Shown here: piece by piece, positions 1 to 64,000 of the stretch
Layout of the letters: each line of letters begins with the position of its first letter
Position numbering within the stretch: position 1 is the stretch's first letter
NCBI GenBank assembly: GCA_025655595.1
Contig: JAHXIO010000005.1
Location: 558,001-622,000, forward strand
Origin: Candidatus Thiodiazotropha sp. (ex Monitilora ramsayi)
GTDB taxonomy: Bacteria > Pseudomonadota > Gammaproteobacteria > Chromatiales > Chromatiaceae
Reading direction: 5' to 3'
Length of the DNA stretch: 64,000 bases
Made by a program: the position numbers and the translations under genes
Notes under the pieces: model-generated
The model's input: only the letters and a program-made list of their open reading frames with translations
Database searches by the model: none
What the model was told of the DNA's origin: nothing

Positions 1-197
1 AGGTAAGTATGGATTGCTTTTCTTGTTCTTCCCGTCATGGTGTCAATCTCAGTCCATAGCTAGCTATCGCAAAGCCATTTCGTGCTTTGGCGAGTGTTAT
101 CGACCGTGTCATGGGCGCCAGCGACTTGATTGGAGCTTGCTTCTTTATTTTGGGTTGTATGACCTTGGGGTTTTTATCGTATTAAGGAATATGGACT

Positions 198-1295
198 ATG
201 GATACAAATAACACTATGGGATCAAAAATCTTAAATGTCAGCGTGCTGGTTCTCTTGTTGCTGCTGTTCTCTGCAGGCGTATCTGCGGAGAATCGATGGA
301 TAAACGGGACGCATAGTCAAGATCTCGGGATGGTAATGAGTGATGAGATTCGGCCTCGAATCTACCTAGCTGACTCAGCGAATGGAGAGTTGGTTGTCAT
401 AGATTCTGTGACTGAGGCGGTTACACACCGTTTTACGGTGGACGGTTCGATCACGGATATGGCGCTCAGTAAAGATCATAGATGGTTGGATGTGGTTGCA
501 AACGGAACGGTGTTTCGCATTGACCTGAATAAGCTGAAGATCAACCGGACATACAATATTCCCGTGGGGGAAGGCGGTAAGTCCGTTCGGTCTGTTGCGT
601 TCAATAGCAGAAATCAAATATATGCCGTCTCACTCTACGGCAGTTCGCAATATGACATGAGAAGTGAGATCTATCTCCTGAATTGGGCAGGTAGTAAAGT
701 CATCAAGTCATTTGGCGCAGATTCGGGTCCGAATTTTTATAAGGGAATGCTAAAGACTGATCTGACCGGTACGGTGCTCTATGTGGGTGAACAGGGGCTA
801 TCGCCGCTTTCCATCCATAAGTTCGATGTCCTGAATCCAAAAGCGCCGGTCTATTTGGGTAAAAACGGCCATGGTGCTCTGGGGTCGAATTTAAGGGATT
901 TCGCAATCTCTCCGCGCTATAACGAACTATACATCGCTTCCGGCTCGCCATATGGTATCCAATCGGTCGATGCGGATACTCTCCAACAGTTGGTTGTGAA
1001 TAATACCGGCCCTTACCCTGCTGGAACGTCAACAAGTCCTCTGGGTGACAAAATATACGGCATTCCCTCTAGTCCATATAATAACAAGCTGTATGAGTTT
1101 GACGCTAAGACGGATATCTTACTCAATGAATACGCATTGCTTTCTAATGTGCATAATGGAAAAGCGATGCCTAGAGGGATTGCAATTGATGCCTACGGGG
1201 AAAAGGCTTTTGTCGTTCACGGTGATGATCATCCCTCTTATGCTTCGATGGAGCTACAGGTCATCGATCTAAATCAGCAGTTGTGTGGGAATTGA
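198..1295 (+). CDS. Secreted YVTN/beta-propeller-like protein
   Basis: Predicted exported protein of 365 residues. A hydrophobic stretch at about residues 13-29 ends in VSA before ENRW, a good signal-peptidase I site. The rest reads as repeated short beta-strand blocks (phrases such as YLADSANGELVVIDS and LYIASGSPYGIQSVDADT) typical of YVTN/SMP-30-like propellers that bind ligands or partners in the periplasm. AAGGA at 184-188 sits 9 bases before ATG 198; a second in-frame ATG (residue 7) could also serve. It is transcribed alone and is followed by a strong terminator at 1380-1407. No catalytic residues are recognisable, so the function is unknown; the fold assignment is from pattern only. 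Confidence 0.75.
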   Translation: MDTNNTMGSKILNVSVLVLLLLLFSAGVSAENRWINGTHSQDLGMVMSDEIRPRIYLADSANGELVVIDSVTEAVTHRFTVDGSITDMALSKDHRWLDVVANGTVFRIDLNKLKINRTYNIPVGEGGKSVRSVAFNSRNQIYAVSLYGSSQYDMRSEIYLLNWAGSKVIKSFGADSGPNFYKGMLKTDLTGTVLYVGEQGLSPLSIHKFDVLNPKAPVYLGKNGHGALGSNLRDFAISPRYNELYIASGSPYGIQSVDADTLQQLVVNNTGPYPAGTSTSPLGDKIYGIPSSPYNNKLYEFDAKTDILLNEYALLSNVHNGKAMPRGIAIDAYGEKAFVVHGDDHPSYASMELQVIDLNQQLCGN

Positions 1296-1379
1296 TAAGG
1301 TTAGGATTATCCACCCTATTGGGTGCCTGAATCTGATTCTTCTATATTCAGGTTGATAGTAGGGAGTCTGATTAATATA

Positions 1380-1407
1380 CCGGAGTCTGCAGGGCTCCGG
1401 TTTTTTT
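1380..1407 (+). terminator. Rho-independent terminator
   Basis: Stem CCGGAG (1380-1385) pairs perfectly with CTCCGG (1395-1400) around a 9-base loop, followed directly by seven T (1401-1407). It closes the beta-propeller gene and separates it from the next operon. The rest of the 1296-1645 gap shows no gene; it must hold the promoter of the following operon, but I see no convincing -35/-10 pair. Confidence 0.85.
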
Positions 1408-1645
1408 GCCTGTTATATGGCTGGAATGATTTTCAGGGCTATGAAGTTATCAGTCACTGGTCGTGTCAATTCCCCGTAAGACGATGGAGGGAATTTTAGG
1501 CAGGGACAGGTTAAAGCTGTCTGTATTTAAGGTGAACTTGCATCAGTCTACAGGCCAATAGCATCCTTGATAACTTCAGATGCAATCCAGAGTGCCGAAT
1601 AACCTTTTTACGGATTAAATTGGAACTGTGCCGGAAGGAGAAGCA

Positions 1646-2914
1646 ATGGCTATTCCGTATATACATGCCAACACCTACCTTGAATATCTGTTGAAGGAGC
1701 GCAGCCAGGAGGAGCTCGGCGAGGCAATGCGACCCAAGCCGGAGGTCGATGCCGCACCGCGTATTCCCCGCGACCATCGCATCAGCCAGAAGATGGTGGA
1801 GAAGCGCTGGTCGCTCTTTACGGATGTCCCGCAGGCCCGTGAGCAGTTGCTCGATCCGGTGACGGAGGCGGGGATGGAGGCCTATCAACGGAATATCGAG
1901 AATTTTATCGGCACGGTAAAAGTGCCGGTGGGTATTGCCGGTCCCCTTCGTGTAAACGGCCTCTTCGCCCAGGGCGATTACTATGTGCCGCTGGCCACCA
2001 CCGAGGCGGCCCTGGTCGCCTCCTATAACCGTGGCGCGCAGATGATCACCCGCGCCGGTGGCTGTACCACCCTGGTATTGAGTGAAGCGGTGATGCGCGC
2101 TCCCGGGTTCGCGTTCGACAATTTGCAGGATGCGGGCGCCTTTGTCGCATGGGTCGTGCCTCAACTGGAGTCGTTCAAGGCGGAAGCGGCCAAAACCACC
2201 CGGCACGGCGAGTTGATCGATATGCAAGTCACCGTGGAGGGAAACCATGTCTATCTTCGCTTCGATTTCCATACCGGCGATGCCGCCGGGCAGAATATGG
2301 TGACCATCGCCACGCAGGCGATCTGCGACTACATTCTGGCCAACTCCCCGGTGAAGCCAAAATATTTCTTCCTCGAAGCGAATATGTCGGGTGACAAGAA
2401 GGCGAGCGCCCAGTCTTTTCTCTCAGTGCGCGGTAAGAAGGTAACCGCCGAGGTCACCATGCCCAAGGCGCTAGTCAAGGGCCTGTTGCACACCACGCCG
2501 GAACGGATGGTGGACTACTGGCGCATGTCCGCCATGGGGGGTGTGTTGAGCGGTACTATTGGTGTGCAGGGTCACTATGCCAACGGGCTCGCCGCACTCT
2601 ATATCGCCTGCGGTCAGGATGCAGCCTGCGTTTCGGAGTCGGCGGTCGGCGTCACCCGTTTTGAGTTGACTGAAGGGAGTGATCTCTATGCCTGCGTGAC
2701 CCTACCGAATCTGATTGTCGGGACGGTCGGCGGTGGTACGGGACTGCCCAGTCAGAAGGCCTGTCTCGACCTACTGGGACTCGCAGGATCCGATAACTCG
2801 CGTGCCTTTGCCGAAGTTGCGACTGGGGTGACCCTGGCCGGTGAGTTATCGATAATCGGCGCCCTCTGCGCAGGCCATTTTGCACGGGCTCATCAGCAAC
2901 TGGCGCGGGGTTGA
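1646..2914 (+). CDS. HMG-CoA reductase (hydroxymethylglutaryl-CoA reductase)
   Basis: Reduces HMG-CoA to mevalonate with NAD(P)H. At 422 residues it is close to the catalytic core of the family. All four catalytic positions can be placed: Glu120 in TTEAALVAS, Lys251 in SGDKK, Asp325 in GQDAA, and His416 near the C-terminus (AHQQ). Also visible are ENFIGTVKVPVGIAGPL, DAAGQNM and GTVGGGTGLPSQ, the last being typical of the biosynthetic class. The start was set at ATG 1646 because AAGGAG lies at 1635-1640; an upstream GTG at 1628 is in frame but unsupported. It heads a seven-gene operon; its stop at 2912-2914 lies 2 bases before the next ATG. Most gammaproteobacteria make isoprenoids by the MEP route, and no other mevalonate-pathway enzyme is in the window, which is odd. 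Confidence 0.93.
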   Translation: MAIPYIHANTYLEYLLKERSQEELGEAMRPKPEVDAAPRIPRDHRISQKMVEKRWSLFTDVPQAREQLLDPVTEAGMEAYQRNIENFIGTVKVPVGIAGPLRVNGLFAQGDYYVPLATTEAALVASYNRGAQMITRAGGCTTLVLSEAVMRAPGFAFDNLQDAGAFVAWVVPQLESFKAEAAKTTRHGELIDMQVTVEGNHVYLRFDFHTGDAAGQNMVTIATQAICDYILANSPVKPKYFFLEANMSGDKKASAQSFLSVRGKKVTAEVTMPKALVKGLLHTTPERMVDYWRMSAMGGVLSGTIGVQGHYANGLAALYIACGQDAACVSESAVGVTRFELTEGSDLYACVTLPNLIVGTVGGGTGLPSQKACLDLLGLAGSDNSRAFAEVATGVTLAGELSIIGALCAGHFARAHQQLARG

Positions 2915-2916
2915 GC

Positions 2917-3849
2917 ATGCAGGTGATTCGGTCGAACCGCTGGTGGATCTACCAGCGTGAGCGCTTCCCGTTGCTCGGTCATGCACCGTTGGTTGCGGCG
3001 TTCAGTTTTTCCGCCGTGGCCTATGCCTCACTGTTGCGTGGAGAGGCCGTACTACCTCACTTCTCCACCTGGCTGGTCGCCTTTCTGACGTCATTGGCCT
3101 TTTTTCTGCAGCTGCGCATTGCTGACGAGTTCAAGGATTTCGATGAGGACAGTCGATACCGCCCCTATCGACCGGTTCCCCGTGGCCTGATTAAGCTGCG
3201 CGAGCTCGGGGTCCTCGGTGCAGCCCTGGCGCTGTTGCAACTGGTGCTCGCACTCTGGCTCTTCCCGCCTTTGGTGATTGTGCTGGCTGCCACCTGGATC
3301 TATCTGGCCCTGATGAGCCACGAGTTCTTTCTGCGGGAGTGGCTGAAGGCGCGACCCGTTACCTATCTCTGGACTCATATGCTGATCATGCCGCTGATTG
3401 ATCTCTATGCTACCGCGTGTGACTGGATGGTGGCGGCCGGCACCTGGTCTCATGCGGCGGTTCCTGACGGGCTCTTCTGGTTTCTGATCGTGAGTTTTTT
3501 CAACGGTATTGTGATCGAGATCGGACGCAAGATTCGCACACCGGAAGATGAGGAGGAGGGGGTGGAGACCTATTCTGTCCTTTGGGGACGCAAGCGGGCT
3601 GTGCTGGTCTGGCTCGGTGCATTGCTGATCACCGCCATGAGTGCAACCTTTGCCGCCTGGCAGATCGATTTTATGGTGCCGGTGTTATTCGTGTTGCTAT
3701 TGCTGCTCATCGCTGCGGGAGTTGCCGGCTGGCATTTTCTCTGCCATCTCATACCCGGAGCAGGAAAGCGATTCGAGCTGATCGCCGGTGTCTGGACACT
3801 GAGCATGTATCTCTCGCTGGGTGCCGGTCCACTACTCTGGAAGGTATAG
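2917..3849 (+). CDS. UbiA-family prenyltransferase
   Basis: Integral membrane prenyltransferase of 310 residues with about eight hydrophobic segments. The first aspartate-rich motif is DEFKDFDED (residues 70-78, key D70, D74, D78), followed by RYRPYRPVPRGLI, as in UbiA enzymes that move a polyprenyl group onto an acceptor. The second motif region, EIGRKIRTPEDEEEGVETYS (about 195-215), is acidic but not the textbook DxxxD, so the substrate could be unusual. ATG 2917 was chosen; a TTG at 2911 overlaps the previous stop. The next gene begins 5 bases after this stop. The family includes quinone, haem O and archaeal ether-lipid enzymes; the context does not decide between them, and no 4-hydroxybenzoate partner is present. 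Confidence 0.88.
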   Translation: MQVIRSNRWWIYQRERFPLLGHAPLVAAFSFSAVAYASLLRGEAVLPHFSTWLVAFLTSLAFFLQLRIADEFKDFDEDSRYRPYRPVPRGLIKLRELGVLGAALALLQLVLALWLFPPLVIVLAATWIYLALMSHEFFLREWLKARPVTYLWTHMLIMPLIDLYATACDWMVAAGTWSHAAVPDGLFWFLIVSFFNGIVIEIGRKIRTPEDEEEGVETYSVLWGRKRAVLVWLGALLITAMSATFAAWQIDFMVPVLFVLLLLLIAAGVAGWHFLCHLIPGAGKRFELIAGVWTLSMYLSLGAGPLLWKV

Positions 3850-3854
3850 GAATT

Positions 3855-6521
3855 ATGCAGTATATCCTCAATCGGGCTGACAAGATCGACCTTTCCCGGT
3901 TTGGCGGCAAGGCGGCTGCCTTGGGACATCTGGCTGCCGCAAAGCTGCCGATTCCCGATTGGCTGGTTATCGAACCCGAGGCCTTCTATCAAAGTCTGGG
4001 TCCTCAGCTTTTTAATGAGCTACAAGAAAAAAAAGATGCAGCGGACATTCAGTCATTGCTGGCTGAAATTAAACCCCATGCCGAATTACTTGCTGAACTG
4101 GAGGAGAGGTTGGCGAAGCTGTCGCCCAATGGAGAGCGGGTTGCGGTACGCTCTTCGGCAGTGGATGAGGACGGTGCCGATCACTCCTTTGCCGGTCAGT
4201 TGGAGAGCTATCTCTATGTGCCGCTGGAACAGGTTGCGGAGCGGGTTGTCGACGTCTGGCGCTCAGGATTCAGCGAACGTGTGCTGACCTACCGGATCGA
4301 GGCGGGGTTGCCTGCACTGCCACCGGCATCCGCCGTACTGGTTCAACGCATGGTAGCCAGCGATCATGCGGGTGTGGCCTTCTCCGCCGATCCGGTGAGC
4401 GGTCGTCGCAATATCGCGGTGGTTTCCGCCGTACACGGTCTGGGTACGGCTCTCGTCTCCGGAGATGCGGATGCAGATACCTGGCGAGTGGATGGATTGG
4501 AGACGATCATCGACCGCCAGGTTGCAGAGAAGCGCATCGCGCATCGGTTTGATCCCGATGCACCGGACAACCTGCGTGAGGAGCCGTTACAGGGAGAAAT
4601 GATAGGGCAGCCGGTGTTGACTGATGATGATGTCAAGCGTGTAGCCAAACTGGCGCGAGAGGTCAGCCGGCATTTCGGTAAGCCACAGGACATCGAATGG
4701 GCGTTCGATAAGGGCGAGCTTTATCTATTGCAGTCACGTCCAATTACTGCACTGAACGCATTGCCGGATCCGACGGGGGAACGAAATCTCTGGGATAACA
4801 GCAATATCGCAGAGAGCTATGGCGGTATCACAACGCCGTTGACCTTCAGTTTCGCCCGTCGGGCCTATGAATCGGTCTACCGTGAATTCTGCCGTGTCCT
4901 GCGCGTCCCTGCTTCGGTGATTCAGGATAACGACACCACCTTTAAACGCATGCTTGGTCTGATACGGGGGCGGGTCTACTACAATCTGCTCTCCTGGTAT
5001 CGGGTACTGGCCCTGCTGCCTGGCTTTACCGTGAACCGGCGTTTCATGGAGCAGATGATGGGGGTGAAGGAGGGGTTGCCCGAAGAGATAGCAAAGGAAC
5101 TCTCCGGCAGCACGGCAGACCGGTTTCGCGATGCGCTGCGCCTCGGTGCGAGTGTGGGTGGGCTATTGCTCAACCACTTTCTGTTGCCCTATAAGAACCG
5201 GCGTTTCTACAAGCGGCTCGAAGCGGCCCTCGAGAGCCAGACCAACCTTACCGGCTTGAATGCCACTCAGCTCGCCGGTCACTACCACGATTTGGAGCGA
5301 AAGCTGTTGACCCGTTGGGACGCCCCCCTGATCAATGATTTTTTCGCCATGATCTTCTACGGTGTGTTGCGCAGTCTGGGTGCGAAATGGTGTCACGACA
5401 GCGACGAGAGTCTGCAGAACGATCTGCTGGCGGGCGAGGGGGGCATGATCAGTGCCGAGCCCGCTCAGCGGGTACGACAGATGGCGGAGATCATCCGCGA
5501 GGATCAGACCTTCAGCGAACTGTTGACCACGGGCGATCTGACAGAGATCGAGGTTGCTCTGCCAGAACAGACGGCATTTCATCAAGCCTATCTTGCCTAT
5601 CTCGACAAGTTCGGTGACCGCTGTCTCGATGAGCTCAAACTGGAGAGCGCGACACTGCACGACGACCCCCTGCTGCTTTTGCGATCAATCGGGCAGTTTG
5701 CCCTGCGTTTGCGTGAGCAGAAAGCCACGGAGCCGGGTTCGATCGAGCGGGAGATCCGTCAGAAGGCGGAAACTAGGGTGACGACTGCACTTGAGAACCA
5801 TGCCGTCAGGGGTGCGGTATACCGATGGGTACTCAAACATACCCGAGCCCGGGTGCGGGATCGTGAGAATCTACGTTTCGAGCGTACCCGTTTGTTCGGG
5901 CGGGTGCGCCGTGTCTTTGTCGAGCTGGGCAAACGACTCTATGCCGAGGGTTTGCTGGATCATCCTCGGGATGTTTTCCACCTGGAGGTAAATGAGGTAG
6001 TGGGGTTTGTTGAAGGCACAACCGTAACCACCGACCTGAAGGGGTTGGTCGAACTGCGCCGGGAGGAGTTTGCAGGGTATGAATCCATGGCGCCGCCGGT
6101 GGACCGTTTCGAGACGCTGGGTATGGTGCACCAGGGGAATGATTTCACGGCGCCTGAACAGGCAGAGGAGCTGACCGATGGAGATCTCAAGGGGATCGGC
6201 TGCTGTCCCGGCGTGGTGCGCGGCCCGGTACGGGTGATCAGCGATCCCCGCAATGCCGTGCTCAATGCGGGCGAGATACTGGTGGCGGAACGCACCGATC
6301 CGGGCTGGATCATGCTCTTTCCAGCGGCATCCGGCATCCTGGTGGAGAGGGGCAGTCTGCTCTCCCATTCGGCCATAGTGGCACGGGAGATGGGGATACC
6401 GGCCGTTGTGTCGGTACCGGGTATAACACGCACGCTGTCCGATGGCGAGTGGGTGGAGTTTGACGGCAGCAGCGGTGTGATTCGCCGCGTCGAACCTGAC
6501 AGAGAGACTGTCGATGCGTAG
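3855..6521 (+). CDS. PEP-synthase / rifampicin-phosphotransferase-like protein
   Basis: Large soluble enzyme of 888 residues with the architecture of the PEP-synthase/PPDK/rifampicin phosphotransferase superfamily. An N-terminal ATP-grasp-like PEP/pyruvate-binding domain (about 1-310) includes RVAVRSSAVDEDG and ends with DIEWAF and LLQSRPITAL. A long middle domain (about 315-770) is without clear relatives. The C-terminal swivelling phosphohistidine domain has RGSLLSHSAIVAREMG with the carrier His838. True PEP synthase also has a PEP/pyruvate TIM barrel, which I do not see, so phosphate transfer from ATP via His838 to another acceptor, as in RPH, is more likely. ATG 3855 follows ATAGGAA; the upstream in-frame extension runs inside the UbiA gene and was discarded. 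It overlaps the next gene by 8 bases. The acceptor is unknown; a lipid alcohol would suit the operon (inference). Confidence 0.85.
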   Translation: MQYILNRADKIDLSRFGGKAAALGHLAAAKLPIPDWLVIEPEAFYQSLGPQLFNELQEKKDAADIQSLLAEIKPHAELLAELEERLAKLSPNGERVAVRSSAVDEDGADHSFAGQLESYLYVPLEQVAERVVDVWRSGFSERVLTYRIEAGLPALPPASAVLVQRMVASDHAGVAFSADPVSGRRNIAVVSAVHGLGTALVSGDADADTWRVDGLETIIDRQVAEKRIAHRFDPDAPDNLREEPLQGEMIGQPVLTDDDVKRVAKLAREVSRHFGKPQDIEWAFDKGELYLLQSRPITALNALPDPTGERNLWDNSNIAESYGGITTPLTFSFARRAYESVYREFCRVLRVPASVIQDNDTTFKRMLGLIRGRVYYNLLSWYRVLALLPGFTVNRRFMEQMMGVKEGLPEEIAKELSGSTADRFRDALRLGASVGGLLLNHFLLPYKNRRFYKRLEAALESQTNLTGLNATQLAGHYHDLERKLLTRWDAPLINDFFAMIFYGVLRSLGAKWCHDSDESLQNDLLAGEGGMISAEPAQRVRQMAEIIREDQTFSELLTTGDLTEIEVALPEQTAFHQAYLAYLDKFGDRCLDELKLESATLHDDPLLLLRSIGQFALRLREQKATEPGSIEREIRQKAETRVTTALENHAVRGAVYRWVLKHTRARVRDRENLRFERTRLFGRVRRVFVELGKRLYAEGLLDHPRDVFHLEVNEVVGFVEGTTVTTDLKGLVELRREEFAGYESMAPPVDRFETLGMVHQGNDFTAPEQAEELTDGDLKGIGCCPGVVRGPVRVISDPRNAVLNAGEILVAERTDPGWIMLFPAASGILVERGSLLSHSAIVAREMGIPAVVSVPGITRTLSDGEWVEFDGSSGVIRRVEPDRETVDA

Positions 6522-7611
6522 TGAGGTTGCCGCTAGGGCTGACTTTTCCCAGATTCGCTATGCCCAGTGTTGGGAGGATGCGGATATCCTGGTTGAGGCA
6601 CTGCGGGTTGATCGGGGCGGTGTTTGTCTCTCCATTTCATCGGCCGGTGATAACGCGCTGGCGTTGTTGGGTGCCGGCGCCAAACATGTGATAGCCCTCG
6701 ATCTTAACCCGGCGCAGCTCGCCTGCCTTGCATTGCGGGTGGCTGCCTACCAGGAGCTCTCTCATCCGGAGCTGTTGGCACTGATCGGTTCGCGACCGAG
6801 TAAGGATCGAGCGACGCTCTATCGACGCTGTCGACCGCTGCTCGATGCCGATAATCGCGCCTTCTGGGATGCGCATGGCAATGAGATCGATGCCGGGATC
6901 GGCGGCGCCGGCAAGTTCGAACGCTACTTTCGCCTCTTTTGCGACAGGGTTCTGCCACTGGTGCATCGCAGGCAGACTGTTGAGCGGCTACTGCAGGGTG
7001 GCGACCAGGCGACTCGGGAGCGCTTCTATGAGAGCGATTGGAACACTTGGCGTTGGCGTTTGCTGTTTAAGCTCTTTTTCTCCCGTTTCGTGATGGGACG
7101 TATGGGACGGGATCCCAGCTTCTTCCGTTACGTGGAAGGCAGTGTGGCGGCGCATATTCTGAAGCACACCCGCTATGCGCTGACCACTCTCGATCCCGCA
7201 GACAATCCTTATCTGCATTGGATACTGACGGGTACCCACGGCGAGGCACTGCCTTATGCGCTGCGTGAAACGCAGTTCGAAGCGATTCGTGACCGGATTG
7301 ATCAGGTGGAGTGGCATCTGCTCTCAATCGAGGCCTATCTGGCACAGTATCCCGAGATGAGATTCGATGCCTTCAATCTCAGCGATATCTTCGAATATAT
7401 GTCGGAGGAAAACTATGAAGCCCTACTGACGAGGTTGGTGGATGCAGCCAATCCCGGTGCACGTCTCGCATACTGGAATATGTTGGCGCCGAGAAAATGC
7501 CCGCCTGGCCTCGCCGACCGGATACACTCGCTCGATGAACTGGGACGGGATCTCTATGCCCGGGACAAGGCCTTTTTCTACCGGGATTTTATCGTGGAGG
7601 AGCGTCGGTGA
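6514..7611 (+). CDS. DUF3419/BtaA-like 3-amino-3-carboxypropyl transferase
   Basis: Protein of 365 residues matching the BtaA/DUF3419 family, which moves the 3-amino-3-carboxypropyl group of S-adenosylmethionine to diacylglycerol, the first step of betaine-lipid synthesis. The family hallmark YAQCWEDADIL is at about residues 14-24. An SAM-binding Rossmann motif follows (SISSAGDNAL, then ALDLNPAQLACLALRV). Later blocks FNLSDIFEYM and ARLAYWNML also fit the family. ATG 6514 overlaps the preceding stop by 8 bases; its own stop overlaps the next GTG by four. The methylating partner BtaB is absent from the operon, so either methylation is encoded elsewhere or the acceptor and product differ from DGTS. 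Confidence 0.85.
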   Translation: MRSEVAARADFSQIRYAQCWEDADILVEALRVDRGGVCLSISSAGDNALALLGAGAKHVIALDLNPAQLACLALRVAAYQELSHPELLALIGSRPSKDRATLYRRCRPLLDADNRAFWDAHGNEIDAGIGGAGKFERYFRLFCDRVLPLVHRRQTVERLLQGGDQATRERFYESDWNTWRWRLLFKLFFSRFVMGRMGRDPSFFRYVEGSVAAHILKHTRYALTTLDPADNPYLHWILTGTHGEALPYALRETQFEAIRDRIDQVEWHLLSIEAYLAQYPEMRFDAFNLSDIFEYMSEENYEALLTRLVDAANPGARLAYWNMLAPRKCPPGLADRIHSLDELGRDLYARDKAFFYRDFIVEERR

Positions 7612-8954
7612 ATCCCTGGCTGGGGATGCTGGTGGTGATGGCCGCCCTGTCATCGGCTTTTCTCGCGCTGCGTTTGCTGGAAAAACACGCCTCTCCCCAT
7701 CCGGAGGTCCTGCGCAAGCTGATGCATGTACTCATGGGCCTGGTTACGGCAACCTTTCCCTGGCTGTTCAACGAGAGCTGGCCTGTATTGCTGTTGGCGG
7801 GCGGCAGCGTGGCGGTATTGATCCTCGTGCGTAGCGGAGTTTCGGTTGCCGGTTCGGTGAAAGGGGTGTTGCATGGTGTCGAACGTACCTCCTGGGGTGA
7901 GCTGCTTTTTCCGCTCTCCGTGGCCGCTGTCTTCTTACTGGCTGATGGTGAACCATTACTTTACAGCGTACCCATTCTGATACTCGCCCTGGCGGATGCG
8001 GTGGCTGCGCTGATTGGTGTCTATTACGGTCAGATACAGTTCACTACCCTGGAAGGCAGTAAATCGATCGAAGGTTCCTTCGCCTTCTTTATCGTCACCT
8101 TTCTCTGTGTCCATATCGCGGTACTGCTGTTTACCGACGCGGGGCGTATCGAGTCGCTGCTGATCGGCCTGCTCATGGGTATCGTGGTGATGATGTTCGA
8201 GGCGGTAGCCTGGCGCGGGTTGGACAATCTGTTTATTCCCGTGGCGAGTTTTGCCCTGCTGAAGAGTTATCTCAAGCTGGATGCCGGCGCGCTGTCTGTG
8301 AGTCTGATGGTTATTGTGCTGTTGGGTGTTTTTCTGTTGATGTGGCGTCGCCGCAGCACGCTCGACGACAGCGCTTTGATTGGTGCGGGTTTGGTCGCCT
8401 ATGGGAGTTGGGCCATTGGCGACCTCTATTGGCTACTGGTGCCGGTGTCCGTGTTCGTGATTGCGACTTGGCTCGTGTTGCGAGAGGTCGAGGCCGGGCA
8501 GCGGCAGATTCACACGGTCTATGCGTTACTGGGTATTACAGGTCCCGGTTTATTCTGGCTGACACTCAGCCGCAATGTGGAGTCGGTTGACCTCTTCTTT
8601 GCTTATGTCCTGGCCTTTGCCGCCCACCTGACAATGCTGGGTGTTTCCCGCGCCCATTCCGGATTGGCACGTCTTCCGATTTCACGCATCGTACCGGCAG
8701 TTATGCAAGGGTTTGTGGTGCTTCTCTTGCCGTTTTCTCTGATGTGGGGGATAGATCTCCGTCTGGGTGTGATTGCAACTTTTGGTGTTTTGGCGCTGTT
8801 GCTGGCTGCTCTTGCGTTTTTGAAGTTACAACCCGCGCTCGATAATTGTCCCGGCACACCTGAACGCTGGACGCGCCAGGCGCTGATTGCTGGTGGACTG
8901 TCGGTAATGGGGTGGATCTCTTTGGGCGTCATCGATATGGATGGAGTGCAGTGA
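7608..8954 (+). CDS. Dolichol/phytol kinase-like membrane protein with long C-terminal extension
   Basis: Polytopic membrane protein of 448 residues. The N-terminal half (about 1-225) carries the polyprenol-kinase pattern: RKLMHVLMG (R36, K37, H40), RTSWGELLFPLS, ALADAVAALIG and GSKSIEGS (about 150-157), as in CTP-dependent dolichol and phytol kinases. The C-terminal 200 residues add some six further hydrophobic segments not seen in ordinary phytol kinases. It starts at GTG 7608, which overlaps the previous stop (GTGA), and ends in TGATG shared with the next gene; such coupling implies co-translation. The likely activity is phosphorylation of an isoprenoid or lipid alcohol, consistent with HMGR and UbiA in the operon; the substrate is not known. 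Confidence 0.8.
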   Translation: MNPWLGMLVVMAALSSAFLALRLLEKHASPHPEVLRKLMHVLMGLVTATFPWLFNESWPVLLLAGGSVAVLILVRSGVSVAGSVKGVLHGVERTSWGELLFPLSVAAVFLLADGEPLLYSVPILILALADAVAALIGVYYGQIQFTTLEGSKSIEGSFAFFIVTFLCVHIAVLLFTDAGRIESLLIGLLMGIVVMMFEAVAWRGLDNLFIPVASFALLKSYLKLDAGALSVSLMVIVLLGVFLLMWRRRSTLDDSALIGAGLVAYGSWAIGDLYWLLVPVSVFVIATWLVLREVEAGQRQIHTVYALLGITGPGLFWLTLSRNVESVDLFFAYVLAFAAHLTMLGVSRAHSGLARLPISRIVPAVMQGFVVLLLPFSLMWGIDLRLGVIATFGVLALLLAALAFLKLQPALDNCPGTPERWTRQALIAGGLSVMGWISLGVIDMDGVQ

Positions 8955-9949
8955 TGAGGGTGGTGGATTACCCCATTGGCGAAACAACCGGATCCTATCC
9001 GGTATCCACAGCCTTAGATGCATTTGATCAAGACTTGCTTGCTCAACATGAGGTCGATGGGCATTCAATTGTCCTGGAGGGTGAAACTGTCGTCGCGCGC
9101 GCTTCACTCTGGTGGCGGGATACACCGAAATTCGAGGCTGAACAGTTGGGTATAATTGGCCATTTTGCCGCAAGGGATAAGCGTGCTGCCGAACAGTTGC
9201 AGAGCAGACTGTTTGAACGGCTGAAAGCGCAGGGTTGTTCATTGGCAGTAGGCCCGATGGATGGCAATACCTGGCGCCGCTACCGTTTTGTGTCGGATCC
9301 CGGAGATGAGCCGCCGTTTTTTCTTGAACCGGAGAACCCGGCACTCTATCCCGACAGTTTTCTATCGGCCGGCTTTACACCAATGGCCCAATACACATCG
9401 GCCCGGGTGACGGATCTTACGCTTCACGACAACCGGATACCCCGTGCGATAGCGCGCTTAAAAGGGGACGGTATCGATTGGCGCCCACTGGACATGGCGA
9501 ATTTTGAACGGGAGCTGCGCTCGATCTATCGTCTCTCTCTTCGCTGCTTTAACAATAACTTTCTCTATACACCGATTGAGGAAGCTTCGTTTCTGGCGCA
9601 ATACCAGGCCGTTGCGCCCTATGTGCGGCCGGAACTGACGCTTATGGCGGAGAGGGATGGAGATCTGTTGGGTTATCTGTTCGGTATTCCCGATCTCAAT
9701 CAGGGCCGGCGGGGCGAACCGGTCGATACATTCATCGTTAAGACGGTGGCCGCACTTCCTGAACGTCGAAACGCCGGTCTTGGCAGTGTATTGGTGGCGG
9801 AGAGTCATCGTATCGCCCATGAACAGGGATATCGATACGCCATCCATGCCCTGATGCACGAGAGCAATCAATCCCGAAATATATCGGCACATTACGCCCA
9901 CACCATGCGGCGCTATACCCTCTACCAAAAACGCCTGGACCGCAGTTAA
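8954..9949 (+). CDS. GNAT-family N-acyltransferase
   Basis: Protein of 331 residues. The C-terminal part (about 165-315) has the GNAT acyl-CoA-binding pattern: the beta4 stretch TFIVKTVAAL followed by PERRNAGLGSVL, equivalent to Q/RxxGxG/A. The N-terminal part also reads as a divergent GNAT-like half (GIIGHFAARDKRAAEQL and AVGPMDGNTWRRYRF), so it may be a tandem-GNAT protein. The start ATG 8954 is inside the TGATG overlap with the preceding gene, and the stop overlaps the next start (TAATG). In this operon it could acylate the amino group left by the BtaA-like enzyme; this is inference. The substrate and acyl donor cannot be read from sequence. Confidence 0.75.
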   Translation: MRVVDYPIGETTGSYPVSTALDAFDQDLLAQHEVDGHSIVLEGETVVARASLWWRDTPKFEAEQLGIIGHFAARDKRAAEQLQSRLFERLKAQGCSLAVGPMDGNTWRRYRFVSDPGDEPPFFLEPENPALYPDSFLSAGFTPMAQYTSARVTDLTLHDNRIPRAIARLKGDGIDWRPLDMANFERELRSIYRLSLRCFNNNFLYTPIEEASFLAQYQAVAPYVRPELTLMAERDGDLLGYLFGIPDLNQGRRGEPVDTFIVKTVAALPERRNAGLGSVLVAESHRIAHEQGYRYAIHALMHESNQSRNISAHYAHTMRRYTLYQKRLDRS

Positions 9950-11520
9950 TGAATATCGCAAACCTGATGCAGGATCAGGCCCTCCGGCAACCGGAGGTGA
10001 TTGCTATTATTGATACGCATCGGGGGGCTGAGCGCATGCACAACTATGCAGTGCTCGCATCCGATGCTGCTCGGACCGCCGCCCTACTGCGGGAGAAGGG
10101 TATCGGTAAGGGGGATTGCGTGCTGGTGTTTCAGCCCATGTCCTATGAGCTCTATGTTGCGCTACTGGCGATATTTCGGTTAGGAGCCGTTGCGATGTTT
10201 CTCGACCCCTCCGCGGGTCGCGTCCATATCAACCAGTGTTGTGACATCGGTGCGCCCAAAGCACTGATTGCCAGCACCCGGGCTCATCTATTGCGGTTTG
10301 TTTCCGCAAGTCTGCGACGCATCCCTGTGAAATTTGTCATTGGTCGCTTTGCGCCGGGGGCGACGTCTATGCGGCAGGCAGCTGCTTTCGTGCCCTTGGA
10401 AACCATTGAGATGTGCGAGCCGGAGGATCCCGCACTCCTGACCTTCACCAGTGGCAGTACCGGACTGCCAAAGGCCGCCTTAAGATCCCACGCTTTTTTG
10501 ATGGCACAACATCGGGTGTTGGATCGGGCGTTGAGGCTGAAGATCGGGGAGGTCGATCTCACGACGCTACCGGTTTTTCTGCTCGCCAACCTGGCCTCCG
10601 GTTTGACCAGTGTCATCCCTCAGGCAGACCTTAGGTTTCCCGGACGGATCGATCCCGCGCCGGTGGTTGAACAGATTGAACGGTACGGTGTGACCCGCAG
10701 TGCGGGGTCACCTGCTTTCTATCAACGTCTTACGGAGTTCTGTGAAGCCGAAGGCAGGCACCTGGAAGGTGTAGGCCGGATCGATACCGGCGGCGCCCCG
10801 GTATTCCCCGGGTTGTTGCGCCAACTACAGTCGATTGCTCCGGAGGCTCAGGTGGTCTCGGTCTACGGATCCACCGAGGCCGAACCGATGAGCCACATCA
10901 GCTGGAGAGAGATGGACGAAAGTGATCTCGATGCGATGCGGTCCGGTAAAGGACTTCTTGCAGGTCCACCGGTTTCGGAGGTCAACCTGCGTGTACTGCG
11001 CGATCGATTCGGCGTGCCGATCGGACCCTATGCCAGTGATGAGCTCGATGCCGAGACGCTTCCAATTGGCGAGATTGGTGAGGTTGTGGTGACGGGGGGG
11101 CACGTGCTGAAAGGCTATCTGCATGGTAGGGGTGAGCTTGAGACCAAGTTCGAGGTCGATAGGGAACGCTGGCATCGTACCGGTGATGCAGGTTATATGG
11201 ATGCCGATGGCAGGCTCTGGCTCGTGGGTCGTTGCAGTGCGCGTATCGAAGATGAGAAAGGCGTTCTCTACCCGTTCAGTGTGGAATGTGCTGCTCACTT
11301 TCTCGAGGGTGTGCGGCGCAGCGCCATGGTTAGCAGCGAGGGTCGACGCATTCTTCTGCTGGAGAGTGACAAACCGTTGGATTCCGACGCCATCATAAAA
11401 AAACTGGATTGGGTACAACTTGATGAACTGCGTGAGGTAAAGCGGATACCTGTCGACAAGCGTCACAATGCCAAAGTTGACTATACGCGTGTGTATGCAT
11501 TGTTAGACAAGTCTGCATAA
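9949..11520 (+). CDS. AMP-dependent acyl ligase (acyl-CoA synthetase/OleC-like)
   Basis: ANL-superfamily adenylating enzyme of 523 residues. Visible motifs are the P-loop-like LLTFTSGSTGLPKAA (about 163-177), VYGSTEAEP (A5 motif), WHRTGDAGYMDADGRLWLVGR (A7/A8 region) and a C-terminal KRIPVDKRHNAKVDYTRV holding the catalytic lysine (A10). The STEAEP and PVDKRHNAKVDY forms resemble OleC (beta-lactone synthetase) and long-chain acyl ligases more than amino-acid-activating NRPS domains. It is the last gene of the operon and is translationally coupled through TAATG. It probably activates a fatty or hydroxy acid for transfer to the operon product; CoA ligase and OleC-type cyclisation cannot be told apart here. 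Confidence 0.83.
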   Translation: MNIANLMQDQALRQPEVIAIIDTHRGAERMHNYAVLASDAARTAALLREKGIGKGDCVLVFQPMSYELYVALLAIFRLGAVAMFLDPSAGRVHINQCCDIGAPKALIASTRAHLLRFVSASLRRIPVKFVIGRFAPGATSMRQAAAFVPLETIEMCEPEDPALLTFTSGSTGLPKAALRSHAFLMAQHRVLDRALRLKIGEVDLTTLPVFLLANLASGLTSVIPQADLRFPGRIDPAPVVEQIERYGVTRSAGSPAFYQRLTEFCEAEGRHLEGVGRIDTGGAPVFPGLLRQLQSIAPEAQVVSVYGSTEAEPMSHISWREMDESDLDAMRSGKGLLAGPPVSEVNLRVLRDRFGVPIGPYASDELDAETLPIGEIGEVVVTGGHVLKGYLHGRGELETKFEVDRERWHRTGDAGYMDADGRLWLVGRCSARIEDEKGVLYPFSVECAAHFLEGVRRSAMVSSEGRRILLLESDKPLDSDAIIKKLDWVQLDELREVKRIPVDKRHNAKVDYTRVYALLDKSA

Positions 11521-11902
11521 ACAGTTCCTTTCACGATTCCCAGCAATGAGACTTAGTCGATTATGCGGAGGTGATCAGCGGTCCGATCCCTGTTCTGCAG
11601 AGCCGGTCTCCTTGTATTGCACGGACAGTAACCTATCCTTTAGGTGAGGAATTACTTGCCCGACTCCAATATTGTACGAAAAGGCAGAGACCACTGTTTA
11701 TGCCCCACGGCATCAATGTGTGGGGAGAGCCCCTGTGAATGACCATTGGTGGATTAAGCGCTACTGATCTGCGTGATTCGGGGTCTTTCGGTATTTATTG
11801 GCGCTTACCGATTTGGAGTCGACAGTATCAATAATCTGCCGCCTCAAGGATGTGACGATAGGCAGATCGCTTTTGGCAAATTGGACAGCCGGGGTGATAG
11901 CC
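11521..11902. other. Intergenic gap after the lipid operon
   Basis: A 382-base stretch with no supported gene. It contains no clear hairpin-plus-T terminator after the acyl ligase. A weak GGGGTG (11891-11896) precedes the ATG of the caspase-like gene. The in-frame extension of that gene into this gap lacks a signal peptide or ribosome site and was not used. Confidence 0.5.
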
Positions 11903-13717
11903 ATGAAACGGAGAACATTTCTTTCCGCAAGCGGTGCGACTCTAGCATCGATTCTGCTCCCAAAACTGAGTCTGGCTGAACCTGCCAACAGGGCTGCTAT
12001 CGTTATCGGTGTGGACAGATCCGGTTCTCTGCCTGTTCTGCGCGCTGCTGCCTTGGGTGCTTCGGCGTTTGCGGATTGGTTGGATAATGAGGGGTTCGAT
12101 GTTGAACGGTTTATCGATGGTACCAACGCCAAGGTAAAGGTCGATCCCATCTTTGAAGCGGTCAACAGGATTGTCACCAGAGGCATCTATGAGCAACTGG
12201 TGATCTATTTTTCCGGACACGGTTTTCTCAACAGTTATCGTGAACTGTGGATGCTCTCGGATGCACCGGATAACCCGAATCAGGCGGTAAGCCTGCTCGA
12301 ATGCGAGCGTCTCTGTAAACGTACCGGCATACCCAACGTAGTATTCATCTCCGATGCCTGCCGATCCACGGCGACAAGCCTTGCGGCGGACTCGGTCCGT
12401 GGCAGCGTTATATTTCCCACCTCTCGGCAGGCGGGCAATGTCATGACGAAGGTGGACAAGTTTTTAGCGACCCAGGAGGGTGACCCGGCCTATGAGGTTG
12501 GTGTCGATACCGCTGCAGGGAACTACTACGGCATCTATACGGCCTCCTTTCTCGATGCATACAAGGTGCCTGAAGATGAGATGGTCTCCGTGGTGGGCGG
12601 GGTGGAGGTTATTCTCAACCGGGATCTTGAAGACTATCTCAGGCGAGATGTGAACCGGCGGGCGCAGCAGGTCTCCATTGCCCTCGAGCAGCGGCCCGAG
12701 ACTAATGTACTTTCCGACAAGTATATCGGCCGGGTCAGACGTACGGCCAACACAACCGTTGACCTGCCACCATCAAACGTCTCCATTACCGAAGTCACAG
12801 CGCTGGCCTTTGCCGAAAAAGGTTTTACCAAGTTGGCATCAGTCAAATCTTTGGATACGGCGCAAATTCAGCGATCGGACAAGGTGAAGGCGTTCGATCA
12901 AGCCAAACATAGAATCAAGATAGCGGAAAGTCAGGCACCCAAGTCCTTTGAGACGGAGACCGGTTTATTTGTCTCCGGCATAGGTGTCGCAGAGGTAATG
13001 GCGAATCCCGATTATTATCGTGCCGAAATAGCGCCGGAAAAGGGTCCCGGCACCATCAGGCTCCATCCAAGGCGGGGTGCCCCGGCCAGCGTTGCCATCA
13101 GGTTCTCCGACGGTTCAGGTACGGTCGTGGCGGCATTGGCCGGGTATATCGGTACAGTGGTGGTGGATGGCGGCAGGGTGGTCAGCGTGACCTATACCCG
13201 GTCCGGCAGTGGACATGCCGGTTCCCCCGAAGAACGTCGCTTGAAGGAGCTGCGGCGTCTGGTTGCTACCTCGGCCAGGTTCGGCACGTTTCGAATTACC
13301 GGCAGCGGACAGCAGCATCAGGAAGGGGCCGAGGAGCTGGCCGATCGGATACGCGTGATGAAAGGGGTTGATCCCACCCTGGGGGTCTACGCCGCATACG
13401 CATACGCCGACGCGGATTTGGAATATCAGATCCACTCTGTCAGGGATTTCATGCAGCACGATATCAACGGCCAGATCTTCGATGTCGCGCTGCTTGCGGA
13501 CATGCTGGCGGATCTGCCGCCGAACGATCGTCGAGGCATAGCGCCTTTCTGCCCCATGCTTTCACAGGGATGGGGACTGCTCCGGATTGCCAACGTCGAC
13601 ATCCCGCGTGAGATCGACATGGCCAGAGATTACATTGAGCCGGCGTTGTGGACGACATTCAGACGAAAAGGCATGGACCTGGTGATCGAAGCCATTGAAA
13701 GTGGACGAGTGATCTAA
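11903..13717 (+). CDS. Exported caspase-like (peptidase C14) protein
   Basis: Predicted cysteine peptidase of 604 residues. The N-terminus MKRRTFLSASGATLASILL with LSLA at 22-25 is a signal peptide, possibly Tat-type (RRTFL). The caspase p20-like domain spans about 28-230: AIVIGVDRSGS (strand 1), YFSGHG with catalytic His106, and ISDACRS with catalytic Cys153. The remaining 370 residues are unassigned; a beta-rich segment (about 370-435) precedes a helical C-terminus. ATG 11903 was chosen over an in-frame ATG 105 bases upstream because it gives the signal peptide. The next gene, an exported hydrolase, begins 22 bases after the stop, so the two probably work together. Most described bacterial caspases act in the cytoplasm, so an exported one is unusual. 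Confidence 0.85.
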   Translation: MKRRTFLSASGATLASILLPKLSLAEPANRAAIVIGVDRSGSLPVLRAAALGASAFADWLDNEGFDVERFIDGTNAKVKVDPIFEAVNRIVTRGIYEQLVIYFSGHGFLNSYRELWMLSDAPDNPNQAVSLLECERLCKRTGIPNVVFISDACRSTATSLAADSVRGSVIFPTSRQAGNVMTKVDKFLATQEGDPAYEVGVDTAAGNYYGIYTASFLDAYKVPEDEMVSVVGGVEVILNRDLEDYLRRDVNRRAQQVSIALEQRPETNVLSDKYIGRVRRTANTTVDLPPSNVSITEVTALAFAEKGFTKLASVKSLDTAQIQRSDKVKAFDQAKHRIKIAESQAPKSFETETGLFVSGIGVAEVMANPDYYRAEIAPEKGPGTIRLHPRRGAPASVAIRFSDGSGTVVAALAGYIGTVVVDGGRVVSVTYTRSGSGHAGSPEERRLKELRRLVATSARFGTFRITGSGQQHQEGAEELADRIRVMKGVDPTLGVYAAYAYADADLEYQIHSVRDFMQHDINGQIFDVALLADMLADLPPNDRRGIAPFCPMLSQGWGLLRIANVDIPREIDMARDYIEPALWTTFRRKGMDLVIEAIESGRVI

Positions 13718-13739
13718 CCGGTAAGAGAGGGACAGCAAA

Positions 13740-14693
13740 ATGATCAGCAGAAGATCGCTATTGCTAAGTAGTTTCGGTCTGGTGCTTGTAGCTTTGTCAC
13801 CGACTACGATTGCAACAACGCCGCGCAGACTTGTCTTTGTCCACGGACGAAGCCAACAAGGCAAGGACCCGGAAGTACTTAAAAAGACCTGGTTTGATGC
13901 TTTGAAAAAAGGTGCGGAGACGGCAGGCTTGGAGATACCTGCCGATCTGGAAGTTGCCTTCCCCTTTTATGGCGATGTGCTTGATGAATTTACTCAGCAG
14001 ATGAACCTGCCATTGACCACTGATATCCAGGCAAGGGGAGAAGGTGTGATCAATGAGGATTTTCTCCTGTTTCAGGCGGAGATGGCGGAGGCGCTGCGGC
14101 AACAGAGTGGTATAACCGACGAACAGATCAATCTGGAGTACGGCGACAATATAAAACAGAAAGGCCCTCTCAATTGGGAGTGGGTGCAGGCGATCCTAAG
14201 AGCCCTCGACAAATATGCCGGTGGTATCAGTCAGCTTAGCCTTGAGCTGTTTACCAGGGACGTGTTTCTCTACACGAGACGCTCACTGGTTCGGGAAACC
14301 ATTGATAAGATTGTTGCGGAAACGATGACGCAAGAGCCGACGGTCGTCGTCGGCCACTCCCTTGGATCTGTCGTTGCCTACAGTGTATTGCGTTACGATC
14401 CCCGCCCGCTCAATGTGCCGCTCTACGTTACGGTGGGATCGCCCCTCGGCATAAGGTCGATTCGAGACCAATTCAGACCGCTGAAAGGTCCGGGCGTGGG
14501 AAGCTGGTTCAATGCCTTCGATAACAGGGATGTAGTGTCGCTCTATCCGCTGGACGACAGCAATTTTCCTGTGCAACCGGACGTGGAAAACTACGATGCC
14601 GTAAGGAATCATACGAAAAACCGTCACGGCATTGTCGGGTACCTGGATGACACCACCGTAGCCGAACGAATTCTTCAACAGCTCAACAGCTGA
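13740..14693 (+). CDS. Exported alpha/beta hydrolase (lipase-like)
   Basis: Protein of 317 residues with an N-terminal hydrophobic signal (about 6-26, MISRRSLLLSSFG; possibly Tat). The strand and oxyanion motif LVFVHGRSQ (HG at 35-36) and the nucleophile elbow VVGHSLGS (Ser207) mark an alpha/beta hydrolase. The acid is likely Asp near FDNRDVVS, and the His is in NRHGIVGY. It is close behind the caspase-like gene (22-base gap, same strand), suggesting a two-gene operon. It could be a lipase, esterase or acyltransferase, and possibly a zymogen or partner of the caspase-like protein (inference). Base composition is still like the GC-richer left part of the window. Confidence 0.82.
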   Translation: MISRRSLLLSSFGLVLVALSPTTIATTPRRLVFVHGRSQQGKDPEVLKKTWFDALKKGAETAGLEIPADLEVAFPFYGDVLDEFTQQMNLPLTTDIQARGEGVINEDFLLFQAEMAEALRQQSGITDEQINLEYGDNIKQKGPLNWEWVQAILRALDKYAGGISQLSLELFTRDVFLYTRRSLVRETIDKIVAETMTQEPTVVVGHSLGSVVAYSVLRYDPRPLNVPLYVTVGSPLGIRSIRDQFRPLKGPGVGSWFNAFDNRDVVSLYPLDDSNFPVQPDVENYDAVRNHTKNRHGIVGYLDDTTVAERILQQLNS

Positions 14694-15067
14694 AATAGAT
14701 CGTTAGATGTGTAGGATTCTTATCCGACATGAAGCCACACGCCACAAATGCGTCGAGTATGAGGGTAAAGTTGACAGAGTGTTCTGATGTGGTGTGCTTA
14801 TATCTAATGGTACGCCGGGTTAAATCCCATATGTATGGGAGCGGCCGATTCAATTCTCAACTTTTTCATAATTCCGGGGTCAACTGAATAGACTGTCCTA
14901 TCCGGTGTAAGTAGACAAAAACTCGATCAAGTTCAAAGTTTCTCGTCGCACTGCCGTTAAAATCAGTATTCAAGTGTAGAAAGGTGATAATGCTAGCTGT
15001 TATGTCGGTTATTTTAGATATATCAAAGGTATAGCATTTTAATAGACACAGTTCTACGGGATCGGAC
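14694..15067. other. Start of AT-rich island, non-coding
   Basis: A 374-base gap in which base composition shifts visibly toward A/T. I see no gene, no tRNA-like end and no direct repeat that would mark an attachment site. A promoter for the next small gene would have to be here, but no clear consensus stands out. Confidence 0.4.
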
Positions 15068-15493
15068 GTGGTTATTCCAGATAGAGTAGATGCCGTGAAT
15101 CAGAATAGATTGTATAAATGGACATTTTATAGGGGTGCCAGGACAATCGATCCGAAAAATAAAATTGCGGATCTATATCTGAGCTTTTCACTTGACGATC
15201 TGATAACTTGTGAATCATCGCTGCGAATAGCGCTTGATCAAGAGCGCGAAAGGCTGGCCTGTAAAGCGCTTTATCAAATTGGAATGGACTCGTTCGATGT
15301 CGCGGGCGATCAATTACCCTGGTTGTTCGTTGAAGAGGGGAAGGATTTCTATGGTGTGGCTAGAGATAATAAGGTAATTGTATTTGGTGCAGTCGAAAAA
15401 GAGTATATATTAGATGATACTGATTCGCTAATCCTTCTAAGAAAGTACTTTGGTCTTCCTAATCCCAAAAAAAGTCTTACGTCCAGTCATTAG
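15068..15493 (+). CDS. Hypothetical protein, 141 residues
   Basis: Unrecognised soluble protein without signal peptide or membrane segment. It is acidic and mixed in composition, with phrases such as FYRGARTIDPKNKIADLYLSF and LPWLFVEEGKDFYGVARDNK that read like a compact alpha/beta domain of the kind seen in immunity-type proteins (impression only). It starts at GTG 15068; an in-frame TAG lies about 36 bases upstream and no ATG intervenes, so GTG is the only reasonable start, with a poor ribosome site. It is isolated between two long AT-rich gaps, in line with recent transfer. Confidence 0.45.
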   Translation: MVIPDRVDAVNQNRLYKWTFYRGARTIDPKNKIADLYLSFSLDDLITCESSLRIALDQERERLACKALYQIGMDSFDVAGDQLPWLFVEEGKDFYGVARDNKVIVFGAVEKEYILDDTDSLILLRKYFGLPNPKKSLTSSH

Positions 15494-16060
15494 TGAAAGA
15501 CTTTGTCATGTTATCTTCAACTGTTTATCTTAGATCAGATTAGCCCCGGTTCGAAGATTGTATTACCGTTACTGGCTATTCGTTTGCGTTATTCATCTCT
15601 ATAGTTTTTCAACCTAGTTGTTGATGTGTTGTATGAAATCGATGTGTTATGTCTCTATGTCGATGGATGCAACCGCACCTGCTGTTTCTAATCGCTAGTC
15701 GACAGAGGTAAGGCAGTTAGCAGATTGTCTCGTTATGTGACGGCTTGGTGTTTTGGTATTACTATGAGTCTGAAGTGGGGATATGTGATCTTGCTAAGCT
15801 TAACCGTGAAAAAAAACATGCTTGATGAATAACCTTCATTTGCTAATATCTATTAAGGTCGTGTCGATTAATCGATATAGCTATTGTGCGGTAAATATCT
15901 TGATATGCTTATACAAAGCAAACGAATGATCTATTTTTGTTTTAAAGGAATATTACAATAATAAAAAGGGATTCTTTATAAAAGAGTTTTTTTCGAAAAA
16001 AATGGGACATCTTTTCTCGCGTGCGTAGAATAATTTTTCGCAACTATATAACAAAGTGAT
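15494..16060. other. AT-rich gene-free gap
   Basis: 567 bases with no supported reading frame on either strand. Runs of A and T (for example around 15950-16030) precede the WbqC-family gene. Nothing else is recognised. Confidence 0.45.
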
Positions 16061-16873
16061 ATGTTGTTAAGTGATATACAGCCCCAGTACTTTCCAAGAC
16101 TTCATTTTTTCGCACGAATGCTTGCATCTGATCATTTTGTCATTAGAGATGATGTTCAATTCGTGAAGAACCATAAATTTCCAGATGGTAGTCGTGGTGT
16201 ATCACATCAAGTACATACTCCTATACTAACTCATTCTGGCACGCAGCTTTTGACGGTTTTTGTGAAAAAGGGCGGGATGCTTCCAATTAATCAGACACTG
16301 ATATCGTATGATCAGCCGTGGCCTATAAAACACCTGAATCAATTAAAACCAAACTATGCAAAATCTCCTGAATTATTGACTGTTTATGGCGAGATAGAAT
16401 CTTTATTAAAGAGAGAGTATGAAACAGTATCAGACCTTAATATTGCGACCATCTGTTGGGCACTCTGCCACTTAATGAAAATAGAGACTAATGATCCTGA
16501 ATGTCTAACACTGGAATATATCAATACCCATCTAGAAGACATTAATATTGGAAAATTGAAACGAATCACCTTGGGGTCTAGTATAAAGTATGGTGATGAC
16601 GATGAAGGTATGACTGCATCAGAAAAGATTGTTGATCTGTGTAATAGATATGGAGCGACTGGGTACCTTGCAGGTAACACAGCATTTGAGAGTTATCTGG
16701 ATCAAAGGGCATTTCATGATAGCAATATTAAGGTTCAGGTTCAGAACTGGAGTTGCCAGCCTTATAAACAGAATAAAAAGGCAAATGAAGAATTTATTCC
16801 TAACCTTTCCATCTTAGATCTAATAATGAATTGCTCATCTGAACGAGCGTTGGAAATCCTTTTGTTTGCGTAG
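16061..16873 (+). CDS. WbqC-family protein
   Basis: Protein of 270 residues with the WbqC-family opening: SDIQPQYFPRLHFFARM, then DHFVIRDDVQFVKNHK (about 24-39). Later family features are SSIKYGDDDEGMTASEKIVDLCNRYGATGYLAG and a terminal QVQNWSCQPYKQ. WbqC-like proteins sit in O-antigen and surface glycan clusters and are thought to modify sugars; the reaction is not firmly known. It starts at ATG 16061 with only a weak AAAGTGA upstream. Codon use is AT-rich like the rest of the island. It stands alone, with gaps of over 500 bases on both sides, but shares strand with the polysaccharide genes that follow. Confidence 0.8.
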   Translation: MLLSDIQPQYFPRLHFFARMLASDHFVIRDDVQFVKNHKFPDGSRGVSHQVHTPILTHSGTQLLTVFVKKGGMLPINQTLISYDQPWPIKHLNQLKPNYAKSPELLTVYGEIESLLKREYETVSDLNIATICWALCHLMKIETNDPECLTLEYINTHLEDINIGKLKRITLGSSIKYGDDDEGMTASEKIVDLCNRYGATGYLAGNTAFESYLDQRAFHDSNIKVQVQNWSCQPYKQNKKANEEFIPNLSILDLIMNCSSERALEILLFA

Positions 16874-17542
16874 AGTATGTACTGACTAAAATAATATATT
16901 CAGATAATATTGTCGTTCATGTTACAAAAAAGCATTTTTTGCTTTGATCTAAGATGTAAGAAACCTAGAAAAAGGTATTTTATAAGGATTGTTTGCTGCC
17001 CATTTTGAACATTCTCGCTCTGCATTGATTTGTGTCTCTAACCTCATTGTATTGAGTAAAGAGTTTGTACGCGTGTGTACGCGGTTGGTAGTAATCTTAC
17101 GTATTCAAGTATTGCAGATTAACTGATATGGTTGTTGTAGCTAGTTACTATAGATTTGTTGGTTAAGGTACGAGTTAGCATGGACGCGTGATTTTCATTT
17201 TTAGCTAATTTTATAAAAACAAAAAATCGATTATCTGTAGAAAACATTTACTGTGCATATACTAATATTGCTATGTGGATTTAGTAACTGATTGTTTTCA
17301 GAATTACTTTTACTCAAGTGAGATATGTGCTGTATTTACTAGGGGTCGTGTTCGCATCGGTAAAAGAACAAAATTGTGCTCAAAGAGGCCATTACTTTAT
17401 TGCGATATCGACATCTCGGCGTAATTGGTAATTGTGTTCGACTAGATTCAGATGTGATGGGTTTGTAATAGATCATTAGGTGAGGTTAAAAGAGTAGCTG
17501 TCATAATATTAGAACATACTAAATTGTATGGAGGAATTGGGG
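16874..17542. other. AT-rich gap with one weak hairpin
   Basis: 669 bases without a supported gene. A small hairpin, AAAGCA (16929-16934) with TGCTTT (16940-16945) around T5, is near the end of the WbqC-family gene but lacks a following T tract. The ribosome site GGAGGA (17530-17535) at the right end decides the start of the next gene. Confidence 0.4.
17530..17535 (+). promoter_or_regulatory. Ribosome binding site deciding the epimerase start
   Basis: GGAGGA, 7 bases before ATG 17543. It overlaps an earlier in-frame ATG (17528), which therefore cannot be the main start. Confidence 0.8.
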
Positions 17543-18571
17543 ATGAGTTCCATAAAAAATATCTTAGTGACCGGAGGTGCAGGATTTGTAGGGTCTAATC
17601 TTTGCAGGCACTTGGTGACGTCTGGTTCGATCGTAGACTGTGTTGATAATCTGATTACAGGTCGAGAAGAGTCAATTTCCGATTTGATGGATTATAATTC
17701 ATTTCAATTTATAAAAAAGGATATTACTGATTCGGATTTTGTATCCATCTTTAAACAAAATAATTATGACGAGATCTTTCATCTAGCGTGTCCAACAGGC
17801 GTGCCGAATATCGGCCGATTGGCAGAGGAAATGCTGATAACCTGCTCGAAGGGAACGGATAATGTCCTCACGCTTGCACGACTATGCAATGCGAAACTTG
17901 TCTATACCAGTTCTGCAGAAGTATACGGAGACCCGAAAGTGTTTCCGCAAACTGAGAGCTACAATGGCGATGTGGATCCTGTTGGACCAAGAAGTGCTTA
18001 TGAAGAGGGAAAGCGGTTTTCAGAAGCACTTGTATCGATGTATGTAAAAAAATATGGAGTTGATGCAGAGATTGTGAGGCTTTTTAATACTTTTGGTAGC
18101 GGAATGTCTCCTGATGATACAAGAGTAATACCCCAATTTTTTAAAAAAATACGTTTGGGCGAGAATATCGTAATATATGGTGACGGCAATCAGACACGTG
18201 CGCATATGCATGTCAAAGATCTAGTTCGCGGTCTTGTCTTGGTTACAGCAAAAGGGACGCCTGGAGATGTATATAATATTGGCGGCTCAAAACAGATGAC
18301 AATAAAGCAGCTTGCTGAGTTGATAGACTCACTTACTTCCTCGACTGTAAACATTGAGTATCGTCCTCATTTCATTGAAGACCATGGTGGGCGTTTGCCA
18401 GATACAAATAGAATACAATCGCTTGGATGGAAACCAGTGGTGTCGATTGCTGAGGGGCTATTAGAAATGATGCCTGGCCATGGTGTTCCCATTAATAAGA
18501 ACATTGAAAATATGTCAAAAGTCTATACGGGACAATTCGATCAAAATATCTGCTTCGAACCACTATTATAG
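17543..18571 (+). CDS. NAD-dependent epimerase/decarboxylase, UDP-glucuronate decarboxylase-like
   Basis: Extended short-chain dehydrogenase of 342 residues acting on nucleotide sugars in the cytoplasm. It shows the NAD-binding VTGGAGFVGSNL near the N-terminus, HLACPTGV, the serine/threonine block YTSSAEVYGDP and the catalytic SAYEEGKR (Tyr and Lys). The HLACP, SEVYGDP and YxEGKR combination is that of UDP-glucuronate decarboxylase (UDP-xylose synthase) and close relatives, so the product is probably a UDP-pentose or related sugar. The C-terminal 30 residues are not typical. The start follows GGAGGA at 17530-17535. It is on the same strand as the GT2/deacetylase genes and may feed them with sugar, though a 384-base gap separates them. 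Confidence 0.83.
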   Translation: MSSIKNILVTGGAGFVGSNLCRHLVTSGSIVDCVDNLITGREESISDLMDYNSFQFIKKDITDSDFVSIFKQNNYDEIFHLACPTGVPNIGRLAEEMLITCSKGTDNVLTLARLCNAKLVYTSSAEVYGDPKVFPQTESYNGDVDPVGPRSAYEEGKRFSEALVSMYVKKYGVDAEIVRLFNTFGSGMSPDDTRVIPQFFKKIRLGENIVIYGDGNQTRAHMHVKDLVRGLVLVTAKGTPGDVYNIGGSKQMTIKQLAELIDSLTSSTVNIEYRPHFIEDHGGRLPDTNRIQSLGWKPVVSIAEGLLEMMPGHGVPINKNIENMSKVYTGQFDQNICFEPLL

Positions 18572-18955
18572 TAATTCACAACATCTGACATTATCTATTG
18601 TAAAAGTGTAGTTCTATTTCATTATTAAACTTAGGACAGTATGTTTGTCGATAGATACAGAGAAATGTATTAACGAAACGTTCAGATGTGCAAACGATGA
18701 GAAAAGAGTCATCTGTCCTCCATCAAGATCTCTATTTATGTTGATGGTTAAGGATAATGAATATAGCCCAATCTTACATTTAGTTTCTATTGTTGTGTGG
18801 GCTGTCCGTATAAATCAGGAGCATTTGGTAAGCGCTTAATATGGCAGGCTCAGAGTATTCGAACTGTATGAAGTCACTATAAATGTTAATTAGACGCAAA
18901 GAGATACCTTAGATGGGGGTCGTTTTGCCATGCATAGATATAAATAGTGTTATAA
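18572..18955. other. AT-rich gap before the polysaccharide synthase
   Basis: 384 bases. A possible TTG-started 64-codon frame (18645-18839) has no ribosome site and no recognisable content and was not called. GACGCAAAG near 18894 recalls part of a c-di-GMP riboswitch, but the rest of that structure is missing. Confidence 0.4.
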
Positions 18956-20683
18956 GTGGATATTGAGAGCTATATCCAAAGGTATAAACATATCGAACCG
19001 ATGGCAAAATATATACTGGCCTTTATAACGCTATACGGCATTAGCTTTACATTATGGGGTGGTATAGGGGTAATCCGTTACATCAGTGAAAAAGTTAAAA
19101 AATTACATTTGTTGCGATTTATCAGATCCGCATATTGGGTATTTGCAACCCTCTTTGCAATTATAATGTATCAATCAGTTGCGATTATTCTATTGGTGGC
19201 AGCTAAAACAAACGATAACAATTCTACTGTTTTCTATCTGCCTTATATGGACTGGTCAGATTTTATTTTAGTTGGATCAATATGGATTACTTTGATCGCA
19301 ATATATATTGGTACGAAATACTTCCGTGAAACTTACACTTTTGGAATAGCTGTACAAATACCACTATTCTACTGGCTATTTTATGTCCAGTCTTCAAATT
19401 CATTAAGTGCTGTGTATTCGCAACTTTACAATGAAAGTGTTGATGTTATTGCTGTTTTATTGATGTTTGCAATATTAGGTGTCTTGTTGGGAGGATTAGC
19501 AATTAATAAGTTGTCAGTGTGTGGGAAAAGACGACGGGGAGACATGATAGCAAGCGGCCTATTACTTGAGAAATGCAGAGTAGGGATAGAAGATGTCGCA
19601 GTATTGGTGCCGGCACATAATGAAGATAAAACAATTCACTTATGTTTAGATGCGCTAAAAAATATTGTGCCGATGGATAATGTGTATGTCGGTAGTGATG
19701 GATCGACAGATAATACGGTCGAAACTGTAAAGCGGAGGAAGTGTAATATTGCAGATATTCAGCCAAATGGTGGAAAGGCAAAAGCAATCAAGTATTTATT
19801 GGATCACTTCGAAATATGCGAACGATATAAGGCTGTTCTTATTATGGATGCAGATTCTGAAGTTGATATAAACTATATGAAACATGCATTGCCACTCTTT
19901 GATGATCCAAGTGTGGTGGCAGTAGCAGGACACGCAAAGCCAAAATGGAAGGAACATTATTTGCCTAGCTGGGGTAATTTCTTTATTGCCTATCGAGTAA
20001 GATTATACAGGTTGTTACAGGCGTTTATCAGGTATGGGCAGACATGGAAATACTCGAATGTTAGCTACATAATTCCCGGCTTCTCAAGTATGTATAGATG
20101 TAACGTAATTAATCAAATCGATATAACAACGCCAGGTCTGTTAATTGAAGATTTCAATATGACATTTGAACTTCATAAAAAACAATTAGGAAAAATAGCT
20201 TACACACCAAATGCAGTATCGAACTGTGAAGATCCCAGTTCTTTCAGAGACTATTTTAATCAGATAAAACGATGGAATTTAGGATTCTGGCAAACCGCAA
20301 AGTTGCATGGTATCTGGGCAAGCTTATTTTGGGCATCATTAATTATATTTACGATGGAAGTATTGCTTCAAAGTTTAGTCTTTTTTATGTTACCTGCAAT
20401 TATATTGTATTTAGTTATTATGCCAGACGAATTAATTACATTTTGGTTGCCTTTGTTGGGGGTGGTGGATCTTAAAGTCATCGATCTTTTTCTGGGAGTA
20501 ATATTAGTCGATTATCTTATTACAGTTGTAATTGCATTGATTGAAGATAAGCCTATGTTGTTAGTTTATGGGTTGGGATTTGTAGTGTTACGATGGATAG
20601 ATGCATTTGTGTTTCTGTTTACATTACCACTTACCTATTTTGTTAAATCAGATGGGCGTTGGTCGAGTCCATCGCGAATATGA
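18956..20683 (+). CDS. Processive family-2 glycosyltransferase (PgaC/chitin-synthase-like)
   Basis: Membrane glycosyltransferase of 575 residues. About five hydrophobic segments lie in the first 185 residues, then a cytoplasmic GT2 domain with VLVPAHNED (216-224), GSDGSTDNT, the metal-binding DAD (D298, D300), the base region EDF (E398, D399) and QIKRW (436-440), the QxxRW mark of processive enzymes. Three to four C-terminal membrane segments follow. This architecture is that of enzymes making and extruding beta-linked polymers such as poly-N-acetylglucosamine, chitin or cellulose. It starts at GTG 18956 with no clear ribosome site. The deacetylase gene begins 18 bases after its stop. The sugar is unknown; the neighbouring deacetylase and GH18 favour an N-acetylhexosamine polymer (inference). 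Confidence 0.87.
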   Translation: MDIESYIQRYKHIEPMAKYILAFITLYGISFTLWGGIGVIRYISEKVKKLHLLRFIRSAYWVFATLFAIIMYQSVAIILLVAAKTNDNNSTVFYLPYMDWSDFILVGSIWITLIAIYIGTKYFRETYTFGIAVQIPLFYWLFYVQSSNSLSAVYSQLYNESVDVIAVLLMFAILGVLLGGLAINKLSVCGKRRRGDMIASGLLLEKCRVGIEDVAVLVPAHNEDKTIHLCLDALKNIVPMDNVYVGSDGSTDNTVETVKRRKCNIADIQPNGGKAKAIKYLLDHFEICERYKAVLIMDADSEVDINYMKHALPLFDDPSVVAVAGHAKPKWKEHYLPSWGNFFIAYRVRLYRLLQAFIRYGQTWKYSNVSYIIPGFSSMYRCNVINQIDITTPGLLIEDFNMTFELHKKQLGKIAYTPNAVSNCEDPSSFRDYFNQIKRWNLGFWQTAKLHGIWASLFWASLIIFTMEVLLQSLVFFMLPAIILYLVIMPDELITFWLPLLGVVDLKVIDLFLGVILVDYLITVVIALIEDKPMLLVYGLGFVVLRWIDAFVFLFTLPLTYFVKSDGRWSSPSRI

Positions 20684-20701
20684 AAATAGATAAATAAAAA
20701 T

Positions 20702-21418
20702 ATGATCGATTTAAGTAAAGTTAAGGCGCTGGTAATCGCACCACATCCGGATGATGAGGTATTTGGGTGTGGGGGGCTTATTCACAGGATTAAAAGGGAA
20801 GGAGGGAAGGTATATGTCATGTATATGACAGTGGGTACAACAACGGACTTTTCCGCAAAAGGAAAATCAACGGCGGAAGAAAGGATTGACGAGATTAAAG
20901 ATGTTGTAAATTATTTAAATATTGATGGATATGACATTGCACTGGCTGGTGATAGATACCACTTGAAGTTAGATGCAGCACCGCAAAAGGAGTTGATACA
21001 TGCTATTGAAAGAGGAAGCAAATTGGCCCTGACAAGTATAAAGCCAGATGTTGTAGTTACAACCTCTAATCAGGATTATAATCAAGATCACCGAGCTGTC
21101 TTTGAAGCAACAGTCACTGCGTTGAGGCCGGCCTCTCTACGACAAAAGCCATTTCAACCGATATTATGTACATATGAGCTTCCCTATCACGCGTGGAACA
21201 CATCTGAAGCGCTAAGTTCACCAACATTATATATAAAACTGGATGAGAGTGATTTATCTGCAAAAATTGAAGCATTACAATTGTATCGATCACAATTAAA
21301 AGAACCTGACAGTCCGCTTTCGATACATGGCGTAAAAACTCTTGCTAACTATAGAGGTTTACAATGTGGCGTTACAGCGGCAGAGGCATTTTGTCTTAGA
21401 AGATTAGCAATAATATAA
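20702..21418 (+). CDS. PIG-L/LmbE-family N-deacetylase
   Basis: Cytoplasmic zinc deacetylase of 238 residues. The signature is APHPDDE at the N-terminus (His15, Asp17, Asp18) with the third metal ligand in NQDHRAV (His130). The family removes acetyl groups from N-acetylglucosaminyl groups of small glycosides and lipids. No signal peptide is seen, so it acts before or during export, unlike the periplasmic PgaB of the PNAG system. It lies 18 bases behind the GT2 gene and is surely co-transcribed. Possible roles are making a partly deacetylated precursor or sugar nucleotide for the GT2; the true substrate is not evident. Confidence 0.88.
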   Translation: MIDLSKVKALVIAPHPDDEVFGCGGLIHRIKREGGKVYVMYMTVGTTTDFSAKGKSTAEERIDEIKDVVNYLNIDGYDIALAGDRYHLKLDAAPQKELIHAIERGSKLALTSIKPDVVVTTSNQDYNQDHRAVFEATVTALRPASLRQKPFQPILCTYELPYHAWNTSEALSSPTLYIKLDESDLSAKIEALQLYRSQLKEPDSPLSIHGVKTLANYRGLQCGVTAAEAFCLRRLAII

Positions 21419-21596
21419 ATAAATGGATGCATCATGATTTATAACAGAAGTTCAAATGATGCAAATAGGCAACCAATAAGAAAGTATTAATTATGGTTGC
21501 GATTAGTATTTATATGCCAGAATATTGAGTTTACTTCAGCTAGTGGTAAATAAATTAGTGTCAGTAATATTAATAAGTAAATGTATAAGAAAAGAA

Positions 21597-22706
21597 ATGG
21601 TGTGCTGTTCATCATATACTAAATATATTCTTTTATTTGTTCTGGCGATAGTGGTGCCTATCGTCAGCCAGGCAAATCATAAAAGCCATCAAGTAATAGA
21701 TACTGGATCCGCATGCAATATATTGGTATGGATACCCTACTGGGATCAATCTAGTGCTTTTCAGTCATACATAGATAACAAAGAGATCATTAATTACGTT
21801 GCATTTTTTTGGTACACACTTGATGAGCGTGGAGAGATTAAAAAATATTCCATGGCAGATGAAGATATAAACTTAGTTAGGCAAGCAAAGAAAAACGGCG
21901 CAAAGGTGCTGGCGATTATAACCAATTTGCCAGATGATGAAGTGGAGGATGCTCTTGATTGGGATCCTAAGCGGTTAGAGTCGATTCTCTTTAATGAGAA
22001 AAAAAGACACTCTCATATCAGACAGCTAGTTAAACTTGTAAAAGATTCTGAATTTGATGGGCTTGATATTGATTATGAAAACCTACCTAGGAGCTACAAG
22101 GATAAATTTACACTTTTTGTAAGAGAGTTGTCAGATGCGCTGCATGAAGAAGAATTGATCCTGGCGGTCGCTATACATCCAAAGACATCAGATCGGAATC
22201 CGAGAGAGAATAATGGTTCATGGGCTCAGGATTGGCAGGAATTGGCAAAGTACGCAGATCAGCTACATATGATGACGTATGGTGAGCACTATCCATCAAG
22301 TAGGCCAGGACCTATTGCTTCCCCGCAATGGGTTGAGAGAGTACTCAAATATGCCCAAAGAAACAAAGGTATACCAAATCAAAAAATATTTGTAGGAATA
22401 CCATTTTATGCAGAGATATGGATGCACCGAAAATGGGGAGGATATAGTGGATTAAATATCAATCTTACCTATTCAGACATTATGCGCTTAAAGTCAAAGT
22501 ATGACGGTGTTGAGGGGTGGGACAAAACTCATACTAGCCCATTTTTAAAATTTACTGATAATGAAAAGAAATCCTATACCGCATGGTTTGAAAATAGAGA
22601 AAGCCTAAAGGAAAAAATTGATCTCATAGCTGGCCTGGGTATCTGTAATTATGCGATTTGGAGAGTCGGTGGAGAGTCAAAGGATTTCTGGCCACTATTT
22701 AAATAA
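21597..22706 (+). CDS. Exported GH18-family glycoside hydrolase
   Basis: Secreted protein of 369 residues with an N-terminal signal (hydrophobic YILLFVLAIVVPIVSQA). The GH18 catalytic motif is complete: DGLDIDYE (154-161) with Asp157, Asp159 and proton donor Glu161. HMMTYGEHY and NYAIWRVGGES give the later barrel strands. It resembles YaaH/SleL-type GH18 enzymes acting on N-acetylglucosamine-containing glycans. ATG 21597 was chosen because it gives a proper signal peptide; an upstream TTG frame adds 24 unsupported residues. It lies downstream of the GT2 and PIG-L genes on the same strand. It probably trims or releases the polymer in the periplasm, as the hydrolase half of PgaB does in PNAG export (inference). 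Confidence 0.87.
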   Translation: MVCCSSYTKYILLFVLAIVVPIVSQANHKSHQVIDTGSACNILVWIPYWDQSSAFQSYIDNKEIINYVAFFWYTLDERGEIKKYSMADEDINLVRQAKKNGAKVLAIITNLPDDEVEDALDWDPKRLESILFNEKKRHSHIRQLVKLVKDSEFDGLDIDYENLPRSYKDKFTLFVRELSDALHEEELILAVAIHPKTSDRNPRENNGSWAQDWQELAKYADQLHMMTYGEHYPSSRPGPIASPQWVERVLKYAQRNKGIPNQKIFVGIPFYAEIWMHRKWGGYSGLNINLTYSDIMRLKSKYDGVEGWDKTHTSPFLKFTDNEKKSYTAWFENRESLKEKIDLIAGLGICNYAIWRVGGESKDFWPLFK

Positions 22707-22941
22707 TAAGCAATCAATGCCATGATCGCTTAAATAAGAGTTAATTGTTAGATTTACAAAATATTTATTAATCAGAGTATTCAAGTTGAATCTAAAAAAA
22801 AGAACATGCCGCATTTTGATGAGATCCCAATAGAAATAATAGACATACTAAAAATAGAAAAATAACTAAAAATGTCTCGAAAATAAGGGGTGGTATTGTG
22901 AGTGTCTCTGGGGATATGTAATTAAATATTAGTGCTAAAAA

Positions 22942-24210
22942 ATGAAAATAATTAGAAACAATAAAAACTGTTATTATACCCGTAGTGCGATATTTCTCAT
23001 TGCTATGATGACAGACATTGCGCTTGCGGATATATATCCAAATCGAAGCCGTGATCTCTCAGTGATTACAGATAATATCGAGAGAGTTATGGTATCGAAA
23101 AACGCAACGAATAAAGATCAGCCTGATGATATCTTTATATCTGAAACCAACATAAGACAAACGAATGTACCAATGTTGGAAGATCATAGGCAAATACAGG
23201 TTGAGCGCGGGACAACCTCTCTCAGCGCAGAGGTTGAGTATGCAAGCACATATAGTGCTACAGACCCAGAATTTGAAAGGGATGAATTTCTCGCAAGAAT
23301 ACAATCCTATTCAAATTATCAAATCACAGACAATACTAATGTATTGCTTGATTTGGATCTGATTCTAGATGGAGAGGAAGAAAAGCTATCACAAGCAAGC
23401 AGATTTCTTGATCATGAAGGATTAAATGTAGATCTATTAAAAATGGAATATAGTAAGGATACATTCACATTATTTGCAGGAAGATATGAGCCAGCTGAGG
23501 AAATATTTCCTAACACACCAGCATTTTTCGGTAACTATGCTCATTACATTGATTTGGATGAGAAGGTTGGGTTCGGAGGGTCTGTCAAACTTAATGAATC
23601 TTTAAAGGGGGAGCACATAATAACGACACACTTCTTCCATTTGGACACCTCATTTCTAAGCGCTCCACTATTCACAGATAGAGGACGAATAAGAAAAGAA
23701 GATGGCGGTATCAGCAACACAGGAAAATTTAATAACTATTTAATTACAGTAAACGGAAGTAACTTACATGATGAGAAAGGTCTGAGTTATGTGTTAGGTT
23801 ATGGACTTCAAAATGGTGGTTTGGAAACCGAGTTAGATGAAAGGATGCTTATTGGTGGTATTTACCACTCTTTTGAAGCGTCGGAAAACAGTGATATCGA
23901 ATTAGCAATTGAACACGTTAATTTGAGAAATGCGGGTGGCTATTCCGAGGAACATAGAACTTTTACTTTAGGCGCTTCATACAATCAATGGCCCTGGAGC
24001 ATTGGATTGGTCTTTTCTCAAAGAAGAGTTAACTCATTAGATACATTCGATAGTAGGTCTGACCGGATATATGAAATCGTAGGTCGTTATTTTGTAGGAG
24101 ATCATGTGGGAATTGAAACAGCATTTGAGTTTCTCAAGGAGAATGAAGAAAAGGAACGTCTTTTTGGTATAGTCATTGTCTATTATTTTGATGAAATATC
24201 ACATTATTGA
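22942..24210 (+). CDS. Outer-membrane beta-barrel protein (porin-like)
   Basis: Predicted outer-membrane protein of 422 residues. An N-terminal signal (TRSAIFLIAMMTDIALA) is followed by about 55 hydrophilic residues. A long series of amphipathic strands with alternating pattern begins near residue 80 (for example SLSAEVEYASTYS, DTFTLFAGRYEP and YNQWPWSIGLVFSQRR), and the protein ends in a strand close to Tyr (FGIVIVYYFDEISHY). No TPR domain is seen, so it is not a PgaA homologue by architecture. As the last gene of the polysaccharide module, it is a reasonable candidate for the export pore. A 235-base gap precedes it, so it may have its own promoter. Confidence 0.7.
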   Translation: MKIIRNNKNCYYTRSAIFLIAMMTDIALADIYPNRSRDLSVITDNIERVMVSKNATNKDQPDDIFISETNIRQTNVPMLEDHRQIQVERGTTSLSAEVEYASTYSATDPEFERDEFLARIQSYSNYQITDNTNVLLDLDLILDGEEEKLSQASRFLDHEGLNVDLLKMEYSKDTFTLFAGRYEPAEEIFPNTPAFFGNYAHYIDLDEKVGFGGSVKLNESLKGEHIITTHFFHLDTSFLSAPLFTDRGRIRKEDGGISNTGKFNNYLITVNGSNLHDEKGLSYVLGYGLQNGGLETELDERMLIGGIYHSFEASENSDIELAIEHVNLRNAGGYSEEHRTFTLGASYNQWPWSIGLVFSQRRVNSLDTFDSRSDRIYEIVGRYFVGDHVGIETAFEFLKENEEKERLFGIVIVYYFDEISHY

Positions 24211-24371
24211 TTGAAAGAAAAAAATTTTAAAAAAATCAGGTAGTAAATTTTGAATTTAAAACAAACATTTGAACATAAAAGCAATCATCATGACTGATCT
24301 CCATTGCTTTAATTGGTGGCTGGTCTGTCTTTAAACCGGGTATAAGCACAAGTTGAATGGTAAAGTACTGA

Positions 24372-25628
24372 TTAAATATGCCTTTTAAGATTTGCAGTCA
24401 GAATACTACCAATGACCATAAAAAAGGCTGCTAGATAGAGTCCGGCGTGATAACTGCCGTCACTGAATTCGGCGATGATCCCCGTCACGGCCGGTGCTGC
24501 AATTTGAGCGATTCCGTAGGAGACGGTCATCTTGCCCATCATCTTGGCGGGTCGTGTGGGGTAGTAACGGCCGGCCATCGTCAAGACCAAGCTCACGATA
24601 CCGATGAAAGTGCCACCGAACAGGATCGCACTGAGGTATGTGGCGAAAGGACTGTTGCTGATGGCTGGTAATAGAATGCCGAATATCTGCAGGACAAATG
24701 CGCTAGTCAGGGCGTTAATATCGCCGATCCTTCTAGCTACTAGATCCCAGATGATGCAGGCCGGCGAAGCCGCCAGCCCGATGATCAGAAAGGTGAGTGT
24801 TCCTTTGCCCTGCATGCCTGGCAAGTTCTCCACGATGGCGACAATAAATGTCGCGCTCACCACGTAACCCACGCCTGCACAAAAGTAGGCAAAGATAAAC
24901 AGTCTGAGGAATTTTTGGCTGGGTGGCCTGTCTTCCATCGAGCCGCCACTGCGTGTGGTGGATGTGCTGTCAGGGGGTGGCAACCACAGCCACGCGGGAA
25001 CCAGCAGGAGAACCCCCATTGCCGTCAATAGGTACCAGAGTTGCCGCCAATCCAGATAGTAATAGGCCAACTCCACCACAAGTGCGCAGAAGGCGATGCC
25101 GAGCCCCAAACCGGCAAAGTGGATACCCAGTTCGCTGCGGTGGTCGTGACGGATCAGCCAGTTGAGAATCAGCCCTGAACCCAGAAGCAGACCGGCCGCG
25201 CTGCTCAGGCCGGCAAAGAAACGCATCAGCGACCATAGCCAGAGCTGCTCGGTGATACCCATCCCGACAGTGGTAATGATGGCGACAATCAGGCCGGCGC
25301 GATAGAGGCGGTCCTTGATATATAAGTCGCTCGTGAGCGAGGCGATGATAGCGCCGCTCAGATAGCCCATATAGTTGATTGCCGCCAACCAGCCACCCTC
25401 GGAGATACCCAGTCCTGCCTGCTGCTGCATCAGGGGCAGCAAAGGGGTGTAGGCAAATCGGGCGATGCCAAGGGTGAGCACCAGGCTGAGAATCCCGGCG
25501 GCCAATACTTTATAGCGTTCTATCTGTTCGATGATCTGACAATCCGATATGGCGAAATGACCTGACAGCACTGTTGGGGCTGTTTGAGGGCGGAAGCGCA
25601 TTGTTCCATAGAAGCTGCTGTTTGGCAT
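24372..25628 (-). CDS. YbfB/YjiJ-family MFS transporter
   Basis: Inner-membrane transporter of 418 residues with twelve hydrophobic segments. The motif GIARFAYTPLLPLMQQQAG, followed by GGWLAAINYMGYLSGA, is characteristic of the YbfB/YjiJ (MFS_4) family, whose substrates are mostly unknown. It starts at ATG 25628; a second ATG at residue 10 is possible. The first 35 residues before the first membrane segment are longer than usual. The gene is divergent from the tetR gene at 25820 and convergent with the outer-membrane gene of the AT-rich island; base composition returns here to the GC-richer background, so it marks the right edge of the island. Confidence 0.87.
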   Translation of the reverse strand: MPNSSFYGTMRFRPQTAPTVLSGHFAISDCQIIEQIERYKVLAAGILSLVLTLGIARFAYTPLLPLMQQQAGLGISEGGWLAAINYMGYLSGAIIASLTSDLYIKDRLYRAGLIVAIITTVGMGITEQLWLWSLMRFFAGLSSAAGLLLGSGLILNWLIRHDHRSELGIHFAGLGLGIAFCALVVELAYYYLDWRQLWYLLTAMGVLLLVPAWLWLPPPDSTSTTRSGGSMEDRPPSQKFLRLFIFAYFCAGVGYVVSATFIVAIVENLPGMQGKGTLTFLIIGLAASPACIIWDLVARRIGDINALTSAFVLQIFGILLPAISNSPFATYLSAILFGGTFIGIVSLVLTMAGRYYPTRPAKMMGKMTVSYGIAQIAAPAVTGIIAEFSDGSYHAGLYLAAFFMVIGSILTANLKRHI

Positions 25629-25761
25629 ACTTTCGCTTTCTGTGGAATGGGAAAGCGCTGGCGGTTCTGTCGGCTGACCTTTATCTATGAAGTCGTTCAG
25701 TGAATAGTGGCGGAATAATGAGATGGATTCGAAACCTCTGATATTTTGTGGAGATCAATAC

Positions 25762-25789
25762 TTGCATTATTGTGACTAATGGTCATAAT
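25762..25789 (+). promoter_or_regulatory. Probable tetR promoter
   Basis: TTGCAT (25762-25767) and CATAAT (25784-25789) with a 16-base spacer. The -10 lies between and inside the two operator half-modules at 25773-25803, as expected for autorepression. It also argues that translation of TetR begins downstream at 25820. Confidence 0.5.
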
Positions 25790-25803
25790 ATGACCAGTAG
25801 TCA
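25773..25803. promoter_or_regulatory. Double operator, TGAC-N5-GTCA x2 (tetR side)
   Basis: Two 13-base palindromic elements, TGACTAATGGTCA (25773-25785) and TGACCAGTAGTCA (25791-25803), 5 bases apart. Together they form a near-perfect larger inverted repeat. The same tandem layout recurs before the efflux genes at 26468-26498, so it is almost certainly the binding site of the TetR encoded between them. Confidence 0.75.
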
Positions 25804-25819
25804 TTATTTAGGGTTTCTT

Positions 25820-26449
25820 GTGGCAAGGGCAGACAGAAAGCAACGGTTTTTCGAACATCGGGAAGAGGATATTCTCGATGCGGCTCTGGACCTGCTCTCC
25901 AACCACAATTGGGAGTCGGTAACCATTGAACAGATTGCCAATGAGGCTGAGATCGGCAAGGGCACCGTCTATAACCATTTTAGCGGCAAGGATGAGCTGC
26001 TTTTTCGCCTGATGATGCGTTTTTACCACGGCCTGCTGCACCATCTTAAAGAGGCGGTCGTGGATAACGACGATATTCTCGGTGGATTTCGCCGGATTTT
26101 TGAGTTCGCCTTCCGCTACCACCTGGACCACAGGGAGTACCGCTATATCGTCGAGTACTGCAATCGGATCGATTTCAAGGAGCGGGCGGACGAATCCTGG
26201 CATGCCTCTTTCCTGGAACTGGACAGGGCATTTGGTGAGTGGAGTGATCCGTTGCTGCTGTTGGCGATGGAAAAAAGGCTGATTGCCAATAGGCCATTGG
26301 CTGAGATCAGTATTGGGATGCACGCCTGCTTTAACGGCGCCATCGATATGCTCTGGGCGGGAAAGGACTGGTGCGCCCACGGCGATGAGGAAACGATTAT
26401 CGAGTCCGTCACGGAATTTATGATGGCGGGTCTTGTTGGAAAGATGTAA
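25820..26449 (+). CDS. TetR-family repressor of the RND efflux pair
   Basis: DNA-binding repressor of 209 residues. The N-terminal TetR helix-turn-helix is clear: EEDILDAALDLLSNHNWESV, then TIEQIANEAEIGKGTVYNHF and SGKDELL. The C-terminal ligand domain is helical. GTG 25820 was chosen because AGGG lies 6 bases before it and because upstream in-frame starts (25748, 25790) fall inside the operator and promoter. It is followed 62 bases later by the RND adaptor gene, and matching operators precede both genes, so it most likely represses itself and the pump until a toxic ligand binds. It diverges from the MFS gene at 25628. Confidence 0.88.
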   Translation: MARADRKQRFFEHREEDILDAALDLLSNHNWESVTIEQIANEAEIGKGTVYNHFSGKDELLFRLMMRFYHGLLHHLKEAVVDNDDILGGFRRIFEFAFRYHLDHREYRYIVEYCNRIDFKERADESWHASFLELDRAFGEWSDPLLLLAMEKRLIANRPLAEISIGMHACFNGAIDMLWAGKDWCAHGDEETIIESVTEFMMAGLVGKM

Positions 26450-26467
26450 AAAAATTTTCTGCCAAAG

Positions 26468-26498
26468 TGACTGGTGGTCACTATTTGACTGAAGGTCA
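26468..26498. promoter_or_regulatory. Double operator, TGAC-N5-GTCA x2 (efflux side)
   Basis: TGACTGGTGGTCA (26468-26480) and TGACTGAAGGTCA (26486-26498), with the same 5-base separation as the pair before tetR. The sites lie between the tetR stop and the adaptor ribosome site TGGAGG (26501-26506). Confidence 0.75.
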
Positions 26499-26511
26499 TA
26501 TGGAGGTTGCA

Positions 26512-27579
26512 ATGAAAAGCTCCGTCTATCTCTCGTTAGGGTTGTTGCTGGGTGTGGTGCTCTGGATGTTGAGCGGCGCCATCGCCAGCACACCCGAGGC
26601 GGATCTTGTTGCCGATGATCCTGTCGAAGAAATGCCGCTGATGAAGGTCAAGGTCATGGATGTGACTGCTGAGAATGTCACCCGCGAGATCGTGGTCCAG
26701 GGAGAGCTGGAGCCCCGGCGCCAGGTGGAGATCCGTGCGCAGACCTCGTCACGGGTTGTCGGACTTCCGGTCGAGAAGGGTAAAAGGGTCGAGGTCGGAA
26801 CGCCGGTGGTCGAGCTGGCAGTAGAGGATCGGCAGGCCCAGTATGAACGTGCCTTGGCTGAGGTGGCAAACCAGAAACTGGAAGTCGCCGGCGCCCGCAA
26901 ACTGCAGAAGAAGGGCTTGCAGTCCGAGACCCGCCTGAAAGCAGCCGAAGCAGCTCTTGCCGCTGCCCAGGCCGACCTGAAAATGGCTCGCTTGGAGTTG
27001 GAATATCTTCATATCAAGGCCCCTTTCGACAGTGTGCTCGAAACTCGCTATGTGGAGTTGGGGAGTCATCTCGAACGGGGTGATCCTGTTGCCCTGATGG
27101 TGGATGAGTCCGTGCTCAAGGCAGTGGGTCAGGTCTCCCAGCAGAGTGCGGGAGAGCTGCGTCTCGGTCAGCGTATCCGGGTCAGACTGCTGGACGGGCT
27201 TGAGGCGGAAGGTGTGGTCACCTACATATCCCGGCTGGGGGATACGGAGACTCACAGCTTCCGCGTGGAGGCTGAAGTGCCCAATCCCGACGGCCTGCTC
27301 AACGCAGGCGTGAGTGCAGAGATCCGCATCGCCATTGATCGGGAAGCGGCCCATTTTCTCTCCCCGGCAGTACTCGCTTTGAGCGATAAGGGTGAGGTGG
27401 GTGTCAAGAGCGTGGATGAGGAGGGATTTGTTCGCTTCCATCCCATCGAATTGGTACGCACCGAGGCGGACGGTGTATGGGTCTCCGGTCTGCCCAGCAC
27501 GCTACAGGTGATCACCCAGGGACAAGGATTCGTCAACACGGGGGAAGTGGTAATCCCTGTGCCCGCATCCCGGGGCTGA
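26512..27579 (+). CDS. RND efflux periplasmic adaptor (membrane fusion protein)
   Basis: Adaptor subunit of 355 residues bridging the inner-membrane pump and an outer-membrane channel. An N-terminal hydrophobic signal/anchor (SVYLSLGLLLGVVLWMLSG) comes first. Then come a biotinyl-lipoyl half (VVQGELEPRRQVEIRAQTSS and LPVEKGKRVEVGTPVVEL), a short helical hairpin (about 90-150), and the second lipoyl half and barrel (LEYLHIKAPFDSVLETRYVELGSHLERGD). ATG 26512 follows GGAGG; an upstream ATG (26500) overlaps the operator. The RND pump starts 4 bases after the stop. No outer-membrane factor is in the cluster, so it must borrow one encoded elsewhere. Confidence 0.9.
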   Translation: MKSSVYLSLGLLLGVVLWMLSGAIASTPEADLVADDPVEEMPLMKVKVMDVTAENVTREIVVQGELEPRRQVEIRAQTSSRVVGLPVEKGKRVEVGTPVVELAVEDRQAQYERALAEVANQKLEVAGARKLQKKGLQSETRLKAAEAALAAAQADLKMARLELEYLHIKAPFDSVLETRYVELGSHLERGDPVALMVDESVLKAVGQVSQQSAGELRLGQRIRVRLLDGLEAEGVVTYISRLGDTETHSFRVEAEVPNPDGLLNAGVSAEIRIAIDREAAHFLSPAVLALSDKGEVGVKSVDEEGFVRFHPIELVRTEADGVWVSGLPSTLQVITQGQGFVNTGEVVIPVPASRG

Positions 27580-27583
27580 TGCG

Positions 27584-30500
27584 ATGAATGCCATTATTGA
27601 CCTCGCCTTCTCCCGCAGCCGGACGGTGCTGTTGACCCTCTGTTTTGTGCTGATCTCGGGCGCTCTGGCCTATCAATCGATCCCCAAGGAGTCGGAGCCC
27701 GATATCGCAATACCGATCATCTATGTTTCCATGACCCACGACGGTATCTCCCCGGAAGACGCGGAGCGTCTGCTGATCCGGCCCATGGAGAAGGAGCTGC
27801 AGTCGATCGAAGGCTTGAAGGAGATGAAGAGTACCGGCGGCGAGGGGCACGCCTCGGTGCAATTGGAGTTCAGCGCGGGCTTCGATAGCAATCAGGCGCT
27901 GACCGATGTGCGGGAGAAGGTCGATCTGGCCAAGGTGAAACTGCCCGAAGCCACGGATGAGCCGGAGGTGGTGGAGGTCAACGTGGCGCTGTTCCCGGTA
28001 CTGACCATCTCTCTCTCAGGACCCATTCCCGAACGCAGCCTGGTGAACATTGCGCGAGAACTCCAGGACCGCATCGAGGCCCTGCCGGGTGTGCTCGAGG
28101 CCGTCATCGGCGGTGATCGAGAGGCATTGCTCGAAGTGGTTGTCGATCCGGCGGTGATGGAGACCTACGGGGTGCACTATGAAGAGCTCTTCTCCCTGGT
28201 CACCAACAACAACATGTTGGTCGCCGCCGGCGCCATGGATACCGGGGCGGGGCGCCTGGTACTCAAGGTGCCGGGAGTCATCGAGGGTCCGGAAGATGTG
28301 CTCAACATGCCGGTCAAGGTGGACGGCAGCCGTGTGGTGACCTTCGGCGAAGTCGCCACCGTACGTCGCGGTTTCAAGGATCCGGAGAGCTTCGCCCGTG
28401 TGGGCGGTCAGCCGGCGGTGACGCTTGAGGTCAAGAAGCGGGTGGGCGCCAACATCATCGAGACCATCGCACAGGTGCGTGAGGTGGTGGAGACGGAGCA
28501 GGTACACTGGCCGAGCGGATTGGAAGTGGCCTATATGCAGGACAAGTCGGACCAGATCCGGGAGATGCTGGGGGATCTGCAGAACAATATTCTCTCCGCC
28601 ATTATCCTGGTGATGATCGTCATTATTGCCGCATTGGGTCCGCGTTCGGCGATCCTTGTGGGTCTGGCCATACCCGGCTCCTTTCTCGCAGCCATTTTGG
28701 TGCTTGATGCCATGGGCTACACGCTCAATATCGTGGTGCTGTTCAGCCTGATTCTGGTAGTCGGCATGCTGGTGGACGGTGCCATCGTAGTGACCGAGCT
28801 GGCGGATCGGCGTATGCGGGAAGGAAGCAAACCGGGCCAAGCCTACGCCTCCGCCGCCAAACGCATGTCATGGCCGATCACTGCCTCGACAATCACTACC
28901 CTTGCCGTATTCATGCCGCTGCTGTTCTGGCCGGGTGTGGTCGGTGAGTTCATGAAATTCCTGCCGATCACCGTGATCATCGCACTCTCTGCCTCCCTCT
29001 CCATGGCGCTGGTATTCGTGCCGGTGCTCGGCGGTTCGATAACTGGCCGTCAGCGCAATTCGGAAACAGTCGCCGATGGCATCGTGACTCAAAGGTATAC
29101 AAGGCTGCTGGCCAAACTGCTGAGACATCCGGGCAAGACTTTACTGGTCGCGATCATGGCGATGGTTGGCGCCTATGCCGGCTATATCTCCCTGGGAAAG
29201 GGGGTGGAGTTTTTTCCCGATGTGGAGCCCGAGTTCGCCCTGGTTCAGGTCCATGCCCGCGGTGATCTTTCGGTGTACGAAAAAGACGCCATCGTGCGGC
29301 AGGTGGAGCAGCGGGTGCTGGATATGGATGAACTGGCGTCGGTCTATGCCCGCTCCTTCAACAGTGCCAGCGGTCAGAATATTGCCGAGGATGTGATCGG
29401 CACCATCCAGCTGGAGTTCATCGACTGGGACAAGCGCCGGCCCGCGGCGGAGATCCTGGAGGAGATGCGGCAGCGGACGGCCGATATCGCCGGCATTCAG
29501 CTTGAGTTCCGCAAAGCGGAGGACGGTCCCTCCGGCGGCAAGCCGATCCAGATCGAGTTCAGTGCCCGGGATTTCTCCCGTGTCCCCGCTGCGGTGGCCG
29601 TCGTGCGGGATCTGATGAGGGAGCAGGGAGGCTACGTGGATGTGGAGGACGACCGGCCCCTGCCAGGTATCGAGTGGCGACTCGAAGTGAACCGCGAACT
29701 GGCCGCCCGCTATGGCGCCGATGTGGCCATGTTGGGCAATGCGGTGCAGATGATCACCAACGGTATCAAGGTGACCGACTACCGCCCGGACGACACCGAC
29801 GATGAGGTGGATATCCGGGTCCGTTTTCCCTATAGCGAACGCAATCTGGGGCAACTGGATCAGCTGCGGGTCTCCACGGCCAGGGGTATGGTGCCGATCA
29901 GCAACTTCGTCACCGTCAAGCCTGCGCCGAAAAGCGGTACCCTGACGAGGGTGGATGCCAAAAGGGTGATCACTCTGCAGGCCGACGTGGCGGAGGGCCT
30001 GCTGCCCGATAGCCAATTGAAAGGTCTTCAGGCCGCCATTGCTGCTGCCGCTCTCGATCCGGAGGTGACAATCGGCTTCAAGGGCGAGGACGAGGACCAA
30101 CGCGAGGCGATGGAGTTTCTGATCGGTGCATTCATCAGTGCCATCTTCCTGATGGGGCTTGTGCTGGTGACACAGTTCAATTCCCTCTATCAGGCCTTTT
30201 TGGTGCTCTCAGCCATCGTCTTCTCCACCGCAGGTGTATTGCTGGGTCTGCTGATTACCGCGCAGCCCTTCGGTATTGTGATGGTGGGGCTGGGTATCAT
30301 CGCCCTGGCCGGTATCGTAGTGAACAACAACATCGTCCTGATCGATACCTATAACCGCATCCGGAGGGATGGGCTTGATAGCATCGCAGCGGCCGTTGAG
30401 ACTGGACGCAGGCGTCTGCGTCCTGTTTTTCTCACTGCTTTCACTACGGTGTTGGGCCTGATGCCCATGGTGCTGGCAATGAACATCGACATCATTCACC

Positions 30501-30709
30501 GGACGATCAGTTTTGGTGCTCCCTCCACCCAGTGGTGGACTCAGCTGGCCAGTGCCATTGCCGGTGGACTCTCTTTCGCGACCTTATTGACCCTGATATT
30601 GACACCCTGTCTTTTGGTCTTGGGCGAGCAGACTTCGGAGCGGTTGCGGGGATTGCTAAAACGCATTTCTGCCGGAGCAGGGTGGAGCGACAAGGCAGAG
30701 GCCAAGTAA
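27584..30709 (+). CDS. RND efflux pump, HAE-1-like inner-membrane transporter
   Basis: Proton-driven resistance-nodulation-division transporter of 1041 residues, the usual length. It has the first membrane helix at 10-30 and a large periplasmic loop with ESEPDIAIPIIYVSM and DGISPEDAERLLIRPME. Helices 2-6 include the proton-relay aspartate in LVVGMLVDGAIVVTELADRRM (about residue 402). A second half of the same layout follows (GIIALAGIVVNNNIVLIDTYN). It shares an operon with the adaptor and the upstream TetR, and ends before a strong terminator at 30759-30806. The HAE-1 type exports hydrophobic and amphiphilic compounds; the substrate here is unknown. Confidence 0.93.
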   Translation: MNAIIDLAFSRSRTVLLTLCFVLISGALAYQSIPKESEPDIAIPIIYVSMTHDGISPEDAERLLIRPMEKELQSIEGLKEMKSTGGEGHASVQLEFSAGFDSNQALTDVREKVDLAKVKLPEATDEPEVVEVNVALFPVLTISLSGPIPERSLVNIARELQDRIEALPGVLEAVIGGDREALLEVVVDPAVMETYGVHYEELFSLVTNNNMLVAAGAMDTGAGRLVLKVPGVIEGPEDVLNMPVKVDGSRVVTFGEVATVRRGFKDPESFARVGGQPAVTLEVKKRVGANIIETIAQVREVVETEQVHWPSGLEVAYMQDKSDQIREMLGDLQNNILSAIILVMIVIIAALGPRSAILVGLAIPGSFLAAILVLDAMGYTLNIVVLFSLILVVGMLVDGAIVVTELADRRMREGSKPGQAYASAAKRMSWPITASTITTLAVFMPLLFWPGVVGEFMKFLPITVIIALSASLSMALVFVPVLGGSITGRQRNSETVADGIVTQRYTRLLAKLLRHPGKTLLVAIMAMVGAYAGYISLGKGVEFFPDVEPEFALVQVHARGDLSVYEKDAIVRQVEQRVLDMDELASVYARSFNSASGQNIAEDVIGTIQLEFIDWDKRRPAAEILEEMRQRTADIAGIQLEFRKAEDGPSGGKPIQIEFSARDFSRVPAAVAVVRDLMREQGGYVDVEDDRPLPGIEWRLEVNRELAARYGADVAMLGNAVQMITNGIKVTDYRPDDTDDEVDIRVRFPYSERNLGQLDQLRVSTARGMVPISNFVTVKPAPKSGTLTRVDAKRVITLQADVAEGLLPDSQLKGLQAAIAAAALDPEVTIGFKGEDEDQREAMEFLIGAFISAIFLMGLVLVTQFNSLYQAFLVLSAIVFSTAGVLLGLLITAQPFGIVMVGLGIIALAGIVVNNNIVLIDTYNRIRRDGLDSIAAAVETGRRRLRPVFLTAFTTVLGLMPMVLAMNIDIIHRTISFGAPSTQWWTQLASAIAGGLSFATLLTLILTPCLLVLGEQTSERLRGLLKRISAGAGWSDKAEAK

Positions 30710-30758
30710 CCACAAACTGCCGGTGGCAATTATTATTTCTGAACCAATGCGGTAACGA

Positions 30759-30806
30759 GGGCAGACCAGGATTTATGCGGAAAAAACCGCGGTCTGCCCT
30801 TGTTTT
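30759..30806 (+). terminator. Rho-independent terminator of the RND operon
   Basis: Nine-base outer stem GGGCAGACC (30759-30767) with GGTCTGCCC (30791-30799). A stacked inner hairpin GCGG-A6-CCGC (30777-30790) lies inside it, and TTGTTTTT follows. A nine-base bulge lies on the left arm. On the other strand there is no T run, so it acts for the plus strand only. Confidence 0.85.
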
Positions 30807-30830
30807 TCCGAATGGGAAACGGAACGGGTA

Positions 30831-30965
30831 TTAGGCTTGGGTTCTCTTCTGGAAGAGAACTCGTGCTTGACCTATGGCCACTCCGAGGACGGCGGCGACA
30901 CTCAAAGCAGCGACAGCAAAAATGAATACTGCTGATGCCATGATCAAGATGGGTGCTACATTCAT
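30831..30965 (-). CDS. Small single-pass membrane protein, 44 residues
   Basis: A short gene that standard length cut-offs would miss. GGAG (complement of 30972-30975) lies 6 bases before ATG at 30965. The product begins MNVAPILIMASAVFIFAV, continues with a hydrophobic alanine/valine helix to about residue 32, and ends in a basic tail (VLFQKRTQA). This is a typical one-helix protein with a cytoplasmic positive end. It is convergent with the RND pump and divergent from the nine-haem cytochrome/cytochrome b gene at 31316, with which it shares the upstream region. Small subunits of this kind often accompany respiratory complexes, but no family is recognised. Confidence 0.6.
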   Translation of the reverse strand: MNVAPILIMASAVFIFAVAALSVAAVLGVAIGQARVLFQKRTQA

Positions 30966-31315
30966 GATGATCTCCAACAGGCAATCTGAAATCGAAAACA
31001 TCTACAATCTCGCGGCCAATGTTAGCATATTAGGAAATAATTGAAAGCCGTGTCGGGCATTAAGTTTATTTTCTGTGAAATCAGTAAATTATGCTTTTAT
31101 TGATCAGGATCAGTATTCCCCTGCCTTACTTCCCTTGACATTGGTCAATGTCGTGTAAGTGATGTTGACCAGAATGAACGCTGGAGGAGATACTCCGAAC
31201 CGCATGGAAAGTCGGTCCGCTTGGCACAGTAGTCCCGTTTTTGGCTCCGTTTGATGTATTTCAGCGTATAAGCCTCTTCGTAGCGATTGTGCACTTAGCC
31301 CGCGAGGAAATAATA

Positions 31316-33298
31316 ATGAAATACATCCCACCCAGATCGCCGGTCTGGATTTTCGTTTTTCTCTTCACTCTCTGCTTCTTTACTCCCGTTCAGAGTGCCG
31401 TGAGTGAATTAACCATTCTGGGGGAAACGCCGCCCCCGGGTTTCGACCCCGTTTCGGGGGAGCGTGTTATTCCCAACGAACGTTGCCTGAAGTGCCATGG
31501 CGACGCGCACGAGAAAACCGATACAAGGGATGACGGCACCGTCGTCGATATTTATGCGGATCCGGAGAAGATAAAGGATAGCGTGCATGGCGAGCAGGCC
31601 TGCACCAACTGTCACGCCACCATCAGTCGCGTGCCGCACCGCGAGGCGCCGGATGTTGTCGTTGGCTGCGTGGAGTGTCACCGGGAGACTTGGGATAAGC
31701 ACAGGAACGATCCGGAGGGCAAGTATGAACGCCTCGGCGTAGTGATGGAGACAATCGAATCCTACTACGATTCCGTGCATGCCCGCCCCAACAAACACGA
31801 CCAGTCTGAGACCAACGCCACCTGCTACGACTGCCATGAAGCTCACGACATCGGCACCCTTGGCAGCCATCAACGGGCCGAGCATCGTCTGAAGAATCCC
31901 GAGGTGTGCGGCGAGTGCCACCGGAAAGAGCTCAATGAGTACAAGGAATCCGTCCACGGCAAGGCGGTGCTGGAGGAGAAAGACAGCGAATCGGCCGTCT
32001 GCTCCGACTGCCACACCACCCACACCATCGTCGATCCCGAGAGCGACAAGGCCAAGTTGGCGATCACCAAAAATTGCGGTGACTGCCACAAAGGGGCCCA
32101 GCGCACCTATTTCGACTCCTATCATGGCCAGGTGCATCGCCTGGGTTATACCAACACGGCAAAGTGTCACGACTGCCATGGCGGTCACTCGGTCAAGGGC
32201 GAGGATGATCCGACATCGGAGATCCATGCCAACAATCGTCTGGAAAACTGCAGGGTTTGCCACGAAGATGCGAATGAAAACTTCCTGACCTTCTGGCCCC
32301 ACGGTGATGCGGACGACAGGGAAAATTACCCCGGTCTCTGGTTCTTCAAGATTTTCATGCAGACGCTGATATTCTCGGTCATGGGCTTTTTCTGGATTCA
32401 TGTGTTTATGTGGCTCTATCGCGAGGTGATGGACCGTATCCAGGGCAAGGGCTTTATCGAAGACCTGAATAAACCCGATGTGGTCTATTTCCGCCGTTTC
32501 CCGGCAGTCTGGCGCTGGATCCACGGCCTGTTCGCCATCTCCACCATGGCCCTGATCCTCACAGGTACCACCCTGTTGTTTTCGCATACCGGTTGGGCCA
32601 AGGCCGTGGTGGTGTTCCTCGGCGGCACGGAGATGGAGGGCATCATCCATCGCACCGCAGCTGTCATCTGGCTGGGTATCTTCGTGGCCCACCTGGCCAT
32701 AGCCATCAGCAACATCTGGAGCAAGCGCGATACCTTCAAGTGGTTCGGCAGTACCTCCATGCTGCCAAACTGGAAGGATTGGGATGACCTGAAAGGCATG
32801 TTCAAGTGGTTCGTCGGCCGCGGTCCGCGTCCCGAGTTCACCCACTGGACCTATTGGCAGAAGTTCGACTACTGGGCACCCTTCTGGGGTGCGGCGATAA
32901 TCGGTTCATCCGGTATCATGCTGTTCGCGCCGGAGACGACCGCCATCATCCTGCCGGGCTGGATGTTCAATATCGCCACTTTGGTACATGCCGAAGAGGC
33001 ACTGCTGGCGGCCATCTTCCTCAACTCCGTGCACTTCTTTAACGTGCATTTCAGGCCTGAGCGCTTCCCGATGAGCACGACCATCTTCACCGGCGCGATC
33101 CCCATTGAGGAGTTCAAGCACGACCACCGCCTCGAATACGAGCGGCTGATTGAGAGCGGTGAACTGGACAATCATCTGATCACTCGTCCTTCGCGTCGAG
33201 CGGACTTGGCGGCCTCCTTCATCACTACCGTGCTTATCATGGCCGGCCTGGCCTTGCTGACGCTGGTGCTGATCGGCCTGATGACCTCACCGGCTTGA
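31316..33298 (+). CDS. Multihaem cytochrome c (nine CxxCH) fused to cytochrome b
   Basis: Fusion protein of 660 residues. An N-terminal signal (VWIFVFLFTLCFFTPVQSA) leads to a periplasmic part (to about 345) with nine haem-binding motifs: CLKCH, CTNCH, CVECH, CYDCH, CGECH, CSDCH, CGDCH, CHDCH and CRVCH. The rest (about 350-660) is a membrane domain with FWIHVFMWLY, WRWIHGLFAISTMALILTG, IIHRTAAVIWLGIFVAHL and VHAEEALLAAIFLNSVHFF. Its paired histidines match di-haem cytochrome b of the formate dehydrogenase gamma/b561 type. It probably passes electrons between periplasmic donors and the quinone pool. ATG 31316 follows GAGGA at 31304-31308. fccA begins 16 bases after the stop, tying it to sulfide oxidation. 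Confidence 0.88.
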   Translation: MKYIPPRSPVWIFVFLFTLCFFTPVQSAVSELTILGETPPPGFDPVSGERVIPNERCLKCHGDAHEKTDTRDDGTVVDIYADPEKIKDSVHGEQACTNCHATISRVPHREAPDVVVGCVECHRETWDKHRNDPEGKYERLGVVMETIESYYDSVHARPNKHDQSETNATCYDCHEAHDIGTLGSHQRAEHRLKNPEVCGECHRKELNEYKESVHGKAVLEEKDSESAVCSDCHTTHTIVDPESDKAKLAITKNCGDCHKGAQRTYFDSYHGQVHRLGYTNTAKCHDCHGGHSVKGEDDPTSEIHANNRLENCRVCHEDANENFLTFWPHGDADDRENYPGLWFFKIFMQTLIFSVMGFFWIHVFMWLYREVMDRIQGKGFIEDLNKPDVVYFRRFPAVWRWIHGLFAISTMALILTGTTLLFSHTGWAKAVVVFLGGTEMEGIIHRTAAVIWLGIFVAHLAIAISNIWSKRDTFKWFGSTSMLPNWKDWDDLKGMFKWFVGRGPRPEFTHWTYWQKFDYWAPFWGAAIIGSSGIMLFAPETTAIILPGWMFNIATLVHAEEALLAAIFLNSVHFFNVHFRPERFPMSTTIFTGAIPIEEFKHDHRLEYERLIESGELDNHLITRPSRRADLAASFITTVLIMAGLALLTLVLIGLMTSPA

Positions 33299-33314
33299 AC
33301 GGAGATATAAGTCA

Positions 33315-33896
33315 ATGAGATACAAGAACAACATTGCAATCCTGGCGCTGCTGATGATCCTGCCCGCTTTTTCACAAGCGGAGAGTCCATCCGGCCAGGC
33401 ACTCGCCTTCACCTGCGCCGGTTGCCACGGTACCGACGGTTCAAGTGTTGGGCCCTCCAGCCCGTCAATCGCCGGGATGGACCCCGATGTCTTCATCGAC
33501 GTTATGAAAGGCTACCGCGAGGACAAGCGTAATTCGACCATCATGAATCGCATCGCCAAGGCTTATACCGATGAGCAGCTCAAGGGTATGGCCTGGTTCT
33601 TCGCCAAGCAGGAGCTGCAGGTATCGCCACAGAAACACGACCCGCAACTGGCTGTGGTTGGCGAGAAGCTGCACCAGAAGTATTGCGAGAAGTGCCATGA
33701 GGATGGCGGCGCACCGGGGGATTCCGGCACTCTCGCCGGCCAGTGGATGCCGTACCTTAAGTACAGCATGGCCGACTATATCGACGGTCTGCGCCCCTAC
33801 CCGCGCAAGATGAAACGTAAGGTCGATGCCGTAATCGAGGCAGAGGGCGCCGATGCAGTACCGGCACTGATCCACTTCTACGGCAGCCAGCAATGA
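33315..33896 (+). CDS. fccA: Di-haem cytochrome c, sulfide dehydrogenase cytochrome subunit
   Basis: Periplasmic cytochrome of 193 residues: signal peptide (NIAILALLMILPAFSQA), then two c-type domains with CAGCH (about 34-38) and CEKCH (about 122-126), in the style of cytochrome c4 and FccA. It is the electron-accepting subunit of flavocytochrome c, taking electrons from the flavoprotein encoded next. Its gene starts 16 bases after the multihaem/cytochrome b gene and ends 19 bases before fccB, so the three form one operon. A c4 cytochrome would look similar; the fccB neighbour decides the name. Confidence 0.87.
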   Translation: MRYKNNIAILALLMILPAFSQAESPSGQALAFTCAGCHGTDGSSVGPSSPSIAGMDPDVFIDVMKGYREDKRNSTIMNRIAKAYTDEQLKGMAWFFAKQELQVSPQKHDPQLAVVGEKLHQKYCEKCHEDGGAPGDSGTLAGQWMPYLKYSMADYIDGLRPYPRKMKRKVDAVIEAEGADAVPALIHFYGSQQ

Positions 33897-33915
33897 GCGC
33901 AGAGGGATAAGAACA

Positions 33916-35211
33916 ATGAGTAAATTCAACCGCAGAGACTTCATCCGCTGGTCTGCCGGAATAACCCTGGCCGGTGGTTCGTTGGGAATTCCCGGATTGC
34001 TGCTGGCAGCAACTCGCAAGGTAGTGGTAGTGGGCGGCGGCGTCGGCGGCTGCACAGTCGCCAAGTACCTCCGCAAGCTCGATCCCAACGTCGAGGTCAC
34101 GCTGATCGAGACTAAAAAGGCCTATACCTCCTGCTTTATGAGTAACGAGGTATTGAGCGGCGATCGGACGCTGGCGTCCCTCACCTTCGACTATGAAGGG
34201 CTGAAACGACATGGGGTCAATATCGTGATCGACAGGGTGACAGCTATCGATCCGGCCAAGAAATCGGTGGCGACCGAAGGCGGCCAGACGTTTGCCTACG
34301 ATGCATGCGTGGTATCGCCCGGGGTCGATTTCAAATGGGACGCCATCGAGGGTTACAACGCAGAGGTTGCCGAGACCATACCCCACGCCTGGTTCGCCGG
34401 TCCACAGACCCAGACCCTGCGGAATCAGATCGAATCCATGCCCGATGGGGGCAAGGTGATCATCGTGGCACCGCCGAATCCCTACAAGTGCCCACCGGGA
34501 CCCTACGAACGGGCGGCGCAGATCGCCATGTACTGCAAGCACCACAAGCCCAAGGCCAAGATCCTGATTCTCGACCCCAAGGACCGATTCTCCAAACAGG
34601 GGCTGTTCCGACAGGGTTGGAGCAAGCTCTACGGCTTTGGCACGGATAACAGCATGATCGAATGGGTGGGCGCCGCGGGCGGCGGAACAGTAGAGGCGAT
34701 CGATCCCTCCACCCGTACGTTGCAAGCCGAGATCGAAGAGTTCCAGGCTGATGTGATCAACATCATTCCACCGCAGAAAGCGGGTAAGGTGGCCTTTGCC
34801 TCCGATCTTGCCGAGGGGGACTGGTGTCCGGTAGATAAGCTGACCTTTGAGTCGACCCGCCACCCCGATGTCTACGTGTTGGGTGATGCCTCAAGCGCCG
34901 CCAAGATGCCCAAATCAGCCTATGCCGCCAACTCGCAGGCCAAGGTAGCGGCAGCAGCCATTGTGGCCCGATTCAACGGCCAGTCACCCGGCGAGCCGAC
35001 TTACGTCAACACCTGTTACAGCATACTGGGTGAAGCGCATGGTATCTCGGTCGCCGCGGTCTATAATCTGGACCGGGGAAGTAATACCATCTTGCCGATT
35101 AAAGGGGCAGGGGGGCTTTCACCGATGGATGCATCGGAAGAGCAGCGGAGACGTGAGGTGAGCTTTGCCCACAGCTGGTTTAAAAATGTCATCGATGACA
35201 TGATGGGTTGA
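33916..35211 (+). CDS. fccB: Flavocytochrome c sulfide dehydrogenase flavoprotein subunit
   Basis: FAD-dependent sulfide dehydrogenase of 431 residues that oxidises sulfide to sulfur in the periplasm. A Tat signal is visible (NRRDFIRWSAGITLAGGS). The FAD-binding fold KVVVVGGGVGGCTVAKYL follows, then the redox-active cysteine region TSCFMSNEVLSG. The family signature PPNPYKCPPGPYERA is about 192-206, and VYVLGDASSAAKMPKSAYAANSQ forms the second FAD motif. The C-terminal domain contains NTCYSILG. The second active-site cysteine may be the one in CPPGP. It is the last gene of the operon; no terminator is evident downstream. Confidence 0.92.
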   Translation: MSKFNRRDFIRWSAGITLAGGSLGIPGLLLAATRKVVVVGGGVGGCTVAKYLRKLDPNVEVTLIETKKAYTSCFMSNEVLSGDRTLASLTFDYEGLKRHGVNIVIDRVTAIDPAKKSVATEGGQTFAYDACVVSPGVDFKWDAIEGYNAEVAETIPHAWFAGPQTQTLRNQIESMPDGGKVIIVAPPNPYKCPPGPYERAAQIAMYCKHHKPKAKILILDPKDRFSKQGLFRQGWSKLYGFGTDNSMIEWVGAAGGGTVEAIDPSTRTLQAEIEEFQADVINIIPPQKAGKVAFASDLAEGDWCPVDKLTFESTRHPDVYVLGDASSAAKMPKSAYAANSQAKVAAAAIVARFNGQSPGEPTYVNTCYSILGEAHGISVAAVYNLDRGSNTILPIKGAGGLSPMDASEEQRRREVSFAHSWFKNVIDDMMG

Positions 35212-35583
35212 GTATGTTTTGCTCAGCCTTTCCATGGTCACCGTAAAACCGTAACCGGCTGGTGCGCTACCGATTATCTCCGCTCGTTCTGGATTATTGA
35301 AGCTGAATCTCCACTGCTCCAGTCGTGGACAAACCTGCCAGTGGGATCAGTTAAAGCAGAATACAAAATAATCCATAAGCGCTGTATATTCCTCTGATCG
35401 TCTGGTATGCGACCTAAGCTGACATCAACGAACATTTTATAAGCAAAATGCAGAGGTCGACTTTGTGTATGGAGCGGTAGAAATACCTGCTTGAAAAACT
35501 CAAAGCAGTTTTCCGCATAGCAGACAGAATATCCTTGAAAAAAGCTTATTGGTGACTGACTCTTCAGCTATGGTATGTAGTCG
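35212..35583. other. Intergenic gap after fccB
   Basis: 372 bases with no supported gene and no clear terminator after fccB. It is the left flank of the minus-strand defence-type module. Confidence 0.4.
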
Positions 35584-35742
35584 CTAGACCTTTGCCATAT
35601 ATGTGGCAGTTTTCAGATCACCGGATACCAAGGCGCGATGCAATCTATCAATCTTTTCAGCTTCACCAGAGCCAAATAAGGAGACCATCCAGGTTCGGTT
35701 CACGACAGAGCCCAGTCCAGTGAAGCCGGACGTACTGTACAT
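35584..35742 (-). CDS. Possible small ORF of 52 residues after the DUF2130 gene
   Basis: Reading frame beginning MYSTSGFTGLGSVVNRTWM and ending LKTATYMAKV, 10 bases downstream of the DUF2130 stop on the same strand. The composition looks protein-like (helical second half FGSGEAEKIDRLHRALVSGD), but there is no good ribosome site and no family match that I recognise. It may be a third small member of the module, a remnant of a longer gene, or chance. Confidence 0.3.
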   Translation of the reverse strand: MYSTSGFTGLGSVVNRTWMVSLFGSGEAEKIDRLHRALVSGDLKTATYMAKV

Positions 35743-35752
35743 TAAAAACCGG

Positions 35753-37033
35753 TCAATCATCATTTTCGATCACGTCAGATTCGATTAACGGAACCTCAAG
35801 CCCTTCAATTTCCTGTAAAGCTCGCCCCGCGATACCCTGTAAATCTCCATACATTCCAACGGTAGATTCAATAACACCTTGTATCTGCGATTCGCGTTTT
35901 GCCCAAAGCCGCATCATTGACTTGCGTTCCCGGTCAAGATCCGCTTGCATCTCAGAAAATTTCTCGACGATAGCCTCGATACGATGACGGAACCGCGGTC
36001 CGGTCAGATATTGATAGACAAGCTCCATCTTGGTTTCCTGCCCTTCCTGTGCCTGCTTGGTATTGGCAATATCGATCAAGGATTGCCTTAACGCTATGAC
36101 CAGCGGAATAGAAAATCGTGGCTGTGTCACCCAAACACCCTCAATCGGTGCAAAAGTATCAACGTCTTTAGGGAGCGCATTAGAAACTAGTACAGCAATC
36201 TCTGCTTTGGCAGAACGTTGATCGCTGCGTAGTTTCGCCAGCCAGCCATTAGACCAGTTTTTGGTCCGCTTCGACTCCCAGAGAATAGCGCCACAACTCT
36301 GGCCGGTCGGACTAACGACTTTTTGGAGAACGTCGCCGCCAAACTCTCCTTTGGGAACGGGGTCGATTATGTCAAACGGAAACTTTGCTCTGAGGCATTC
36401 TTCCAGCACTAATTCCAGAACCTCACCCTGTAATTGCTGGGAGCCTTGCTCAGCTTTTTTCTTAAGCTCCTCAATCTGCCGCTGCATTGAGGCTATTTGC
36501 TCCTCCTTTTCAGATACTTTGAGCTTTAATCCTTCTTCGGCATCCTGGACGGCTTTTTTTCTGACTTCCTCAACTGAAGCCTGCACTTTTTTCTCTACAG
36601 TGAGATCAAGTTCGCGCTTTGCATCATCAAGCTCGCGCTGCTTTCTTATAAGCTCCGCCTGCTGCGCTTGCGCTTCGGCTAGTTTCTCGTTTCTTTGTTT
36701 CAGAACATATTGTAGCTCGGCAACTTCTTTGGCTTTGTTTTCAAGATCAGTTTCAGCCGCACGTTTAGCCTTCTTCGCTTCTTCTTCTGCGATGGCAATC
36801 CGCTCTGCTTTCAGCTTCTCTGCTACTTGTTCTTCTATAGCCCGTTGCGCATCGGCAACAGCGTTTTGCTGCTCTTTGATCTGCGCTTCACGCTTAGCCA
36901 CATCGGCTTCTTTCCGGGCAATCTTGGATTCATACTCGGTCTTTACCGTCTGGATTAACGGGGCGGCAAGGGACTCTGTGAGTTTGATCTCCGTTGAACA
37001 GTTAGGACAGATTATGGTTGGCTCTGCGCTCAT
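35753..37033 (-). CDS. DUF2130 coiled-coil protein with nuclease-like C-terminal domain
   Basis: Protein of 426 residues. It opens with a zinc-ribbon-like start (CPNC at 9-12). A long charged coiled coil covers about 28-210 (EAKKAKRAAETDLENKAKEV and similar). A compact domain of the DUF2130 family follows: GEVLELVLEECLRAKFPFD, GEFGGDVLQKV and ILWESKRTKNW. The G-x-D and E-S-K residues in this order resemble the PD-(D/E)xK nuclease core, so it may cut nucleic acid (inference). A second helical stretch ends the protein. ATG 37033 has AGGAGG before it. It is 9 bases downstream of the RloC-like gene and so belongs to the same operon. Confidence 0.8.
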   Translation of the reverse strand: MSAEPTIICPNCSTEIKLTESLAAPLIQTVKTEYESKIARKEADVAKREAQIKEQQNAVADAQRAIEEQVAEKLKAERIAIAEEEAKKAKRAAETDLENKAKEVAELQYVLKQRNEKLAEAQAQQAELIRKQRELDDAKRELDLTVEKKVQASVEEVRKKAVQDAEEGLKLKVSEKEEQIASMQRQIEELKKKAEQGSQQLQGEVLELVLEECLRAKFPFDIIDPVPKGEFGGDVLQKVVSPTGQSCGAILWESKRTKNWSNGWLAKLRSDQRSAKAEIAVLVSNALPKDVDTFAPIEGVWVTQPRFSIPLVIALRQSLIDIANTKQAQEGQETKMELVYQYLTGPRFRHRIEAIVEKFSEMQADLDRERKSMMRLWAKRESQIQGVIESTVGMYGDLQGIAGRALQEIEGLEVPLIESDVIENDD

Positions 37034-37042
37034 CTTGCCTCC

Positions 37043-39307
37043 TTAATCTACATGGGTTTCTGCTTCATGCTCTTGATTATCGTTCGCTTGTGACGACACG
37101 TTCTCGTCACCTTCTATCCCCATCATCATATTGTAATGGGCCTCATGACCCGAGACATTGAATATCCTGCGAAATACACGCAGATACGTCTCGATAGTCG
37201 CCACATCACAGCTTACATATAAGTCATCCTGCATATCGTGCGATCCTGCATTAACCCAGGTGAAAAGCGATCCGCACACTTGCTTTTCCTTGCCTTCAAA
37301 CTTATTGATTATCTCCTCATTATCAACATTGCCGAATATTTTGAAGTAATTTTCCAGAATTCGTCGCAACGTATTCTGAATAGTCAGACTAGACGGGGTC
37401 TCGCATCTTACTTCACCCCACAACATTTCATAAGAGGTTTTAACGGGGTTTTCGGTGTGCTTTTCGATGCGTGAATAGTCTGCAGCTTTCTTCACGACCC
37501 AGAACGTTTCTTCGTTCATGGCAACGCCAGAACGCTTTGGATTAAATGACACTTCCTTGTGAAAATAGACATTATGCGTCAAAACAAAGACCTGCTTGAT
37601 ATGTCCTGTTCCGGTACGAATATCCTCAAAAAGCGCTTTGATAAGATTGCTGACGATAAATAATATGTCGCTATCAAGACTTGATACGGGATCATCAAAG
37701 ACAACGACACGGTCTTCGGTCATGCCGCTTTCAGAAGTACTCCCTTTCAAAAGGTGATAAAAATACAAAAACGTAATGAAGGAACTCTCGCCCTCACTGA
37801 GCGTATCTTTTGCTTCCGAACCGTCCGGACGGATAATCTGGTAACAACCGGCTTTTACAGCATCCGCCAATTTAAATCCTGTGAAGCCGAACGAAGCTAG
37901 CAATGCGTTTATTTCGTTAATCGTCGGCTTGATACTGGTAATATTTTTTTCAAGTGTCCTGATTTCCGCTTCTTTCTTGTTTTTCTCTTCCGTCTTTGCC
38001 TTGATACCATCACTTAGCCCGCTAATCGCCGCATCGAGACCAGCTTTCTTTGACTTATACGCGCCATAAATGGTTTTTGCTTCCTCTACGATAAATCGCC
38101 AGACTTTAGAGGTCAGTTTCGTCTTTTCTTTTGCGAGATTATCCACAATCGCGTTATGCGCGTTAATTTTTTTATTAGCATCACTAATGCTCTCTTCAAT
38201 CTCTTTAATTAGCTCCTCGAGCGATTCAAGCGTGATGACTATACTCGGCTCTTCCTTCTTCTTCGCTATATGCTCACGATTCGCCTTTATACGGGCGTCC
38301 AACAGGTCTTTGTTGGCGGCAAGCTTCTCGCAATCAAGATGTATAGGCTTGGCCACCAATATGTTTGATAAGCGCTCCAGCACAACGTCAGCATAAGCGC
38401 CATAGTTGGTCGCAAGCTGATCGATTTCCGTAATATCCTTTATATAGGTCTCATCAAAATATTCATTAAGGCTAGCTGCAAAGGCCTCATCGGTATCCTG
38501 CTGACAGAACGGGCATATGCCGTCATTTCCATCAAAATATCCCTTACCTTGTTTTACCCAGTCACTATTCCCGAGCTTCTTGATCATCGCGGCAATATCG
38601 ACATCTTCCTTGCCTATAACCTTTTTCGAAAATATAGGGCTACTCTCCAGCTCCACAAGATCGGAATATATGATCGGCGGTATGGGGTCTTGTTTTTCAA
38701 TATCGTCCGCAAAAACGGTTCCGCATCGTTCCTGTAAATCCTCAACCTTCTCCAGATTAGCCTTATTCCCTTCTGACTCGGAGACAAGTCTTGCTTTAAA
38801 ATCCTGTTTCTTTCCTCTCGTACCTTTAAAAGCCGCTTCGAAAGACTCGTCATATTTGGTTTTCAAAGCCCAGCATTGTTCTTTGAATTCGTCATCTAGT
38901 GTCTTGAGTTCAGCAAGTTTCCCACCATCTCCGTCCTCACCTGACAAGGTCTTCTTCTTGCCTGTGATTTCATCCCGAAGCTTGTCTGCCTCGTCCTTCG
39001 CCTCCGCGATAGCTTTAAGCTCGGTCTCATTCTTCTCGCCAAGTGTAAAAATGCCCTTGAGCTCATCATCGGAGTTGAAATTAGCCTCGACAAAGTCCCT
39101 GTTGTAAACAAGCGTCTCCAACTTCGTTCCACCACGCCATGTCACGGAACAATCGGCATAGTCGTTTTCATTGGCGATCACTCTTGATATGGTCGTTTTG
39201 CCTGAACCGTTTGCGCCATAAAAAAAATTATTGTTTGACAGGCCATCAATCCTATTTGGTTTATCTCCGTAGCAGGCAACAGAGCGTATAACGATATTTT
39301 CAATCAC
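37043..39307 (-). CDS. RloC/PrrC-like AAA_13 ATPase with zinc hook (anticodon-nuclease candidate)
   Basis: ABC/SMC-type ATPase of 754 residues. Walker A is GANGSGKTT (31-39). Two long coiled-coil arms are joined by CPFC (Cys265, Cys268), a zinc-hook arrangement as in RloC and Rad50. The signature LSEGESS is near 502, Walker B VVVFDDPVSSLDSD follows, and the H-loop is VLTHN. The C-terminal region has TLRRILENYF with Arg648 and Glu652, then NAGSHDM with His690. The order and spacing resemble the R/E/H catalytic set of PrrC/RloC tRNA anticodon nucleases. It starts at GTG 39307 with a perfect AGGAGG 7 bases upstream. RloC-type enzymes disable translation on phage infection or DNA damage. A Rad50-like repair role is the alternative. 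Confidence 0.83.
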   Translation of the reverse strand: MIENIVIRSVACYGDKPNRIDGLSNNNFFYGANGSGKTTISRVIANENDYADCSVTWRGGTKLETLVYNRDFVEANFNSDDELKGIFTLGEKNETELKAIAEAKDEADKLRDEITGKKKTLSGEDGDGGKLAELKTLDDEFKEQCWALKTKYDESFEAAFKGTRGKKQDFKARLVSESEGNKANLEKVEDLQERCGTVFADDIEKQDPIPPIIYSDLVELESSPIFSKKVIGKEDVDIAAMIKKLGNSDWVKQGKGYFDGNDGICPFCQQDTDEAFAASLNEYFDETYIKDITEIDQLATNYGAYADVVLERLSNILVAKPIHLDCEKLAANKDLLDARIKANREHIAKKKEEPSIVITLESLEELIKEIEESISDANKKINAHNAIVDNLAKEKTKLTSKVWRFIVEEAKTIYGAYKSKKAGLDAAISGLSDGIKAKTEEKNKKEAEIRTLEKNITSIKPTINEINALLASFGFTGFKLADAVKAGCYQIIRPDGSEAKDTLSEGESSFITFLYFYHLLKGSTSESGMTEDRVVVFDDPVSSLDSDILFIVSNLIKALFEDIRTGTGHIKQVFVLTHNVYFHKEVSFNPKRSGVAMNEETFWVVKKAADYSRIEKHTENPVKTSYEMLWGEVRCETPSSLTIQNTLRRILENYFKIFGNVDNEEIINKFEGKEKQVCGSLFTWVNAGSHDMQDDLYVSCDVATIETYLRVFRRIFNVSGHEAHYNMMMGIEGDENVSSQANDNQEHEAETHVD

Positions 39308-39820
39308 GATTTATCCTCCTTGACACGATCATACAGATACCTTTTCCTTCATATCCTCCACCGCATTCACCGGAAAAGGCTTTTTGCAGGAGAGATTGAT
39401 TAAGTTTAGCGAGCTGCAGCTTTTTCTGATACAGTTCCACTGCAAGTCGTTCATATTACTTCGCGTTGAAAACGGCAACAACGGAAGCTGAGTAATATTA
39501 TGGCGTCCACTTCTAGCAAAAAGCACCGAAAGCACCGGGTGAGTAAATACCCATTTTAGTCCGCTTATGAACTCACTCCTTTGGGTTTCGGAATTTATTA
39601 TAAGGACCGCTTCCAACCGGAACCGACAGTAGCTTGTTACTGATATTCCACTCTAGCGAACATTCAATTGGTCTGCTCATGGCCGTAAACGACCTCAGTG
39701 GATATCGCCTAAATCAAAGTTAGTGCTTGGTTTCTGTCACTTGTGGACACCAAAGAATAAAATCTCAGAATTCGAAATCCAGGTTAATGTGCAGAACAGA
39801 AACCGGCTAAGAGTCAGCGA
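39308..39820. other. Gap between the defence-type module and the ArsR-rhodanese gene
   Basis: 513 bases. A 95-codon minus frame (39329-39616) has no ribosome site and no recognisable content. The promoter of the RloC-like gene must lie here, but I cannot place it with confidence. Confidence 0.4.
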
Positions 39821-40474
39821 TCAGGACTCGACTGGGAATCCTTCCAGTTTCCACTCGGGCAGTCCCCCGTCCAAGCGTCGGGCATTTATGCCTTTTTTCC
39901 TCAGTTTTGCTACAGCATCAAATGCCAGTACGCAATGCGGACCTCGGCAGTAGGCAACGATTTCATGATCAGGGTCCAATTTGTCGAGATGCTTTTCCAG
40001 TTCACCCAGAGGAATATTAATGGCGCCAGGCAGGTGACCTGATGCATACTCCTCTTTCGGACGTACATCCAGGACGGTGACAAGGCCCTCTCTGACTCTA
40101 TTGAGTAATTCACTGGCAAGTACAGGCTCCAGACTATCTTTTACACTGAGGTAGTCATCGACAAGGCGGTCCACATCAGCCAGATGGCGTTCTGCCACAT
40201 CTCTTAGTGAGCCCAGCAGGGCTGCGACATCCATATCGCTCAATCGGTAGAAGACCTTGTGTCCCTCTTTTCGGTTGGCTACCAGGCCAGCCTGTCTAAG
40301 CTGCTGCAGATGTTGTGAGGTATTGGCCACGGTCAGCCCCGAGACCTGTGCCAAGGCATCCACGCTGCGCTCTCCCTGAGCTAAAAACTCCAGCAGTTCC
40401 AGTCGGTACCCGTTACTCATCGCCTTTGCGACACGAGCAAAATGGTTGAAAAGATCGTGTTTGAAATTTGACAT
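39821..40474 (-). CDS. ArsR-family regulator fused to a rhodanese domain
   Basis: Protein of 217 residues. The N-terminal winged helix of ArsR type covers about 1-95 (NGYRLELLEFLAQGERSVDAL, then TVANTSQHLQQLRQAGLV and HKVFYRLSD). The C-terminal rhodanese domain (about 125-215) has VTVLDVRPKEEYASGHLPGAINIP and the active-site loop YCRGPHC with the catalytic cysteine. This fusion suggests sensing of reactive sulfur (persulfide). ATG 40474 was chosen; a TTG at 40495 is in frame. It diverges from the NapH-GltD/cytochrome operon, with a palindromic operator between (40497-40518), and is probably its repressor as well as its own. Confidence 0.87.
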   Translation of the reverse strand: MSNFKHDLFNHFARVAKAMSNGYRLELLEFLAQGERSVDALAQVSGLTVANTSQHLQQLRQAGLVANRKEGHKVFYRLSDMDVAALLGSLRDVAERHLADVDRLVDDYLSVKDSLEPVLASELLNRVREGLVTVLDVRPKEEYASGHLPGAINIPLGELEKHLDKLDPDHEIVAYCRGPHCVLAFDAVAKLRKKGINARRLDGGLPEWKLEGFPVES

Positions 40475-40496
40475 ATCGGCTCTTTTTAGCTTCAAT

Positions 40497-40518
40497 TATT
40501 CAAGAGATCTATTGAATA
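40497..40518. promoter_or_regulatory. Palindromic operator for the ArsR-rhodanese regulator
   Basis: TATTCAA (40497-40503) and TTGAATA (40512-40518) form perfect arms around a centre holding AGATCT; only one base pair of the 22 breaks the symmetry. It lies 23 bases upstream of the regulator start and in the shared region with the divergent cytochrome operon, the position expected for an ArsR operator. The remaining gap to 40785 has no supported gene. Confidence 0.65.
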
Positions 40519-40785
40519 TAAGATTCACAAAAAAATTATAGCAGAATGGCCATAGGAGGACAGTCGATCATGCATTTTCGCGAGTGGATTGGTGGGAATT
40601 AGGTTCCTGTTCGATTGCGTTTCTCTTCAGCATGTTTGATGTCATGGCGGTGTGGGAAATCCACTCACACTACTGCCAAAAAAAGCCATCTTTGGCCATA
40701 CGTGGTTTATTCGATATCCACCAGGTCCCCGGCGGAATGTCACAGGGGAACCAAGAGAGGCTTGCGGTAGGAATGTCTTGAAAAC

Positions 40786-43110
40786 ATGAATACAGTCAGT
40801 CAACAAGATTCGATTCTGACCTATCGTGCCCGCCCTAATGCCGCGATGAGTCAGGATGCGCTGCCAGGACGTTATAGAGGCTGGGTGATGATGCTCTCCA
40901 TGGGCGCCTTCACACTGGCGTTCCTGGGTTGGCTCAACGAATCATGGCTCTATCTGTATGAAAGTCCTATCTGGCTCAACCGCTATACTGAATACGCCAT
41001 AATCCTTGCGTTTGGTCTTTGGCGTATTCGTGCTGAACAGAACGCCTATACCCGCAAACGACTGATCATTCTGGTCACTGTCGTCACCGGCTTCTGGTGG
41101 CTGATCCCGTGGCTTATGCCGATATTTGAACCCTATACGGGTTATGTCTGGAGTCAACCGGTCTTCCCCGCCTTGCATACGCCGGGAACATTGACTTTCT
41201 TTCTCACCCTGCTACTGGTTTTTCTATTTGGACGGCGGATTATTTGCGGCTTCGGCTGTCCCTGTGTGGGCATACGCGAAACCGTAGGGTTTCCTTTTCG
41301 CCGCTTCTCGCTACGCGGCGACTGGGCCTGGCGCCTGCGTCATACCAAGTGGTTATTCTTCATCTGGTATGTAGGGGTGATGGTGTCTACACAGTTTCCG
41401 CCCAATACCTGGACAGTGACCCTGGTTGGCATGTTCGGCCTGACAGTAGGGCTTACCTATTTCGGCTCCTTTTTTATAATTCCTATCACGGGTAACCGTT
41501 TTTACTGCCGCTACCTCTGCCCTTATGGATCAACATTTGGTCTGCTTAATCATGCCGGATTTTATGGCATCGAGATGGATGCAAAACAGTGTGTCGATTG
41601 CCGTCGCTGCGAACAGGTCTGTGATATGGGCATTCCAGTGTGGAAACAAGGTAAGGCAACAGGAAGTGTCACCGGCCTGGAGGACTGCATGGGCTGCGCT
41701 CGTTGCATCATCTCCTGCCCCACGGATGCGCTGGCGATTCGTGATGTACGAAACCTGTTCCGTCCAGAATTGCGGCAGGATGCCAGCCACCTGCTGAAAC
41801 GCAAAGCAAATGTTTCCAAGCCGCGGATAGAACCTCTACCTCGCCCCACTGAAGAGCGGGTCAGTGATTGGAAGGAAAGCGGTCAAATACTCTCCATAAA
41901 GGATCTGCAGCAACAGGCTGGCCGCTGCCTGGATTGCGGTGTTCCCGGTTGCCGCAATGCCTGTCCGTTATGTAACTTTATTCCGGATTGGTTGGAGGCC
42001 GCCGCCAAAGGGGATTGGGTGCAGGCAGGAGACCTGGTCCATTCAACCTCGCCTCTGCCCGAGGTGTGCGGAACGATCTGTCCGCAACATCGCCTTTGTG
42101 AAGGGGGCTGCACCCGTAATCGGCTGGAAGGTGCAGTCACCATCGGTGCCATTGAACGAAATATTGCCCGTCAGGCACTCGATGCAGGCTGGCAACCAAA
42201 CAAACCTGTATGCCGGACCGGTTATAAGGCTGCAATTATCGGTGGCGGCCCAGCCGGTTTGAGTTGTGCGGAGCGGCTGAACCGGGAAGGCGTCGAAGTC
42301 ACCGTTTACGAGCGATCAACCAAGATTGGTGGTTTGCTGCAGACAGGTGTTCCCTCTTTCAAGCTGGATAAGGACCTGCTGGACCACAGGCATGCACTGC
42401 TTGAACAGGCAGGAATCCGCTTCTCTCTAGGTACTGCGGTGGAAGGTGCTGATATATCCGGTTTACTTGTAGAACATGACGCCATTTTTTTAGGCATGGG
42501 CGCACAAAATTCGCGCGCAATCGAATTGCCTGGACAAACCCTTACAGGCGTTGTGCAGGCCTTAGCATGGTTGGAAAGAGTCAACGCTGGTGTGAAGAAG
42601 CGATTAAGCGGACAGCAGGTACTGGTTCTTGGTGGCGGGGATACCGCCATGGATTGCGCACGTTCAGCGATTCGTCTGGGTGCACAGGTTACGGTCGCCT
42701 ACCGCGGGCCCGAGGAGTGTTTACGCGCGTCACCCAAGGAGATTGAGTTGGCTCGGGATGAGAGTGTCCGTTTTTTGCTTGAACACACACCGCTTGGGTG
42801 CATGGGAACGGAGCGTGTTAGCAAGGTGCGTTTTGCAACTCCAGGCGGCACCGTCAGTATTGAAGCCGATCTGGTAATTCTTGCTCTGGGTCAGAAACCT
42901 GCGCCGCCCCGGTGGCTGGAGAGGTTCAATATCGCCGTCGAGAGGGATGGACGCATTCGGGTGGATGATCAGGGACAAACGACACACCCAAAAATATGGG
43001 CAGGAGGTGACAATACACTTGGGCCTAATCTGGCCGTCAATGCTATGGCTATGGGCCGCAAGGCGGCTGAAGGCATGTTGAGCCATCTGGACAGCAGGAG
43101 AAGGGTATGA
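40786..43110 (+). CDS. NapH-like membrane ferredoxin fused to GltD-like flavoprotein
   Basis: Fusion protein of 774 residues. The first third is a NapH/NosR-type polyferredoxin with four to five membrane segments, CGFGCPC (about 156), RYLCPYG and two [4Fe-4S] clusters (CVDCRRCEQVC near 267, CMGCARCIISCP near 300). The rest is like the small subunit of NADPH-glutamate synthase: the Fe-S region CLDCGVPGCRNACPLC (about 380), CGTICPQHRLCEGGC, FAD motif AAIIGGGPAGLSCAERL (about 481) and NAD(P) motif VLVLGGGDTAMDCARSA (about 611), ending GGDNTLGPNLAVNAMAMGRKAA. It probably moves electrons between NAD(P)H and periplasmic or quinone carriers. Its stop overlaps the next start (ATGA). Such a fusion is rare to my knowledge. 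Confidence 0.87.
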   Translation: MNTVSQQDSILTYRARPNAAMSQDALPGRYRGWVMMLSMGAFTLAFLGWLNESWLYLYESPIWLNRYTEYAIILAFGLWRIRAEQNAYTRKRLIILVTVVTGFWWLIPWLMPIFEPYTGYVWSQPVFPALHTPGTLTFFLTLLLVFLFGRRIICGFGCPCVGIRETVGFPFRRFSLRGDWAWRLRHTKWLFFIWYVGVMVSTQFPPNTWTVTLVGMFGLTVGLTYFGSFFIIPITGNRFYCRYLCPYGSTFGLLNHAGFYGIEMDAKQCVDCRRCEQVCDMGIPVWKQGKATGSVTGLEDCMGCARCIISCPTDALAIRDVRNLFRPELRQDASHLLKRKANVSKPRIEPLPRPTEERVSDWKESGQILSIKDLQQQAGRCLDCGVPGCRNACPLCNFIPDWLEAAAKGDWVQAGDLVHSTSPLPEVCGTICPQHRLCEGGCTRNRLEGAVTIGAIERNIARQALDAGWQPNKPVCRTGYKAAIIGGGPAGLSCAERLNREGVEVTVYERSTKIGGLLQTGVPSFKLDKDLLDHRHALLEQAGIRFSLGTAVEGADISGLLVEHDAIFLGMGAQNSRAIELPGQTLTGVVQALAWLERVNAGVKKRLSGQQVLVLGGGDTAMDCARSAIRLGAQVTVAYRGPEECLRASPKEIELARDESVRFLLEHTPLGCMGTERVSKVRFATPGGTVSIEADLVILALGQKPAPPRWLERFNIAVERDGRIRVDDQGQTTHPKIWAGGDNTLGPNLAVNAMAMGRKAAEGMLSHLDSRRRV

Positions 43111-43631
43111 ACCGGATCGTCATATTGCCTCTTCTGCTTATTCTGTCACTGCCTGTTGCCGCCAGCCACACCTGGGCCGAAATCGATCTTTGTGAAGTCT
43201 ATAAAGACACACTGCCGCCAGGTCTTACTGCCGAATCGCTTCCCGAGGCACAGGCTCCTGGCGCAGCACTGCTTAACCGATACTGCACTCAGTGTCACAA
43301 CCTGCCTGGTCCTGATCGTCACACCACAGTCGAGTGGCATGATGTGGCATCCAGGATGTTCATGCTGATGGATGTATCTAACCGTTTCGGTGGATTGATG
43401 GGCAGGGTGGATACCATGCAGCCACAAGATCAAAAGCTGCTGTTGGCCTATCTGCAACGCCATTCCGCAAACTCGATTGTTGATTACGAACCCGATACTG
43501 GTGGAGTAGATGGCCATCCCTGGCTGACACGCAGCCTGGCCTTGCTTCCTTTCCTGGTGTTGATGGGGGTTGGATTGCTCCGTTGGTGGCGTAACTTCCA
43601 CAATGGAACCAAATCATGCGTTATCGATTGA
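43107..43631 (+). CDS. Monohaem cytochrome c with C-terminal membrane anchor
   Basis: Protein of 174 residues: signal peptide (ILPLLLILSLPVAASHTWA), one haem site CTQCH (about 71-75), a c-type domain to about 125, and one C-terminal membrane helix (SLALLPFLVLMGVGLLRWW). It is therefore a membrane-held periplasmic electron carrier. It overlaps the preceding gene by 4 bases and the next by 16, so it is translated with them. It likely links the membrane NapH-GltD protein to the octahaem cytochrome (inference). Confidence 0.82.
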   Translation: MNRIVILPLLLILSLPVAASHTWAEIDLCEVYKDTLPPGLTAESLPEAQAPGAALLNRYCTQCHNLPGPDRHTTVEWHDVASRMFMLMDVSNRFGGLMGRVDTMQPQDQKLLLAYLQRHSANSIVDYEPDTGGVDGHPWLTRSLALLPFLVLMGVGLLRWWRNFHNGTKSCVID

Positions 43632-44956
43632 TATTGATATCACTACCGATTATGGCGTTGCTGGCCGTATCGGCAGGCTTTGCCTACGTGCACTGGAGCA
43701 AGGGAGGTGCAGGAACGGGACTCTACTCACGGGACTGGTCACCCGATCCTGTACAGGGATATTGGGATCCGGACAACTTCTATCAGTCAACCGAAACAGT
43801 AGCAGGCGTATTCAAAGCAGAACTGTGTATCCAATGCCATGAGGGAATCACCCCCGGCATCGTCGCCGACTGGCGTGCCAGTCGACATGCCAAAGGCAGT
43901 GAGCCGGTCTATTGTAATGACTGTCATGGTAGCGACCATCAACAGTTAAGACTACCCACGCCCGATGTGTGCGGTAGTTGCCACGAACAACAACACGGTG
44001 AGTTCAGGGATGAAGCCCGCTACGGTTTTCCAAGCCATGTGCTGGCGATGGAGCGGGCGGTGGATGCCCCCCATTTCGCTGACAAGCCCATAGCAGAGGT
44101 CCAGTCCTGTGTTCAGTGCCACTCGGTTGCCACCAAGTGTGACTCCTGCCATACACGACACCGCTTCGATGCTGCTGAGGCGCGCCGCTCAGAGGCCTGC
44201 ATCACCTGCCATTCAGGACCGCCACATCCGGATGACGAAAGTTATTTCGCTTCCGCACACGGAAAAATTTACCTCGCCGAAGGTAAGGACTGGGATTGGT
44301 CAAAACCCCTGATCAAGGGTAACTACAAGGCCCCTACCTGCGCCTACTGTCATATGGATGGCGGTCGTCATCAGGTGGCGCATAAATCGCTGTGGAAATT
44401 CGGTCTGCGTGAAATCAATCCCCACACTTCCAAGAATAAGGTATTGCGCAAGCGCTGGATCAACCTATGCAGTGATTGTCATGAGGAGAAGAGGGCCGCA
44501 CAATGGCTGGCTGAGCTGGACAAGGAACGTAAACGGGCATGGGAAAAACTCTATGCGGCAGAGGATGTTCTTAAGGATCTGCGCAGTGACGATCTGCTTC
44601 AACCCGCTGTGGGTGAGCGGCCTCCCTATCCGATGGGTAGCTGGTGGCCGAGAGAGCGTATCGGTTTTTTCGAAGGACAGGCATCGGCTTTCTACAATGT
44701 CTCCGCCATCGAGCGTGACTATTTTGAGATGTGGTATTTCGACAATCTTGGGTCGTATAAATCTGCAGCACATGGAAATTTCGCGGGCGTTGAGGATGGT
44801 CATAATAAAATGACTGCCTCGCTGGATCGTATCAAGGCCAAAGCCAGTGAACTGCGAGCGTCTTCCAATGCCAAGCAGATGTCGGAAATCAATTCAGAGT
44901 TATCCCGGCTTTGGAACAGGGGTGTATACACCGAGTACAATCGGGAGAACAATTAA
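43616..44956 (+). CDS. Octahaem cytochrome c of the hydroxylamine-oxidoreductase family
   Basis: Periplasmic protein of 446 residues with an N-terminal signal/anchor (LILISLPIMALLAVSAGFAYV). It has eight CxxCH sites: CIQCH, CNDCH, CGSCH, CVQCH, CDSCH, CITCH, CAYCH and CSDCH. The block CVQCHSVATKCDSCHTRH, then RRSEACITCHSG, is the core of HAO-like octahaem proteins. The C-terminal part, FYNVSAIERDYFEMWYFDN, is the region where HAO carries its haem-crosslinking tyrosine; whether the exact tyrosine is kept needs alignment. The family covers hydroxylamine oxidation and reductive nitrite/hydroxylamine or sulfur-compound chemistry, and the substrate cannot be read here. It overlaps both neighbours. 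Confidence 0.86.
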   Translation: MRYRLILISLPIMALLAVSAGFAYVHWSKGGAGTGLYSRDWSPDPVQGYWDPDNFYQSTETVAGVFKAELCIQCHEGITPGIVADWRASRHAKGSEPVYCNDCHGSDHQQLRLPTPDVCGSCHEQQHGEFRDEARYGFPSHVLAMERAVDAPHFADKPIAEVQSCVQCHSVATKCDSCHTRHRFDAAEARRSEACITCHSGPPHPDDESYFASAHGKIYLAEGKDWDWSKPLIKGNYKAPTCAYCHMDGGRHQVAHKSLWKFGLREINPHTSKNKVLRKRWINLCSDCHEEKRAAQWLAELDKERKRAWEKLYAAEDVLKDLRSDDLLQPAVGERPPYPMGSWWPRERIGFFEGQASAFYNVSAIERDYFEMWYFDNLGSYKSAAHGNFAGVEDGHNKMTASLDRIKAKASELRASSNAKQMSEINSELSRLWNRGVYTEYNRENN

Positions 44957-45801
44957 TGCTCCCCCGTCTCGGACTTATCGTCTCAATTCGGATCAGGCCT
45001 ATCGTCTGCCTGCTGGGTGTGCTCGTCCTTAATGTACAAGCCGTGCTGGCTGAAGAAGCCACGCAGGAGGGGCCTTATACGGATACGGAGTGTGTCAGCT
45101 GCCACACAGAGCGGGATCCTGAATTGATCCGACAATGGCGTGCGAGTGCCCATGGACCGGAGTCCGGAGTCGAGTGCAGTAGCTGTCATGGTGATTTTCA
45201 TCAAGGCTCGGCCGTAAAAGCCAGGCGGAACGACACCTGCTCGGGTTGTCATGAAGGTCCCGCCAGCCACAGTTATACAACATCAAAACATGGCGTTATC
45301 AGTAGGCTTGAGTCGGTTAAACAGGACTGGCAAAAACGATTAAAGGCCGGAAACTACAGAGCTCCCGGCTGTGGTTATTGCCATTTCCATGATGGCGACC
45401 ATGGAGATACTATGGCGCCCGGCCGCGGACCGGAAATGCGTCAATGGGTTTGTTCGGGCTGTCACAGTCCCCGTTATGTCCGCGAGCAGTTTGCCAACGG
45501 ATATCGTCAGATGGAGATCGCGGACCTCAAGCTGATAGAAGGAGAAGCATTGATTGCCGCCTCTGATCATGGTCAGACAGATTCACTTACAAAATTAAGG
45601 CTGAGCCTGATCCGACACCACAAGAATGTTCTCTATGGTGTGGGTCACCAATCACCTGACTATCAATGGTGGCACGGTCAACCGGCACTAGATGGCGATT
45701 TGATTCGTATTCGTGACGCCATCGGTGAGCGCCTTCGTCAGAAGAGATTTTCGGAGCAACTGCTAACAGACACAGAAATTCTCCAAAGTTCAAAAGACTA
45801 G
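44956..45801 (+). CDS. Pentahaem cytochrome c, paralogue of the octahaem protein
   Basis: Protein of 281 residues with a signal peptide (PIVCLLGVLVLNVQAVLA) and five haem sites: CVSCH, CSSCH, CSGCH, CGYCH and CSGCH. Blocks such as LIRQWRASAHGPESGVECSS and LKAGNYRAPGCGYCHFHDG match the octahaem neighbour (VADWRASRHAKGSEPVYCND and IKGNYKAPTCAYCHMDG). It therefore looks like a shortened paralogue lacking the central haems. ATG 44956 overlaps the previous stop (TAATG) and follows GGGAGAAC. It is the last gene of the operon and could be an electron donor or acceptor for its neighbour (inference). Confidence 0.82.
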   Translation: MLPRLGLIVSIRIRPIVCLLGVLVLNVQAVLAEEATQEGPYTDTECVSCHTERDPELIRQWRASAHGPESGVECSSCHGDFHQGSAVKARRNDTCSGCHEGPASHSYTTSKHGVISRLESVKQDWQKRLKAGNYRAPGCGYCHFHDGDHGDTMAPGRGPEMRQWVCSGCHSPRYVREQFANGYRQMEIADLKLIEGEALIAASDHGQTDSLTKLRLSLIRHHKNVLYGVGHQSPDYQWWHGQPALDGDLIRIRDAIGERLRQKRFSEQLLTDTEILQSSKD

Positions 45802-45811
45802 AAGATGACTA

Positions 45812-45896
45812 ACACAACAGACTTCGTGAGCTATGAACTCTGGTATGGCGCAATTCGTGGACGCTGATCAGTGAGTGTGAGTTCAGTCTGTTGTGT
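45812..45896. repeat. Long imperfect inverted repeat after the cytochrome operon
   Basis: ACACAACAGACT (45812-45823) is perfectly complementary to AGTCTGTTGTGT (45885-45896). Inside it, GAACTC (45835-45840) pairs with GAGTTC (45879-45884). The transcript could fold into an 85-base hairpin. No T run follows, so it is not a simple terminator; it may stabilise the mRNA 3 prime end or be a small mobile or regulatory element. The rest of 45897-46164 shows no gene. Confidence 0.55.
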
Positions 45897-46164
45897 CAAT
45901 TATTGTGGCCAAAGGCAGGCTCGCTGTGATATGGCAACCAGGTTGCGAAGAGAGTGGGTAGGGAAGCTTAGGACCGTCACCAACGAGAGTAGAGTGCTTA
46001 TTGCCATTCTCCCCCAAGGTAATGCAATTGAAAAGCGGGTCGAACAGTGATTCCCAAAAAATTTCCCAGTGGAGGCTTTATAGCGGTCTGCTTAAGTTAA
46101 CAGGATGAAGCCCCCATGCCCCTCAAACAGTGTCAATACGTCATTGCTCAGAACAATCCACACC

Positions 46165-47814
46165 TCATGCGAACAGGTCGAGATAGGCGGATTCGATACC
46201 GGCACCTGTCTGGAAGTTGACCAGGTTGGGAAAGATGTTCGGCATCAGTGTCGTATCCACACCAAACCAACTGCATAGCGTTGCGTTCAGCTGGTCTTGA
46301 GCCAGGGTGGGAATGATCCTTCCCTTGCCGCTGTAGTCATCGGCACTACCCAGGGAGAGATCCGGCAAGCTGCCGAGCATCCTGCCACCGTTGAGGCTGC
46401 CGGCAGCGCCGAGTCCATCCCCTCCCATGACAATATGATGTGCGCCCCAGGCGTGATCGGTGCCGCTGCCGTTGTTACTCACGGTGCGGCCGAAGTCCGA
46501 CATGGTGAAGGTGGTGACTTTATTGGCGTGGCCCTTCTCTTCCAGGGCTTTCTGAAACTTCCATAACGCCAGGCTCAGTTCGCGCAACAGGAGCGGGTGG
46601 TTTATCAACTGACTGCTATGGGTATCGAAACCACCGAGCTGCACAAAGAATATCTGGCGATTGAAACCGCTCAGACTACCTACATTGTTGGCGGTCAGAT
46701 CGATCATGTTGGCGACTGCACCGAGCTGGCCGATAAGACTGCCTTTGATGTTGTCGGTGAAACCGAGATCGCTGTTGGAAGGTACGCTGAAGAGCGGTTC
46801 GCCGTATGGACCGGTGGAAGTATAATTCGCCGGGTTGTTCACCCAGGTGTTGTAGAGGGCGTCGAAGGTGTCCATGGACTTGGCCTGCATACGGCTGTAA
46901 AGGTCCATGAAGGGATCGGTTGTACTAAAGGTATTGGTGGCGTCAAAGGTTGCATTGGGACCGCTTCCCTCGATCTCCGCTAATGCTTTGAACAAGGCGC
47001 GACGGTCGTCGTGGGCGTTGTTATGGGCCAGTTTCATGCCGGTATAGACGGGCGGCGTGCTCGGTTTCAACACTAACGGTGTGGTGTCGTTGCCGATCAT
47101 CATGCGGTCGTTGCCCGCGTAAGAGAGATTCAACCCCAAGGTGCTGTTGCCGTTGACGCCGGTCCAGTTGTCGGCGATACGGCCGGCCCAACCCACATCG
47201 TTCAGGTTGTCGGCCTGACCTGTCTGCAATGCCCGCTGCTGGTGATTATGGGCAAACAGAAACAGCGGGAGGTTGGCAGTTTTCGCCTGGATTTCCTGTC
47301 GTGTGACCGGATTCACCAGAGTACCCACGTTGGCAATGACGTTGGCCTTGTTGTCCGTGATCAACTGCGCCAGTTCGGGCATGACGCCGTTGACGCCGAG
47401 ATCGATACCGTTACTGCCAGAGAGTGGATAGAGGCCTTTGGTATAGGCTGTCTCCTGTGTCAGGTCGACGTTGTAGGGATTCAGGCTGCCCAGGCCGAGA
47501 TTGCCGTTATTGAGATCCGTGCCGCCGGCAATCGTTGTCAGATCCAGATCTGTATTGCTAACGCCCAATGTCCCCCGCAGGGACGCATAATTGGCATGTG
47601 TCGACCCGGGTACGAACATGTTGAAGCTGTCGTTACCGCCGTAGAGGAAGATGCAGACCAGTGCCTTGTAATCGCTGAACGGTGGCGCATCGGCAATGGC
47701 ATGCCTGGGAAAGGCGAATTGCCCGATCGATCCCATGGCGCCCAGGGTGCCGAGACCCGCGACGGTTTTGAGAAAATGACGGCGACTCTTGAGTGAACTT
47801 TTGGTTTTCATCAT
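46165..47814 (-). CDS. DUF1501 exported protein
   Basis: Protein of 549 residues with a Tat signal (SRRHFLKTVAGLGTLGAMG, cut near AIA). The DUF1501 family pattern is visible: ALVCIFLYGGNDSFNMFVP, LPLFLFAHNHQQRALQTG, QIFFVQLGGFDTHSSQL and TFTMSDFGRTVSNNGSGTDHAWGAHHIVMGG. These metal-binding-type residues (D, H, SDFGR, GTDHAWG) recall the sulfatase/phosphatase superfamily. It lies just downstream of the DUF1800 gene (11-base gap), the usual partner. The function of this pair is not established. It starts at ATG 47814; the next codon is also ATG. Confidence 0.87.
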   Translation of the reverse strand: MMKTKSSLKSRRHFLKTVAGLGTLGAMGSIGQFAFPRHAIADAPPFSDYKALVCIFLYGGNDSFNMFVPGSTHANYASLRGTLGVSNTDLDLTTIAGGTDLNNGNLGLGSLNPYNVDLTQETAYTKGLYPLSGSNGIDLGVNGVMPELAQLITDNKANVIANVGTLVNPVTRQEIQAKTANLPLFLFAHNHQQRALQTGQADNLNDVGWAGRIADNWTGVNGNSTLGLNLSYAGNDRMMIGNDTTPLVLKPSTPPVYTGMKLAHNNAHDDRRALFKALAEIEGSGPNATFDATNTFSTTDPFMDLYSRMQAKSMDTFDALYNTWVNNPANYTSTGPYGEPLFSVPSNSDLGFTDNIKGSLIGQLGAVANMIDLTANNVGSLSGFNRQIFFVQLGGFDTHSSQLINHPLLLRELSLALWKFQKALEEKGHANKVTTFTMSDFGRTVSNNGSGTDHAWGAHHIVMGGDGLGAAGSLNGGRMLGSLPDLSLGSADDYSGKGRIIPTLAQDQLNATLCSWFGVDTTLMPNIFPNLVNFQTGAGIESAYLDLFA

Positions 47815-47825
47815 GACGGTCTCGG

Positions 47826-50800
47826 CTATTTCTGGATCATGAACTGGCTGGAGGTAGCGGTCATGCGGAAGGCATCGCGAATCACCAATCGGGCTTCGGT
47901 GGCGTTGTTATTGACATTGGTACCGCTGCTGACCAACAGGTAGTGTTTGAGTCCGGCGCGGAATTCCGGTGTCATGCGGTTTCCTAGCAGGACCAGGTCA
48001 AGGTAATCGAGCAGGGCATCGATCCCATTGGCTTTGGGTGTGTCGCCCTGCGCATCGGTGACTGTACTCTGAATCTGGGCAAAATCGCCGTTGCTGTCAC
48101 CCTCCATGGCCTGTTCGAACATCTCCATCAAGGGCGTGAAGTCGGTCAATATCAGGTTTTGGTTGGTATGAGTTTTGGTGGCGGCGAAGGTGGCGGGATC
48201 CGAGCCGTCGGTGATCTCGATCTTGGTTCTCTCGTAAGTCTGTACCAGTGCGTTGAGTTTATTGCTGTAATCCACCAGCATCTGATCGGTCTGGATCTGG
48301 TATTCGGGGCCGACAAGAGCGTTGGTGCTGAAATAGCTGTCGCTGGGAATGAAGTCGGGACTGTAGAAATTAAACACTGAGGGTGATCGCATGGGCGCCT
48401 GGCCTAAAAAGCTCTCCGGTCTGGGCAGCCAGTAGAGATTGGACATGGCAATCCCGCCCTGGCTTGACCAGCCATTCAGGGGCGACGTGTTGACGGCGCG
48501 TAGAAAGTGGGTCAATGCCAGTAACGGTTCTTTGACTTTGCCAAAGTTGGGGTCGGACTGGGCGTTGTCGCCGCGGGCCTCCGGATCGAGCAGTATGGCA
48601 CGTATCACGGCTTTCAGGTCGCCTTTCTCACCTATGCCGTTGTCATTAAATACGGCGGCAATGCGGGCAATATAGGATGGACTGGGATTCGATGAGACAA
48701 AGCGCTGAATCAGGTGCTTGCTCACAAAGGGTGCGGTATTTGGGTGCGCGAAAAGCAGATCGATCACCGGATCCATCCCGCTGCCGTCACTGCCGCTGTT
48801 GAGCGCTATCGTACTGCCTAAAATAGTGACGTTGCCGTCACCCCCCTCCTCGATTTCGTCTTCGTGTTCGCCTGGGGTGAATTCCATCTGCCGGGTGTAG
48901 TCGCCGTCACGGTTGGCCAGCCGACCGTACCGGTTGTTGTCGACCAGATCCCAGCCGGTCATGACCTTGGCCAGCTCTTCGATATCGGTTTGGGTGTAGG
49001 TCGGTACCAGGCCGCTGCTTGCATCGGGATAGGTCAGGTGGTTCGCATCCCGGTTCGGGCTGCCGTCCAGGTTCAACTCGTAGAGACCAATGGTGAATAG
49101 CTGCATGATCTCACGGGCAAAGTTCTCGTCCGGCCGGGTGCCCGCCGCTGCATTGGCTTTTCTGTTTCCCTGATGGGAAAGGTAGACCCCCATGGTGGGA
49201 CTGCGGGAGATTTCACCCAGCAGTGTCCGATAGTTGCCGAGGGCGTGCCTGGCCAGAAGATCGTAGTAGTAGGCCAGGGCCTCGCCGCGACGATTGAGGG
49301 GGAATGCGGTATGGGACGTGACAAGCAGTTGGCTCAGGGCATAGGCCATGCGCTGACGTAACTGGTCACTGCCGACAGAGAGCGAGATGTCCGGATTGCC
49401 CAGTGCATTGTCCCACCAGGCCGCCATCTGATAATCATCGCTATTGCCGTCTGCAGTGGCTTCATTGAAAGCGGGCGTGCCGTACCAGTTGGTGGCGGGT
49501 TCAGCGGCGAGGGCGATCTCAATGCATCTTTCCAGATGTGTCTTCCAGTCGTCGCCGCTGTTGTCGTAAGCAGAGGGCATATTCAACTGGTTGTCCAGCC
49601 AGCTCACCAGCCCCTGGCTCTGTAATTGCTGTATGTCGCTCTGGATCGGGCCGAATGTGGCCTGCAACAATAGACGATGGGCCATCCGGTCGGTAATGAT
49701 ACTGGGCTCCTGTACGGAGAGGGTGAACTGATTGTCCACCGTAACCACGCTGTCTGTGACCGAAAGGGTTACCGTGAAGCTCTTTTCCAGATCACCCCAT
49801 GTCGGAGTGCCGCTCAATGTACGGGTGCCTGGATTGAAAGTCAGCCAGTCGGGCAGACCGGTTGCCGAATAGGTCAGTGGATCGCCATCCGGGTCGGCGG
49901 CTGTTACGGTGAGCGTATAGGTTGTGTCGATGGGTAGATCTGCATCAGCACCGGAGACGACAAAGACTGGTGGATCGTTCTGTGGCGTGATGGCGATGCT
50001 CACGGTCGCGATGTTGGAGTCCAGGCTCCCGTCGTTGGCTGTGTAGGTGAAACTGTCGCTGAGGGTTTCGGATCCATCGTGTGTGTAGGTTACGCTGCCG
50101 TCGCCATTGAGCAGGACGGTACCGTTGTCCGGGGCGGTCAGATTGGTCAGGCTCAGGGTATCGTTCTCGGCGTCAGTGTCGTCGATCAGCGGGGTGATGG
50201 TGATGCTGTCGCCTTCACTGACAGCGGCGCTGTCATTGTTCGCCACCGGCGCGTCGTTCTGCGGCAACACCGTGATGTTGACAGTGGCAATGGCGGAAGT
50301 GTTGATGCCGTCATAGGCGGTGTAGGTGAAGCTGTCACTGAAGGTTTCAGATCCGTTATGGGTATAGTTGACTGTGCCGTTGGGATTGAGGCTGACAATA
50401 CCGTGACCAGCAGATGTCAGATTGGTCACGCTCAGGCTGTCGCCGTCGGCGTCACTGTCGTTGTTGAGTACGGCGATGGTCGTATTGCCTTCCTCGTTAA
50501 CCGTCGCGCTGTCGCTAACGGCGACTGGTATATCGTTGGTCGACACAATGGTGATGCTCACAGTGGCGATGGCGGATTCACTGCTCCCGTCGCTGGCTGT
50601 GTAGGTGAAACTGTCGCTGACGGTGTTGGATCCGTTGTGGATATAGGTGACGCTGCCGTCGCTATTCAGCTGCACTGTACCTTGTGTCGGAGAGGTCAGG
50701 TTGGTGACGCTTAACGCATCGCCTTCCGCATCGCTATCCCCATTGAGTACGGCTATCGTAACGTTGCCGCCTTCACTGACTGTTGCACTGTCGTTATCCG

Positions 50801-53159
50801 CTACCGGTGCATCGTTCAGCGGTGTGATCGCGATAGTGACCGTGGTGACGGCGGATTCGGAAACCCCGTCACTGGCGGTGTAGGTGAAGCTATCTGTGAG
50901 GGTTTCTGATCCGTCATGCGTATAGGTGACAATGCCGTCGTTGCTGAGCTGTACGGTACCGTGGTTGGGTGACGTGAGATTGGTCACGCTAAGACTGTCC
51001 TGGTCGGCGTCACTGTCATTGGTCAGTGGAGTTATCGCAATGCTGCTGCCTTCACTGACAGCGGCATTATCGCTGATCGCTTCAGGGGCGTCGTTTTGCG
51101 GTACGATCGTGACGTTAACTGTTGCAACGGCAGAACTGCTTATGCCGTCGTAGGCGGTGTAAGTAAAACTGTCACTGGTAGTATTTGAACCATTGTGGGT
51201 ATAGGTGATGCTGCCATCGCCATTTAGCTGCAGGCTGCCGTGAGAAGGTGATGTGAGGTTGGTGACGGTTAATGCATCGCCTTCCGCATCGCTATCCCCA
51301 TTAAGTACGGCGATTGCCACACTGCTGCCTTCGTTGACGGTCCCGCTGTCGTTGTTTGCCACGGGGGGATCGTTTAGCGGCAATACTGTTATGTTGACGG
51401 TTGCGGAGGTAGAGCTGTTGATGCCGTCAAAGGCCGTGTATGAAAAACTGTCTAGTACCGTTTCAGAACCGTCATGACTGTAGTTGACAGTACCGTTGGG
51501 ATTGAGGCTGACAATGCCGTGGCTGGGTGAGGTGAGATTCGTCACGCTCAGGCTGTCACCGTCAGCATCGCTGTCGTTTGCCAGAACTGGAATGATGGTG
51601 TTGCCACCTTCGGCGATTGATGTATTGTCGTTGATCGCTATGGGTGTAAAGTTAACCGGCAGAATAGTAATGCTGACTGTGGCAATGGAGGATTCAAGAG
51701 CCCCGTCACTTGCGGTGTAGTTAAAACTGTCACTGACAGTGTTGGATCCGTTGTGTGTATAGATGACGCTGCCGTCGTTGTTGAGCTGTAAGGCGCCATG
51801 GGAAGGTGATGTGAGATTGGTGACGGTTAGTGCATCCCCTTCAGCATCGCTATCCCCATTGAACACATGGATTGTCACGCTGCCGCCCTCACTGACGGTT
51901 CCGGTGTCGTTATCTGCCACCGGCGCATCGTTCAGTGGTGTGATCGCAATAGTGACCGGGGTGACTGCGGACTCGGAAACCCCGTCACTGGCAGTGTAGG
52001 TGAAACTGTCTTCGACGGTTTCAGATCCGTCATGCGTATAGGTGGCGCTGCCGTCGTTGTTGATCTGTACGGTACCGTGGTTGGGTGCCGTAAGGTTGGT
52101 AACGCTAAGACTGTCCTGGTCGGCATCACTGTCTCCATCCAGAAGATAGACAATGGTGCTGCCCCCCTCGTCCGTCGTCCCGTTATCGGCATCGGCAACC
52201 GGTGCGAAATTGATATATGAGGTGAGGTCGCCACTGTCTGCGGCTGCCAGGACGTCGTCCTGCAGGTTGGAGAGATTTCCTGGCGTGAACAGTGTTTCAG
52301 TCTGGCTCACTGCATTGCCGATCAATGTATTCCGGGTTGCAGATGAAAAGCTGTCGAGTGCATCCGTAAGGGTGATTCCGTTCAGGCCGGACTGTTCTGC
52401 GATACTGGCAAAAAGAGCGGTTACCTGGAGTGTTGCGTTAATCTGCTCCTGCGTCAGTGTATTCAATATTGCCGCTGAGGATTGGGCGTCTGTGAGATCA
52501 ACGGTCTGAATGAGTGTCGGATCAGAAGAGAAGCCAAACAGGGTTTGGATATCTTCGGTGATGGCGCTCAAATCCGTCGCGGTCACCCGGCTTTCGGCAT
52601 AGGCGATCTCAGCCACCAGGTGAGTCATGGGCGTTATGTGTGCGGTGACAGCGCTTCCCGGCGTGTTCACCGTGGTCAGCGATTTCATCTGGAAAGCGTC
52701 GTCGATAGGGTGAGATTCACCGAAGTCGACCTGCCCGTTGGCGTTCAGGTCTGCCTGGGGAATATCGCTGATGGTAAATGGTCCGGTACCGATATAGGCC
52801 GCATAATTCCCACAACCGGAAGGTGCATCGCAGACCATGGTGGATATGGCATCGGTTCGGCCACGTACGGTGACCTCAATTACCCCTGCCGGAATATTTG
52901 CCAGATCCAGGCTGTAACCTCCGGAATCATCTGTGACACTGCTGGCAATGACTGTGTCCGTGCGTTGGTAGTTTTCAATCCTGCGTGCCTCAACGAGGGC
53001 GTTTTTTACGATACCTTTGGTCGCCGTACCAGATAGGTTCGTGACCGTGGTGGGATTGCTGCTGTCGCCACCACCACCACCGCAGCCGGAAATGGTGAAG
53101 ACGAAAACCACTGCAGAAATGATTGTCTGGTTGATTGATATCTCTTTTGTCATGAGCAT
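47826..53159 (-). CDS. DUF1800 lipoprotein with eight cadherin-like repeats
   Basis: Large surface or periplasmic protein of 1777 residues. A lipoprotein signal ends in TISGC (acylated cysteine near residue 26), followed by a glycine/serine spacer. About 35-310 is a mixed domain with a carboxypeptidase-regulatory-like start. About 317-1061 are eight tandem repeats of 93 residues, each with EGG, DSDADGDSLSVTNLTSP, HGTVxLNxDGSVTYTHDGS and DSFTYTASDG, a cadherin/VCBS-like calcium-binding fold. About 1062-1155 is a dystroglycan-type cadherin domain. From 1160 on is the DUF1800 domain (HRLLLQATFGP, then FAREIMQLFTIGLYELN). The repeats repeat again in blocks of four. It probably displays the DUF1800 part far from the membrane. 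Confidence 0.88.
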   Translation of the reverse strand: MLMTKEISINQTIISAVVFVFTISGCGGGGGDSSNPTTVTNLSGTATKGIVKNALVEARRIENYQRTDTVIASSVTDDSGGYSLDLANIPAGVIEVTVRGRTDAISTMVCDAPSGCGNYAAYIGTGPFTISDIPQADLNANGQVDFGESHPIDDAFQMKSLTTVNTPGSAVTAHITPMTHLVAEIAYAESRVTATDLSAITEDIQTLFGFSSDPTLIQTVDLTDAQSSAAILNTLTQEQINATLQVTALFASIAEQSGLNGITLTDALDSFSSATRNTLIGNAVSQTETLFTPGNLSNLQDDVLAAADSGDLTSYINFAPVADADNGTTDEGGSTIVYLLDGDSDADQDSLSVTNLTAPNHGTVQINNDGSATYTHDGSETVEDSFTYTASDGVSESAVTPVTIAITPLNDAPVADNDTGTVSEGGSVTIHVFNGDSDAEGDALTVTNLTSPSHGALQLNNDGSVIYTHNGSNTVSDSFNYTASDGALESSIATVSITILPVNFTPIAINDNTSIAEGGNTIIPVLANDSDADGDSLSVTNLTSPSHGIVSLNPNGTVNYSHDGSETVLDSFSYTAFDGINSSTSATVNITVLPLNDPPVANNDSGTVNEGSSVAIAVLNGDSDAEGDALTVTNLTSPSHGSLQLNGDGSITYTHNGSNTTSDSFTYTAYDGISSSAVATVNVTIVPQNDAPEAISDNAAVSEGSSIAITPLTNDSDADQDSLSVTNLTSPNHGTVQLSNDGIVTYTHDGSETLTDSFTYTASDGVSESAVTTVTIAITPLNDAPVADNDSATVSEGGNVTIAVLNGDSDAEGDALSVTNLTSPTQGTVQLNSDGSVTYIHNGSNTVSDSFTYTASDGSSESAIATVSITIVSTNDIPVAVSDSATVNEEGNTTIAVLNNDSDADGDSLSVTNLTSAGHGIVSLNPNGTVNYTHNGSETFSDSFTYTAYDGINTSAIATVNITVLPQNDAPVANNDSAAVSEGDSITITPLIDDTDAENDTLSLTNLTAPDNGTVLLNGDGSVTYTHDGSETLSDSFTYTANDGSLDSNIATVSIAITPQNDPPVFVVSGADADLPIDTTYTLTVTAADPDGDPLTYSATGLPDWLTFNPGTRTLSGTPTWGDLEKSFTVTLSVTDSVVTVDNQFTLSVQEPSIITDRMAHRLLLQATFGPIQSDIQQLQSQGLVSWLDNQLNMPSAYDNSGDDWKTHLERCIEIALAAEPATNWYGTPAFNEATADGNSDDYQMAAWWDNALGNPDISLSVGSDQLRQRMAYALSQLLVTSHTAFPLNRRGEALAYYYDLLARHALGNYRTLLGEISRSPTMGVYLSHQGNRKANAAAGTRPDENFAREIMQLFTIGLYELNLDGSPNRDANHLTYPDASSGLVPTYTQTDIEELAKVMTGWDLVDNNRYGRLANRDGDYTRQMEFTPGEHEDEIEEGGDGNVTILGSTIALNSGSDGSGMDPVIDLLFAHPNTAPFVSKHLIQRFVSSNPSPSYIARIAAVFNDNGIGEKGDLKAVIRAILLDPEARGDNAQSDPNFGKVKEPLLALTHFLRAVNTSPLNGWSSQGGIAMSNLYWLPRPESFLGQAPMRSPSVFNFYSPDFIPSDSYFSTNALVGPEYQIQTDQMLVDYSNKLNALVQTYERTKIEITDGSDPATFAATKTHTNQNLILTDFTPLMEMFEQAMEGDSNGDFAQIQSTVTDAQGDTPKANGIDALLDYLDLVLLGNRMTPEFRAGLKHYLLVSSGTNVNNNATEARLVIRDAFRMTATSSQFMIQK
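49975..52208 (-). repeat. Eight tandem 279-base repeats inside the DUF1800 gene
   Basis: Coding repeats of 93 codons. Units 1/5, 2/6 and 3/7 are closer to each other than to their neighbours; for example CTGTCCTGGTCGGC recurs about 1116 bases apart (50994 and 52110), which is four units. This points to duplication of a four-unit block. Confidence 0.8.
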
Positions 53160-53584
53160 TTTGATTGGCCGTGTATTATCAGAACACCCATACTTAAATG
53201 TGGCTTATCGGGTTGTTTGGGGGAACATTCCCAGAAATACTAGCAGCAGATCGATTCTATCGTTATCGGGGGGTGTCGATGAATCGGTGAGAACAGGGAG
53301 AACAGGTGGGTTCTTGTACTACCTTGGGTCTACTGGCGACCTTCAGTCTCTATAGAAAAGATAGGGTAAGTTGGTATGCCTGGATACGAAATCACGGCAT
53401 TTAAAGATAATCGTAAAATTTTGTATCAAGGGCCGGGCAGGCTGCAGGCTTGAGTCGACAGACCGTCTTTACCTTCGGGACCGTTATCTTGAAATGCCAC
53501 CAAGGCGGTCAATCTGATATGCGTTCGCCCGGATCTTCGGTGTAACGGAAATGATATTCATCTGCTGGATCGATTATGCAGTTG
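53160..53584. other. Intergenic gap
   Basis: 425 bases upstream of the DUF1800 gene and downstream of the molybdenum-carrier-like gene, both on the minus strand. No gene, hairpin terminator or clear promoter is seen. Confidence 0.4.
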
Positions 53585-54043
53585 TCAAAGTTCACTCAGA
53601 GTTGTCAGAACCAATTGTTTGGCATATCCATAGGCACGCGCATCGCCACTTGCGCGGGGGCCCGCCACATTCAAAACGGTGACCTTGTGTCGCTTGATGA
53701 ATGACAAGACTTCTTCCGCCGCATCTTCAACCGAACGCTTGTCAGCATCGATCAGTAAGTGCGGTTTGTTCAATTCGTGACAACAGTCGGCGGTAAATAA
53801 GGTGCCGCCGGAGAGTGTAGCGAAGTAGATAATCAAAGTGGCATCACTGTCGATAACGTTTTGTTTTGTTCGTTCTCTGTAGCCGGCGTTTGGCAGTTCT
53901 GTGACAGGGTAGATTTCAGGGATGATGCCGTCTTCAGCAGTTCTACCCTGAGGACACCAGCCGCCGGCAGGGTTGTGGCTCTCCAATGCGGCGTCCAGCG
54001 CAGCTCGGTCAACACCGGTTTGCGCACCAGATACGATTTTCAT
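53585..54043 (-). CDS. Putative molybdenum-carrier / LOG-like protein
   Basis: Protein of 152 residues. The opening KIVSGAQTGVDRAALDAAL, then GGWCPQGRTAEDG, YRERTKQNVIDSDATLIIY and LSGGTLFTA, matches the family annotated as putative molybdenum carrier, which has a Rossmann-like LOG/DprA-type nucleotide fold. ATG 54043 has GGAG 7 bases upstream; the longer frame starting at 54100 has no support. It is 58 bases downstream of the TRAP large permease and could be read through from it. The metal role is an inference from the family name; nucleotide binding is as likely. Confidence 0.8.
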   Translation of the reverse strand: MKIVSGAQTGVDRAALDAALESHNPAGGWCPQGRTAEDGIIPEIYPVTELPNAGYRERTKQNVIDSDATLIIYFATLSGGTLFTADCCHELNKPHLLIDADKRSVEDAAEEVLSFIKRHKVTVLNVAGPRASGDARAYGYAKQLVLTTLSEL

Positions 54044-54101
54044 GAAGTAACTCCGGTCGTGTTGTTCACGGTTGGCTGGGGGATGAATCCCATATGCCAT
54101 C

Positions 54102-55466
54102 TTAACCGTAGACTTGTCGTGGCAGCCATAAAACGACTTCTGGAAAAATGATGCAGATGGCCAGGCCGACGGCTTGCAGAACCAGAAAGGGTAGGGATGA
54201 GCGGTAGATCTGCCCCATGGTCACCTCCGGTGGTGCAACGCTCTTGAGGTAGAAGAGGGCGTAACCGAAGGGCGGACTGATGAAGGACATCTGCATGTTG
54301 ACCATATAGACCACACCGAACCAGAGGGGGAGTTCATGTGGGCTGACACCCGGCAGCCCGAAGACGCCGTCGAAACTCATGGTCTTCATCAACGGAATAA
54401 ATATCGGTACCGCCAGCAGCAGGATGCCGACCCAGTCGAGAAACATGCCGAGGATCACCAGGATCACCATCATCAGGATCAATATGCCGTAGGGCCCCAA
54501 ACCGGTGCCGGCGATCGATTCGTTGACGAACTCCTGCCCCCCGTTGACCACGTAGAAGCCGACGAAGAGGGTGGCGCCGAAGATGATCCAGAGCACCATG
54601 CCGGTGACCCGCAAAGTGGTCATGGCGGCGGAGCGGATGTTCTCGATGGTGAGACGCCGATGCATGGCGGCCACCACCAGCGCGCCGAAGGTACCCACAC
54701 CCGCGGCTTCAACCGGTGTGGCGATGCCGGCGAAGATGATGCCCAGGACCAGCGCGACCAGAATCAGGGGTGCGAACATATTGCCGAGCAGGCGGATCTT
54801 CTCTCTGGTGTCGACGCGTTCCTCTTTGGGCAGGGGCGGTCCCCAGGTCGGTTTGATGGTGGTGGCAATCGAGACATAGAGAATATAGAGGCCGGAGAGG
54901 ATCAGGCCGGGTATGACTGCGCCGATGAAGAGCTCGCCGACCGATTGCTGGGCAATGACCGCAAACAGGATTGCCAGTATCGATGGCGGGATCAGTATGC
55001 CCAACGTGCCGCCGGCAAGGATGGAGCCGCAGGCGATGGTCGGGTGGTAGTGGCGGCGGATCATGGCGGGAAGGGCGATCATGCCCATGGTGACTTCGGT
55101 GGCGCCGATGACGCCGCACATGGCGGCGAGCAGGGTCGAGGCGATGATGGTGGAGATCGCCAACCCGCCGCGCAGTCCGCCCAGGATCCTGTAGACCATG
55201 TCGTAGAGCTCTTCGATGATTCCCGCCCGTTCCAGCATCGAGGCCATGAAGATAAAGAGAGGGATGGCTGACAACTGGTAGTTGGTCATCAGCGGGAAGA
55301 TGCGTGACGGCAGAATGTTCAGCATGGCGGCATCGCCGAACAGGAACAGAAAGACGCAGGCCAGGCCGCCGGTGACGAAGGCCAGCGGAAGACCGGCCAT
55401 CAGGAGGATCAGCAGAGAGCCGAACATCAGGATGGTCAACCAGACGATGTCGATTTCCAATCCCAT
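54102..55466 (-). CDS. dctM: TRAP transporter large permease (DctM)
   Basis: Inner-membrane permease of 454 residues with about twelve hydrophobic segments. Typical DctM blocks are LPLAFVTGGLACVFLFLFG, SAIPLFIFMASMLERAG, MCGVIGATEVTMGMIALPAM and ILAGGTLGILIPPSI. The large subunit moves the substrate with sodium ions. The start 55466 lies 4 bases after the DctQ stop, so the two are co-translated. The substrate class is carboxylic acids by family. Confidence 0.93.
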   Translation of the reverse strand: MGLEIDIVWLTILMFGSLLILLMAGLPLAFVTGGLACVFLFLFGDAAMLNILPSRIFPLMTNYQLSAIPLFIFMASMLERAGIIEELYDMVYRILGGLRGGLAISTIIASTLLAAMCGVIGATEVTMGMIALPAMIRRHYHPTIACGSILAGGTLGILIPPSILAILFAVIAQQSVGELFIGAVIPGLILSGLYILYVSIATTIKPTWGPPLPKEERVDTREKIRLLGNMFAPLILVALVLGIIFAGIATPVEAAGVGTFGALVVAAMHRRLTIENIRSAAMTTLRVTGMVLWIIFGATLFVGFYVVNGGQEFVNESIAGTGLGPYGILILMMVILVILGMFLDWVGILLLAVPIFIPLMKTMSFDGVFGLPGVSPHELPLWFGVVYMVNMQMSFISPPFGYALFYLKSVAPPEVTMGQIYRSSLPFLVLQAVGLAICIIFPEVVLWLPRQVYG

Positions 55467-55470
55467 GGGG

Positions 55471-56607
55471 CTAACCTTCCGGTTTCGCTTTGGCGTTGAG
55501 GGTTGCCGCGTCGGGGTTTATCGCCACAGTGATGTCCTTGATCAGTTGTGCAATACCCTGGATCAACAGCAGCAACGCCCCAAGCGAAAGAGCCAGCTTG
55601 ATCGGCCAGTAGTGGATGCCCCACTCCGAGATGGAGACCTCATTCACCTCGTAGGAATCGTGGAAAAAGGTCCAGCCGGTTACCAGCAGTGTGAACATGA
55701 AGATGAAGAAAAAGAGAGAAGTGAAAATATCCACCACTGCCTTGGTGCGGGTCGAAAATTTGTTGTAGATAACATCCACCCGAACATGTGCCCCTTCCCG
55801 TAGGACAAAACCGCCGGCGATGAGGTACTGCATGCCGAACATCAGAAACATACTTTCATGAGCCCAGTTGGTCGGCGAGTTGAACACATAACGGGCAATG
55901 ACTTCGTAGTAGTAGACGAAGACCGCAATGACCGACCAGTAAGCGACGAACTCACCAGAGATGCCGTTGATCCGGGAGATCGCCCGGTTGATGAAAAAAG
56001 GTTCGAGACGATCTTTTCGTTCCGCTTCCACACTGGGGCAGTGGACGCCCTCGTCCGACTGCAGTTGCTCGGCATGGTTGCGTTGACGTATCAGCTTCGG
56101 CATCCACAGAGCGTCGACGAGCAGTAGCAGCAACATGCCGCCTCCAATGAGTTGGGCGGTGTTGTTCCATTGCTGGCTATTTTCCTCGACTGTCGTCAGA
56201 GCGGTTTGGGCGGTGAGTAATTTTTCGTTGGCCTCAGTCATGCGTTGTTCTGCGTTGCGGCGACCTTTCTTGATCGCACGCTCGGCACGCTGTACCTTGA
56301 ATTCAGCCAGCTTGATGTCGTTCTGTGCCGCGGAGAGATTGTCGCGGGCGTCCCGTACTTCCACATTGACCACCAGCAGGGAGGCGAACAGGGCGATGAA
56401 CGCCAGTGCCCATACACTCTTCAGATAGAGTCGGTGGACACCGATGAAGCCGCCGACGATCAGTAGAAAGTAACCGAGTGGCAGGGAGAGGGGTTCAGTG
56501 GGGGTTTCGGTTCGTGCTCTGCGGAAGAGCACCATGGTCACCAGGGGGAACAGGATCAGACCGCTCCAGTAGAGCCAGTGGGGCAGTACGAAACTGATCT
56601 CAGGCAT
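55471..56607 (-). CDS. dctQ: TRAP small permease (DctQ) with N-terminal TM2-like domain and coiled coil
   Basis: Protein of 378 residues, about twice the length of an ordinary DctQ. The C-terminal 170 residues are DctQ: EFVAYWSVIAVFVYYYEVIARYVFNSPTNWAHE, then FVLREGAHVRVDVIY and LSLGALLLLIQGIAQLI. In front are a first membrane segment, a TM2-like hairpin (YFLLIVGGFIGVHRLYLKSVW), a coiled coil (about 85-145, rich in A, E, K, Q) and another membrane segment (LIGGGMLLLLLVDALWMP). The extension may tether or sense something for the transporter. It sits between dctP and dctM, in the normal gene order. Confidence 0.87.
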   Translation of the reverse strand: MPEISFVLPHWLYWSGLILFPLVTMVLFRRARTETPTEPLSLPLGYFLLIVGGFIGVHRLYLKSVWALAFIALFASLLVVNVEVRDARDNLSAAQNDIKLAEFKVQRAERAIKKGRRNAEQRMTEANEKLLTAQTALTTVEENSQQWNNTAQLIGGGMLLLLLVDALWMPKLIRQRNHAEQLQSDEGVHCPSVEAERKDRLEPFFINRAISRINGISGEFVAYWSVIAVFVYYYEVIARYVFNSPTNWAHESMFLMFGMQYLIAGGFVLREGAHVRVDVIYNKFSTRTKAVVDIFTSLFFFIFMFTLLVTGWTFFHDSYEVNEVSISEWGIHYWPIKLALSLGALLLLIQGIAQLIKDITVAINPDAATLNAKAKPEG

Positions 56608-56676
56608 GGGACTGTGTCTCCCAGCGGCACCGGTTTATCGGTGCGGTTGTTCTGGTTGGATGAATGACTGGGTCGT

Positions 56677-56704
56677 CGGGAGCCTGCCGAAAGTCAGGCT
56701 CCCG
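56677..56704 (-). terminator. Strong hairpin between dctP and dctQ
   Basis: A ten-base perfect stem, CGGGAGCCTG (56677-56686) with CAGGCTCCCG (56695-56704), and an 8-base loop. It lies between the dctP stop and the dctQ start and has no T run. It is best read as an mRNA 3 prime-stabilising or partial-termination hairpin that lets the binding protein be made in excess over the permease. Confidence 0.65.
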
Positions 56705-56719
56705 GCGCATATCAAAGAT

Positions 56720-57856
56720 CTAACTTTTCAAGCTGTGACCCTTGATCATCTCCTTATCCACATAACCCAGAGAGCCGGACATCATATATTCCAACTGGAT
56801 CTTGAAAGCCTTGGCGGCGAAGGCATCCTTGTTTGCCCACTTGTACCAGAGGGGCACCGCCAACTGGGTGAAGGCCTCTACGTCGTCTTGGGTGAGGCGG
56901 GTGACTTCGGTGCCGGCCTCCTCGAATTTCTTCCAGGCCTTTTGGTCGGCTGCCTGAATTGCCGCATGATGCAGGTCGGAGTAGGTGTGAACCTCCATCT
57001 CGACAAACTGCTTCATCGGCTTGGACAGTTTGTTCCACGACTTTTTAGAGACCGTGAGATCCATCAGGTCGACCGGTTGATAGATGGACATGAATCCTGG
57101 TGGTCCCATGGAGATGTACTTGGTCACCTGATGGAAACCCAGGGCGTAGTTGACCGCCGGTCCCACGTAGTCGGCCACGTCGATGGTGCCTTTCTCCAGT
57201 GCTGGGAAGATCTCCGAGCCGGGCAGCAGTGTGGTCTTCGCCCCGGCGGCCTGGAACACCTCTGCTACCATGCCGCCGGGCAGACGCATCTTGCGTCCGC
57301 GAAAATCATCGATCGAGCGGATCGGTACCTTGGAGTGGATGATGTTGGGTCCGTGGTGAATGGGTCCGACAAAATGGAGTCCCATCTGGCCGAAAGCCTC
57401 CTGGGCCAGTTCCAGACCGCCGAGACCGTAGTAGAAGGTATCCCACTCGTGGGGATTACGCAGGCCGAGGGGATAGGAGGCGAGAAAAACCGCGATCGGC
57501 ATGCGACCGGCCCAATAGAGTGTAAAGGGGTTCATGGCATCCAGCACCCCGTTCTTCACTGCGTCGAAGAGTTGGAATTCGCCCACCACATCCTTGGCAC
57601 CGAAGGGCTTGAATGCCAGCTCACCACCGGTTTTTTCCTTAATGCCGTTGCACCAATCCTTGAAGACCTCAAGGCCGATACCGCCAGGCCAGGAGGTCTG
57701 GATCTTCCAGGTAGTGGTCTCCGCGGCGACTGCGTTGCCGATGAAAGGCGCGCCGGTAATTGTCAGCGCGCCGGCAGCTATCGAACGTTTGAGAAAATCA
57801 CGACGTGGCATGTCAGGGGCTGTGGCGGGATCCTGACTGTTTTCTGTTTGAGTCAT
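56720..57856 (-). CDS. dctP: TRAP transporter substrate-binding protein (DctP family)
   Basis: Periplasmic binding protein of 378 residues. The signal peptide is of Tat type (PRRDFLKRSIAAGALTITG, cut near AVAA). DctP-family features are TWKIQTSWPGGIGLEVFKDWC, GRKMRLPGGMVAEVFQAAGA (with the conserved substrate arginine), then EIFPALEKGTIDVADYVGP and KYISMGPPGF. It is similar in layout to binding proteins for keto acids or mannitol/chloroaromatic acids. ATG 57856 follows GGAGGAAGGA; the 60 codons upstream in frame are not supported. It is the first gene of the dctP-Q-M operon, followed by the hairpin at 56677-56704. Confidence 0.92.
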   Translation of the reverse strand: MTQTENSQDPATAPDMPRRDFLKRSIAAGALTITGAPFIGNAVAAETTTWKIQTSWPGGIGLEVFKDWCNGIKEKTGGELAFKPFGAKDVVGEFQLFDAVKNGVLDAMNPFTLYWAGRMPIAVFLASYPLGLRNPHEWDTFYYGLGGLELAQEAFGQMGLHFVGPIHHGPNIIHSKVPIRSIDDFRGRKMRLPGGMVAEVFQAAGAKTTLLPGSEIFPALEKGTIDVADYVGPAVNYALGFHQVTKYISMGPPGFMSIYQPVDLMDLTVSKKSWNKLSKPMKQFVEMEVHTYSDLHHAAIQAADQKAWKKFEEAGTEVTRLTQDDVEAFTQLAVPLWYKWANKDAFAAKAFKIQLEYMMSGSLGYVDKEMIKGHSLKS

Positions 57857-57974
57857 TATTCCTTCCTCCTCAGTGGTTGCCCGTTTTTTGATGGGCCAAT
57901 ACCGATCGATTGATTTTGTTGGGACTTCTGTGTTCGCTTCAATGCACTTCTGGATGCGGGTTTGTCCTCCTGCA

Positions 57975-58976
57975 TCATTCCGGTGTGATAGAAAGTTGAT
58001 TGAGGGCAGCCCGGGCTTTCTCTGCCAATACACCATGGGTTACTTTGGTGGGATGGATGCCGTCCCAGAAGAGATAGCGCTTGGGTTTTTTACAGGCGGC
58101 AGGCTCCTGGTCTGGTATGACGCAGGCGTCCACCACATTTGTCAGCCCCGCGGATTGGGGGTCGGCTACCAGTTCATGCAGGCTGCCAAAGAGATCGAGT
58201 CGCGCGATCTCCAATCCCGGCAGCACGGCGCTCAGTTGGCTCAGTGTTGCTTCAAGCCCGGCATTGAATTGTGCAGAGAGGATCGCTGCAGCGATTCCTG
58301 TGCCCGGTTGCAGAAGGTCGAGGCGGCGAATGGCGGGTGTGAGGGAGAGATCGGGGGCATTACCGACCATCAGCTTTGTTGCGCCGGCCGTGTGCAGGGA
58401 GATGATCTGGTCCGATATGGCTGTGAGCGCGGCGTTGAGGATAGCGCCACTGGCCGCACCGGTGGGGTCGAAAGCCAGGGCAGCAACAGCATCCCGAACA
58501 TCGTTGCCGCCGAGGGCGATCACATAGAGTGCGTTGGATGGAGCCGCACCATCGGTGTCGTCAAAGAAGGCGGTGGCTTGTGTCGCCAGATTGATGTTGA
58601 CCCCGTTCTCGTGGGCTCTTGCACCGCCTACGGCGTAGTTGGTCATCTGCAGTTCACCTGTGTTTTCGCCTTTGAATGCGGGCCTGACCGTATCTTCAAG
58701 GTCAAGGGGTTCGGCGAACTGCTCGATCCAGGTCAGGCCATTGCTGAAGTGGTTGCCGCCTCGTTCGTAGGGTGCGTCGGGTATCAGGAGTGGATCGAGG
58801 GTGGTATAGGGAGGCTCCAGATTTCTGCCGCCGAGGAAGAATGCGTTCCCCGAGTCAGACAGACTGTCACCGAAGACGACCACCCGCTCGATGGGTCGGT
58901 CCGCATGGCCCATGAGTGGAACCAAAAACAGAATGACCGCAATTCCTGCCAGATTGAGTTTTTGTTGTTTTGACAT
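57975..58976 (-). CDS. Exported GDSL/SGNH-family esterase
   Basis: Hydrolase of 333 residues with a signal peptide (LAGIAVILFLVPLMGHA). The SGNH blocks are all present: block I VVFGDSLSDSGN with the nucleophile serine, block II with the glycine in YAVGGARA, block III ALGGNDVRD, and block V DGIHPT with catalytic Asp and His. The product would be a periplasmic or secreted lipase/esterase. ATG 58976 was chosen for its GGAGGAGA ribosome site and signal peptide; the longer frame to 59144 lacks these. It is upstream of the dctP operon on the same strand, 118 bases apart, and could be co-transcribed. Confidence 0.9.
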   Translation of the reverse strand: MSKQQKLNLAGIAVILFLVPLMGHADRPIERVVVFGDSLSDSGNAFFLGGRNLEPPYTTLDPLLIPDAPYERGGNHFSNGLTWIEQFAEPLDLEDTVRPAFKGENTGELQMTNYAVGGARAHENGVNINLATQATAFFDDTDGAAPSNALYVIALGGNDVRDAVAALAFDPTGAASGAILNAALTAISDQIISLHTAGATKLMVGNAPDLSLTPAIRRLDLLQPGTGIAAAILSAQFNAGLEATLSQLSAVLPGLEIARLDLFGSLHELVADPQSAGLTNVVDACVIPDQEPAACKKPKRYLFWDGIHPTKVTHGVLAEKARAALNQLSITPE

Positions 58977-59674
58977 GTTGTCTCCTCCGTGTTGCCGAAT
59001 AACCATGCTTGCATGGTGTTTCGTTGATTCGACGGATAATTGCTTGTTTTCTGTCTTGTTTTGTTTGTCCGATGCGCGCAATAGAGCATGAGGCCGATCA
59101 GATTGAGTTGTTATGTCATCGATTGATATTGGCATCGGCGCCACTGTTGACGCATAAATAGTTGTGCTGAATGAGTACTCGCATCCAAAGCCTAGATGGG
59201 AATATTTTAGTGTTCAAACTTTTATAGGTGGAAAAGGCGGTATGGTGGATCCCCAGAAAAAAAGTGACAAATAGCGACTTCGGGTCATAACAGAATGACA
59301 AATTGTCACCATGATAATTTTCAGGTTATTTGTTTCGATTTTGATTTAATCGGCCCGAATAAAATCTGAGTGAAAGACAGGCTAAGGGAAAGTTGCTCTT
59401 AAGGATAAGTGGATAGGCTTCGATGGTTTGCTGCCGCACTATGTTAATGATTTTATCCAGGCTTAAGGTTGATAGGTATTCCCTGATTTGATTATGTGTA
59501 ATTACAGATTGGTCAGTAAGTGTATGTGTTTGAAGTGTCGAATGCGGGTTGGGTGATGCATTGTGGTTAGCATGAGGCAGCGACGGTAAACGTAAACAAT
59601 TGTGGGGCCATTTTGCTTAAATGATATGAGTCACTTATGCTCGATGGTCCATTGTTTAATTGGAATACATAACG
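58977..59674. other. Divergent intergenic region with a palindrome
   Basis: 698 bases between divergent genes, without a supported gene. A perfect 13-base palindrome, TGACAAATTGTCA, is at 59296-59308, and part of it (TGACAAAT) recurs about 30 bases earlier. It could be an operator, but no regulator gene is adjacent, so this is weak. Confidence 0.4.
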
Positions 59675-60091
59675 ATGTTTCATCCGATAGAAATCCCTTT
59701 TGGTTGTGTGATGTTGTTCAACGTGGTCGATCTCAAGGAGGGTGTCTCCATTGAGGACGTTGAGCTGGTGCTGGGCGAGATGTGCAACGTGGTCAAGAAC
59801 AACTACGGCGACGACAACGGCGGTTTTATCGGCGGACAGGTCTATAAGAACGCAGGGTTTATCTCCGAGGAGGGAACTGTCGGTGCCGATGACAGCCATA
59901 AAAACAAACGAGTGAATCAAAACATGGGCGACATTGTTATCGTGACCTTCTGGCAGTCGTTCGACCAGCACGAAAAGTCCCATGCCGATAAGTTGTTCAA
60001 AGAGAAGTTTTCCGCCCTGGCCGATTTCTGCGATGATACCTACGAGGTCGGCTACGAGATGCTCTGGCAGGGTGTGCCGGAAGATACCTGA
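59675..60091 (+). CDS. Hypothetical protein, 138 residues, possible ferredoxin-like/ABM fold
   Basis: Unrecognised small cytoplasmic protein. The sequence begins FHPIEIPFGCVMLFNVVDL and contains GDIVIVTFWQSFDQHEKSHAD and VGYEMLWQG. The strand-helix-strand pattern with an E/H-rich helix is like a dimeric alpha-beta barrel (antibiotic-biosynthesis-monooxygenase type), but this is an impression. ATG 59675 was chosen over a TTG at 59660. It precedes the beta-CASP gene by 86 bases on the same strand, which may be co-transcription. Confidence 0.6.
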   Translation: MFHPIEIPFGCVMLFNVVDLKEGVSIEDVELVLGEMCNVVKNNYGDDNGGFIGGQVYKNAGFISEEGTVGADDSHKNKRVNQNMGDIVIVTFWQSFDQHEKSHADKLFKEKFSALADFCDDTYEVGYEMLWQGVPEDT

Positions 60092-60177
60092 GTCTCTACC
60101 GATGTCGCTGTGCTTGACAGAGTGGTTGGCAGACGTGCTTGGCGGGGCAACAAAAAGAACCTTTCAGAGGCGATTCA

Positions 60178-61566
60178 ATGCATATCGAATTCTACGGTGC
60201 GACCAGTGGCATCACAGGCTCATGCCATATTCTTCGTGCCAATGGACATACAGTACTGCTTGATTGCGGTCTGATCCAGGGGCGCAGAGAGGAGATGGAG
60301 AAGAATCGCCTGCCCTTTCCATTCTCCGTGGATGAGATCAGTGCGGTCGTTTTAAGTCATGGCCATATCGATCACTCCGGCCGAATCCCGTTATTGGTGA
60401 AGCAAGGCTATCAGGGACCGATCTATGCACAAAATGCCACGGTTGATCTATGCGATATCCTGCTGCAGGACTCTGCCTTTCTACAGGAGAAAGATGCCCA
60501 GTATGAGAACAAGTGGCGGCAACGGAAAAAGAAGCCGCTGATCGAACCTCTCTATACCGTCGCGGATGCGCGCGATGCGCTGGAAAACCTGGTGGGGCTT
60601 AAATACCGGGAGAAGAGAGAGATCCTGCCCGGCGTCCACATCCGGTATCGGGACGCCGGTCATATCCTCGGTTCCAGCAGTGTTGAAGTCTGGCTGAACG
60701 AGAACGGGAAAGAGAGAAAGGTCGTTTTCAGTGGTGATCTGGGTCAGTACGACACGCCTATCCTGAACGACCCCGCCGCCATCGAGGAGGCGGATCATGT
60801 CATTGTCGAAAGCACCTACGGCAACCGCCGTCACCGAAACCGGCAGGCGACCATCGATGAGATGGGGCAGATCATCACCGAAGCCGCCCATGAGCGAGGC
60901 AATCTGCTGATACCCGCCTTCTCCATCGGTCGCAGCCAGGAGGTTCTCTACTACCTGGGGAAGTATTACGACCAGTGGGAGCTGGGTCGATGGCAGGTCT
61001 TTCTCGACAGTCCCATGGCGATTCGCGCGAGTAAGGTCTATTGGGAGTATCCTCACCTCTATGATGAGGAGGCGACCAAGCTGCGAAAAAAGATCCACGA
61101 GATGCCGCACCTGCAGAACCTGCAGCTTACCCAGTCCCCCCAGGAGTCGATGGCGATCAACCGGATCAAGAGCGGCGCCATTATCATCTCCGCCAGCGGG
61201 ATGTGTACCGGTGGGCGCATCGTGCACCACCTCAAACACAATATCTCGCGTAGAGGTGCCCACATCATGATCGTCGGCTATCAGGCTCACGGTACCCTGG
61301 GACGTGCGCTGGTCGATGGGAAACCGACCGTGAGAATTCATGGCGACGAGTATCGGGTGAAGGCGAAGATCCATACGGTCGGCGGACTCTCCGCCCATGC
61401 GGATGTGGACAATCTGTCAAAGTGGATTGGCAACTTCAAGCAAAAACCGCATGTGCACGTGGTTCATGGAGAGCCGGAGTCCAAGCAGGATTTTCGGGAT
61501 AGACTCGAGAGAGATTTCAATCTCCAGGCCGACGTGCCCGGTCCCGGCGATGTTTTAGCGCTCTAA
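60178..61566 (+). CDS. Metallo-beta-lactamase/beta-CASP RNA-processing protein
   Basis: Protein of 462 residues of the CPSF-like beta-CASP group. The metal motif is SHGHIDHSGR (HxHxDH), with RYRDAGHILGSSSVEV, VVFSGDLGQYD, then beta-CASP blocks VESTYGNRRHR, IPAFSIGRSQEVLYYLG, FLDSPMA, ISASGMCTGGRI and GGLSAHADVD (last metal histidine), ending HVHVVHGEPESK. Such enzymes are exo/endoribonucleases acting in RNA processing in the cytoplasm. ATG 60178 follows AGAGG at 60166-60170; 13 codons upstream in frame were discarded. It is convergent with the MFS gene at 61584, with only 17 bases between the two stops. Confidence 0.92.
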   Translation: MHIEFYGATSGITGSCHILRANGHTVLLDCGLIQGRREEMEKNRLPFPFSVDEISAVVLSHGHIDHSGRIPLLVKQGYQGPIYAQNATVDLCDILLQDSAFLQEKDAQYENKWRQRKKKPLIEPLYTVADARDALENLVGLKYREKREILPGVHIRYRDAGHILGSSSVEVWLNENGKERKVVFSGDLGQYDTPILNDPAAIEEADHVIVESTYGNRRHRNRQATIDEMGQIITEAAHERGNLLIPAFSIGRSQEVLYYLGKYYDQWELGRWQVFLDSPMAIRASKVYWEYPHLYDEEATKLRKKIHEMPHLQNLQLTQSPQESMAINRIKSGAIIISASGMCTGGRIVHHLKHNISRRGAHIMIVGYQAHGTLGRALVDGKPTVRIHGDEYRVKAKIHTVGGLSAHADVDNLSKWIGNFKQKPHVHVVHGEPESKQDFRDRLERDFNLQADVPGPGDVLAL

Positions 61567-61583
61567 CCTGTTACACCACACAG

Positions 61584-62780
61584 TTATTCTGCACCCGAGC
61601 CCGAATATGCCAGACGACTCTCTCTTCCCTGTGCCGGCGCTTCCGGAATCAGTGTGGAGAAGGCAAAAGAGATCATGGCCATAACCGCGCCTGTGTAGAA
61701 GACCAGTGCCGGTGAGGTCAGCCAGACAACGCCGAAGAGCGCAGGGATGACAACGGCAGCGATGTGGTTGATGGAGAAGCTGACGCCGGCGGTGGAAGCG
61801 ATATCTTCGGGAGCGGCGATTTTCTGGAAATAGGTCTTCAGGGCGATCGCCATGGCAAAGAAGAGATGGTCCAGGATATAGAGACCGGCAGCTACGGTTG
61901 CGTTCTCCACCACGGCATAGCCGACGAATACCAGTACTAGGCCAGCATACTCTAAAAGCAAGGCTCTGCGTTCACCGATTCTTCCGATCAAGCGTCCGAT
62001 TCGCGGTGCAAGGAAGACATTCAGTGTGGCGTTGATCAGAAAGAGTATGGCGATCTGGGAGACGCTGTAACCGAACTTCTCCACCATCAGAAAACCGGCG
62101 AAGACCACAAAGATCTGGCGCCTCGCCCCGGACATGAAAGTGAGCGCGTAGTAGAGCCAGTAGCGGCGGCGCAGCACCATATGCTTGTGTTGCTCGGTGT
62201 GCTGGGGGAAGAGGGGAAAACCGAGCCAGGCGATCAGAACGATGACCAAGGTCAGGCCGCCCATCAACAGGTAGATCCACTCATAATCAAGGTTGAGGAA
62301 ATCGTCAGCGAGCCAGATCAGAGAAAAGGTGACGATTGAGGCAAATGAGCCCGCCGCGATCAACCGTCCCATCATCTCAGGTGTACGGGATTTGTCGATC
62401 CACTGCAGCGTGAGGGATGTCTGCAGGGTTTCGTAGTAGTGAAAGCCGATGGACATGATGACTGTGGTGACATAGAGGCCGAGTATCGAGGGAAAAAAAC
62501 CGGTCAGTGCCGTACCGATGCCAAGCAATGCCAGGGAGACGATAGCCAGCCGTTGTTCTCTGATGATCAGCAGCAGAAACACCACGCCGAAGGCGAGAAA
62601 TCCCGGGATCTCCCGCAGGCTTTGCAGAATGCCCATCTCCTTACCGGTAAAGGCCACCTCTTCGATGGCGAAGTTGTTGAGCAGGGTGCGCCAGGCGGCG
62701 AAGCTGAGTGGGACGGCGACCGCCATCAACAGCAGCAGAACCTCGGGCTGGCGGAGGCTTTGGGGAAGTTTCATGGACAT
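61584..62780 (-). CDS. MFS transporter, partner of the divergent AraC regulator
   Basis: Inner-membrane transporter of 398 residues with twelve hydrophobic segments, 61584 being the end of the stop codon. Recognisable parts are LLNNFAIEEVAFTGKEMGILQSLREIPGFLAFG (first helices and loop), WIDKSRTPEMMGRLIAAGSFASI, and the second half beginning RRYWLYYALTFMSGARRQIF. The substrate is unknown. ATG 62780 (or 62774) is taken; the upstream frame to 62831 would overlap the divergent promoter region. It diverges from the AraC gene at 62831, only 50 bases away, so shared regulation is expected. Confidence 0.85.
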   Translation of the reverse strand: MSMKLPQSLRQPEVLLLLMAVAVPLSFAAWRTLLNNFAIEEVAFTGKEMGILQSLREIPGFLAFGVVFLLLIIREQRLAIVSLALLGIGTALTGFFPSILGLYVTTVIMSIGFHYYETLQTSLTLQWIDKSRTPEMMGRLIAAGSFASIVTFSLIWLADDFLNLDYEWIYLLMGGLTLVIVLIAWLGFPLFPQHTEQHKHMVLRRRYWLYYALTFMSGARRQIFVVFAGFLMVEKFGYSVSQIAILFLINATLNVFLAPRIGRLIGRIGERRALLLEYAGLVLVFVGYAVVENATVAAGLYILDHLFFAMAIALKTYFQKIAAPEDIASTAGVSFSINHIAAVVIPALFGVVWLTSPALVFYTGAVMAMISFAFSTLIPEAPAQGRESRLAYSGSGAE

Positions 62781-62830
62781 AACTGGGATTATGGACGATT
62801 CAGGGATGGCGAAATAGCTATAATCTGACA

Positions 62831-63655
62831 ATGAATATCGAAAAGAGGACAGTTGATCCCACCACTCACGTGGGCCACGTCGTCGACCCGAGTCGACCGG
62901 TGCTCATATTGTCAGAAGAGCGGCAGGGCGCGGAACAGGTTTCGCGTCATTACCATCTGCGCGGACAACTGCTCTTCGGGATCCGCGGCGTGATGAAGCT
63001 GACCACCGAGTCGGGTACCTGGCTGGTGCCGCCGGCCCAGGCTGCCTGGATCCCGCCGGGAATCCCTCATGAAGTAGAGATGACGCAGCCGGTCTCCTTA
63101 CGATCGATCTATATCGATCCGGAATATGCTGAAAAGTTGCCGAGTAACTGCTGTGTGTTGAGGGTGGACATCCTGCTGCGTGAGCTGATTATCGAGGCGG
63201 CAAGCATCGGCAACGATTACCGGCCGGAGACCCCGGAGGCGAGGTTGATGATGGTCATCGTCGATCGCCTGCAGCGGATCGAGCGTTTTCCTTTTCACCT
63301 CCCTTTTGCTACGGAACCACGCTTGCGCCGGATCATCGATGCGTTGGTGGCCGATCCCGCCGATACCTCGACTCTGTCCGAGTGGGCGAACCGGGTGGGG
63401 GCCAGCGAACGCACCCTTGGCAGGCTCTTCATCCGTCATTTGGGATTGAGCTTCGGTCGCTGGCGTCGCCGCCTTCGTTTACTGGCGGCGATGGATCGCC
63501 TGGGCAGTGGCGCCTCTGTCACCGAGGTGGCGTTCGAACTGGGCTATGGCAGCCCGAGTGCCTTCATCGCCATGTTCCGGCAAAACCTCGGTGAATCTCC
63601 AACACGTCTCTTCAGTACTTCAGGCAAAGAGAGGTCGGACAACGCCGGGCTTTAA
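62831..63655 (+). CDS. AraC-family regulator with cupin domain
   Basis: Transcription factor of 274 residues. An N-terminal cupin-like sensor domain comes first (HYHLRGQLLFGIRGVMKLTTESG and PAQAAWIPPGIPHEVEM). The C-terminal AraC double helix-turn-helix follows (TSTLSEWANRVGASERTLGRLFIRHLGLSFGRWRRRLRLLAAMDRL and SVTEVAFELGYGSPSAFIAMFRQNLGESP). The form SFGRWRRRLRL resembles the NimR/YdhO-like group, whose members sit next to and control an MFS exporter, as here with the divergent gene at 62780. It starts at ATG 62831. Confidence 0.9.
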   Translation: MNIEKRTVDPTTHVGHVVDPSRPVLILSEERQGAEQVSRHYHLRGQLLFGIRGVMKLTTESGTWLVPPAQAAWIPPGIPHEVEMTQPVSLRSIYIDPEYAEKLPSNCCVLRVDILLRELIIEAASIGNDYRPETPEARLMMVIVDRLQRIERFPFHLPFATEPRLRRIIDALVADPADTSTLSEWANRVGASERTLGRLFIRHLGLSFGRWRRRLRLLAAMDRLGSGASVTEVAFELGYGSPSAFIAMFRQNLGESPTRLFSTSGKERSDNAGL

Positions 63656-63747
63656 GCCGGGTGATTGGATTTCAACCGAGGCATGGTTTATGATTTGCCT
63701 CTTTTTTCGGCCGATGGCCCGTTCAGAATCGCACTGGAGAGCAACAG

Positions 63748-64000
63748 ATGGCACGTGTAACAGTAGAAGATTGCATGGACTACGTGGACAACCGATTTGA
63801 CCTGGTACTGCTTGCCACCAAGCGTGCCCGTCAGCTGGTGAACGGCGTTGAGCCCCTGTTGCCCTGGGAGAACGACAAGCCCACCGTGATGGCGCTGCGT
63901 GAGATTGCCGAAGGCCTCATCTCGCATCAGGATGTGGATGAGAAGCCCAGCGAAGATGAGTTGGTCGTGGATGAGGCGCTGTTGAATCTTGACGCCTCAC
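63748..64000 (+). CDS. rpoZ: RNA polymerase omega subunit, partial at window end
   Basis: The first 84 codons of RpoZ are present; the frame runs off the right edge. The opening [20 protein letters not shown], then [10 protein letters not shown] and [15 protein letters not shown], is the classic omega sequence, which helps assemble and stabilise RNA polymerase. GGAG (63736-63739) lies 8 bases before ATG 63748. In many gammaproteobacteria rpoZ follows gmk; here the gene upstream is the AraC regulator, so gmk has been separated. Confidence 0.95.

Follow-up and report, generated by a model that had tools for sequence, protein, structure and literature searches.

Seven genes on the forward strand of Candidatus Thiodiazotropha sp. 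(ex Monitilora ramsayi), at positions 1646-11520 of the window (the whole 64,000-nucleotide stretch of DNA that was analysed), are best explained as an operon, conserved and spread horizontally, for the biosynthesis of a lipid-like compound that has not been described. Central to the pathway that we propose is the paralogue of HMG-CoA reductase (HMGR) encoded by the first gene, which, judging from its sequence, has roughly an even chance (probability about 0.5) of being a reductase that turns an acyl thioester other than HMG-CoA into an alcohol. The component families are all known; the pathway is the new part, as far as the open-access literature shows. The original prediction had named no described pathway with this set, and we likewise found no description of it in the open-access literature, a scope outside which most subscription papers lie.

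Gene order and spread of the operon

Gene calls confirmed the predicted co-directional run of seven genes, with all six junctions tight. They encode the HMGR paralogue (P1, 1646..2914), a UbiA-family prenyltransferase (P2, 2917..3849), a PEP-synthase-like phosphotransferase of the dikinase type (P3, 3855..6521), a DUF3419 protein and putative SAM-dependent 3-amino-3-carboxypropyl transferase (P4, 6514..7611), a polytopic membrane protein whose N-terminal half is a putative lipid-alcohol kinase (P5, 7608..8954), a putative N-acyltransferase with tandem GNAT domains (P6, 8954..9949), and an adenylate-forming acyl-AMP/acyl-CoA ligase (P7, 9949..11520), all on the + strand. P1 and P2 are 2 bases apart with the ATG at 2917 as start and overlap with the alternative TTG at 2911, and a 5-base gap, absent from the original list of junctions, lies between P2 and P3. 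P3 and P4 overlap by 8 bases, and the remaining junctions are GTGA (P4/P5), TGATG (P5/P6), and TAATG (P6/P7).

We found 363 relatives of the DUF3419 gene, each carrying either of two exact peptide patterns; of these loci, the best 80 were read. All seven genes were present in 36 of the best 80, with the order seen in the host in 29 and one permuted order in 7; many of the remaining 44 were cut by contig ends. Among the best 80, the order was conserved in 26 of the 38 well-flanked loci, and split-up homologues without a conserved order, the outcome that was to count against the prediction, were not what we saw. The titles of the loci holding all seven genes name eight phyla, the complete set also occurs on a plasmid, and in one case P3 and P4 are fused into a single open reading frame. 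Cultured bacteria that carry the cluster include Methylomonas sp. SURF-1 and Microcoleus sp. FACHB-1515. Because the same order recurs in distant genomes, the arrangement is more than chance. The pairwise distances of P1 to P7 were correlated over 31 complete loci (r 0.70-0.88), and for each of the 21 pairs, none of 999 permutations reached the observed value. That the seven genes form one functional unit is thus a supported conclusion.

Within the genus, gene 5 was present in the host alone among the 22 genomes searched, and the operon is therefore patchy and probably mobile. A 202-bp direct repeat, 184/202 identical between its copies, flanks the operon together with the gene at 198-1295. 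A caspase-like gene has the right copy (11847..12048, + strand) at its 5' end, and the left copy (G000:C1:557519-557720) precedes the window by 281 bases; such a pair is indicative of an insertion or a rearrangement.

An HMGR with a changed HMG pocket

P1 matches PF00368 (HMG-CoA_red) with 401 bits and the HMGR equivalog model TIGR00533 with 339.6 bits, below the cut-off of 441.8. We aligned the operon copies with canonical HMGRs, leaving out those that cover <75% of P1; the resulting 53 copies comprise 50 distinct ones, contigs L037, L027, and L041 being the same as L004, L017, and L018, respectively. The catalytic residues E85, K251, D325, and H416 are retained in P1 and across the set (E in 51/51 copies with a letter there; K, D, and H in 53/53 each). 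An earlier idea that P1 had lost its catalytic His was rejected, as the alignment with the archaeal and human enzymes shows H416 to be that residue. The pocket residues R151, K251, and K252 are also kept.

The part of the pocket that would hold the HMG moiety is different. At the position of Ser684, all 53 copies have Glu (E244 in P1); at that of Lys735 (294, Met in P1), all 53 are apolar (M/V/I/F/A/L); and position 216 is Gln in 53/53, where the archaeal and human HMGRs, two class I yardsticks and hence few, have Ser, Lys, and Met, respectively. The plasmid-borne P1 agrees with this changed pocket. HMGR active sites take small polar acyl-CoA substrates. According to PMC9500038, Lys735 forms a salt bridge with the terminal HMG carboxylate. 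The adjoining R293, an Arg in 46/53 copies, could substitute for it.

P1 is not obligatory for the cluster, which counts against the reductase proposal. A P1 match was present in 30 of the 38 well-flanked loci, including L087 with a divergent HMGR (38% identical, different pocket), and 8/38 clusters had no orthologous HMGR. No HMGR was found anywhere in 12 of the 14 genomes whose cluster is without an orthologous P1, mostly with no evident replacement. Four Verrucomicrobia clusters (L043, L044, L070, and L077) are missing both P1 and P5, with no HMGR in any of the four genomes, and in their place encode a class III aminotransferase that includes a region resembling acyl-ACP reductases. This protein scored 338-343 bits against the PigE model (cut-off 850) and 60 bits against the acyl-ACP-reductase model (cut-off 450). 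A second PPDK-like protein is also encoded in Verrucomicrobia variants.

Family evidence for the other six enzymes

P4 matches PF11899 (DUF3419) with 229.8 bits over profile positions 4-384 of 385. Its clade scores 211-231 bits, against 321-389 for 11 BtaA-type proteins, and forms a group of its own apart from BtaA in a midpoint-rooted tree (support 0.87 for the operon clade, 0.28 for the BtaA clade). In a search for columns separating canonical BtaA from P4, only seven were conserved in both groups, and as the alignment is weak, we draw no conclusion from them. BtaA transfers the aminocarboxypropyl group of SAM (PMC10491745). A homoserine-type transfer of this kind by P4 is plausible.

P6 matches PF00583 (Acetyltransf_1, 38 bits), and its structure model (pLDDT 92.8) gave full-length Foldseek matches to MshD, a glucosamine NAT, and other tandem GNATs with TM scores of 0.4-0.6. 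Formyl_trans_N genes are present in two variant clusters, L082 and L098, in which P6 was not seen, and N-acylation by P6 is plausible and in keeping with this modelled tandem-GNAT fold and the formyltransferase in the two GNAT-less variants. The L082 contig stops right after P5, and P6 may follow beyond. Neither an MMPL exporter nor a PAP2/P450 pair qualifies as a core member, since each was present in few loci.

At E 0.001, P5 matched nothing in Pfam or NCBIfam, and its confident structure model had no match in the PDB at the same threshold, which, against our expectation, left its fold without a name from that source. DUF92 was weakly matched by 13 of 52 family members (best E 0.0005), and the family has invariant RKxxH / DxxxAxxG / KxxEGS residues, like those of VTE5/Sec59-type kinases. 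The earlier label of a dolichol/phytol-kinase-like protein rests on these two observations, by which a kinase role is weakly supported. P2 has the UbiA domain (PF01040, 58.7 bits, above 34.2) and an acidic diphosphate motif, D72-E73-x-K75-D76-x3-D80, that is near-invariant among 64 orthologues. P7 matches PF00501 (175 bits) with K509 conserved, and scored 385 bits against PRK09274 (cut-off 478) and 240.1 of 900 bits against the OleC beta-lactone synthetase model.

In a different order of events, P7 and P1 would act early to make a lipid alcohol, starting from a fatty acid or a prenoic one; phosphorylation by P5 and P3 and attachment by P2 would follow, as VTE5, VTE6, and a phytyltransferase do in phytol salvage. 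VTE5 is a phytol kinase and VTE6 a phytyl-phosphate kinase, according to PMC8526796. The DUF92 resemblance of P5 and the place of P7 among fatty-acyl ligases are in keeping with such a route. We consider it unlikely, however, given the existence of clusters without any HMGR and the small polar substrates of HMGR active sites.

P3 has an ATP-binding PPDK_N domain (PF01326, 216 bits), a middle domain, and a C-terminal His domain (PF00391, PEP-utilizers, 86 bits) with S838-H839 near-invariant among 70 orthologues. It has no C-terminal PEP/pyruvate domain: the His domain spans 805-875 of 889 residues, with no Pfam match beyond. Its matches to the RedH (339 bits, cut-off 1350) and PigC (321 bits, cut-off 1300) models, together with the PigE-like and second PPDK-like proteins of the Verrucomicrobia variants, would fit a secondary metabolite that is small and secreted, P3 acting like the ATP-dependent ligases of prodiginine synthesis. 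On the other hand, the match of P3 to PEP synthase models of the PRK06241 type is far stronger (best 811 bits, cut-off 883), several of the operon enzymes are integral to the membrane, and most clusters have no recognised exporter (MMPL genes in 2 of the best 80 loci), making a secreted product improbable.

Isoprenoid supply in the host genomes

The host genome has a single PF00368 match, P1 itself, a single PF00288 GHMP-kinase match, and no match to diphosphomevalonate decarboxylase (TIGR01240), for which 15 further host genomes gave none over the cut-off. The host has the MEP enzyme Dxr, which was present in 7/7 genomes checked. HMG-CoA synthase (PF08540) was found in 0/7 genomes including the host, a weak negative since it was also missed in G099, the sole genome whose decarboxylase match exceeds the cut-off. 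About 3 kb from that decarboxylase gene, G099 encodes a second HMGR, which is class II-like, with the operon copy standing apart; a second HMGR fragment is present in G303.

P1 might still be a true HMGR whose mevalonate serves as a building block and not for IPP. The catalytic residues, R151, K252, and the neighbouring Arg 293 would allow this, and the lack of a decarboxylase match in the host accords with it, but the Glu and apolar replacements in all 53 copies, and less so the missing synthase match in the host, make it quite doubtful. The original prediction that HMGR feeds a mevalonate-derived isoprenoid into a membrane lipid whose head group is of the homoserine type and N-acylated, although HMGR and UbiA share one operon and the P1 catalytic residues are intact, is very unlikely, given the Dxr and decarboxylase results, the separate HMGR in G099, and the changed pocket.

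Proposed pathway and comparison with known systems

Under the preferred reading of P1 as a reductase of another acyl thioester, P2 would use a diphosphate donor to build or extend a lipid core of prenyl type, and P4 would transfer the 3-amino-3-carboxypropyl group of SAM to a hydroxyl of this core, giving a homoserine-type ether with a free amine and carboxyl. P6 would acylate the amine, a formyltransferase apparently having the same role in two variants. P7 would convert a carboxyl (the newly added one is the most economical choice) to an adenylate and probably a CoA thioester, which P1 would reduce to a primary alcohol. P5, with its resemblance to CTP-type lipid-alcohol kinases, and P3, of the ATP dikinase type with His839, would phosphorylate hydroxyls. 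We infer both what the acceptor is and in which order these steps take place.

Taken in full, the steps could yield a ceramide-phosphate-like lipid made independently of serine palmitoyltransferase, an O-prenyl/alkyl homoserine ether (P4) that is N-acylated (P6), has its carboxyl reduced to CH2OH (P7/P1), carries a phosphate (P5/P3), and derives its amino-alcohol from SAM. This specific structure is a long shot; if true, many phyla would have a lipid class that is new, and an enzyme with the HMGR fold would act on an acyl thioester other than that of HMG. If the pathway is right, it is intact across eight phyla with its product nowhere reported, and the target of statins, HMGR, has taken on a new substrate. 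The search for the product is open to any lipidomics lab, because the operon predicts methionine-derived mass increments.

Each known system shares some features with the operon. Like the mevalonate pathway, it includes an HMGR that resembles class I and has its catalytic residues intact, but no downstream gene was detected in the host and the HMG pocket is changed. P4 is a DUF3419 protein like BtaA of betaine-lipid (DGTS) synthesis, yet it belongs to a separate, lower-scoring clade and is accompanied by six other genes, with no BtaB-type partner methyltransferase among P1-P7 by Pfam and NCBIfam. Phytol salvage to tocopherol (VTE5, VTE6, and VTE2) also combines a lipid-alcohol kinase, which P5 weakly resembles, with a UbiA-family transferase, whereas the other operon genes have no counterpart there. 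Prodiginine synthesis (PigC/RedH and PigE) shares a PPDK_N plus PEP-utilizers protein and, in the variant, a PigE-like aminotransferase/reductase, but the scores fall far under the curated cut-offs and we noticed no pyrrole genes in the clusters that we read. Ornithine lipids (OlsB/OlsA) have an N-acylated amino-acid head group, the same idea as proposed here, while the amino group of the operon product would derive from SAM.

Architecture of the operon

The seven genes lay where the original prediction had placed them (window 1646-11520; the window is G000:C1:558001-622000 of the 4.68-Mb, 99.98% complete host genome), and all six junctions were tight (in order, a 2-base gap, a 5-base gap, an 8-base overlap, GTGA, TGATG, and TAATG). 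Profile matches bore out the family names of six products, namely P1 (an HMGR paralogue), P2 (UbiA), P3 (PEP-synthase-like), P4 (DUF3419/BtaA-like), P6 (GNAT), and P7 (an AMP ligase), but gene 5, which had been called dolichol/phytol-kinase-like, had no family match of its own; DUF92 gave weak matches in 13 of 52 gene 5 relatives. The predicted structure of its product P5 (pLDDT, 91.7) had no PDB match at an E value of 0.001, with CdsA ranking fifth (E, 0.59). For the P6 model (pLDDT, 92.8), the top PDB matches were tandem GNATs (TM, 0.4-0.6), and for P4 no PDB relative was found. Four operon-type P4 proteins scored 211-231 bits against PF11899, compared with 321-389 for eleven other DUF3419 proteins, some of which adjoin a protein whose GCGT motif, judged by eye, looks methyltransferase-like. 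H839 of P3 was near-invariant (70 orthologues), and both K509 of P7 (59 orthologues) and the acidic motif of P2 (64 orthologues) were conserved.

Distribution of the gene cluster

Among 56 relatives searched, gene 5 was present only in the host and in one other member of its family, G031, being absent from all 21 other genomes of the genus; across the class, 7 of 369 genomes carried it, the host included. Four carriers (G031, G344, G323, and G118) had all seven genes in the host's order. The set was divided between two contig ends in G303. G099 kept the order, but there a single 1184-aa frame contains both P3 and P4, and stops interrupt gene 5.

We scanned 84,980 species genomes with a P4 alignment, which yielded 363 relatives, and retained the 80 best. 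The search for the same gene order in other genomes was borne out at 29 of these 80 loci, and 7 more were complete in one permuted order (P6-P7-P1-P5), giving 36 complete loci. When the count was limited to the 38 loci whose DNA extended at least 6 kb upstream and at least 7 kb downstream of the P4 start, the two orders were found in 22 and 4, and the remaining 12 lacked one or more genes (matches: P1, 30/38; gene 5, 32/38; P6 and P7, 33/38 each). The complete loci, assigned by title and mostly from metagenome bins whose binning was taken as given, fell into eight phyla: Pseudomonadota, Desulfobacterota, Verrucomicrobiota, Planctomycetota, Deinococcota, Gemmatimonadota, Cyanobacteriota, and Bacteroidota/Rhodothermota. 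A plasmid of Roseinatronobacter sp. S2 carried the seven genes in the same order, P1 spanning the start of the record. Some complete loci had insertions: an MMPL gene in L037 and, before P6 in L046, roughly 7 kb that include PAP2 and P450 genes; upstream of the L036 cluster, a single protein (L036:2892-4883) joins PAP2_3 and P450 domains, which separate genes encode in L046. Pairwise protein distances of P1-P7 at 31 complete loci were correlated (r, 0.70 to 0.88; 0 of 999 permutations reached the observed r for each of 21 protein pairs), indicating inheritance as a unit rather than function, since shared descent alone yields such values.

In the host, the operon and the gene at 198-1295 lie between the two copies of a 202-bp direct repeat (91% identity), one at window 11847-12048 and the other shortly before the window starts, at G000:C1:557519-557720. 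The repeat covers the beginning (5' end) of a caspase-like gene, the left copy being a truncated gene start, which suggests an insertion or rearrangement at that gene. Window 11900-14693 encodes a protein with a Peptidase_C14 (caspase) domain and, after it, a weak alpha/beta-hydrolase match. A DNA search of 39 relatives in addition to the host found no match to the stretch at window 11800-15600. Further on, window 16001-24000 is low in GC (0.36-0.37 versus about 0.55), encodes WbqC, epimerase, glycosyltransferase, PIG-L deacetylase, and GH18 proteins, and is likely a surface-polysaccharide island.

Mevalonate background and clusters lacking P1 or P6

Profile searches of the host genome found Dxr (531 bits), no match to the mevalonate decarboxylase model TIGR01240, one GHMP-kinase match, which we take to be IspE, and P1 as the only HMGR. 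G031, G344, and G323 gave the same picture; G118 had two GHMP matches, and G303 had one, together with a fragment of a second HMGR. G099 had four GHMP matches, a decarboxylase above the cut-off, and nearby a second HMGR that is class II-like by its pocket. HMG-CoA synthase (PF08540) was found in none of the seven gene 5 carriers, a weak negative because G099, despite its decarboxylase, also gave none. None of 15 further operon holders had a decarboxylase above the TIGR01240 cut-off (one weak match, 19.9 bits, in G415); 2 of 14 control genomes did.

P1 and gene 5 were not seen in four clusters (L043, L044, L070, and L077), whose titles place them in Verrucomicrobia (Akkermansia for L044). These contain a class III aminotransferase that includes an acyl-ACP-reductase-like region, and a second PPDK-like protein (family models were applied to L043 and L070; L044 and L077 are cut at the left), and no HMGR was found in the four genomes. 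Such variants fit P1 as a thioester reductase, but the picture is not clean, because 12 of 14 genomes having the cluster without an orthologous P1 showed no HMGR anywhere and an evident replacement was seen in these four only. G418 has an HMGR elsewhere in its genome (26% identical), and in G423 a divergent 729-aa HMGR-like protein (L087:13569-15758; 38-43% identical to P1), its pocket sequence different again, adjoins the cluster, which lacks an orthologous P1. In L098 (12402-18398) and L082 (3732-9962), formyltransferase (Formyl_trans_N), divergent ligase, UbiA, and PPDK-like genes lie next to P1, P4, and gene 5; their P2, P3, and P7 are 31-39% identical, and P6 was not seen in the available DNA, the L082 contig stopping soon after gene 5.

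The proposed pathway and the pocket of P1

We are most confident of a conserved pathway with a putative acp-type transferase, N-acyltransferase, and ligase, a cluster for which an open-access search found no description. We hold with middling confidence that the P1 substrate is an acyl thioester other than HMG-CoA, and only tentatively propose an acceptor, a step order, and a ceramide-like product. When 53 operon copies of P1 (50 distinct) were aligned with archaeal (6hr7) and human HMGR, the catalytic residues were retained and the pocket was altered, the canonical MGMN motif being [A/S/G]GQN. Against a substrate other than HMG-CoA, R151, K251, and K252 are retained, and Arg293, adjacent to the Lys735 position in 46 of 53 copies, could substitute for that lysine. 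In plant HMGR, according to PMC9500038 and PMC3875450, the Lys735 equivalent salt-bridges the terminal HMG carboxylate and Ser684 is a polar contact. In P1, the Ser684 position (E244) was Glu in all 53 copies and the Lys735 position (M294) was Met in 39, Val in 9, Ile in 2, and Phe, Ala, and Leu in 1 each, the plasmid copy being concordant with Glu and Val.
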